DNA from: a virus
IMG/VR virus record: IMGVR_UViG_3300033156_000253
Span: 1 to 28,711 of that record
Length of the DNA: 28,711 bases
Reading direction: 5' to 3' (one strand)
The notes beneath the pieces were generated by a model, which had not been told where the DNA came from, searched no databases, and saw nothing but the letters and a program-made list of their open reading frames with translations. Shown here piece by piece: positions 1 through 28,711 of the stretch. Both the position numbers and the translations under genes were made by a program. Positions within the stretch are counted from its first letter, which is position 1, and every line of letters starts with the position of its first letter.

Positions 1-342
1 GACGGTCATGCCAGACTCCAGTTTCACGCCGAGGCTGACCAGATATTCCTGCTGACGCTGGGTGGCTGGGCGATTGCGGCGGTTAGTGCGTTTCGCCGTG
101 GGGGCCGGTGCGGGTGCGACGGTGACGGGATTCTCGCTGGTGATGAGATAACCGCGAGTTCGGAGTTTGTTGATGTTGCATTTCGCGCGGCTATATCCGC
201 GTGTTCCGTCGGTCCAATCGCCCGTGGTTACCATTCCTAATGCTGCACATGCCGCTCGCATCGTGGCCATATCGGCACCAGTCATATAATGCGTTACTGT
301 GCTGTCGTTGGGGCCGTCGCTCTCGATTCTGTAAACGTCCAT
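1..342 (-). CDS. Leftward phage protein of unknown function, 3' end outside window
   Basis: An open frame without stops runs from an ATG at 342 to the left edge (114 codons visible), so the C-terminus is missing. The start is supported by GGGAGG six bases upstream (349-354) and by a near-consensus promoter behind it. The visible protein begins MDVYRIESDGPNDS, has a central stretch around residues 40-75, then a Pro/Ala/Lys/Arg linker (residues 75-95). It ends in RQQEYLVSLGVKLESGMTV, which resembles a short motif (ATxxQxxYLxxLGV..GMT) found near the end of various phage and plasmid proteins of unclear role. It is the only leftward gene seen, so it probably belongs to an early or regulatory operon divergent from the late genes. 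No catalytic motif is visible and no function is assigned. Confidence 0.75.
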   Translation of the reverse strand, partial: MDVYRIESDGPNDSTVTHYMTGADMATMRAACAALGMVTTGDWTDGTRGYSRAKCNINKLRTRGYLITSENPVTVAPAPAPTAKRTNRRNRPATQRQQEYLVSLGVKLESGMTV

Positions 343-371
343 CTCTGTCCTCCCGTCTCTCTCGTCTCATC

Positions 372-401
372 TAGCCGCAGTATAGCACATGTATAGCCGC
401 A
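372..401. repeat. Two direct repeats flanking the leftward promoter spacer; possible operator
   Basis: TAGCCGCA occurs at 372-379 and again at 394-401, 22 bp apart start to start, about two helical turns. On the minus strand one copy abuts the -35 box and the other overlaps the last base of the -10 box. The palindrome ACATGT (387-392) lies between them. The placement is what a repressor or activator site would look like, but no cognate regulator is in the window. Confidence 0.45.
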
Positions 402-407
402 TGTCAA
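379..407 (-). promoter_or_regulatory. Strong sigma70-type promoter, leftward
   Basis: Read on the minus strand, TTGACA (407-402) is followed after exactly 17 bases by TATACT (384-379). Both hexamers are at or one base from consensus and the spacer is optimal. Transcription would start near 371-372, giving a leader of about 30 bases with a good Shine-Dalgarno before the ATG at 342. Confidence 0.8.
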
Positions 408-424
408 GGGGTTTAGGGACGAAT

Positions 425-454
425 TTGGGCTATATTCAAGAACTTGCATATAAG
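425..454 (+). promoter_or_regulatory. Candidate rightward promoter for the late operon
   Basis: TTGGGC (425-430) and TATAAG (449-454) are separated by 18 bases just before the first rightward gene at 466. The match to consensus is moderate and -10 lies only 12 bases before the start codon, so the leader would be very short. The true late promoter could lie elsewhere or use a phage activator. Confidence 0.3.
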
Positions 455-465
455 AAAGGCAGTGC

Positions 466-678
466 GTGACTGACAGCATAACATTCGAGGCCGTGATTCC
501 GTCCACCGTGAGCGCGATACGCATTCATGGTGACGAGGGTATGCGGCTGACGCTGGACGTAGACGAGACGAACCTGCCCGAGGCGCTGCAGATTGTATGC
601 TGGCGTGGCGAGCCGTTGCGCGTAACGATTGAGCCGAGTGCACACACAGCGGGTAAACGTGAGCGAAACAGCCAGTAG
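466..678 (+). CDS. Small hypothetical protein, first gene of the rightward operon
   Basis: A 70-residue protein with a GTG start, preceded by AAAGG at 455-459 with six bases of spacing. The sequence is acidic and predicted to be mainly beta (alternating hydrophobics in residues 14-55), with no cysteine cluster, membrane segment or recognisable motif. It overlaps the start of the small terminase gene by about 20 bases, so translation may be coupled. Its position directly before terS is common for small phage proteins of unknown function. I do not recognise the family. Confidence 0.6.
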   Translation: MTDSITFEAVIPSTVSAIRIHGDEGMRLTLDVDETNLPEALQIVCWRGEPLRVTIEPSAHTAGKRERNSQ

Positions 679-1087
679 TGCCAGAAAGCTGCGTGGCATT
701 GAACGAGAGATAGCATGTCTGCGGTTGAGAAAGGCAGGGCTATCGTATCGAGCCATAGCAGCGGAATTGAATATTAGCCCTTCGGGAGCATATAAGGCGG
801 TCACGCGTGCGTTGCGCAAGCTCAACGAGAAGAGCGCTGAGGCGACGGCGGAGGTGCGCGCACTTGAGGTACAGCGGCTCGATGACCTGTTGGAGAACCT
901 GTGGCCGTATCGGCACAAACCAGCATATGTGGACCGCATTCTGCGCGTAATGGAACGACGGGCGCGATTGCTCGGACTCGACGCACCCGAGAGGCGTGAG
1001 ATAACCGGCGGCATGGAGATAGAGATTGGCTGGGGTGATGAAACTGCGCCTACCGGCATTGCACGCGGCACAGGCGGAGATACGTGA
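659..1087 (+). CDS. terS: Terminase small subunit (DNA-recognition)
   Basis: This 142-residue protein has an N-terminal helix-turn-helix: residues 14-48 include LRKAGLSYRAIAAELNIS followed by a recognition-like helix (GAYKAVTRAL). A long charged helix (about 50-85) and the tail VMERRARLLGLDAPE follow; this tail ending is typical of phage small terminases, which assemble into rings, bind viral DNA at the packaging site and hand it to the large subunit. GTG at 659 is preferred because it removes most of the overlap with the upstream gene; TTG at 629 or GTG at 638 in the same frame would add 7-10 residues. The large subunit overlaps its end, as in most phages. Confidence 0.8.
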   Translation: MSETASSARKLRGIEREIACLRLRKAGLSYRAIAAELNISPSGAYKAVTRALRKLNEKSAEATAEVRALEVQRLDDLLENLWPYRHKPAYVDRILRVMERRARLLGLDAPERREITGGMEIEIGWGDETAPTGIARGTGGDT

Positions 1088-2228
1088 TAGCGAGGCGCGG
1101 TTTCGTGTCGTGGCGGCAGGGAGACGGTTCGGGAAGACATTGCTCGGCTCTGCGCTCTGTATCGCTGTGGCTGCGCGAGGGGGGCGCGCCTGGTGGGTCG
1201 CTCCGTCCTATAAAATGGCGGCGGTGGGCTGGCGGGGGGTCCGGCAATTGGCTGCGCAAATACCGCTCACGCAGATACATAAGGTGAAAATGTTAGTGAC
1301 TCTCCCCAGCGGCGGCACAGTCCAGGTCCGCAGCGCAGATGATCCTCAGTCGCTGCGCGGCGAGGGACTAGATTTCTGCGTGCTCGACGAATGCGCGTTT
1401 ATGCGCGAGGAGGCATGGACTGAGGCGTTGCGGCCCGCGCTGAGCGACCGGCAGGGCGGCGCAATGTTCATCAGCACGCCGAAGGGCCGCAACTGGTTCT
1501 GGCGGCTCTACCAGCGTGGGCAGGACGAGAAGGAGCCGGATTGGGCCTCATGGCAGAGGCCGACGGTCGAGAATCCCTATATTGCGGCGAGCGAGGTTGC
1601 GGACGCCAAACACGACCTCCCCGAACGCATATTCGAGCAGGAGTACGAGGCACAATTCCTGGAGGACGCCGGTTCAGTTTTTCGTGGCGTGATGGCGGCA
1701 GCGACGGCACAGGAGAGCGAGCCACAGGCTGGGCGCTCTTACGTCATGGGAGTGGATTGGGGAAAACACAACGACTTTACCGTCATCTCGGTCATGGACT
1801 CTGAGAGTCACGCCATGGTGACGCTCGATCGGTTCAACCAGATTGACTATGCAGTGCAGCGGCAGAGGCTCATGGCCCTGGCGCAGCGGTACCGGCCCGA
1901 CGCGATCATAGCCGAGACGAATGCCATGGGGGAGCCGATCATCGAGCAATTGCAGCGCGATGGTCTGCCGGTACGCGGATTCACGACGACGCAGGCGAGC
2001 AAATTGGAGATGATCGAGTCGTTGACGCTGGCCTTCGAGCGGGGGGACATCACGATATTGAATGACCCGACGCTGGTAGGCGAATTGCAGGCATACGAGA
2101 TGGAACGGCTACCCAGCGGGCGGATTCGTTATAATGCGCCTCAAGGGATGCACGATGACTGCGTGATGTCGCTCGCGCTCGCGTGGCAGGCGATTGGCGA
2201 TAGCGGGCCACTGTTATTGTGGGGATAG
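1038..2228 (+). CDS. terL: Terminase large subunit (packaging ATPase and nuclease)
   Basis: The 396-residue protein has the full two-domain terminase layout. The ATPase domain shows Walker A GRRFGKT (28-34), Walker B ending in DE (117-118) and coupling motif STPKG (146-150). The RNase H-like nuclease domain shows MGVDWG (Asp240), an acidic AET motif (Glu293) and HDD (372-374), giving the expected metal-binding acids. It drives translocation of DNA into the prohead and cuts the concatemer. At just under 400 residues it is compact but complete. ATG at 1038 is used; a TTG at 1026 in the same frame has a better spaced GGAG (1015-1018) and would add four residues, so the true start is uncertain. 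It overlaps terS by about 50 bases. Confidence 0.95.
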   Translation: MKLRLPALHAAQAEIRDSEARFRVVAAGRRFGKTLLGSALCIAVAARGGRAWWVAPSYKMAAVGWRGVRQLAAQIPLTQIHKVKMLVTLPSGGTVQVRSADDPQSLRGEGLDFCVLDECAFMREEAWTEALRPALSDRQGGAMFISTPKGRNWFWRLYQRGQDEKEPDWASWQRPTVENPYIAASEVADAKHDLPERIFEQEYEAQFLEDAGSVFRGVMAAATAQESEPQAGRSYVMGVDWGKHNDFTVISVMDSESHAMVTLDRFNQIDYAVQRQRLMALAQRYRPDAIIAETNAMGEPIIEQLQRDGLPVRGFTTTQASKLEMIESLTLAFERGDITILNDPTLVGELQAYEMERLPSGRIRYNAPQGMHDDCVMSLALAWQAIGDSGPLLLWG

Positions 2229-2231
2229 TAG

Positions 2232-3626
2232 ATGCCAAAAGATTTTATCTATAACGTACGCCCGGTTACTAAGAGCGGCGCAATCACGATGTCGTCGCTC
2301 GATTGGGACATCATGTTCGGCGGTCCGGGTGACGACAAACTCAATGAGCATGGGGCGTACAGTGCGGTTGCCTGGGTGCGGCGGTGCATCGAATTGCGGT
2401 GCAATGCGCTGGCGACTATACCGGTGGTGATATATCGCGGCGAGAACGTGGTCGAGGACTGGGAATTCGCGGACCTGCTCCCGCATATGCTCTGGATGAC
2501 TGAGGCGGCATTGCAACTCTACGGTGCGGCATATTGGTTGCGCGAGCGGAATCGCGTTAAGGAATTAGGATATCGCTGGCTGGCACCGAACACGATCGAA
2601 CCGAAATATGACAAGATGGAGGGTCTCACACATTTCGAGCGTCACGTTCCGGGCGCAGCGGCAGCCATAGAATTGGCACTCGACGAGGTGCTGTATTCAT
2701 GGGAGCCGAATCTGCTGCACGAGGTGGGGCCAGGTCAGGGCTGGGTATCGGCGGTGCTCACAGAGGCGAATCAGAGCAACTATGTCAATCAATTCGCCAG
2801 CGAATTCTTTGAGCGCGGGGCTATGCCCGCCACCGTGCTCAGCGTTGAAGGCAATCCGCCCGCGAGCGAACTCGATCGGCTACAGGAGTGGTGGCGACGT
2901 CTGATCAGCGGCGTGAAGCGAGCGTTCGAGACGGTGGCGGTGAAAGCCACGGTGAAACCGATCGTGGTGGGATATCCCACGAAGGATCTGGCGATGCCCG
3001 AGCTCATGGCCATAGTGCGTCAGCAGATTGCCGTTGCCGCCGGTGTGCCCCAGACGATGCTGGAGGACGCGGCCAATTATGCGACTGCGACCGAGCACCG
3101 GCAATCGTTTTACACCGAAACCGTGGTGCCAGAGGCGATCAAAATACAGGCGGCGTGGCAGGCGCAACTATTCGAGCCATTAGGGTTGCGTCTCGACCTA
3201 GATTATCATAGTATGGACATGTTCCAGGAGGACGAGGCTGAGCGCGCTCAATCGTTGGCCTACCTGGTCAATGCCGGTGTGCCGCTCGACCTGGCGATGC
3301 AGATGTTGGGCATGGAATTGCCGGGCGATATGAGCTATAACGATCTGCAAAAGCGCCTTGGTGATGGCAGGACTGCACGAGCACCAACTGTGCAGAGGCC
3401 AGAGGACCAGCTGCGCGAACAGCGCGAGGAGCTACGCCGATGGCAGCGAAAAGCGAGCCGTGCGCTGAAAGAGGGCAAATCGGCTGATGTCGAGTTTGAT
3501 ACTGACGTCATAGACGACGCGAACCAGGCGGTGCTACATGAGCGGCTGAGCATGGCCACTACAGACGAGGAGGTGAAGGGCGCGTTCGCGCCCCCCTTTC
3601 GGCGACAGCTTGCGGGCTACCCGTGA
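2232..3626 (+). CDS. Portal protein, HK97-type
   Basis: A 464-residue protein that fits the HK97-like portal family, the dodecameric ring at the capsid vertex through which DNA enters and leaves. Family hallmarks include AYSAVAWVRRCIELRCN near residues 42-58, a LYGAAYWL segment, the central VNQFASEFFERGAMPA stretch, and VAAGVPQTMLED followed by a Thr/Glu/Arg helix typical of the stem and crown. The C-terminus has a charged, probably helical extension (about 385-440). The start ATG is three bases after the terL stop. The end overlaps the MuF-like gene by 17 bases, consistent with one coupled head operon. Confidence 0.93.
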   Translation: MPKDFIYNVRPVTKSGAITMSSLDWDIMFGGPGDDKLNEHGAYSAVAWVRRCIELRCNALATIPVVIYRGENVVEDWEFADLLPHMLWMTEAALQLYGAAYWLRERNRVKELGYRWLAPNTIEPKYDKMEGLTHFERHVPGAAAAIELALDEVLYSWEPNLLHEVGPGQGWVSAVLTEANQSNYVNQFASEFFERGAMPATVLSVEGNPPASELDRLQEWWRRLISGVKRAFETVAVKATVKPIVVGYPTKDLAMPELMAIVRQQIAVAAGVPQTMLEDAANYATATEHRQSFYTETVVPEAIKIQAAWQAQLFEPLGLRLDLDYHSMDMFQEDEAERAQSLAYLVNAGVPLDLAMQMLGMELPGDMSYNDLQKRLGDGRTARAPTVQRPEDQLREQREELRRWQRKASRALKEGKSADVEFDTDVIDDANQAVLHERLSMATTDEEVKGAFAPPFRRQLAGYP

Positions 3627-4329
3627 AGGGATCGACGGTACACGGGACCCGCACGGTGATGCCAAGGATCGTGCGGAACGACGGCTATACAAATTACTGC
3701 GCACGCGGCTGGGCGAGCAACTGGACGAGGTGATGCGGCTGCTGGGCGACCCACCCGATCTGAGCAAACTCGACGTGGCGTTCTGGGCGAGCGCACAAGG
3801 GCGCATGATCGCCGACCTGCGACCACAAATCGAGCGCATGGCGCAAGAGGCAATTGCTACAACATCGGCGACGGTGCCGATCCTCTGGGATGAGGCCGTG
3901 ATTGCGGCAGAGGCTGTTGACTGGGCGCGAATTCACGCAGGTGAATTGATTGAGGACCTGACTCGCCATACTCGCGACCTGCTACAGCGCGTGATACCCG
4001 AATTCATTGAGACGCCTGGCATGACAGTAGGTGATCTGCGGCGCGAATTGGAGCCCGCGTTCGGCGAGGTTAGGGCAGAACGAATTGCGACGACAGAGGT
4101 GACACGCGCGTTTGCAGAAGGGACACAGATCATACAACAGCAATTAGCGACTGGCGGCGTACAGATGGAGCAGGTATGGCATACATCGATGGATGATAAG
4201 GTCTGTGATCTTTGCGGGCCATTAGATGGTCAGCCAGAGAGTCTATGGGCAGAGAAATCGCCTGGTACTGACGGGCCACCGCCACGTCACGTAAATTGCC
4301 GCTGCTGGACAACATTGAGGAACACATGA
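3610..4329 (+). CDS. MuF-like head morphogenesis protein
   Basis: This 239-residue protein belongs to the SPP1 gp7/Mu gpF head-morphogenesis group, minor capsid proteins associated with the portal. The diagnostic C-terminal part includes ERIATTEVTRAF, then WHTSMDDKVCDLC (Cys199, Cys202) and PPRHVNCRCW (His227, Cys230, Cys232), a likely metal-binding knot. The start is a TTG inside the end of the portal gene; the frame is closed by TGA at 3574-3576 and there is no other start before codon 42, so initiation is probably coupled to portal termination. No clear Shine-Dalgarno is seen. Its place right after the portal is standard. Confidence 0.88.
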   Translation: MRATREGIDGTRDPHGDAKDRAERRLYKLLRTRLGEQLDEVMRLLGDPPDLSKLDVAFWASAQGRMIADLRPQIERMAQEAIATTSATVPILWDEAVIAAEAVDWARIHAGELIEDLTRHTRDLLQRVIPEFIETPGMTVGDLRRELEPAFGEVRAERIATTEVTRAFAEGTQIIQQQLATGGVQMEQVWHTSMDDKVCDLCGPLDGQPESLWAEKSPGTDGPPPRHVNCRCWTTLRNT

Positions 4330-4781
4330 ACGCGACGATCGAGATTAAAGGGCTCGACAAACTACAGCGCAAATTGGGGCGTGGCGCGCGACCGGTTATT
4401 CGGACGATACTGCTCGGGGTAGCAGAGGAAATTAAGGGGCGCATCGCCGAATATCCGGGGCCAGTCGTCTACCCGATCCGGTGGGCGAGCGAGAGCCAGC
4501 GGCGCGCCTATTTCGCCAAACGAGGCGGCATGGGGCCGTACGTGCGGCAGACCGATTCATTCAGCGAGCGGTTGGGGCCCTCGTGGGCCACTCGACTGGA
4601 AGGCGATGATCGTGCTATAGTAGGGACGCGCGTGAGCTATGCGCCATGGGTGCAGAGTGCGGAGGCGCAGCAGCCGATGCACGCGGCTACGGGCTGGAAA
4701 ACGGACGAGGAGGCGATAGAGGAGGTGGAGCAGAGCGGAGCAGTGGAGCGCATATTCAGCAAGGCAATGAGCAAGTGGTAG
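4326..4781 (+). CDS. HK97 gp10-like neck / tail-completion protein
   Basis: A 151-residue protein starting at ATG 4326, which overlaps the previous stop as ATGA and has GAGG five bases upstream. A TTG at 4296 in the same frame is less likely. The sequence has the gp10-like pattern: an opening IEIKGLDKLQRKL, a helix, then YPIRWASESQRRAYF, PYVRQT and later YAPWVQS. Members of this group sit at the head-tail interface. It lies directly after the MuF-like gene rather than among the later connectors, a slightly unusual position. The family call rests on pattern similarity, and a generic minor capsid role is the main alternative. Confidence 0.65.
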   Translation: MNATIEIKGLDKLQRKLGRGARPVIRTILLGVAEEIKGRIAEYPGPVVYPIRWASESQRRAYFAKRGGMGPYVRQTDSFSERLGPSWATRLEGDDRAIVGTRVSYAPWVQSAEAQQPMHAATGWKTDEEAIEEVEQSGAVERIFSKAMSKW

Positions 4782-4793
4782 GAGGAGGAGAGC

Positions 4794-5936
4794 GTGCGCA
4801 TTTACATTGTCGCGGCGAGTGACGCAGAGCAGGACAAGGAACGGCGACTGCGCTGGGGTGACTATTGGTTCAAACAGTCGCTGGGGGCAGCGTTACAGAG
4901 CCTGGGCCACGAGATCGTCACAGACGTTATGCAGGCGCAGGCGGTTATCAACTGCCATGGCATGAGCATCGAACGGTTGCCCGAGTGGACCTACAATGTG
5001 CTGTGGATCATTGGCCATCCAGACGCGGTGACCGTGGATGAGTGCAATCAGTACGACGCGGTATTCAGCGAATCGCAGAAACTCGCGGCACACCTGCGAG
5101 AGCAGGGCGTCGACGCGCAGTGGCTGCCAGGCGCGACCGATTTCGTGCCGATGGACGTGCCGAAAACGCATAAGCGGGTGTTCGTGGGCAATGTGCGGGG
5201 CAAATCGCGTCCCTGCATTGATGCGCTAGACGGTAATTATGACGGTCTAGAGGTTTGGGGCGAGGGTTGGGATTGGCTGCCCGAAGGCGTGTGGCAAGGA
5301 CTGTATTACCCGCATGACAAACTGAACGAATTATACGCGGCTAGCGAGACGGTGCTCAATGACGTGCATGAGGACATGGCCCGTTGGGAGATGCATAATC
5401 CGCGCTACTACGACATCTTGGCCGTGGCGGGTAGACGAGTGCCGACGTTCCGCGATTGCGCCGAAAGGATTATGCGGGGTGCCTATGTCCTCAAGGGTCT
5501 CGACTTAGGTTGTGGCGCGCGCAAACGGCCCGGACTCACAGGCGTGGACCGTGTAGGCGGCGAGGACATCATCGCATGGGACCTAGAGGGCGGGCTGCCG
5601 GGCGAGATAGGGCCGCAGGACGTCATCATAGCAGACAACATCCTAGAGCACATTACCAACCTAATACTGCTCGTGAACGCCTGCCACGATGCGCTCATGC
5701 CTGATGGTCGGATGCACGTGCGCGTGCCCTCGGCCACGACATCGGCAGCATTCCAGGACCCGACACATGTGCGATATTTCGTACCTGAGACGTTTGATTA
5801 TTTCGATGTCAGTCACAATCGCTGGCAGGAGTATGGGCGGACCTATGGCATCAAACCCTGGCATATCGTGCGGCGGACAATGGACGGCGTGATGATCGAC
5901 GTGATGATGCGACCGGCGGAGGAGAAGAGGGAATGA
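4794..5936 (+). CDS. Fused CgeB-like glycosyltransferase and SAM methyltransferase
   Basis: A 380-residue two-domain enzyme with GTG start behind a strong AGGAGGAG. Residues 1-225 resemble the CgeB/GT-B glycosyltransferases: an N-terminal Rossmann strand (MRIYIVAAS), VFVGNVRGKSR at the start of the nucleotide-sugar half, WGEGWDWLP, and LYAASETVLND leading to PRYYDILAVAGRRVPTF. Residues about 233-375 are a class I methyltransferase: LDLGCGARKRPG (SAM-binding, from 236), an acid in GVDRV, and DNILEHI (about 281) with LMPDGRMHVRVP. One polypeptide could thus add a sugar and methylate a glycan. It opens a run of glycan genes and its stop overlaps the next start. Acceptor and donor are unknown. 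Confidence 0.82.
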   Translation: MRIYIVAASDAEQDKERRLRWGDYWFKQSLGAALQSLGHEIVTDVMQAQAVINCHGMSIERLPEWTYNVLWIIGHPDAVTVDECNQYDAVFSESQKLAAHLREQGVDAQWLPGATDFVPMDVPKTHKRVFVGNVRGKSRPCIDALDGNYDGLEVWGEGWDWLPEGVWQGLYYPHDKLNELYAASETVLNDVHEDMARWEMHNPRYYDILAVAGRRVPTFRDCAERIMRGAYVLKGLDLGCGARKRPGLTGVDRVGGEDIIAWDLEGGLPGEIGPQDVIIADNILEHITNLILLVNACHDALMPDGRMHVRVPSATTSAAFQDPTHVRYFVPETFDYFDVSHNRWQEYGRTYGIKPWHIVRRTMDGVMIDVMMRPAEEKRE

Positions 5937-6160
5937 ACGTCTATACTTGGCGGGTTCGGACAGGTGCTACGTGGGAGCAACCAGCACGAGAGGGCATATT
6001 GTCTGTTAAGGCAGAGGACAGACACGAAGCTCGCGATCTTGCTATAGAATTGATAGCACCAGTGATCGCACCAGAAACCAGACTCGCAGAGCAAATACGG
6101 GGTATTTATCCTAATATTGCGAATGAGCGAGCCACATTGAAATGGGATCCGATTTCATGA
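5933..6160 (+). CDS. Small hypothetical protein in the glycan cassette
   Basis: A 75-residue protein whose ATG overlaps the previous stop as ATGA; AGAAGAGGG just upstream can serve as Shine-Dalgarno. Its end overlaps the next glycosyltransferase start in the same way, so three genes are chained. The sequence opens MNVYTWRVRTG and has a helix-forming centre (VKAEDRHEARDLAIELI) suggesting a small alpha/beta fold. It carries no catalytic motif. I do not recognise the family; it resembles generic small phage proteins with a beta strand, helix and short beta tail. A partner role for the adjacent enzymes is only a guess from position. Confidence 0.6.
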   Translation: MNVYTWRVRTGATWEQPAREGILSVKAEDRHEARDLAIELIAPVIAPETRLAEQIRGIYPNIANERATLKWDPIS

Positions 6161-7053
6161 ACATCCTCATGGCATTTCTCTATAGCCCGCCGACGACAGC
6201 CTGTTATTACGCCAAAGCGTTCCGCGCGTTGGACCACGATGTGCGCACTTGGGGGCCGTCGCGGGATCTGTCGCGCCATCGTGAGGACCAACGATACCGA
6301 CTGACGGGGCCGCATATGACAGCGCCATTAGCAGATGGATGGCGACCGGATCTGTTTGTGTACATCGAGGCCGGGGCTGGATGGTTCCCGAATGATATGC
6401 CACAGCACACGATTCCGACAGTAGGCTATTTCATCGACTCACATTCACGGTTGCAGCAGCATCTAGAACGTGCGCCATATTTCGATCACGTATTCTACGC
6501 GCACAAACAATTCGCAGATGCGTTCGGGCCGGACGCGCATTGGCTACCGCTGGCCTGTGACCCAGACGTACACACGCCGACGCGCTGGCCCGATGAGCCT
6601 GAATACGACGTGGCATTTGTTGGCAACGCCTATCCCGACGTGGCGCTCTACGAGCCGCGGCGCAAAGCGCTGCGGATGCTGGCTGCGCGATATAATTGCC
6701 GATTCGTGAATGGCGTCTATTTTGGGGATATGGCGAACGTCTACGCCAACGCGCGCGTGGTGTTCAACCGCAGCGCACACGGCGATCTGAACATGCGGGT
6801 GTTCGAGGCTATATGCAGCGGGCGGCCATTGGTGACGGATTATACACACGAGAATGGTATACTGGACATGTTCGAGCCCTACGTCCATCTGATGTATTAC
6901 GAGGATCTAGACGATCTGAAGTTTACAGCAGCGGCGCTCATTAACGGTCCCCGCATGGCTCGAATGATCGGCGCAGCGGGTCGCGCAGCGGTATTGGCCG
7001 AGCATACCTACGTCCACCGCGCTCAGCAGATGCTAGCGGCGGTGGGGCTATGA
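6157..7053 (+). CDS. CgeB-like GT-B glycosyltransferase
   Basis: This 298-residue enzyme opens with MNILMAFLYSPP, a typical first strand of a GT-B fold, and has TVGYFIDSHSR with DHVFYAHKQF in the N-terminal half. The C-terminal half carries DVAFVGNAYPD (from about 151), then NRSAHGDLNMRVFEAICSGR, the region that binds the nucleotide-sugar in the Glyco_trans_1_2 (CgeB) family, and LAEHTYVHR near the end. ATG 6157 overlaps the previous stop as ATGA; ATG 6142 in frame would add five residues. It transfers a sugar from an activated donor to an unknown acceptor. It differs clearly from the other two GT-B enzymes here, so these are old paralogues rather than a recent duplication. Confidence 0.83.
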   Translation: MNILMAFLYSPPTTACYYAKAFRALDHDVRTWGPSRDLSRHREDQRYRLTGPHMTAPLADGWRPDLFVYIEAGAGWFPNDMPQHTIPTVGYFIDSHSRLQQHLERAPYFDHVFYAHKQFADAFGPDAHWLPLACDPDVHTPTRWPDEPEYDVAFVGNAYPDVALYEPRRKALRMLAARYNCRFVNGVYFGDMANVYANARVVFNRSAHGDLNMRVFEAICSGRPLVTDYTHENGILDMFEPYVHLMYYEDLDDLKFTAAALINGPRMARMIGAAGRAAVLAEHTYVHRAQQMLAAVGL

Positions 7054-7107
7054 GGCGCGCATCGAGTCTACCGGCTGGCGTTCGAAAGTGAGCCTAGAGG
7101 AGGACAC

Positions 7108-7410
7108 GTGACGTTTAAAGAGCTACTATGTGAGATATGGGCGTTGCTGCAAGAATGGTGGGGATGGAAAAGGAGCCAGCGCCGTCAGAGACACCAACAG
7201 CCGTGGGAATTGCCTCTGGAGCGACTGTCGAGGCGCATAGACGAACTAGAATCGTTGAGAACACAGGTCTCTCGCCTGGAGGGAGAGCAAGTATTCGTGC
7301 GCAAATTGGTCTCTGACAAAATGCTCACAGACCGAGAATGGCTAACCGATTTGAGCGAGGGGCAGACGCCAGAGCAAACGAGGAGGGGAGAATGCGCGAC
7401 ACAGCTCTGA
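7108..7410 (+). CDS. Small coiled-coil protein of unknown function
   Basis: A 100-residue protein with GTG start and GAGGAGG upstream (about 7097-7103). The N-terminus is Trp-rich and amphipathic (IWALLQEWWGWKR), followed by a strongly basic patch. Residues about 35-65 show leucine heptads (LERLSRRIDELESLRTQ) that predict a short coiled coil. No transmembrane segment is convincing. The 54 bases before it (7054-7107) hold nothing but the ribosome-binding site. It sits between two glycosyltransferase genes and overlaps the next small gene by 19 bases. A membrane-surface or scaffold role is conceivable, but no function can be assigned. Confidence 0.6.
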   Translation: MTFKELLCEIWALLQEWWGWKRSQRRQRHQQPWELPLERLSRRIDELESLRTQVSRLEGEQVFVRKLVSDKMLTDREWLTDLSEGQTPEQTRRGECATQL

Positions 7411-7655
7411 GCGAGCAGGGCTTGCGGGAGGAGGCCAAAATATCCCGCGCGACAATGAGAGAGGGACGGTTCCTCTTGAAAGTGCGGCGTCATCCAATCC
7501 TGGCAAAGAGCACCGAGCACAACATGTTGCTCAAAGGCGGGTTTGGAGCAATGGGTGTAGGCCGTATGTGGTGTCACGCAACCGAGCGGGAGACAGCCTC
7601 TCCCGAGTGGGGCGAACTGCCTGAGATGGAATGGGACGGGGAGATACTCGCATGA
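7392..7655 (+). CDS. Small hypothetical protein
   Basis: An 87-residue protein starting at ATG 7392 immediately after AGGAGGGGAG, the strongest ribosome-binding site in this part; upstream in-frame ATGs at 7338 and 7347 are possible but lack one. The sequence is basic in its first half (residues 10-45) and acidic at the end (EWGELPEMEWDGEI), with no known motif. Its stop overlaps the next glycosyltransferase start as ATGA. The good start signal and tight coupling argue that it is real, although composition alone would leave doubt. Confidence 0.55.
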   Translation: MRDTALSEQGLREEAKISRATMREGRFLLKVRRHPILAKSTEHNMLLKGGFGAMGVGRMWCHATERETASPEWGELPEMEWDGEILA

Positions 7656-8608
7656 GAATATTCGCCGCATTCCGACATTTCAACTGGGAGGAGCACAACC
7701 TGACACCCGCATTGCGAACATTCGGCGACGTGGTGCGCTACGACTGGCACCCGCCGTATGACCAATACGATGCTGGCTGGCACTATGGGCTAAAAGCAGC
7801 CATGAATCGCGAGATGTTGCAGCGTGTGGATGCGGCGCATAAGGAACAACCGCTAGACATATTCTACGGCTATCTATGCGGGCGGCTGGTGCATCGAGGC
7901 TATATCGAGGCACTGCGTCTCATGGGCATTCCGACGCTTAACATGACGTTGGACGACAAGACACACAGATACAGCGCGTTAGAGCCGAGTGGTTTCGCGG
8001 GTATGGTAGACATAGCGAGCGCGTTCGACCTGTGCTGGACGAGCGACCCGACGGCTGTGGAATGGTACGAGGAGCATGGCGCGAAGGCAATATACCTACC
8101 GCCGGGCGCGAACCCCGACGTGTTCAAGCCTATGGAATGCGAACGCGACATAGATGTGCTGTTCGTGGGCAAGAAATACGGGCGGCGCGAGAGCATCATC
8201 TGGCATCTGGAGCAGGCGGGGATCGATGTGCAGACTTACGGCCAGGGTTGGGAGCGCGGGCCGGTGAGCACTGAGAAAATGGTCGATCTAATGAACCGCG
8301 CGGTGATCACGCTCGGTATAGGCGAGGCGGCGGATGGCACAATATCGCTGAAAGGGCGCGATTTCGAGGCGCCGATGGCAGGCGCGTTCTACCTGGCGCA
8401 ATACAACGGTGAATTATTCGATCATTACCCTATCGACTCACTGGCAGCATGGAGAACATTGGACGATCTGATTGCGAATTGCCGATATTATCTAGCACAT
8501 CCGCATGAAGCCGAGACAATGCGCCACGCAGCAGCGAAGCACGCACGGGAACACCACACCTGGCGAGCGCGGTTCGAGACTGCATTCGAGGCGATGGGGC
8601 TGCTATGA
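7652..8608 (+). CDS. CgeB-like GT-B glycosyltransferase
   Basis: A 318-residue enzyme starting MRIFAAFRHFNWEEHNL at an ATG overlapping the previous stop. The N-terminal half has LDIFYGYLCGR and LNMTLDDKTHR. DLCWTSDPTAVEWYEEHG leads into YLPPGANPDVF, a motif typical of the CgeB/DUF3880 glycosyltransferases, and DVLFVGKKYG (about 167) begins the second Rossmann half. LKGRDFEAPMAGAFYLAQY matches the conserved donor-binding loop. It is the third GT-B gene of the cassette. Its end overlaps the methyltransferase gene as ATGA, suggesting the two are made together and may act on one glycan. Confidence 0.85.
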   Translation: MRIFAAFRHFNWEEHNLTPALRTFGDVVRYDWHPPYDQYDAGWHYGLKAAMNREMLQRVDAAHKEQPLDIFYGYLCGRLVHRGYIEALRLMGIPTLNMTLDDKTHRYSALEPSGFAGMVDIASAFDLCWTSDPTAVEWYEEHGAKAIYLPPGANPDVFKPMECERDIDVLFVGKKYGRRESIIWHLEQAGIDVQTYGQGWERGPVSTEKMVDLMNRAVITLGIGEAADGTISLKGRDFEAPMAGAFYLAQYNGELFDHYPIDSLAAWRTLDDLIANCRYYLAHPHEAETMRHAAAKHAREHHTWRARFETAFEAMGLL

Positions 8609-9267
8609 CAGATGCGCAATTGGCAGCGGGCAATCAGCGGGACGCTTGGTATTGGTCTGATTACCAGGAATACAGAGCCAGCGCTACAGAACCAGTAGTG
8701 CCAGTACGCATCCTAGACGAGCGCGCTGAGACGACGCCGGTGCATCCATTTTACTTCTACCAGGACGTATGGGCGGCGGAGCGGGTGCTGCGGGTGCGCC
8801 CCGAATGGCTGCTGGACGTAGGGGGCAGGCCGTTGCTGTTGGGAATGCTCTCGCTGTTTGTGCCAGTGACATCTGTGGAGACGCGCCCGCTGCCGGTGTC
8901 GTTGCCAAATTTGACCTGTCAGCGTGGCGACATAACCGCATTGCCATATGAGGACGATAGCGTGTCCATGGCGAGTTGTCTCAGCGTTATCGAGCATATC
9001 GGATTGGGGCGGTATGGCGACGCGATCGATCCGCATGGCAGTGAGCGGGCATGCCACGAATTGCAGCGGGTACTAGAGCCTGGCGGCCACCTGCTCCTCA
9101 GCACGCCCGTAGCTGACGAGCCGGTGACGCTGTTCAACGCGCACAGACTATTGAGCTGCGAGCAGGTGCGCAGTTGGCTCGATGAATGCGATTTGGTGGG
9201 CGGCATTGAGGTGAGAAACGACAATATGACCGTTTGGTGCGCGGAGTTCGTGAAGCATGACGGCTGA
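8605..9267 (+). CDS. DUF268-type SAM-dependent methyltransferase
   Basis: The 220-residue protein has a class I methyltransferase layout: LLDVGGR at the first strand, TSVETRPL with an acid at the second, GDITALPYEDDSV, and SCLSVIEHIGLGRYGD followed by RVLEPGGHLLLS. The EHIGLGRYGD block and the later NAHRLLS are signatures of the DUF268 family, whose members occur in polysaccharide loci. It probably methylates a sugar hydroxyl or a related glycan group. The start ATG overlaps the preceding glycosyltransferase stop. With the fused methyltransferase at 4794 there are two methyltransferase domains in this cassette. A role in DNA methylation is unlikely because no target-recognition domain or DPPY/PC motif is present. 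Confidence 0.82.
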   Translation: MTDAQLAAGNQRDAWYWSDYQEYRASATEPVVPVRILDERAETTPVHPFYFYQDVWAAERVLRVRPEWLLDVGGRPLLLGMLSLFVPVTSVETRPLPVSLPNLTCQRGDITALPYEDDSVSMASCLSVIEHIGLGRYGDAIDPHGSERACHELQRVLEPGGHLLLSTPVADEPVTLFNAHRLLSCEQVRSWLDECDLVGGIEVRNDNMTVWCAEFVKHDG

Positions 9268-9358
9268 GTCCCAAGAGATTCATGAGTTCATGATTCTATT
9301 ACGCAAAGCGCTCTTGATGATCGTGCGTTACATCGAGAAGAGGTATGGCGTGAAATAG
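9257..9358 (+). CDS. 33-residue small protein
   Basis: ATG 9257 lies inside the end of the methyltransferase gene and the frame runs to TAG at 9356-9358. The product is helical and amphipathic, with MILLRKALLMIVRYIEKRYG as its core. Similar very short proteins with an LRKAL..IV.YIEKRYG pattern are a recurrent sight in phage head modules, which raises confidence a little. No clear Shine-Dalgarno is seen, so coupling to the upstream gene would be needed. Function unknown. Confidence 0.45.
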   Translation: MTAESQEIHEFMILLRKALLMIVRYIEKRYGVK

Positions 9359-9400
9359 GTATATCGAAAATGATATAGGCCGTGCGGCCATAGAGCCGCC

Positions 9401-9454
9401 CAGCCCCGACCGATTGGCAGTACACAGGTCCTGCTGATTGAGCGGGGCTGTTTT
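9401..9454 (+). terminator. Long-loop hairpin with T-tract before the capsid gene
   Basis: CAGCCCCG (9401-9408) pairs perfectly with CGGGGCTG (9443-9450) and is followed at once by TTTT. The 34-base loop contains a further four-base pairing (GCAG 9417-9420 with CTGC 9431-9434). Just upstream GCGGC (9384-9388) and GCCGC (9395-9399) form another small hairpin. It may be a leaky terminator after the glycan cassette or a processing/stability element at the 5' end of the capsid message. The loop is long for a classical terminator. Confidence 0.45.
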
Positions 9455-9479
9455 AGTTGAAGAGCTAGGAGCGATAGCA

Positions 9480-11666
9480 ATGCCTTGGAAGGTGTTCGAG
9501 AGAGATGATGAATGGTGCGTGTACAGGATTGATGAGGATGGCGATGCCGTTGGCGAGACATTGGGCTGCCACGATAGCAAGGAGAAGGCGCAGCGACAGG
9601 TAGCAGCGCTCTACGCCAGCGAGCCGGAGGCGCAGAGCAAGGCCATTACGAAACGCGAGTCGGATGGAGAGCATCCGGCCTCGCATTATCTGGTCGTGGA
9701 GGACCCAAAGTCGCCCAGCACCTGGCATCTGCGCGTGCGCGACGCGAGTGGCAAACTCGATCACCGCCTGATGGGTGCGGCATGGGCCGCGCTGCATGGC
9801 GGTTACAGGGGCAATCGTTACGAGGGCCCGAACAAACGGGAGGCTATATCGAAATTGCGTGCTCTGTACGAGCGAGAAGATATGCCAATACCTGGCGGCA
9901 AGGCGCTGATGGTCAAAGCCACAGACAATGGCTATACGCTCGGCGGTTGGGGCGTTGTCTACGGGAGCATAGACCTAGAGGGCGAGCGATTCGTACCGGA
10001 GACCGATTTCTGGTTCGATAAATTGACGCGAACGCCGCCGGTACTGTACCAACATGGTATGGACGCGAAAGCCGCGCGGCAGGTGCTGGGCAAGGCAATG
10101 GTCGATGAGCGCGATATCGGAGTTTGGGTAGAGACACAAATTGCGCTGTCTAATGAATACGCAGAGGCCATACGCCAATTGGCTGAGGAGGGGCGGCTCG
10201 GCTGGTCCTCTGGTGCGGTTGGACATCTCGTAGAACGAGATGGGGCGACGATCACATCGTGGCCTATCGCTGAATTCAGCCTTACGCCGACACCGGCGGA
10301 ACCGCGCACGCTGGGCGTGAGTGAATTGCGGGTACTGGCTGCCACTGAGCCTGCGGTCAAGGCGTTACTGCCAGAGGATGGCGGGGAGCCATCGGCAGAC
10401 GCGACTACGGCGAAACAGGCGGCCCAAACGATAAGCGTAACAGATAGGACACAGGAGATAGAGATGGTTGACAAGGAAAATAATTCTACGGAGGCCCAGG
10501 AACAAAAAACCCTGGACCCTGCCGTCTTCGCTGAGGCGGCAATGAACAAGTTTAGGGCATTGCTCGAAAATGAGCCAGCCCTCAGGAGGGCGTTTTACGA
10601 TACCCCCACAGACAAAGATCACCCCGAGGTGAAATCGTTCGGGAACTGGCTCCTCGCGGTTCAGAACGGCGACGAAAAACGACTGAAATCGGTTTACGAC
10701 TCGCGGAAGGATCTGGCGGAGGGCGTCGGCAGTAGCGGCGGATATCTGGTACCGCCCGAATACTCGCAGGACATTCTGCGGCTGGCAGTCGAGATGTCTG
10801 TCGTTCGTCCGCGTGCCAGGGTTATCCCGATGCGGGGGCGCGAATGGAACGTGCCGTCGCTGGACTATACCGGCAGTACGGCAGGCAAACCGCCACAACT
10901 CGCTGGTGTCGTAGCAACCTGGACAGAAGAGGGCAGCGAGAAAACGGAGACGGAACCCACGTTTCGCACGATCAAGCTGATGTACCACGAATTGTCGGGG
11001 TACACACAGGCCACAAATATGCTGAGGCAGGATGCAGGCCCGACGCTAGAGGCCACACTGCGGCAGCTATTCGCAGAGGCAGTCAGCTGGTACGAGGATT
11101 GGGCGTTTCTGCGTGGCGACGGTGCGGGTAAACCGCTCGGCGTGTTCAACGCGAACTGTCTGTTGACAGAGGCTGCTGGCGCGAGCACATGTGTGCTGAG
11201 CGATCTCGCCAACATGATGACGAAGTTTTTGAATAGGCCGAACGATGTTGGCCCATATGGTGGCGCGGTCTGGGTGATGCATCCTGAGATGCTGCCGTAT
11301 CTGATTGCGCTGGCTGATGGCGCGGCCAATACGAACAACATCATCTGGATCCAGGGCGCGAGCCAGAAACAACCGGCCACCCTGTTCGGCATCCCGATCG
11401 TCTGGACAGAAAAAATGCCGAGAATTCCGCAGGCGGCCGCGGCTGCGAACAAGGGCGGGATTCTGCTTGCTGATTTCAGCTACTACCTGATTGGCACGCG
11501 CAATCAGCTGGCGATCGATTTCAGCGAACATTATGCGTTCACCGAGAACAAAGGCACTTGGAGATTTTGCGACTATGTGGATGGCCAGCCCTGGTTGACG
11601 CAGGCGGTATATCGTGCGGACGGTAGCAATACCTGCTCGCCGTTCGTAACGCTGAGCGGCGCATAG
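9480..11666 (+). CDS. Prohead protease - major capsid protein fusion
   Basis: One 728-residue frame holds four parts. Residues 1-48 form a small domain (PWKVFERDDEWCVY... CHDSKEKA) and 65-135 a WHLRV...DHRLMGAAWAALH domain, both often found ahead of phage proteases. Residues about 140-285 are an HK97-type prohead protease with His192 (LYQHGMD), Ser243/244 (LGWSSGAVGH) and IAEFSLTPTPAEP (Glu265), matching the His-Ser-Glu set. From Met329 follows a charged delta-like segment (about 85 residues) and an HK97-fold capsid protein starting near SGGYLVPPEYS. The start ATG has AGGAG eight bases upstream. Usually protease and capsid are separate genes; here no stop lies between them, but a strong internal start exists at 10464. 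Confidence 0.9.
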   Translation: MPWKVFERDDEWCVYRIDEDGDAVGETLGCHDSKEKAQRQVAALYASEPEAQSKAITKRESDGEHPASHYLVVEDPKSPSTWHLRVRDASGKLDHRLMGAAWAALHGGYRGNRYEGPNKREAISKLRALYEREDMPIPGGKALMVKATDNGYTLGGWGVVYGSIDLEGERFVPETDFWFDKLTRTPPVLYQHGMDAKAARQVLGKAMVDERDIGVWVETQIALSNEYAEAIRQLAEEGRLGWSSGAVGHLVERDGATITSWPIAEFSLTPTPAEPRTLGVSELRVLAATEPAVKALLPEDGGEPSADATTAKQAAQTISVTDRTQEIEMVDKENNSTEAQEQKTLDPAVFAEAAMNKFRALLENEPALRRAFYDTPTDKDHPEVKSFGNWLLAVQNGDEKRLKSVYDSRKDLAEGVGSSGGYLVPPEYSQDILRLAVEMSVVRPRARVIPMRGREWNVPSLDYTGSTAGKPPQLAGVVATWTEEGSEKTETEPTFRTIKLMYHELSGYTQATNMLRQDAGPTLEATLRQLFAEAVSWYEDWAFLRGDGAGKPLGVFNANCLLTEAAGASTCVLSDLANMMTKFLNRPNDVGPYGGAVWVMHPEMLPYLIALADGAANTNNIIWIQGASQKQPATLFGIPIVWTEKMPRIPQAAAAANKGGILLADFSYYLIGTRNQLAIDFSEHYAFTENKGTWRFCDYVDGQPWLTQAVYRADGSNTCSPFVTLSGA
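10464..11666 (+). CDS. Major capsid protein from an internal in-frame start
   Basis: ATG 10464 is in frame with the larger fusion and is preceded by AGGAG (10453-10457) with six bases of spacing. Initiation here gives a 400-residue HK97-type capsid protein: a highly charged N-terminal segment (residues 1-85, delta domain equivalent), then SGGYLVPPEY, a region with HELSGYTQATNML, WAFLRGDGAGKPLGV and a C-terminal half with IVWTEKMP and GTWRFCDYVDGQP. A capsid needs hundreds of shell subunits but few proteases, so this start would supply most of the coat protein. It is inferred from sequence, not shown to be used. Confidence 0.72.
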   Translation: MVDKENNSTEAQEQKTLDPAVFAEAAMNKFRALLENEPALRRAFYDTPTDKDHPEVKSFGNWLLAVQNGDEKRLKSVYDSRKDLAEGVGSSGGYLVPPEYSQDILRLAVEMSVVRPRARVIPMRGREWNVPSLDYTGSTAGKPPQLAGVVATWTEEGSEKTETEPTFRTIKLMYHELSGYTQATNMLRQDAGPTLEATLRQLFAEAVSWYEDWAFLRGDGAGKPLGVFNANCLLTEAAGASTCVLSDLANMMTKFLNRPNDVGPYGGAVWVMHPEMLPYLIALADGAANTNNIIWIQGASQKQPATLFGIPIVWTEKMPRIPQAAAAANKGGILLADFSYYLIGTRNQLAIDFSEHYAFTENKGTWRFCDYVDGQPWLTQAVYRADGSNTCSPFVTLSGA

Positions 11667-11683
11667 GCAGGAGGTAAATAACC

Positions 11684-12142
11684 ATGGAACGACTGACAGA
11701 ACGAATCAAAATCGTTGATACCGTTACCACGAGCAAGTGTTTGCAGAGCGGCTCAGCGATGACGTGCACGATCGACATGGCGCTGTTCAGGCGCATGATG
11801 GTGATCGCGCAGGCGCTAAGCACGAAAGAGACCACAACTGTGCCACACGCCACCATCAAAATCCTCGATAGCACGGCGAAGGGCACGGCCACGGGTACAG
11901 CGATCGTGACCAATACGATCATGTGCCAGACGGCGGGATTCGCACGGACCAAGATTTTCGAGGTAACAAGCGACCAGTTGGGCAAAAATGTCAGTAGCGG
12001 CGAGCTGACCACACGAGGGCGCTATGCGCGCGTGCGGGCCGTATATGGTACACGCGCTACGCAGGTATCTCTCGTGCTGATCGGGGCGGACCCGCGGTTT
12101 GGGCCACAGTCCAATACCGTGACCACCACGGCGGCGAGTTGA
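11684..12142 (+). CDS. Putative virion protein after the capsid gene
   Basis: A 152-residue protein with a good start signal (AGGAGGT before ATG 11684). It is rich in Thr, Ala and Val, beta-forming, with two Cys in the first 30 residues and a third near residue 80. Phage genes at this place usually encode head decoration or stabilising proteins, and the composition fits such a soluble beta-rich protein, but I recognise no family. It lies 17 bases after the capsid stop and is followed by a 61-base gap with a perfect hairpin. A role as decoration protein is inference from position only. Confidence 0.7.
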   Translation: MERLTERIKIVDTVTTSKCLQSGSAMTCTIDMALFRRMMVIAQALSTKETTTVPHATIKILDSTAKGTATGTAIVTNTIMCQTAGFARTKIFEVTSDQLGKNVSSGELTTRGRYARVRAVYGTRATQVSLVLIGADPRFGPQSNTVTTTAAS

Positions 12143-12160
12143 TAGTCGATAGTGGGGACA

Positions 12161-12183
12161 GGGCGGGTGCTCGTGACCCGCCC
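12161..12183 (+). other. Intercistronic RNA hairpin
   Basis: GGGCGGGT (12161-12168) and ACCCGCCC (12176-12183) form a perfect 8-bp, very GC-rich stem with a seven-base loop. GGGG at 12154-12157 and CCCC at 12188-12191 could extend it. No T-run follows, so it is more likely an mRNA-stability or processing element in the capsid transcript than a classical terminator. The next ribosome-binding site (AGGAGA, about 12192) lies just beyond it and could be partly masked. Confidence 0.5.
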
Positions 12184-12203
12184 ATAGCCCCAGGAGAGAT
12201 GTT

Positions 12204-12590
12204 ATGACACTAGATTTCAAAACACAACACGAGGCGGCGGACGATCAATATGCGACTGTGAAAATAGTCAACATCATTGCCACCGGCACACAGAGCACGG
12301 TTGCGTATCTCGACGGTAAGAGCCCGATACGGCTGCTCATGCCTGCTGGCTGGTCGAGTACTGCCGTAATCGTGCACGTCGATGTGTCAGAGGACGGCAC
12401 GAATTTTTTGCCCCTCTGGGATGGCGGCACAGCATATACCGTCGCAGTGGAGGCGAGCCAGGCCGTCGCCGTTGATCCGACTAAGTTCTGGGGCACGGGG
12501 TATGTCCGGCTTCTCGGGACGACGGCGAAAGGGACGGCGGTTGCGCAGACCACGGCGTGCAGCGTGAGCGTTGTGACCAGATTGATCTAG
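12204..12590 (+). CDS. Putative virion protein, beta-sandwich type
   Basis: A 128-residue protein with ATG 12204 after AGGAGA. The middle pattern, LLMPAGWSSTAVIVHVDVSEDGTNFLPLWD followed in the chain by a Val/Ala strand and AVDPTKFWGTGYVRLL, is a familiar one in small phage proteins encoded near capsid genes (a hydrophobic P-x-W strand, SxDGxxF, then AVDPxxF). The fold is probably an all-beta sandwich. These proteins are unnamed and probably structural; their location on the particle is not established. No signal peptide or membrane segment is present. Confidence 0.68.
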   Translation: MTLDFKTQHEAADDQYATVKIVNIIATGTQSTVAYLDGKSPIRLLMPAGWSSTAVIVHVDVSEDGTNFLPLWDGGTAYTVAVEASQAVAVDPTKFWGTGYVRLLGTTAKGTAVAQTTACSVSVVTRLI

Positions 12591-12600
12591 GAGAGTACAG

Positions 12601-13011
12601 ATGGCACTGAATCCGAAAATATCGTATGTAGCCGCTAATCTCGCAGTGGACGCGGTGGTAGATACGCTCGACAATGGCCTATTGCGCATCTACGACGGCA
12701 CGCAGCCGAACAGTTGCAATAGCGCCGTAACGACGCAAGTTAAGCTCGCCGGGCTTACATTCGGCTCGCCCGCGTTCGGTGATAGCACCGCTGGCGTCGC
12801 CACAGCGAATGCAATCACAAAGGACGACGCCGCCGACGCGAAAGGAACGGCGTCCTGGTTCCGCGCACTTCAGCCTGCGGGCAATACCGCCATGTTCGAC
12901 GGCAGCGTGGGCACGGCGGACGCGAATATCGTGCTCAACAGCGTGAGCATTCAGACGGGCGCCGAGGTGAGCGTAACGGCATTGACTTACACGCAGCCAA
13001 CGACCGCATAG
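12601..13011 (+). CDS. Putative virion protein of a widespread phage family
   Basis: A 136-residue protein with ATG 12601 following AGGAGAGTACAG. The sequence LDNGLLRIYDGTQPNS, then ATANAITKDDAADAKGTASWFRAL and FDGSVGTADANIVLNS, matches a pattern I recognise from many uncharacterised phage head-region proteins. It is Ala/Thr-rich, predicted beta, with no enzymatic motif. Together with its neighbours at 11684, 12204 and 13024 it forms a block of small proteins between capsid and connectors; a virion role is likely but its exact place is unknown. Confidence 0.7.
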   Translation: MALNPKISYVAANLAVDAVVDTLDNGLLRIYDGTQPNSCNSAVTTQVKLAGLTFGSPAFGDSTAGVATANAITKDDAADAKGTASWFRALQPAGNTAMFDGSVGTADANIVLNSVSIQTGAEVSVTALTYTQPTTA

Positions 13012-13023
13012 CGAGGAGGCCCT

Positions 13024-13536
13024 GTGAAAGTAGTCAAAGTCAAAGTACGCAGGGGCGGGCCTGGCGAAGATATGATGGTCTACCCCGACGCAGCACATGG
13101 TGGACCGTATGATTCAAACGAGGTTGACCGTGTGGGTATCGGCCCGCGCATGAGTGGCGGCATGTGCGCTTACTCTGGTGACATCGGCAAAGGCGGTGAC
13201 TACGAGTATTGCCTCATCGTTCTACCCGACGAACTGGCTGAAACCTATGCCGAACATCCCGATATGGAGATCATCACGGAGAGCGAGGCTGACGCGTTAC
13301 AGGCCGACTGGCGTGTAACGCAGGGTATGCCGGAGGAACGGCTCGACGAGACAGCGAAAGCCAAGGCCGATTTGTACGAGGCCAAAGTGAATGCGGGACT
13401 GAGCCTGTCACAAGAAGAGGCTGACGATCTCGCTGCGCTCAAGGTGACCAAACCGACGTTAGAGGCCATGGCGGATATCATTGCTAAGCGCGAGGCCAAG
13501 TCCGCCGCGTTCGACGAGGGGAAGATCAAACCGTGA
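13024..13536 (+). CDS. Hypothetical protein with charged helical C-terminus
   Basis: A 170-residue protein with GTG start after GAGGAGG. The first 80 residues are mixed and begin MKVVKVKVRRGG; the last 80 are acidic and helix-forming (ETAKAKADLYEAKVNAG, then SQEEADDLAALK). Such a tail suits a protein that binds other virion parts or acts as a scaffold. I do not recognise the family. Its stop overlaps the start of the GT-A glycosyltransferase gene by four bases (GTGA), tying it to that enzyme in translation. Confidence 0.62.
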   Translation: MKVVKVKVRRGGPGEDMMVYPDAAHGGPYDSNEVDRVGIGPRMSGGMCAYSGDIGKGGDYEYCLIVLPDELAETYAEHPDMEIITESEADALQADWRVTQGMPEERLDETAKAKADLYEAKVNAGLSLSQEEADDLAALKVTKPTLEAMADIIAKREAKSAAFDEGKIKP

Positions 13537-14129
13537 GCGAGTCGCATGTGCTGATTTCGGGCACTTGCGTTCACACCACTATGCCAGAGCCGCTGATGTG
13601 GGCGCATCGGCAGGTCTTGCGGGGAAAACCGCGTTGCGTGCTCGATTTCTTCCGTGAGAAGAAGACGCTCGTACACGCACGTAATATGCAGGTGTGGCGC
13701 TTTCTGGAGACACCGTGTACGCATCTGTTCATCCTAGATAGCGATGCGGTGCCTCCCGAAGGCTGCTTGCTGCGGATGACGGCAATGGACGTGCCCCTCG
13801 TGGCCGCGCCGCACATGACGCAGATAGGCGACGAAACTGGGCCGATGGTGCTGGACGCGACTGAGAATCAGTTTGAATACGTGCAGCATAGGCCGTGGAC
13901 CGGTATGCAGCCATGCCAGGCTGTCGGTTGTGCTGGAATGCTCATACGACGCGATGTGCTAGAGGCTATCGAGCCTCCCTGGTTCATGACTGAATATGAC
14001 GAAAGGGGACTGCTAAAGAGTAGCGAGGATTTCTACTTCTGCCGCAAGTTCCTAGATGCGGGGTACGAGGTGGTGTGGGCAGACTTCGACTCGTTACAGC
14101 GCCACTGGATGGGGCGGTGGGTGACGTAG
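13533..14129 (+). CDS. GT-A (GT2-like) glycosyltransferase
   Basis: A compact 198-residue enzyme. Residues 63-75 read THLFILDSDAVPP, with the metal-binding DxD (Asp69-Ser70-Asp71) of GT-A glycosyltransferases. VGCAGMLIRRDVLEAI and PPWFMTEYDE with a following SSEDFYFCRK contain the acidic residues expected near the acceptor and catalytic base. It lacks the usual N-terminal VTIPVYN strand and is short, so it may be a minimal version. It is a paralogue of the enzyme at 15962. GTG 13533 overlaps the previous stop. It ends one base before the repeat-protein gene, which makes that protein an attractive acceptor candidate. Confidence 0.78.
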   Translation: MSESHVLISGTCVHTTMPEPLMWAHRQVLRGKPRCVLDFFREKKTLVHARNMQVWRFLETPCTHLFILDSDAVPPEGCLLRMTAMDVPLVAAPHMTQIGDETGPMVLDATENQFEYVQHRPWTGMQPCQAVGCAGMLIRRDVLEAIEPPWFMTEYDERGLLKSSEDFYFCRKFLDAGYEVVWADFDSLQRHWMGRWVT

Positions 14130-14130
14130 T

Positions 14131-15075
14131 ATGGCTGGGAATGTAATCAGTGCTGACGACTTGGCAGACAGGCTCTACAAACATAGTGGTTTCTCATCGA
14201 CCATAACGAGTAGTTATGACACCCCAGGCGCTAGTTGTCAGGGCATTACTTGGGATGGGACAAATGTACTTAGTGCTGACGACGGCCTACATAAACACTA
14301 CAAGCACGAAGGTTTCTCGTCAACTATTACGAGTAGTTATGCTAGTCCGAGTAGCGCCCCCACTGGCATCACCTGGGACGGGACAAATGTACTTAGTGCT
14401 GACTCTACCGCCGGCAGGCACTACAAACACTCTGGCTTCTCATCGACCATAACAGATAGTTATGATAGCCCAGGTAATCGCCCAGAGGGCATCACCTGGG
14501 ATGCGAGGTATGCGGGTGCGCCCGCCATCACAGGCACTGGCACATTCGCCACACAGCCAATCACGATTGCTGGCACCGGCACATATACCCCACTAGCGAT
14601 CACCGGTACGGCCACAATTGCCGCGCAGCCTGCCGCAATCGCAGGTACAGGTACCTACACACCGCTCGCGATAACTGGGACGGGTAGCGTCACAACACAG
14701 GCGGTCACGATAGCAGGGACTGGCACCTATACACCGTTGGCAGTTACGGGAACGGGTGCAGTCGCAGTGCAGCCAGCGGCCATTGCGGGTACGGGCACGG
14801 TAGGCACAACGGCAATCACTGGCACTGGCGCAGTAGTAGTGCAGCCCGTCACGATAGCAGGCACAGGGACCTATACGCCACTAGCGATCACGGGCACGGG
14901 CGGCGTCATTGCCCAACCGATGCAGATTGCCGGCGTGGGCATGACGACAGGTGTCCTCGCGCGGCTGGCGATTACGATTGCCGCGCGCTATATGGCGGGG
15001 ATAGAGGATGCGCCACGGTATAACGTCGGGATTGCGGACGCGGCGCGATATAACGTGTCGATAGAGGACGAGTAA
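14131..15075 (+). CDS. Triple-repeat virion protein (propeller-like and Thr/Gly repeats)
   Basis: The 314-residue protein is almost entirely repeats. Residues 4-126 are three 41-residue units with the core YKHSGFSSTIT, SY..P, GITWDGTNVLSAD, a pattern known from phage fibre-like and beta-propeller-like proteins. Residues 133-276 are six exact-period 24-residue units (ITGTG....QP..IAGTGTYTPLA). Residues 285-314 are three 10-residue ARYNVGIEDA units. There is no signal peptide and only two Cys-poor regions. A surface fibre or spacer role fits. The many Thr and Ser could be glycosylation targets of the adjacent enzymes, but this is inference. The next gene's ATG follows the stop directly. Confidence 0.82.
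   Translation: MAGNVISADDLADRLYKHSGFSSTITSSYDTPGASCQGITWDGTNVLSADDGLHKHYKHEGFSSTITSSYASPSSAPTGITWDGTNVLSADSTAGRHYKHSGFSSTITDSYDSPGNRPEGITWDARYAGAPAITGTGTFATQPITIAGTGTYTPLAITGTATIAAQPAAIAGTGTYTPLAITGTGSVTTQAVTIAGTGTYTPLAVTGTGAVAVQPAAIAGTGTVGTTAITGTGAVVVQPVTIAGTGTYTPLAITGTGGVIAQPMQIAGVGMTTGVLARLAITIAARYMAGIEDAPRYNVGIADAARYNVSIEDE
14140..14508 (+). repeat. Three 123-bp coding repeats (41 residues each)
   Basis: Units at 14140-14262, 14263-14385 and 14386-14508 show the same spacing of YKH (residues 16, 57, 98) and SAD (about 7, 48, 89). The nucleotide copies are related but diverged, mainly at third positions, so the protein repeat appears to be under selection. Confidence 0.85.
14527..14958 (+). 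repeat. Six 72-bp coding repeats (24 residues each)
   Basis: ITGTG or VTGTG starts recur at residues 133, 157, 181, 205, 229 and 253, an exact 24-residue period. Each unit has a QP in the middle and IAGTG after it. The fifth and sixth units vary most. The nucleotide copies use different synonymous codons, which argues against very recent expansion. Confidence 0.9.
14983..15072 (+). repeat. Three 30-bp coding repeats (10 residues each)
   Basis: ARYMAGIEDA, PRYNVGIADA and ARYNVSIEDE form the last 30 residues of the repeat protein, each encoded by about 30 bp. A weaker copy (ARLAITIA) precedes them. Confidence 0.8.
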
Positions 15076-15366
15076 ATGGCAAACACCTACGACTCTGGCG
15101 ATCAGATACGGATTACGGCAACATTCACCAATAGTACCAGTACGACGGTAGACCCGACTGTTATCACCTGCAAACACAAAAATCCTAGCGGGACTATGAC
15201 CACACTCGTATATGGCGAGGACGCCATCACGCGCAGCACGCGAGGGACGTATTACACCGATGTGACGCTGGACGAGACGGGTACTTGGTATGTGCGTTGG
15301 GAAGGGACGGGCGCGGCGGTAGCGGCAGCTGAGTCCTATTGGGTCGTGCGGGAGAGTGAGTTCTGA
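15076..15366 (+). CDS. Small Ig-like phage protein
   Basis: A 96-residue protein whose ATG follows the preceding TAA without a gap. The pattern YDSGDQIRITATFTN, then DPTVITCKHKNPSG and a final TWYVRWEGTGA...SYWVVRESEF matches a family of about 100-residue Ig-like proteins common near phage head-tail connectors or tail fibres. It is all-beta with a single Cys. It could be a small decoration or adaptor protein; no function has been established for the family to my knowledge. Confidence 0.7.
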   Translation: MANTYDSGDQIRITATFTNSTSTTVDPTVITCKHKNPSGTMTTLVYGEDAITRSTRGTYYTDVTLDETGTWYVRWEGTGAAVAAAESYWVVRESEF

Positions 15367-15367
15367 C

Positions 15368-15949
15368 ATGGGATATGTGACAGTAGCGCAGTTCAAACAG
15401 TATCGAAAAATCACATCCTCGGCAGACGACGTGCTCATCGGCGACATCATCGACCGTGCTACGGCGCAGATCGAGACATACTGCGACCGCATATTCGTGG
15501 CACCCACCACGGCAGCAACGCGGTATTTCGATGCTGTGCGGGACACGTCCGATGACCGCAAGATACTCTACCTGGATGACGATCTAGCCACTATCGTCAC
15601 GATCGTCAACGGCGACGACGAGACGATAGCCTCGACGCACTATGTGCCCGTGCCGCGACATGAGACGCCGTACTGGGCTATTCGGCTCACGGGGCTCGCA
15701 GACACACTCTGGACATATGAGGACGCCCCAGAGGATGCCATCGAGGTGAACGGACGGTGGGGATACGCCACGAGCGCACCAGCCGATATCCAACACGCGA
15801 CGATACGGCTGGCGGCGTATCTGTATGCACAGAAAGACGCATCGGTGTTCGACGTCACGATGATGCCGGGCCAGGGCGTGATGACCGTACCACAGGGATT
15901 CCCGCGCGATGTGCGCGAGATATTGGAGCCATATAAGAAGCTACGTTAG
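15368..15949 (+). CDS. Head-tail connector protein, gp6-like
   Basis: A 193-residue protein (ATG 15368, two bases after the previous stop; GTG 15356 would add four residues). The opening VTVAQFKQYRKI with an SADDVLIGDIIDRATAQIE helix, a YCDRIF motif, then a beta region, RWGYATSAPADIQHAT and a final helix with VREILEPYKKLR fit the gp6-like connector family. These proteins form a ring beneath the portal and join the head to the tail. The position before the tail-completion and tail-tube genes agrees. Confidence 0.82.
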   Translation: MGYVTVAQFKQYRKITSSADDVLIGDIIDRATAQIETYCDRIFVAPTTAATRYFDAVRDTSDDRKILYLDDDLATIVTIVNGDDETIASTHYVPVPRHETPYWAIRLTGLADTLWTYEDAPEDAIEVNGRWGYATSAPADIQHATIRLAAYLYAQKDASVFDVTMMPGQGVMTVPQGFPRDVREILEPYKKLR

Positions 15950-15961
15950 GAGGAGGAGAGA

Positions 15962-16759
15962 GTGGGGGAGGAGAGACGAGAAGACGGTTACATACGGGAG
16001 GATTGGGCGCACGGTTCCGTAGAGCGGCGTCTGCTACCAGAGCCGCGCGGTGTCCCGCTTCTCACGCCAACCGACAAGAATATACGCGTCCTCTGGGGTA
16101 TTCCCATGGAACGCACACTGAATCAATATGCGTTTTTCGGGTTCGCCAAAATCCTAACTCAGGGCTGGACGCTCGCAGAATTGCAATATACCAGAAACGA
16201 CATAGCGCGATGCAAATTTACGGATTATCTGCTCAAAGATGATAGATATACGCACCTAATCATGCTCGACAGCGATCACGTGCACCCGCCGACGATAATC
16301 CAACGACTCGCGCGCTGGTTTCAGGCATATCCGAAACAGGTACAGGTAGTGGGCGGGCTCAATTTTCGGCGTGGGGAGCCGTACGATCCATGCGCGTTTA
16401 TAGACCCTGGTGACGGCCATTTCCGCCGTATAGCAGAATGGCCACGCGGAGCGATGGAGGTCGAAGCGCTCGGCACAGGCAGCATTATGATCGCACGCGA
16501 AGTGTTTGACACGATGAGCCCGCCCTGGTTCGGCTACGACTACGACAACAACTATGGCGATTGGCCGGGCACGGATATGTGGTTCAGCGCGGAATGCCGC
16601 AAACGAGGCATCACACTCTGGTGCGATACCACGACGACGAGTCCGCATATCGGGCACAAATTGATCGACGGCACTGATTATGCACAGTGGACAGAGGAGA
16701 ATGTGAAAGATGCGAGTGGCGCTGATCCGGCCGGCCAGTCCATTTCTCTCGGTATCTGA
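15962..16759 (+). CDS. GT-A (GT2-like) glycosyltransferase, second copy
   Basis: A 265-residue enzyme with GTG start and AGGAGGAGAGA immediately before it. Residues 97-110 read THLIMLDSDHVHPP with the DxD metal site (Asp103-Ser-Asp105). GTGSIMIAREVFD and PPWFGYDYD, then TDMWFSAECRKRG, correspond in order to the same blocks in the enzyme at 13533, so the two are paralogues; this one has a longer N-terminus. It interrupts the connector-tail-completion series, which suggests insertion of a glycosylation gene into a standard virion module. Donor and acceptor are unknown. Confidence 0.82.
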   Translation: MGEERREDGYIREDWAHGSVERRLLPEPRGVPLLTPTDKNIRVLWGIPMERTLNQYAFFGFAKILTQGWTLAELQYTRNDIARCKFTDYLLKDDRYTHLIMLDSDHVHPPTIIQRLARWFQAYPKQVQVVGGLNFRRGEPYDPCAFIDPGDGHFRRIAEWPRGAMEVEALGTGSIMIAREVFDTMSPPWFGYDYDNNYGDWPGTDMWFSAECRKRGITLWCDTTTTSPHIGHKLIDGTDYAQWTEENVKDASGADPAGQSISLGI

Positions 16760-16786
16760 GGCGCGATACAAAATGAGGATAGCAGC

Positions 16787-17230
16787 ATGAGCACGATTGC
16801 AGAGATAGCGGCGGCACTGCAAACGCTCCACGCTGGCATTAGCGGCGTCGGTTCGGCACCTACGGCAATGCCGAGCAATCTGGACCAGACGACGTTGCCA
16901 GTAGCATTGGTGTGGCCGGGCGAGGCGACCTGGACTCTGCACGCCATAGGGCTCCATCGTCAGGATCGCACCTACATCGTGCGCGTGTTCGTGGCCCCGG
17001 TCGCGCAGGGGATCGCGGGGCCGGACGAGGGCTATCAGGAGTGCATGACACTGATGGAGGCGTTTGGGCAGGCGTACATCGACGATCCGACGCTGGGCGA
17101 CGTTGTGGATCATATCACGGACATTGCCGATAGCGGCGTCTCGGGTGGCGGCATGGAGTTGGGCTGGGGCAACACAGCATATTGGGGTTTCGTGTTTCGC
17201 ATACGGATAGCCGAGAAAACAGCGGCATAG
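16787..17230 (+). CDS. Putative tail-completion / tail-terminator protein
   Basis: A 147-residue protein with ATG 16787 after GAGGATAG. It begins with a helix (IAEIAAALQTLHAGI), then LPVALVWPGEATWTL, DRTYIVRVFVAPVAQG, a middle helix (YQECMTLMEAFGQAYI) and a final beta strand (YWGFVFRIRIAEK). This alpha-beta-alpha-beta order is that of small tail-terminator proteins that cap the tail tube, and the position directly before the tail-tube gene supports it. The family resemblance is structural in style rather than a clear sequence match. Confidence 0.6.
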   Translation: MSTIAEIAAALQTLHAGISGVGSAPTAMPSNLDQTTLPVALVWPGEATWTLHAIGLHRQDRTYIVRVFVAPVAQGIAGPDEGYQECMTLMEAFGQAYIDDPTLGDVVDHITDIADSGVSGGGMELGWGNTAYWGFVFRIRIAEKTAA

Positions 17231-17240
17231 GAGAGTAACG

Positions 17241-18242
17241 ATGGCAGGTATTCGAGCATTGCGCAAAATCCAACTGGGTTTGGAGGCGACTAATACGCCA
17301 GGGGCGGCAGTAGTTGCCGATACGATTTGGCGCGGCACGGGCACGCTAGAGGACCAGCGCGAGACGGTGTTCCCAGAAGAGGATATCGGCTTCGTGGGCG
17401 GCGTGGACAGATCCTATGTCCCCCGTCTGGCTGCGGCCCTCGACATGGACGAGGTTGAGGCGACTTACGAGCAGCTGCCGATTCTGCTGACGTGCTGTTT
17501 CAGTGAAGACGCAGATCCTACGAGTACGGACGGTTCGGGGCAGGTGTACTCGTTTGCCATGTCCACATCGACGACGAATACCATCAACACCGCCACGATC
17601 GAGATGGGCGACAACCAACGGGCCGACGAGATGGAATACGCCTATGTCGAGAGTATGCGTCTCAGCGGGGTGGCGGGCGAAGCTGTCAAAATGAGCGCGA
17701 ATTGGCGCGGGCGACAGGCCAACGATTGTGAATTCACTACGTCGATTTCACTCACGCCGGTCAGCGAGATTCTGTTTGGCGAGGGTAAACTGTACATCGA
17801 CGCCGTGGCCACGGCACCGGGCACAACCGTGGTCAGCGCCTCCCTCGTGGGCATGGACCTGGACATCAATAGCGGGCTCACGCCGATCTATACTGATGGC
17901 GATCAACTCTATTTCGATCATCTGCGTCGTGACCGACCGGAAATCACCGCCGACCTGACGTTCGAGCATAATGCGTCTGCGGAGGCCCAGATCACTGCTT
18001 GGCGCGCGGGCACACCGAAGGTGGTTCGCATCGAGTGGCGGGGGCCAACGCTGAATACCGCTGGCAGTACCTATACGGCGAAAACCGTCATTGTCGATCT
18101 GGCGGGTAAGTGGGAATCGTTCTCGAAACTCGATGAGCAAGATGGCAACGATGTGGTAACGGGTACGTTCCGCGCCCGCTGGAATTCTACGGCGGCACTG
18201 TTCGCGGAGGTGACCGTCGTTAACGAAATCAGCGGCCTGTAA
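17241..18242 (+). CDS. Major tail (tube) protein
   Basis: A 333-residue protein with ATG 17241 after AGGAGAG. It opens MAGIRALRKIQLGLEA and shows long beta stretches, with LAAALDMDEVEATYEQL and an LTPVSEILFGEG turn, then DLTFEHNASAEAQITAWRAG, a pattern seen in large siphovirus tail-tube subunits. The size suggests the tube domain plus extra loops. Position before the tail chaperone and the tape measure gene is diagnostic. No Ig-like C-terminal domain is evident. Confidence 0.8.
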   Translation: MAGIRALRKIQLGLEATNTPGAAVVADTIWRGTGTLEDQRETVFPEEDIGFVGGVDRSYVPRLAAALDMDEVEATYEQLPILLTCCFSEDADPTSTDGSGQVYSFAMSTSTTNTINTATIEMGDNQRADEMEYAYVESMRLSGVAGEAVKMSANWRGRQANDCEFTTSISLTPVSEILFGEGKLYIDAVATAPGTTVVSASLVGMDLDINSGLTPIYTDGDQLYFDHLRRDRPEITADLTFEHNASAEAQITAWRAGTPKVVRIEWRGPTLNTAGSTYTAKTVIVDLAGKWESFSKLDEQDGNDVVTGTFRARWNSTAALFAEVTVVNEISGL

Positions 18243-18260
18243 ACAGAGAGAGGAGGAGGG

Positions 18261-18542
18261 ATGCGCGAATTGCATTTCAATGTCAATCTAGACCAGGCGG
18301 CGGATCTGGAAGTCGACACCGTGCTGGCTCTGCAGGATGGCGAATTGCCATTGCGTGCGGCGCGCGACATGGTGCTAACGTTCATGGTCGATGAGGACGG
18401 TCAGCCGCTCTCGCGCGACGAGGCGTTGGAGCGGATCAAACACATCACGGTGCGCGAGCTGACCGCCGCGGCGGTGGAAATGGCGCGCCTCATGGAGGCC
18501 GATGCACTCCCCCCAGACTCCGGCGACGCATCATCGCCATAG
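18261..18542 (+). CDS. Tail assembly chaperone, short form (G-like)
   Basis: A 93-residue protein with a very strong AGGAGGAGGG directly upstream of ATG 18261. It is acidic and helical (ARDMVLTFMVDEDG, DEALERIKHITVRELTAAAVEMARL). It lies between tail-tube and tape measure genes, the place of lambda gpG and its equivalents. Near its end the codons CTC CCC CCA contain the heptamer CCCCCCA (18509-18515), where ribosomes can move to the -1 frame and make a longer protein. The short form is the normal termination product at TAG 18540-18542. Confidence 0.82.
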   Translation: MRELHFNVNLDQAADLEVDTVLALQDGELPLRAARDMVLTFMVDEDGQPLSRDEALERIKHITVRELTAAAVEMARLMEADALPPDSGDASSP

Positions 18543-18718
18543 CACAACATGGCCGTGGTGCGTTGCCCGGATGTCTCGCCGTGCTGTGGGCCGCTCAGGA
18601 ATGGGGCGTGCCGCCCTGGGAAATTGCGGGTGGCAGTCGTGTGAAATGGGTGTTGATATGGCAATATTGGAAATCGCAACTCGGGAAGGCTAGGAAACCG
18701 CGTGGCAGAAACTCTTAA
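18261..18718 (+). CDS. Tail assembly chaperone, long frameshift form (G-T-like)
   Basis: After a -1 shift on CCCCCCA the frame continues from AGA at 18515 to TAA at 18716-18718 and adds 67 residues, for a total near 152. The extension reads RRRIIAIAQHGRGALPG, then WAAQEWGVPPWEIAGG and VKWVLIWQYWKSQ; the EWGVPPWEIAGG...W block is typical of the second half of tail chaperones in this position. There is no good start codon and ribosome-binding site for this part alone. The product would coat the tape measure protein during tail assembly. It overlaps the tape measure start by 17 bases. Confidence 0.75.
18509..18515 (+). promoter_or_regulatory. -1 ribosomal frameshift slippery heptamer
   Basis: C CCC CCA in the zero frame obeys the X XXY YYZ rule; after slipping, both tRNAs can pair with CCC codons. 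It is followed by a six-base spacer and a hairpin, the usual geometry for programmed -1 frameshifting in phage tail chaperone genes. Confidence 0.72.
18522..18538 (+). other. Hairpin downstream of the slippery site
   Basis: GGCGA (18522-18526) pairs with TCGCC (18534-18538) around a seven-base loop. It begins six bases after the heptamer and includes bases just before the zero-frame stop. The stem is short, so its stimulatory effect is uncertain. Confidence 0.5.
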
Positions 18719-20561
18719 AATCATCGTCAACGCGCAGGATCGCGCGACTGGCGTGCTGAATAAAATCGGTAGTGTGGCGCGGACCGCATTGGGCTTTGCG
18801 TTTGGTACTATCGCCGTAAAAGGGCTGCAAGCGGCAGGACGCGCTGTGTCCGGTTTCGTCCAGAACGCTATAGCCGTCGAGGGCACACAGCGCACGTTTG
18901 CGAATCTGGTGGATTCTATCGGCGGTGACGTGCCGCAGGCCATGGAGCAGTTACGCGAAGCGACACGCGGTATGGTCGCTGACGATGAGCTCATGGCCGC
19001 CGCCAACAAATTCGTGGCCATGGGCCTCGCGTCGAACACCGAAGAAGCGGCCAAACTGTCCGAGATGGCCACGCAGCTGGGCATGGCCATGGGCAATGAC
19101 GCCACCGCGAGCATGGAAAACTTTGCGCTCATGCTCGCCAATCAGAGCATTTTGCGCCTCGACTCGTTTGGCATCAGTAGCGCCAAAGTGCGCGAGCGCA
19201 TTGAGGAGCTGACCGGCGCGACCGAGACGTATGGCATGACGCAGCCGCAGATTGATGCTGCCATTGCGGATAGCACCGAGCATATAAAGGAGCTCGAGGA
19301 TGCATTATATCTAGCGCGGTTGCAGCAGAGCGAATTCACCGACAATACCAAGCTCTCGACGCGCGAGCGGCAGCGTATGAAGATACAGGATCTGGAGAGC
19401 CAGTACGCGGCAGAGAATGCGCGGTTAGAGGAACTGAATAACACGCAGGCCGTGGCTGCCGATAGCACTCAGGCCATGGCACGCGAGCAGGCATTCATGA
19501 CCGCGGTGATGGAGCAGGGCGCGGTCACCATGGAGAAAGTTGGTGAACAGAGCGATACCGTGCAGGCGTCATGGAGCAAACTCAGAGCCGTGGGTCACAA
19601 TCTCGCACTCACTGTTGGCGGCGAAATCCTAGAACTCGTTGCGCCAGCGTTCAGTATGCTAGCCGACAAGGTAATGGAATTGGCACCAAAGATAAAAGAG
19701 GCCATTCAGGGCGCGGCTCAGTGGATCAAGGATTTCTGGCCCGCCGTGCAAGAAGCATATAGTGACGAGGGTCTGGAGGGCGTTGCGAAACTGATTGCCA
19801 ATGAAATACGAGAGGCCCTCGCCGCTCGTCTCGGTATGGGCGATGAGGCTGGTTGGAGCGATATAGGACGACAGATTCTGCAACGAATCGCAGATTCTCT
19901 GGTAATAGCGATGGGGCTGGAGGGCGGCGCGGGCAACGTCTGGATGGTCATAGGGCGACACATTTTAACCCAAATCGGCCAAGGGATTCTCGGCGCGAGT
20001 GCCAAGCTAGTCGATGTGTCGGCAGTGTTCGCAGATTGGGCAGCGAGCAAAAATACACAAGTTTGGTTGCGTGATACAGGCGCGATAATTGTCAGTACAC
20101 TCGTCGATGAGATTCGGATATTTATTGGCGACTCCTCGGTCGGCGATAGCATTATTTTAACACTTGCCGACAACCTGGCGCAGGCTGCGATTAATTTCCG
20201 ACATGGTTTCGCCGCAATTGGCGTCGCCATGGGCTCTGCGATTTGGGAGGGGCTCACAGGAGAGGGGGTGTCTACGGAGCAAATGACCGAAATGACAGAT
20301 ATGATAAATCGCGCCTTGGATGCTGCTAATAGAGCGCGTTATGGCATGTTTGGGGGGATGGCGCCAGGGCCCACGGCCGAATTTCCCATCACGCCAGGCG
20401 GTTTAGCAGGGCTAGAGCAGAGCATGACAGCGAACTATAACAACGAGATTACCATCGGCCCCATTTATGCCCCAGGTGGTGACACAGCAGCGGTTGAGGA
20501 AGCCGCGCGCACAGGAGCAATGACGGCATTGCAAGCGGCGCGCGCACAGGGGTGGCAGTAG
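18702..20561 (+). CDS. Tape measure protein
   Basis: A 619-residue protein with GTG start and AGGAAA about six bases upstream, overlapping the long chaperone. It begins LKIIVNAQDRATGVLNKIG, the usual tape measure opening, has a hydrophobic Gly/Ala segment near residues 30-60, long helical stretches (about 190-260, including a heptad-rich HIKELEDALYLARLQQ) and a second hydrophobic centre in 370-520. It ends in a helix-rich Ala tail. By the rough rule of 0.15 nm per residue the tail would be about 90 nm, a short siphovirus tail. No lysozyme or peptidase motif is visible within it. Confidence 0.88.
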   Translation: MAETLKIIVNAQDRATGVLNKIGSVARTALGFAFGTIAVKGLQAAGRAVSGFVQNAIAVEGTQRTFANLVDSIGGDVPQAMEQLREATRGMVADDELMAAANKFVAMGLASNTEEAAKLSEMATQLGMAMGNDATASMENFALMLANQSILRLDSFGISSAKVRERIEELTGATETYGMTQPQIDAAIADSTEHIKELEDALYLARLQQSEFTDNTKLSTRERQRMKIQDLESQYAAENARLEELNNTQAVAADSTQAMAREQAFMTAVMEQGAVTMEKVGEQSDTVQASWSKLRAVGHNLALTVGGEILELVAPAFSMLADKVMELAPKIKEAIQGAAQWIKDFWPAVQEAYSDEGLEGVAKLIANEIREALAARLGMGDEAGWSDIGRQILQRIADSLVIAMGLEGGAGNVWMVIGRHILTQIGQGILGASAKLVDVSAVFADWAASKNTQVWLRDTGAIIVSTLVDEIRIFIGDSSVGDSIILTLADNLAQAAINFRHGFAAIGVAMGSAIWEGLTGEGVSTEQMTEMTDMINRALDAANRARYGMFGGMAPGPTAEFPITPGGLAGLEQSMTANYNNEITIGPIYAPGGDTAAVEEAARTGAMTALQAARAQGWQ

Positions 20562-20562
20562 T

Positions 20563-21360
20563 ATGGCGCGATATACGTACACCGAGTTCGACGGCCTCAC
20601 ATTGCCGACAGACAATCCGCAGCATGACATCGGTACAGATGAGAGCATAACGCCTGATCTCGTGATGCTGCCAGGTGGGGGCACGTTTGATCCGCTCGGG
20701 TCTGCACGTGCACGAGGACGACCGCGTATCATCATCGTGAAATTCGACATTCGCGAATCCTCGTACAGCGCTGTGGGCACTACGTTCGCCACTTGGCGCG
20801 CCAAACGTGGTGTGCGGGGTACGCTCACGCGCACCTTGCCCGACGGGTCTACACAGACGCGCACAGCACGTTGCATTCGCGTCGATGCGCAGGGGGTCGG
20901 AGGGCAAGCGCTCACCTTGCCGGTGAGCGTGTTTTTCCAGGCTCTCGGCGATTCCTGGCATGGCGCGTTCAATAGCGACACGATCACCCTGGATGCTACG
21001 CCCAAATCCGCCGAGATCAACAATGGCGGGAATGAGATTTGCCGCGACATCACTATCACCGTGACGGCTAAAGGGAGTGACATCACACAATTGGATATTG
21101 AGAATGAGGAGACCGGGCATATATCGAAAATCCGTTATTCTGGCACAATCGCTACCGACAAGGGCCTTGTGCTGACCTGCGGTGATATGACCTGCGAGAA
21201 TGACGGCGTGGATGATAGCGACAACATATCGTTTCTGAGCGGGCACACAATCCCCGGCTGGTTGCGGTTGAAACCGGGGGATAACACGATCAAAGTGATC
21301 CGCACTGGTGGGGATAATACCAGTACGGCCGTATTTGCGTTCTATGACGAGTATGCATAG
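20563..21360 (+). CDS. Distal tail protein (Dit-like)
   Basis: A 265-residue protein starting one base after the tape measure stop. It opens MARYTYTEFDGLTLP with a DESITPDLVMLPGGG stretch and has mixed beta sequence throughout, with Cys residues at about 106, 162, 206 and 212. The location between tape measure and tail-tip genes, plus the size, matches distal tail proteins, which form a hexameric hub at the end of the tube. The C-terminal half (from about 165) has an ITVTAKGSDIT...NTIKVIRTGG pattern typical of the second beta domain. The call rests mostly on position and fold style. Confidence 0.7.
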   Translation: MARYTYTEFDGLTLPTDNPQHDIGTDESITPDLVMLPGGGTFDPLGSARARGRPRIIIVKFDIRESSYSAVGTTFATWRAKRGVRGTLTRTLPDGSTQTRTARCIRVDAQGVGGQALTLPVSVFFQALGDSWHGAFNSDTITLDATPKSAEINNGGNEICRDITITVTAKGSDITQLDIENEETGHISKIRYSGTIATDKGLVLTCGDMTCENDGVDDSDNISFLSGHTIPGWLRLKPGDNTIKVIRTGGDNTSTAVFAFYDEYA

Positions 21361-21368
21361 GGGGATAA

Positions 21369-22331
21369 ATGGCATTTGTACCTGATGGACATTGTTTGTG
21401 GAAGTGCGGCGCAATACCCACGCGAGCGGGAGTTATTGTTGCTGAGACGCACGCTACCATCAACAGCGATAACGCGCATAGCGGTACGTACTGCTTGAAG
21501 GTTAGTCTTAGTGATTGGTATTATCGTCTGCTGCCCATAGCGCGCGCCGATCTATATTCATCGCAGTGGCTATATCCGGGTGAGGGCGCGCACCAAATAG
21601 CGTTTTTCGTAAATGATGTACAGATCGCATCTATTCGCCGCGAAGATGAGGACGACGTCTATTGGGATGCCTACGTTGATGATGTCAAGGTTGCCGCTGG
21701 AACTGTGGCGGCCGGTAAAGAGACATATCAGCGGCTCTCGATACACATCGTGACTGGTGCCGAGGGTTCGATCACAACTAGAGTCGACGGCATTCCCGAC
21801 ATCAGCTATAACGGCGCCGTAGGGTCTGGCAGCATCGATGAAATCGGTTTCTTCGGGAAGAGCGACATGCTCGTCGACGATTGGATTTTCGGCACCGGCG
21901 GCTGGCCTGGCGATTGCGGCGTGGAATTCATCGCTGGTAGCAGGGATGTGTCTACCGCATGGCTGCCGAGTGCGGGTAGCGATAATTATGCGCTCGTGGA
22001 TGAACGCCCCCCGAGTGACGACGACTATGTGAGCACCACGGCAGACGCGACCGACGTCTATGGTATGGCCGATTGGGACAATGACCTAGGCGCGAAAATA
22101 CCGCTCATGGTAACCGGCATTGTGCGCGTGAAAAAATCCGACGCGGGCAGCGACGACAAGATCACGCTCGGCTTCGGTGATGGCGTGAATACGGCGGACG
22201 GTAGCGCTGTCAGCGTACTAACGTCCTACGAATATCGCTGGCACAGCAGCAACGCAGCGCCAGATGGGGGCGCATGGACTGACGACGACGTGGACAATCT
22301 GCAATTGCGTGTGATTGGAGATATCGCCTAG
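21369..22331 (+). CDS. Tail protein with lectin-like domain
   Basis: A 320-residue protein with ATG 21369 (GGGGATAA upstream). Residues about 25-180 resemble a concanavalin A/LamG-type beta sandwich: NSDNAHSGTYCLKVSL, HQIAFFVNDVQIASI, YQRLSIHIVTGAEGSITTRV and IDEIGFFGKSDMLVDDWIFG. Such domains bind glycans or cell-wall polymers. The rest (about 190-320) is beta-rich with TAWLPSAGSDNYALVDERPPSDD, a stretch commonly seen in phage tail proteins of this order. It is followed by the tail-tip gene with a one-base overlap. A receptor-binding or tail-tip accessory role is likely. Confidence 0.65.
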   Translation: MAFVPDGHCLWKCGAIPTRAGVIVAETHATINSDNAHSGTYCLKVSLSDWYYRLLPIARADLYSSQWLYPGEGAHQIAFFVNDVQIASIRREDEDDVYWDAYVDDVKVAAGTVAAGKETYQRLSIHIVTGAEGSITTRVDGIPDISYNGAVGSGSIDEIGFFGKSDMLVDDWIFGTGGWPGDCGVEFIAGSRDVSTAWLPSAGSDNYALVDERPPSDDDYVSTTADATDVYGMADWDNDLGAKIPLMVTGIVRVKKSDAGSDDKITLGFGDGVNTADGSAVSVLTSYEYRWHSSNAAPDGGAWTDDDVDNLQLRVIGDIA

Positions 22332-25300
22332 TGGGCATGCTCACAGCATCACAGGCGGGCGCGATAGTCGCACACGAGCGCGCGGGTGACCAGACGCTTA
22401 CGGTGTCACAGGCGGGCGCGTCCGTATCATATGAGCGCACTGCGGACCAGGTACTGACTGTACCATTCGCGGGCGCGTTCGTGGTATGGGGCCGACCGGA
22501 CCGTGGGCCAGGGGGCGAGCCGTACGCGTATACCGGGACCGAGAGTCCGGCACGACCCGCGAGCGAACGACCGGCTAGAGCGGCAGCGGCAGCAGCAAAA
22601 CCGACTGCGGCCCCACAACCGACGGCCGCGCGGGCGACCACGTTCGTCGATTACGAGGCTATGGCCGGGTCTATATGGATTTATATTACCGATAGTGCCG
22701 GTACGAAATATGGCCCGCCGATTCTCACCGCAACGGATTGGCAGAGCACGCGACGCCTCGACCGTGCAGGTTCGTTCGCGTTTGACATGCCTGCCGGGGA
22801 TTGGCGCGCGCAGTATCTCGGCCTCAAACGAGAGGTGCACGCCTACGCGATCGTCAATGACGCGGTTACAGAGATTGGCGCGGGCATCATCGATCGCATC
22901 GAGACGATCGCCGGTGATCCGCCTATGCTACACATCTCGGGCGATGACCTGCTACGCGAACTCACCTATCGCACTGTCGCCGACCTGGAGCTATACGGCC
23001 AGACCTGGACGACGGCGGATATGGTCGGCCACTTGTACGATTCCACCAGCAACGATATGGAGGAGGCGCACGACGGCAATGTGGCCACGGCATATACGCT
23101 GAGCACCGGTCTCCACACCGACCAATATCTCTATGTCGGCAATGCGTGCAAATTCGCGGGCGTCCGATTCAATTTCGACTCATTCAACAATAATCCTAGC
23201 GTCCTCAGCTGTAAATACTATAGCGCGACTGACGGCTGGGCGGATCTTAGCATTACCGACGGGACCGATATAGGCGGGGCGACGTGGGCACAGGACGGCG
23301 ACGTAACCTGGACACGCGGCGATGTGGACGATTGGCAGGCGACGCCTCATACCGTGAACGCGGGCGGTACGGATACGACCTACAATTACTATTGGGTGCG
23401 ATTCATGGTATCGGCACAGACCGACCAACAGGATTTCGCAGAGGTCGATGTCTACGAGGATGGCCCTACGGCCACGGGCCTCGCAGATATCATGGCTCTC
23501 GCACCCGCCGGATGGACGGTGGACGATAGCGGCGATGGTTATGCCACGACGCAGAATACAGCCTATCTCGGATTCAATGGCGAGAGCGTACTAGAGGCAC
23601 TGACCATTCTGGCCGAGGCGACGGGCGAGCATTTTAGATTGGGTGCCACGGGCAAGAAAATCGAATGGTTGCAGGACGATCCGGACATGTCCGGCTCGCC
23701 GACTGATAGTGGCATTCGCGCCATTGTGCCGCCCGTTGGGTCCGCGGCAGAGGACGACGCGACGATCTGTCTCCTCCTCGATCTGCGGAAAACAGAGGAC
23801 GGCTACGAGCAGATCAGCCGCATTTATCCCTACGGCGCAGGAATCGCTTCTCGGCGGGTTACCCTCGCCAAGACAGACAAATCAGCGGCGGCCGGATACA
23901 CGCTGAACAAGGCGAGCAATTATCTCGAATATGACGCGGCTGATCCGCGCATCGACCGCGTGATGACCTGGTCCGAGATTGGCGCAGTGGACGACAACGC
24001 CACGCATGATGGCCTCGCGGCGGACCAGCTGTTTGACGTGGCCTACGATTATCTGCGCCGACGTGTAAGTGCGCAGAATGCATATAGCCTACGCGTGGCC
24101 AATCTGGGCGCAACGCTCGAGGTGGGCGAGACTATTCACGTGACCTACCACGAATATACTGACGCCTATCACGCGGTAGATATTGACGCCGACCTACTGA
24201 TCCTGGAGGTGACCAGCCGCGCTGAGAGTGACGGGTTGCATACGAGCAATCTTACCGTGTCCAGCATCGACGCCTGGCCAACATCCGAGGCCGAGTGGAT
24301 GGTTGGTGAACTCGCGAACGCGCGTCGTACGACGGGGAGCGGATCGAGCAATGCGGTAGTTTCCTCCGGCACGGTCTCCGGCGGCAGCGCAACGGCGGCG
24401 AGTTACGTTACGATTGAGAACGAGACTGTGCTGACCGGCGAACGCGCTCTGACTGCTGGCAATAATGTCACGCTCACCGACGATGGCCCGGGTAGCATTG
24501 TGACTGTAGATGTCGATACGGTGCCCAACCACGATCATACCGGCGACACGGGAGACGGCGGTACAGTACCTAGTATTGCTGTCGACATGCCACAGGTTGG
24601 GTCGCCAACCTATGAGGACCTACACGATTGGGTAGATACCACGCAATCGGCCGGTCTCATCTCAGGTGGGGCGATTACCGCGACGGCGTATGCGATTAAA
24701 GAGGCTGATGACGTTGCGGACACGTTCGTGATCGCCGGCGACGTGAGTGTCTACTTCACAGACGGCACGGGATTCGCGGTATATGGCAGCACAGGCAACG
24801 ACGGCGAATACACAGCAGTGGGGAATGCGACGTACGACGGCGGCGACGATGAAACCACGATCACCGTGGCCGATGTACCCGATGGTACCAACGATGGCAA
24901 TATCAGAGACGGCCGGATAGATGTTGCCGCTATGACCGGCATGATCAAAACCACGGACGACAGTATCGACGGCGTGACCGCGTTCGTGGATGTACCAGCG
25001 AAATCGCATATCGCGCTCACGGACGCTACCACGAATTGGGTATATGCGTCCTACGGTGGCGGTACGCCGGTGATTGAGACGACCGATACGTTCTCAGACA
25101 TAGATTTCAATACCGAGGTCATGGTCGGGCGCGTATTCCGCGAGGGAGCCGACGTGCATATCCTGGCGGCCAGCACACGCATCTCAAACGCGTTCCGACG
25201 AATCTATCAACGGATATTCGAGTTGAGAGCGGTCGAGCGCGCATCTGGCGCAATTGCCAATGACGAGGGCACGCGGCATATCTCTGTGACCGCAGGCGTA

Positions 25301-25972
25301 CTCTACTCCGGCGTCGATCGTTTCGAGACCGACGCATTCGATTCATCGGGAGCCGATCGATTCCGGTACTGGTACCACGACGGCGGGAATTGGGTGTCGA
25401 CCGACCGCGACCAGGCGCAGATCGACAATGCGCAATACGACACGGGTACGGGCCTGGCCGCGCTGGATAACAACCGTTACGGTGTCCACTGGATTTTCCT
25501 GCATAGTGATAGCCACATCGACGTGGTGTACGGGCGTGGGAGTTACAAACTGGCTGAGGCACTGGCCACGCTCGTGCCACCGGTGCCCGATATCTGCAAC
25601 GATTTCGCCACGCTAATCGCGCGCGCGATTGTGCTTAAAAACGCGACCGAGTTGACGACGATCGAGACCGCGTTTGCTGTGCCTTTCTTACCCTCTGTGG
25701 CACCCAACCACGACGATCTATCTGGCGTGACGGCCGATCAGCACCATAATAGTTACGAGATCGTCAATTCGTCCGATGAGGGCGTCTCCGTCGACGCCGA
25801 CGGCACGATTACAGCCAAACTCGGCGATGCGGCTGGCGCACAGAAATGGAGCATTACCGATAGCGGCGACGCGGAGGTAGCGAGCGTCGATAGCGACGGC
25901 GATGCGACATTTCATTCTCTGGCATTAACTGAGCCGACGTTAGCGACAATTCTGACTCTGATGAGGTGGTAG
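22331..25972 (+). CDS. Large tail-tip / receptor-binding protein
   Basis: A 1213-residue protein, the largest here. It starts at GTG 22331 (ATG 22337 is possible) and overlaps the previous gene by one base. Three 19-residue repeats (residues 4-53) precede an Ala/Pro linker (about 70-105). Residues 110-500 look like a tail hub/Tal-type region (YEQISRIYPYGAG near 495). Within it, about 226-377, lies a discoidin-like insertion with YYWVRFMVSA. The part after 700 is Thr/Gly/Asp-rich beta, with VPNHDHTGDTGDGG (about 736) and a C-terminus reading VSVDADGTITAKLGD before AQKWSITDSG. It probably contacts the host surface. No peptidase motif is evident. Confidence 0.78.
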   Translation: MGMLTASQAGAIVAHERAGDQTLTVSQAGASVSYERTADQVLTVPFAGAFVVWGRPDRGPGGEPYAYTGTESPARPASERPARAAAAAAKPTAAPQPTAARATTFVDYEAMAGSIWIYITDSAGTKYGPPILTATDWQSTRRLDRAGSFAFDMPAGDWRAQYLGLKREVHAYAIVNDAVTEIGAGIIDRIETIAGDPPMLHISGDDLLRELTYRTVADLELYGQTWTTADMVGHLYDSTSNDMEEAHDGNVATAYTLSTGLHTDQYLYVGNACKFAGVRFNFDSFNNNPSVLSCKYYSATDGWADLSITDGTDIGGATWAQDGDVTWTRGDVDDWQATPHTVNAGGTDTTYNYYWVRFMVSAQTDQQDFAEVDVYEDGPTATGLADIMALAPAGWTVDDSGDGYATTQNTAYLGFNGESVLEALTILAEATGEHFRLGATGKKIEWLQDDPDMSGSPTDSGIRAIVPPVGSAAEDDATICLLLDLRKTEDGYEQISRIYPYGAGIASRRVTLAKTDKSAAAGYTLNKASNYLEYDAADPRIDRVMTWSEIGAVDDNATHDGLAADQLFDVAYDYLRRRVSAQNAYSLRVANLGATLEVGETIHVTYHEYTDAYHAVDIDADLLILEVTSRAESDGLHTSNLTVSSIDAWPTSEAEWMVGELANARRTTGSGSSNAVVSSGTVSGGSATAASYVTIENETVLTGERALTAGNNVTLTDDGPGSIVTVDVDTVPNHDHTGDTGDGGTVPSIAVDMPQVGSPTYEDLHDWVDTTQSAGLISGGAITATAYAIKEADDVADTFVIAGDVSVYFTDGTGFAVYGSTGNDGEYTAVGNATYDGGDDETTITVADVPDGTNDGNIRDGRIDVAAMTGMIKTTDDSIDGVTAFVDVPAKSHIALTDATTNWVYASYGGGTPVIETTDTFSDIDFNTEVMVGRVFREGADVHILAASTRISNAFRRIYQRIFELRAVERASGAIANDEGTRHISVTAGVLYSGVDRFETDAFDSSGADRFRYWYHDGGNWVSTDRDQAQIDNAQYDTGTGLAALDNNRYGVHWIFLHSDSHIDVVYGRGSYKLAEALATLVPPVPDICNDFATLIARAIVLKNATELTTIETAFAVPFLPSVAPNHDDLSGVTADQHHNSYEIVNSSDEGVSVDADGTITAKLGDAAGAQKWSITDSGDAEVASVDSDGDATFHSLALTEPTLATILTLMRW
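22340..22489 (+). repeat. Three 57-bp coding repeats at the tail-tip N-terminus
   Basis: LTASQAGAIVAHERAGDQ, LTVSQAGASVSYERTADQ and LTVPFAGAFVVW start at residues 4, 23 and 42, a 19-residue period. The third copy is incomplete. Similar LTVSQAG-type short repeats occur in other phage tail proteins. Confidence 0.75.
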
Positions 25973-25973
25973 T

Positions 25974-26294
25974 ATGTCGATTTCTGGTAAACAGCTCGCA
26001 GACGGGCAACTAGCGGCTGCCGAGGCGGATATGTACACAGTGCCAGGCAGTACGCGCACATTTCTGAGCGGCATTGTCTGCAATAATACTGGTGCGGGGG
26101 ATAATACGGTGGTGCTCTATCTGACTCCATCTGGGGGTACATCACGCTGCATCGCGTACATGAGCCTGGGCACACACCAGACGATGTATTTTGACGAGCG
26201 GTTGATTTTGGATGCAGGCGACAAAATCAGGGGATACGCTACTAACGCGACTCAGGTAGACTATGTTATCTGTGGCGCAGAGGAGACGACATGA
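25974..26294 (+). CDS. Small tail / virion protein
   Basis: A 106-residue protein starting one base after the tail-tip stop. The pattern YTVPGSTRTFLSGIVCNNTGAG, then VVLYLTPSGG and LILDAGDKIRGYAT is typical of small jelly-roll-like phage proteins that often accompany tail fibres. It has two cysteines in the middle region. Its stop overlaps the next start as ATGA, and the next protein has a related layout, so they may be a pair. Function on the particle is unknown. Confidence 0.68.
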   Translation: MSISGKQLADGQLAAAEADMYTVPGSTRTFLSGIVCNNTGAGDNTVVLYLTPSGGTSRCIAYMSLGTHQTMYFDERLILDAGDKIRGYATNATQVDYVICGAEETT

Positions 26295-26698
26295 CCCAAA
26301 AACTCAGCGCAAGCGGCGGGCTCATCGTGCGGGGCGAGGACCAACTCTACTCCATCAAGGCACCCTTAGCTCAAGTTACGTCAGAGACGCTCACAGCAGC
26401 CGAAGAGTGGGTGGTAGGGGCCGCGTGTCCTGCAAACGAGCTGTGGAAGGTCACTAACATCACCCTACGTGATATGACCAGGGCTACGACGGGACACATA
26501 TATGGTGGTATCGTAGCCGGTATCGGCGTCACCCTGGGTTCTGATATACGCGATTTGCCAATAGAATCCCCAAGTCAATGGAGGGGCGAGATCTGGTTAG
26601 AAGAAGGTGACTACATACAAGGCGCGATGTTTGGGAGTCAAGCAGACGATGAGTGCTATCTGTATGTAGTCGGTCATCGCATGACATTGGAGGTTTAG
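26291..26698 (+). CDS. Small tail / virion protein, related in layout to the previous one
   Basis: A 135-residue protein whose ATG overlaps the previous stop. It shows CPANELWKVTNITLRDMT and a later GEIWLEEGDYIQGAMFG strand pair that mirrors the ILDAGDKIRGYA stretch of the preceding protein, so both probably adopt the same beta-sandwich fold. No enzymatic motif is present. It closes the tail cluster; after it come 44 bases with a tiny reading frame and then the lysin. Confidence 0.66.
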   Translation: MTQKLSASGGLIVRGEDQLYSIKAPLAQVTSETLTAAEEWVVGAACPANELWKVTNITLRDMTRATTGHIYGGIVAGIGVTLGSDIRDLPIESPSQWRGEIWLEEGDYIQGAMFGSQADDECYLYVVGHRMTLEV

Positions 26699-26704
26699 GC
26701 GAGT

Positions 26705-26746
26705 ATGACGCCACACGGCACACCTGACTGGGACTTGAAAACGTGA
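26705..26746 (+). CDS. Thirteen-residue leader reading frame or gene remnant
   Basis: ATG 26705 starts MTPHGTPDWDLKT, ending at TGA 26744-26746, which overlaps the lysin start GTG 26743 as GTGA. AGGCGAG just upstream may act as a weak ribosome-binding site. The HGTPDW string resembles the first residues of a family of phage virion proteins, so it may be a truncated relic. Equally it may be a short leader that couples translation to the lysin gene, whose own Shine-Dalgarno is weak. Confidence 0.35.
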   Translation: MTPHGTPDWDLKT

Positions 26747-28254
26747 CGATTCGTCTCCGCCCGACCATCTATGACGCACGCATCTCGCAGCGTTTCGGCG
26801 AGCATCCTGAATGGTACCCGGGCTATGACGGACACATGGGCATCGACTATGCTGCGCCAGAGGGTACCTGCATCTACGCGGCACATGCGGGCGAGTGCGT
26901 CACGAGCTACGACAGCGACGGATTCGGCTGGTACGTCATGGTGCGGGCTGCAGAATACGAAACGCTGTACGCACATCTACAGACGCCGGACGTAGCGGCA
27001 GGCGAGCGAGTCGAGGCGAGCGCACATATCGGCTACGTCGGCATGAGCGGACGCACCACGGGCGCACATCTGCATTTCGGGCTGAGACCGCTGCCAGCCG
27101 ATCGTGAGAATGGATATCGCGGTTATGTTGATCCAGAGCCGTATCTAGTAGAGGAGGAATACGTGAGCAAACTCAGTTGGCACATCCAGGACCCCTGCGT
27201 GTGGCGCTGGCCGGACTGGTTGCGAGGACATATCGTCGATAGTGGCGCGCAATGGGTGAAGGTGATGGACCCGGACCAGACGGGCAGCGACCCATTCCCG
27301 GGCGTGCGCACCATCGGTCGGCTATATTTCCATGAGGACAGCGATAAGTGGCTCATCCCCCAGGGCGCGGTTGGGGCACGGCAATACGTCGAGGCATCTC
27401 TGTCACGAATTCGTGCCGCGCAATGGGTACACGCCTGGGAGGGCCCTAATGAGCCGGATACGTCCACCCTTACAGCCGTCGAGCAATGGGCGGACTTCGA
27501 GATGGCCCGCGTACGCATCATGCACGAATATGGCTACCGCACCGTGTCAGGGCAGTTTGGCACCGGTAGACCAGAGGGTGACGAGGCGCAGGAGGAACAG
27601 GCATGGCGCATCATCGGCCCCGCTCTCGCCGAGACAGACTATCTGGGGCTGCATGAATATGGGATGCACCGCATGGCCCCGCCCGACGGCTGGCATCTAC
27701 TGCGATACCGCCGCGCTATGGGATTCCTGCATAAACATGGCTATCGCGTGCCGCCAATCCTCATCACCGAGACGGGCATCGACTATGCCGGTGGCGCAGA
27801 TACCGACGGTTGGCGTGTTGCGCTCAATGGCGACGCGGCGGAATACATGCGCCAGTTGGCCTGGTACGATAGTGAGTTAGCGCGTGACAACGAGGTACTG
27901 GCCGCAATGGTGTTCACCGCTGCGCCGCACGCCGGTCAATGGCGCTCGTTCGAGTTGACTGAGGACATTTCGGCCCTGCTGCGTGACCATATTCGAGCAC
28001 AGGTACCCGCCGAAGATCCGCCACCCGAGACGCCGCCCATTACGCTACTCTATGACGACGTGACCGACGCGCGCGAGGCGTTGGCCGATTATCCCGCCAC
28101 TATGAAATACTGCAATGCGCACGGGTATACATGGTGCAGCGAATGGCGTAGCGGCGACGGGGGCATATGCTGCCTCGCATATAACGCGGGGCGGTATATC
28201 GTGGCGAAACTCGACCCGCATACCTGGACCCTGGTGGGCGAGGGCGTGCTGTAG
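26743..28254 (+). CDS. Lysin: M23 endopeptidase plus clan GH-A-like glycoside hydrolase
   Basis: A 503-residue enzyme with GTG start. Residues about 1-135 are an M23 metallopeptidase: HMGIDY (His31, Asp35), YAHL (His78) and HLHF (His109, His111) give the zinc and catalytic residues for cutting peptide cross-links. Residues about 145-415 look like a TIM-barrel glycoside hydrolase with WEGPNEPD (acid/base Glu237) and ILITETGID (nucleophile Glu343), the two acids of clan GH-A. A Pro-rich linker (423-432) leads to an 70-residue C-terminal module (TLLYDDVTDAREALADYP...). It would degrade cell wall or surface polymer, either for lysis or from the virion. No signal peptide or holin is visible. Confidence 0.82.
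   Translation: MTIRLRPTIYDARISQRFGEHPEWYPGYDGHMGIDYAAPEGTCIYAAHAGECVTSYDSDGFGWYVMVRAAEYETLYAHLQTPDVAAGERVEASAHIGYVGMSGRTTGAHLHFGLRPLPADRENGYRGYVDPEPYLVEEEYVSKLSWHIQDPCVWRWPDWLRGHIVDSGAQWVKVMDPDQTGSDPFPGVRTIGRLYFHEDSDKWLIPQGAVGARQYVEASLSRIRAAQWVHAWEGPNEPDTSTLTAVEQWADFEMARVRIMHEYGYRTVSGQFGTGRPEGDEAQEEQAWRIIGPALAETDYLGLHEYGMHRMAPPDGWHLLRYRRAMGFLHKHGYRVPPILITETGIDYAGGADTDGWRVALNGDAAEYMRQLAWYDSELARDNEVLAAMVFTAAPHAGQWRSFELTEDISALLRDHIRAQVPAEDPPPETPPITLLYDDVTDAREALADYPATMKYCNAHGYTWCSEWRSGDGGICCLAYNAGRYIVAKLDPHTWTLVGEGVL
27163..28254 (+). CDS. Possible separate glycoside hydrolase from an internal start
   Basis: GTG 27163 is in frame with the lysin and sits five bases after GAGGAGG (27151-27157), a much better ribosome-binding site than that of the full-length start. 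It would give a 363-residue protein with the hydrolase barrel and C-terminal module but without the M23 domain. The internal site lies exactly at the domain boundary (residue 141). Whether it is used or is a relic of an old gene junction cannot be told from sequence. Confidence 0.5.
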   Translation: MSKLSWHIQDPCVWRWPDWLRGHIVDSGAQWVKVMDPDQTGSDPFPGVRTIGRLYFHEDSDKWLIPQGAVGARQYVEASLSRIRAAQWVHAWEGPNEPDTSTLTAVEQWADFEMARVRIMHEYGYRTVSGQFGTGRPEGDEAQEEQAWRIIGPALAETDYLGLHEYGMHRMAPPDGWHLLRYRRAMGFLHKHGYRVPPILITETGIDYAGGADTDGWRVALNGDAAEYMRQLAWYDSELARDNEVLAAMVFTAAPHAGQWRSFELTEDISALLRDHIRAQVPAEDPPPETPPITLLYDDVTDAREALADYPATMKYCNAHGYTWCSEWRSGDGGICCLAYNAGRYIVAKLDPHTWTLVGEGVL

Positions 28255-28711
28255 TGGCGGCACGACAACCATGGACGCCAGCAGAGGATGCGCTCCTCAT
28301 GCTGCTCGTACAAAATCAGCATCTGGACAGTGCGGAAATAGCTGCGCGGTTCGCAGAGCGCAACATTCGCCGCACGCAGAAGGCGATACAACGCAGACGC
28401 GAGCGGCTGGGCATACATGCACGGGTACAGCCGTCAGATACGCCGCGATTCGACGAACCGCTATGCGTCGAGGCTGATCGCATATTGATCATGGGAGATC
28501 CGCATGTTCCGTTCCACGACGCGGCCTGGTGCAATCGTGTGATTGATGTTGCACTGGCAGCCGGCTGCGATACCGTCTCGGTCCCCGGCGACTTGGTGGA
28601 TTTCACCGCGTTTGCAAAATGGGGCAGGCAGGAGCGCGTCGAGGCTGAAGACGAGATTCGCGCGGCACGTTCGTTCCTGCGGGCATTGGCGCGGTCGTTC
28701 AGCCGCGTGGT
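28254..28711 (+). CDS. SANT/Myb-type domain with metallophosphoesterase, 3' end outside window
   Basis: GTG 28254 overlaps the lysin stop by one base and the frame stays open to the right edge (152 codons visible). Residues 5-52 resemble a SANT/Myb-like or GcrA-type helix bundle (PWTPAEDALLMLL ... AIQRRRERLGI) with a basic second half, suggesting DNA binding. Residues from 76 begin a calcineurin-like phosphoesterase: ILIMGDPHVPFHD gives the D-x-H metal motif and VPGDLVDF the GDxxD motif; the later GNH[ED] and His motifs lie outside. It may cleave phosphodiesters in nucleic acid or nucleotides. Such phage proteins are seen in replication or late-regulatory clusters. Confidence 0.75.
   Translation, partial: MAARQPWTPAEDALLMLLVQNQHLDSAEIAARFAERNIRRTQKAIQRRRERLGIHARVQPSDTPRFDEPLCVEADRILIMGDPHVPFHDAAWCNRVIDVALAAGCDTVSVPGDLVDFTAFAKWGRQERVEAEDEIRAARSFLRALARSFSRV

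Follow-up and report, generated by a model that had tools for sequence, protein, structure and literature searches.

A late operon split at two places

The window analysed here is the whole 28.7 kb of the linear IMG/VR virus record IMGVR_UViG_3300033156_000253, a metagenomic siphovirus fragment. Its genes, named below by their first nucleotide, run from the small and large terminase through portal, a Mu F-like head protein, a neck protein and a protease–capsid fusion, and continue downstream of the capsid with small head proteins, connector, tail tube, tape measure, Dit, tail tip and an M23 lysin, some of these roles being assigned from position only. Modification genes, on the plus strand like the structural genes that border them, split this late operon at two places: site A (4794–9267), between the neck and protease/capsid genes, and site B (13533–16759), in the region of the connector and tail tube. 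Site A is bordered upstream by a neck/tail-completion-like protein (4296–4781; phrog_5, E = 0.003) and downstream by a prohead protease–major capsid protein fusion (9438–11666; Phage_capsid 6e-48, phrog_10 2e-48, phrog_80 protease 1e-6), a candidate acceptor in which a single 742-aa frame joins the two proteins. The borders of site B are the head–tail connector (15356–15949; phrog_442 4e-22) and, downstream, a putative tail-tube protein (17241–18242), also a candidate acceptor. The latter is assigned by its place between the connector and the tape measure; a Pfam and PHROG search with it gave no match, and its counterpart in relative L004 is 99.7% identical.

The genes, coordinates and overlaps described in an earlier sequence-only reading of this DNA were reproduced throughout, with ATGA overlaps at 5933–5936 and 8605–8608 and a GTGA overlap at 13533–13536 (genes 13024/13533). 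AGGAGGAGGAGAG ribosome sites precede the GTG starts of 4794 and 15962, and the starts of 6157 and 7652 agree with those in relatives. Farther downstream, the lysin-like protein (26743–28254) combines an N-terminal M23 peptidase with a C-terminal half that by eye resembles a TIM-barrel glycoside hydrolase. As the window is a fragment, the early region was judged from the close relative G006 (L043), in which the genes recognised include those for RecT, a beta clamp, SLT, HTH, a metallophosphatase and a PAPS-reductase; the clamp gene (12601–13716) encodes a complete beta clamp of DNA polymerase III, and the PAPS-reductase-like protein lies at 16165–16998. Terminase relatives of the window come mostly from Chloroflexota and other MAGs, which gives only a hint of the host. 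A recent foreign origin of the modification genes was considered and is unsupported, the GC content being uniform.

Site A enzymes and a deleted epimerase gene

Five glycosyltransferase (GT) domains had been read from the sequence, three of them GT-B and two GT-A, together with two methyltransferase domains. Two of the GT-B enzymes are clear: 6157 (6157–7053) and 7652 (7652–8608) match PF13524 (Glyco_trans_1_2) with E values of 1e-25 and 3e-19, and their scores of 90.7 and 69.9 bits both pass the curated cut-off of 25. Their catalytic motifs are kept in relatives, where 6157 has homologues at the equivalent place in L003, L005, L008, L014 and L134, and 7652 has a 65% identical homologue in L134. 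The third, 4794 (4794–5936), is a fusion of a partial, GT-B-like N-terminal half with a class I SAM methyltransferase. Family-wide, PF13524 is matched by six of seven members and Methyltransf_23 by five of seven; in 4794 itself both halves fall under the Pfam cut-off. Its Glyco_trans_1_2 match (17.1 bits, profile positions 6–74 of 144) stays short of the whole-domain cut-off, and because roughly half of the GT-B C-terminal (donor) domain lies outside it, GT activity of this protein is uncertain.

Both methyltransferase domains were borne out. The class I SAM-dependent methyltransferase 8605 (8605–9267; DUF268 1e-10, Methyltransf_11 1e-6) passes the Pfam cut-off, carries the glycine-rich motif and has a 55% identical homologue in L134. 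The C-terminal half of 4794 scores below its profile cut-off and is recognised by the family-wide match and by LDLGCG, a glycine-rich SAM motif kept across the family; its homologues in L014 and L134 are 55–56% identical. Structure prediction, proposed earlier as a check on the transferases, produced a GT-A-like model for 15962 (below) and a poor AF2 model for 4794 (pLDDT 44). Searches of the PDB returned weak GT-B matches for 6157 and no GT among the matches for 4794 and 7652. Among GenBank phages, a search found nothing for 6157, 8605 and 15962, and weak matches only for 4794, 7652 and 13533.

It had also been noted that sugar-nucleotide synthesis genes are absent. This is true of the window today and nonetheless misleading, since the short interval 7050–7103 appears to be the scar left when most of a GDP-mannose 3,5-epimerase gene was deleted. 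Here a start codon, kept at 7050 and overlapping the stop of the preceding GT gene, is followed by ~47 nts (7057–7103) that match the 3′ portion of the epimerase gene in L005, the middle being missing. The intact gene lies between the 6157 and 7108 counterparts in L003 and L005. The L003 protein, which was tested directly, matches the plant GDP-mannose 3,5-epimerase (PDB 2c59) over nearly its full length with E = 3e-80 and keeps the active-site motifs SS..C, YG.EK and GREKAPAA; those of L005 and L134 are identified by homology to it. In L008 the gene is frameshifted, and in L134 a UDP-Glc/GDP-Man-type dehydrogenase (PF00984, 7e-13) lies between the epimerase and the 7652 homologue. A misassembly at 7050–7103 is possible; the remnant bears substitutions of its own, which speaks against it. 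Given the scar and the full gene in L003 and L005, the absence of a sugar-nucleotide gene from the window looks like a loss rather than the ancestral state. The further suggestion that the donor would come from the host needs amending: it need not be an unmodified host donor, the epimerase being part of the cassette in relatives.

The GT-A pair and a mobile repeat-protein unit at site B

Site B holds two GT-A enzymes, 13533 (13533–14129), with LDSD and SED motifs, and 15962 (15962–16759), which sits directly after the connector gene. Both fall under the Pfam cut-off and match phrog_1574 (1e-6 and 2e-9, respectively). They are homologous to each other (28.7% identity, E = 1e-9), and nine homologues all keep the DxD and a catalytic-type Asp. 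The best Foldseek PDB matches of the predicted 15962 model (pLDDT 61) are GT-A enzymes, so that a GT-A fold is well indicated for the model of 15962; for 13533 the fold is assigned by homology only. A profile of the family retrieves, as its only PDB match at E < 0.001, A197 of the archaeal virus STIV (PDB 2c0n; 8e-5), with the LDxD and GED motifs aligned.

In BFVD, one structural neighbour of 15962 carries the annotation TAGT, and glycosylation of bases is the job of many phage GTs (PMC12619734). The enzymes might accordingly be imagined to glycosylate modified bases of the phage's own DNA, in the manner of T4-like or TET/TAGT phages. However, the GT genes lie in the virion operon and not in a replication module, and the early-region genes recognised in G006 comprise no base-modifying partner. 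Thymidylate synthase/hydroxymethylase, Tet/JBP and TAGT had no match in the window or in the relatives searched, whose records are fragments. With such partner enzymes missing from these fragment records, DNA modification is disfavoured and appears highly improbable.

The 13533 gene belongs to a 2.8 kb accessory block (12590–15367; genes 12601, 13024, 13533, 14131 and 15076). By blastn, exactly this interval is cleanly missing from L004, where 13533 and 14131 are gone together. The 14131 product (14131–15075) is a KHYKHSGF-repeat protein, a candidate acceptor or fibre, with 24.5% Ser/Thr and three repeats in the window; it evolves fast (dN/dS 0.33). Upstream of the GT, 13024 (13024–13536) encodes an accompanying protein of unknown function. 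The same trio occurs in L053, an unrelated phage contig with an unrelated terminase and, by eye, a podovirus-like portal. There, homologues of 13024 and 13533 (89–91%; 89% for 13024) are followed by a KHYKHSGF-repeat protein with more repeats than in the window, and a diverged second set is also present, its 13024 copy at 47% again adjoining a GT copy. The two sets, each with a repeat protein, a 13024-like protein and a GT, stand in tandem at L053:7228–12704. Judged from these sequences, the 13024–13533–14131 unit moves as a cassette common to the window and L053. All four copies of GT 13533 seen (the window, two in L053 and L007) sit in a unit with such a repeat protein, and on this ground we infer that 13533 is the enzyme and 14131 its probable acceptor.

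Conservation of the cassettes and probable virion glycosylation

The search for the same gene set in related phages, suggested by the sequence-only reading, found the enzymes in order in relatives from ~97% down to ~50% identity. Fragments roughly 70–97% identical share the enzyme order of the window. At ~56% identity, L134 still keeps 4794, 6157, epimerase, 7652 and 8605; the GT order is kept together with the epimerase in L003 and L005 as well, and L014 retains 4794, 6157 and 15962. Two neighbouring genes in these relatives may be mentioned in passing: a radical SAM gene (L014:12697–13773; PF04055, 7e-17) directly ahead of the GT/methyltransferase fusion, and a Mu F-like head protein (L134:6974–8101) whose C-terminal extension bears a THNHPNG motif that by eye resembles a JAB-type metalloprotease. 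Site A is an insertion site, because the neck-to-capsid gap spans 4.3–5.8 kb with the cassette and no more than ~0.5 kb in some twelve more distant, cassette-free relatives (counted in a few of them from the Mu F-like gene). In most of L139–L153, members of the 15962 family have capsid or tail-tube genes nearby, and in L145 an MptE/CST-I-like protein, a methyltransferase and a GT2 immediately precede the tail tube. In G018 a GT-A is found upstream of the terminase, and the position of the family is therefore not absolute.

The dN/dS values of the six enzymes (0.05–0.21) resemble those of the structural genes other than 14131 (0.01–0.17); the enzymes are intact and, as with the structural genes, purifying selection acts on them, which rules out chance. 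Such constraint, the order conserved to ~50% identity and the retained catalytic motifs all weigh against regarding these as accessory genes without a virion role, whether for general sugar metabolism or as selfish cargo, that gather at permissive sites. Content does vary among relatives as that proposal would have it (the window has lost the epimerase and L008 has it frameshifted, while L014 has the radical SAM gene and L134 the dehydrogenase), and we consider it very unlikely.

Gene clusters for surface polysaccharides typically encode PF13524 and MptE/CST-I-like enzymes, and both occur here, the former among the cassette GTs and the latter in L145. Phage GTs can, moreover, change the host serotype (PMC10955285). 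It is therefore worth asking whether the enzymes modify a receptor polysaccharide, S-layer or wall polymer of the host, blocking superinfection or aiding progeny release, their late-operon position being incidental. Against this proposal, the enzymes adjoin capsid and tail genes in many relatives, 13533 is co-mobile with a repeat-protein gene, and membrane anchors are lacking. Nor does the set look like Gtr-type serotype conversion, in which a temperate phage supplies membrane GtrA/GtrB: no membrane-like segment was found in any of the enzymes, and no tyrosine integrase was matched in the relatives, leaving no sign of lysogenic conversion. Modification of the host surface thus seems unlikely.

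The best reading, partly supported by the comparative sequence evidence, is a dedicated glycosylation and methylation system linked to the virion, as had been proposed. With a probability of roughly 0.7, the two late-operon cassettes act in the host cytoplasm to decorate structural proteins of the phage itself with sugars, probably O-methylated ones. Operon position by itself proves no substrate; what points to the virion is the match to the cluster O layout described below, the conserved insertion site, the likeness of the GT-A enzymes to a capsid-linked viral GT, and the fact that neither DNA-hypermodification nor lysogeny genes were found in relatives. Counting against it, the GTs are non-homologous to mycobacteriophage GTs, 4794 has a partial donor domain and a poor model, and the window is a fragment. 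Acceptor, donor and methylation are put forward here in conditional form. At site A, 4794, 6157, 7652 and 8605 would together assemble a short glycan carried by the capsid or by head proteins close to it; the GTs would attach its sugars and the methyltransferases would cap them. At site B the targets would be tail or fibre-like proteins, most likely 14131 for 13533 and the tail tube or connector for 15962. Since none has a membrane-like segment, the enzymes should act in the cytoplasm. The donors would be GDP- or UDP-sugars, tailored in relatives by the cassette-borne GDP-mannose 3,5-epimerase, in one of them also with the UDP-Glc/GDP-Man-type dehydrogenase; the window lineage, its epimerase lost, would draw on host donors or produce a simpler glycan.

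To our knowledge, few phages, most of them mycobacteriophages, have been shown to glycosylate their virions. For those of cluster O, a 2015 paper proposed capsid modification (PMC4351075), and later papers (PMC11600133, PMC12363180, citing Freeman et al. 2023) report that capsid and tail tube are glycosylated and name GTs that are essential for this. FoulBall, the cluster O representative compared with the window, has the order portal, O-methyltransferase, GT, GT, GT, protease, capsid; site A of the window likewise places GT and methyltransferase genes between portal and protease/capsid. Cluster O (Corndog-type) phages and the window's relatives further share a siphovirus late operon and, in the records searched, the lack of an integrase. 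Unlike cluster O, however, the window has GT-B enzymes, a GT/methyltransferase fusion and, beyond the capsid gene, a second site, its relatives carry sugar-nucleotide genes, its host is uncultured, and its GTs are non-homologous (best blastp E = 0.009 over 46 aa, unconvincing). Because the slot is the same and the enzymes are non-homologous, this looks like a parallel system that evolved in the cluster O slot and not a member of cluster O by descent.

Two other viruses offer more distant parallels. STIV A197, a GT essential to its virus and proposed to act on the capsid (PMC10551542), is likewise a small GT-A with LDxD and GED motifs, although its virus is archaeal with another capsid fold and the similarity is remote. 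In chlorovirus PBCV-1, the GT–GT–methyltransferase A064R and virus-coded GDP-sugar enzymes act in capsid glycosylation (PMC7019647), recalling the 4794 fusion and the GDP-mannose-derived sugar synthesis of the window's relatives; PBCV-1 is a eukaryotic giant virus, and the likeness is by description, with no homology claimed.

The arrangement is thus of a known kind rather than newly discovered, and its component enzymes are new. Conceivably, if tentatively, the parts amount to a mobile, self-contained virion-glycan pathway with donor tailoring, several GTs, methyl capping and plug-in GT–acceptor units (13024–13533–14131), diversified by gain and loss of parts. Non-homologous enzymes in the same virion-operon slot of unrelated uncultured phages suggest that the strategy arose more than once and may be recognisable by position, and the cassette-borne donor-sugar genes, together with a GT that moves with its candidate acceptor, lead to testable predictions on both the sugar and the protein.

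Follow-up and report, generated by a model that had tools for sequence, protein, structure and literature searches.

The window, by which we mean the whole stretch of DNA analyzed here, is an entire IMG/VR record of 28,711 bases. An accessory block at 12590-15367, delimited by a close relative that has an empty site at this position, lies among genes for a portal protein, head proteins, a protease-capsid fusion, a connector and tail proteins. The fusion is a 742-aa protein (9438-11666) whose single frame matches PHROGs for both a head maturation protease and a major head protein. A run of methyltransferase-like and glycosyltransferase (GT) genes (4794-9267), within which 6142-7053 and 7631-8608 match Glyco_trans_1_2, separates the head genes from the major capsid gene, and a 503-aa protein at 26743-28254 matches metallo-endopeptidase and endolysin PHROGs in its N-terminal part and continues in a long C-terminal part of another type. 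The accessory block encodes, all on the plus strand, a 136-aa virion structural protein (12601-13011; phrog_3758, E 2.6e-29), a 170-aa protein that we call X (13024-13536; recognized by an iterated HMM), a GT2-like GT of 198 aa with conserved Asp69, Asp71 and Asp166 (13533-14129; assigned by a weak Pfam match and residue conservation), a 314-aa repeat protein with an ATG start (14131-15075), and a 96-aa protein (15076-15366) that looks Ig-like by eye only and has no significant Pfam match. A head-tail connector (15356-15949; phrog_442, E 4.5e-22) flanks the block on the same strand and is not part of it, and a second GT homologue follows at 15962-16759. The repeat gene thus has GT genes on both sides, as an earlier note on this DNA had observed: the upstream one ends one base before the ATG and the downstream one starts 886 bases past the stop.

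The same note had described the 314-aa protein as three different tandem repeats with almost no unique sequence, and both points were borne out by self-identity. Three 41-aa units (residues 3-125; 14137-14505) are followed by six 24-aa units forming a Thr/Gly-rich stalk (residues 131-274; 14521-14952) and by three C-terminal 10-aa units (residues 285-314; 14983-15072), the only spacers being residues 126-130 and 275-284. Every period exceeds the values from 1000 shuffles, with self-identities of 0.61 at lag 41 (shuffled, at most 0.28), 0.62-0.65 at lags 24 and 48 (at most 0.365) and 0.44 at lag 10 (at most 0.35), the last being the weakest of the three signals. The 41-aa units keep an exact period with pairwise amino acid identities of 63-68%; the 24-aa unit consists of two related 12-mers, and the sixth copy is the most degraded. 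Codons often differ between units at equal amino acids (14 of 18 in the first two 24-mers), and no exact repeat within the ORF is longer than 24 nt. The repeats are therefore old, and a simple assembly collapse is unlikely; a strain chimaera is possible. The frame is intact, and the elements at the start and end of the blade set are retained. Homologues with other unit numbers, for which the note had proposed a search, were also found: L003, a close relative from the first scan with the same gene order, counts five units of 41 aa and eight of 24 aa, so that the window copy is shorter by two units of each kind.

The fold of the 41-aa block was modeled from this five-unit relative. AlphaFold2, run with a 56-sequence alignment (A3; 56 of 58 domains, the first two L033 propellers being left out), gave a pLDDT of 95.5 and a pTM of 0.90 for the L003 domain, with 20 strands, four per 41-aa unit. 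The best VIA-align matches to this model were glutaminyl cyclases (2faw, Z 19.6; 3mbr, Z 19.5), the top one with 190 aligned residues, an rmsd of 2.6 and 8% identity, followed by NHL domains (Z about 18) and Pizza designs. Glutaminyl cyclases are five-bladed propellers. We read the 41-aa unit, on the basis of this model, as a predicted four-stranded blade and the five-unit L003 domain as a predicted five-bladed propeller, which answers the question of propeller or beta-solenoid raised earlier in favor of the propeller and rules out a solenoid for the 41-aa block of the five-unit relative. The window protein itself was modeled from only 8 aligned rows (pLDDT 48), so a comparison with the L003 model would not be fair. 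It has three units instead of a complete blade set, and we regard it as a member of the blade family that is not expected to be a closed three-blade monomer. Three-blade fragments of another propeller are reported to form closed oligomeric rings in the laboratory (PMC6805158).

A scan with the 41-aa unit alignment found 60 viral loci and six loci in bacterial or archaeal genomes. X and GT are present in three of the six (L064, L066 and L068), whose records are titled Deltaproteobacteria bacterium, uncultured bacterium and Candidatus Latescibacterota (chromosome), respectively. L063 is truncated by a contig edge, and L065 and L067 belong to a divergent class. Among 42 complete dereplicated proteins, a count that leaves out duplicates, open-ended proteins and the 12 loci of the divergent class, 30 have five blades, seven have ten and three have 15, so that 40 of 42 are multiples of five and only the window protein (three) and L042 (two, in a truncated gene) are not. 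The divergent class (L016, L029, L043, L049, L053, L065, L067 and duplicates) was set aside by eye before counting and has 3 to 13 units, mostly weak, by the same unit HMM. Searching from X or GT led to four more complete propellers (two in L071, and those of L084 and L091), all of them five-bladed. In L042 (7977-8261), X and GT are present and the propeller gene is cut after two blades, giving way to unrelated sequence; in L021 (7950-8609), the propeller forms the C-terminus, not the N-terminus, of a 1060-aa protein. A tblastn search of 50,697 phage records found no match for the window protein, for the L003, L026 and L012 propellers or for the L026 GT, and no isolated phage with the protein. 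PHROG 9255, whose function is not annotated, weakly matches 29 of the 56 domains (best E 9e-8). WD40 is absent from the 18 Pfam families found for these domains, and structural WD40 matches do occur; a PDB profile search with the domains returned TRIM3 alone (E 0.41).

The window GT matches Pfam Glyco_trans_2_3 at E 2.3e-4, with 21.5 bits lying below the curated cut-off of 27, and six of its 40 relatives match Glyco_tranf_2_3 (best E 2.6e-7); a PDB profile search with the family gave no match at E 0.001. Across 40 sequences, Asp69 and Asp166 are invariant and Asp71 is conserved in at least 90%, and the GT of L091 is an exception in having no second Asp of the DxD motif, which we take to be Asp69/Asp71. 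As a pattern of residues, these aspartates would fit a GT-A enzyme. Protein X has no PHROG match in 34 sequences, a weak Pfam match in one of 34, and no useful family or PDB match. Its alignment (A6) holds 34 of 36 listed proteins, without L015 (partial) and L027 (the listed ORF is not X), and the X proteins of L012 and L018 are absent from the list of 36.

Both X and GT lie within 2 kb of 41 of the 48 unique five-blade-class proteins, which were found by the blade motif alone and exclude the window. Among the other seven, the GT is elsewhere in the same record in L011, L028 and L050, and was not found in L021, L030 and L040 (contigs of 8.6-9.2 kb) or in L063, which starts at a contig edge and in whose MAG it was not found either. 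In contrast, none of the seven unique propellers of the divergent class, which carry a WDGT motif and served as the negative class, has X or GT nearby, and their whole records contain no GT match. The difference between 41 of 48 and 0 of 7 indicates that X, GT and propeller form a conserved phage cassette. In the window, the three genes are adjacent on one strand (13024-15075). The iterated GT HMM recovered 49 GT ORFs, and the iterated X HMM, started from the 170-aa protein of the window, 47 ORFs from 47 loci, of which 45 stand immediately before a GT. In the reverse direction, a scan with X gave 14 loci: all those checked with the blade HMM have a propeller gene beside the GT (L071/L080 with two propellers, L081, L084, L091, and the truncated L042/L089), and the remaining ones are on contigs already known to carry a propeller. 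The neighbor listing lacks L051 and L057, in which a simple gene caller missed the propeller. Our searches of an open-access literature library turned up no description of such a cassette. What is new in the locus is the conserved cassette, present in the window in a contracted form, and not the three-block layout itself.

The cassette is not a fixed part of these genomes. The close relative with the empty site, L069, matches window positions 11201-12589 at 93.0% and 15368-18328 at 91.0%, the matches lying 11 nt apart, which means that the phrog_3758 protein, X, GT, the repeat protein and the 96-aa protein are all missing; the connector there directly follows g12204. L069 nevertheless keeps a 94% identical copy of the GT at 15962, so the downstream GT is not part of the cassette, and the connection that had been drawn between it and the repeat gene is lost. 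The phrog_3758 protein has HMM matches in ten propeller loci beyond L003, two of which are mutual duplicates. The 96-aa gene is ruled out as a fixed fourth member, the HMM finding only the L003 copy. In L071, an otherwise unrelated phage, 10.6 kb share with the window only the X-GT-propeller stretch at positions 13025-14503, at 78% nucleotide identity. L071 carries two tandem cassettes (2213-7704), arranged propeller-X-GT and then X-GT-propeller, and the second differs from the window unevenly, with identities of 89% for X and 91% for GT but 61% for the propeller. On the evidence of these matches, the cassette is accessory and exchanged between phages.

Pairwise distances across 32 cassettes are correlated (X-GT 0.71, X-propeller 0.71, GT-propeller 0.66; none of 999 permutations as high), partly because the cassettes split into two types. 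Within the 11 type-a cassettes, the correlation is 0.65 for X-GT (1/999 permutations), 0.345 for GT-propeller (47/999) and rho 0.09 for X-propeller (278/999); within the 21 type-b cassettes, it is 0.33 (11/999), 0.31 (53/999) and 0.38 (2/999), respectively. Since type a has a weak GT-propeller and no X-propeller correlation, GT and propeller are not strictly co-inherited. By these distances, the association of X with GT in type a is tighter than that of either protein with the propeller.

The stalk is the variable part of the architecture. Its Ser+Thr content ranges from 12% to 81% across relatives, and in 14 complete proteins fewer than 75 aa follow the last blade; 13 of these proteins are GT-linked, and the other is that of L021 (8.9-kb contig, no GT). 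Thus, stalks are exchangeable, and the GT has as its conserved partner the propeller or some feature that all have in common. The earlier note had proposed the Thr/Gly block as a glycan acceptor beside the GT. The link to the upstream GT is real, and it holds across highly divergent phages, but its partner is the 41-aa propeller block; as a conserved or general acceptor, the Thr/Gly block is excluded by the 13 stalkless GT-linked relatives. A scan with the 24-aa unit found eight loci, one of them the L003 contig, and TGTG-type repeats without 41-aa units occur in five of the six loci that were read (L073, L074, L077, L078, L079); in the sixth, L075, the wrong frame was taken and gives no result. 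We take the 24-aa block, from this distribution, as a putative stalk module that phages reuse. Two other GT-linked propellers have stalks of a different kind, poly-Ser with 81% Ser+Thr in L066 (7962-10709) and Ser/Thr-rich in L068 (7866-12383), the latter within a 4.3-Mb Candidatus Latescibacterota chromosome record. The L084 propeller makes up the N-terminal end of a protein of 1319 aa with matches to minor tail protein (E 2.7e-38) and to central tail fibre J (E 2.3e-18), and genes for portal, major head, tail and tape measure proteins are found among the neighbors of propeller loci. Given the L084 fusion, the surface fibre suggested in the note is a plausible reading of these genes. A Ser or Thr stands directly after the loop Phe in 294 of 298 pattern-matched blades; it is a candidate acceptor, and a structural reason for its conservation is equally possible.

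Variation within the blades is concentrated in two loops. Per-site statistics cover pattern-matched units of one length (76 type-b, 29/33 type-a). In values taken within proteins and pooled over units, the C-D core has a pN of 0.12 and a pN/pS of 0.17-0.26, as against 0.40-0.55 and 0.67-0.80 in loops BC and DA, where pS is near saturation. The B segment has a pN of 0.09-0.17; that of the A segment is 0.08 in type a and, at 0.29, fairly high in type b. From the topology, with its antiparallel strands, BC and DA would lie on the same face of the propeller. Positive selection is not proven, since loop pN/pS is not above 1. In L005, loop codon changes did not look adenine-restricted by eye; five blades there (7998-8648) share about 60 identical nt per core and differ in their loop codons, a picture of recent homogenization with loop variation. 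Between the window and L003, the blades show no one-to-one correspondence, and blade pN is 0.17-0.26 versus 0.010-0.066 in nine shared neighbor genes, at overlapping pS. At the sequence level, the propeller diverges far faster than the neighbor genes.

We suggest, with somewhat better than even confidence, that the window protein is a contracted member of a five-bladed propeller family with a dedicated GT and X, and that it is a predicted variable adhesin of the virion. An exchangeable stalk, or fusion to tail proteins, would display the propeller on the virion, where its variable face would bind a ligand of the host surface or the environment, probably a glycan. Blades may duplicate, be deleted and recombine while the binding loops diversify. 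The GT might modify the virion adhesin itself, perhaps at the near-invariant Ser/Thr of the opposite-face loop in every blade, and X may be a virion partner or adaptor. The window copy would either close its propeller as an oligomer or be decaying. It would be tempting to go further and to see in the locus a mobile cassette in which GT and X glycosylate the conserved face of each blade while shuffled blades and mutated loops diversify the other face. Such a cassette would be a phage counterpart to the variable propellers of fungal NLRs, and the window form would assemble as an oligomer. This full version is speculative, and we hold it, taken as a whole, to be rather unlikely.

A possible decay of the window copy leads to the most serious alternative, namely that the three-blade gene is a degraded or mis-assembled one without function and that only the five-blade relatives work. 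The counts in multiples of five, the poor model of the three-unit form from its 8 rows and the existence of a second truncated copy, in L042, all speak for it, whereas the intact frame with its retained blade ends, the absence of exact repeats longer than 24 nt and the precedent of three-blade fragments that close as oligomers (PMC6805158) speak against it; we lean against this reading and give it considerable weight. A different target for the enzyme can also be imagined, with the GT modifying the host envelope for receptor masking or superinfection exclusion and the propeller serving as the matching receptor-binding protein, their specificities changing together. The pairing of a GT2-like enzyme with a variable propeller would suit such a scheme. 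However, the GT has only about 200 aa and sits among virion genes, an unsystematic look noticed no membrane partner genes beside it, and matched specificities should co-change, while in L071 the propeller has moved to 61% identity with X and GT still at 89-91%. We therefore consider modification of the host envelope unlikely.

Also, the Thr/Gly 24-aa block could be the glycan acceptor, as a mucin-like fibre to which the propeller is incidental. Stalks of mucin-like composition do exist (Ser+Thr of 81% in L066, 49% in L052 and 31% in L068), but other stalks are poor in Ser/Thr (12-20%), the 24-aa repeat type occurs without a propeller, and the 13 stalkless relatives keep their GT, which leaves this account quite improbable. 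A role for the cassette outside adhesion, as a module with enzyme or sensor function, is suggested by glutaminyl cyclases being the best structural matches; yet these matches have 7-11% identity, the comparison was of the fold alone, which is common to many functions, and the variable loops are the two on the top face. We regard such a module as very improbable. If the preferred reading, a variable virion adhesin with its own GT and X, holds, an adhesin kit that can be exchanged and that brings its own sugar-transferring enzyme is common to many uncultivated phages, which would be a testable case of enzyme and substrate traveling together. It would also provide a natural series of 3, 5, 10 and 15 blades for studying the growth and shrinkage of repeat proteins, and a context for protein family X, which has no PHROG match.

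Several known systems resemble parts of this cassette. The five-unit phage model shares its fold with the designed Pizza and WRAP proteins and with natural NHL and WD40 propellers, for which self-assembly from partial blades is reported (PMC7337062), but the phage-domain profile finds only TRIM3 (E 0.41) in the PDB. Lectin propellers of Streptomyces umbrella particles are described as diversified, five-bladed in some families and specific for surface glycans (PMC13274773), and fragments of tachylectin-2 as oligomerizing into five-bladed rings (PMC6805158); unlike these, the phage propeller has no sequence match to five-bladed propeller lectins in the PDB. In fungi, the high-internal-conservation WD40 repeats of HNWD proteins (HET-D/HET-E) are reported to be homogenized by recombination, to change in unit number and to be hypervariable at a few positions of one interaction face (PMC12222747, PMC4986451). 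The phage blades, which vary in two loops and in unit number, work like these NLR propellers, though we do not place them in that family: their blade sequence differs, with WD40 absent from the Pfam matches, they come five to a propeller, they are encoded in phage structural regions and paired with GT and X, and their loop pN/pS is not above 1. On virions, carbohydrate-binding modules of the 936 lactococcal phages and the receptor-binding tentaclins diversified by DGRs (PMC6669499, PMC10743442) are, like the predicted adhesin here, accessory binding domains, some of them hypervariable. The descriptions of them that we consulted mention no linked GT and X, and an unsystematic look noticed no retroelement in our loci. 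Finally, GT genes of mycobacteriophages have been suggested to glycosylate the capsid (PMC11256854); the target proposed in that account is a capsid protein, whereas in our cassette a single family of GTs is linked to a single family of propellers.
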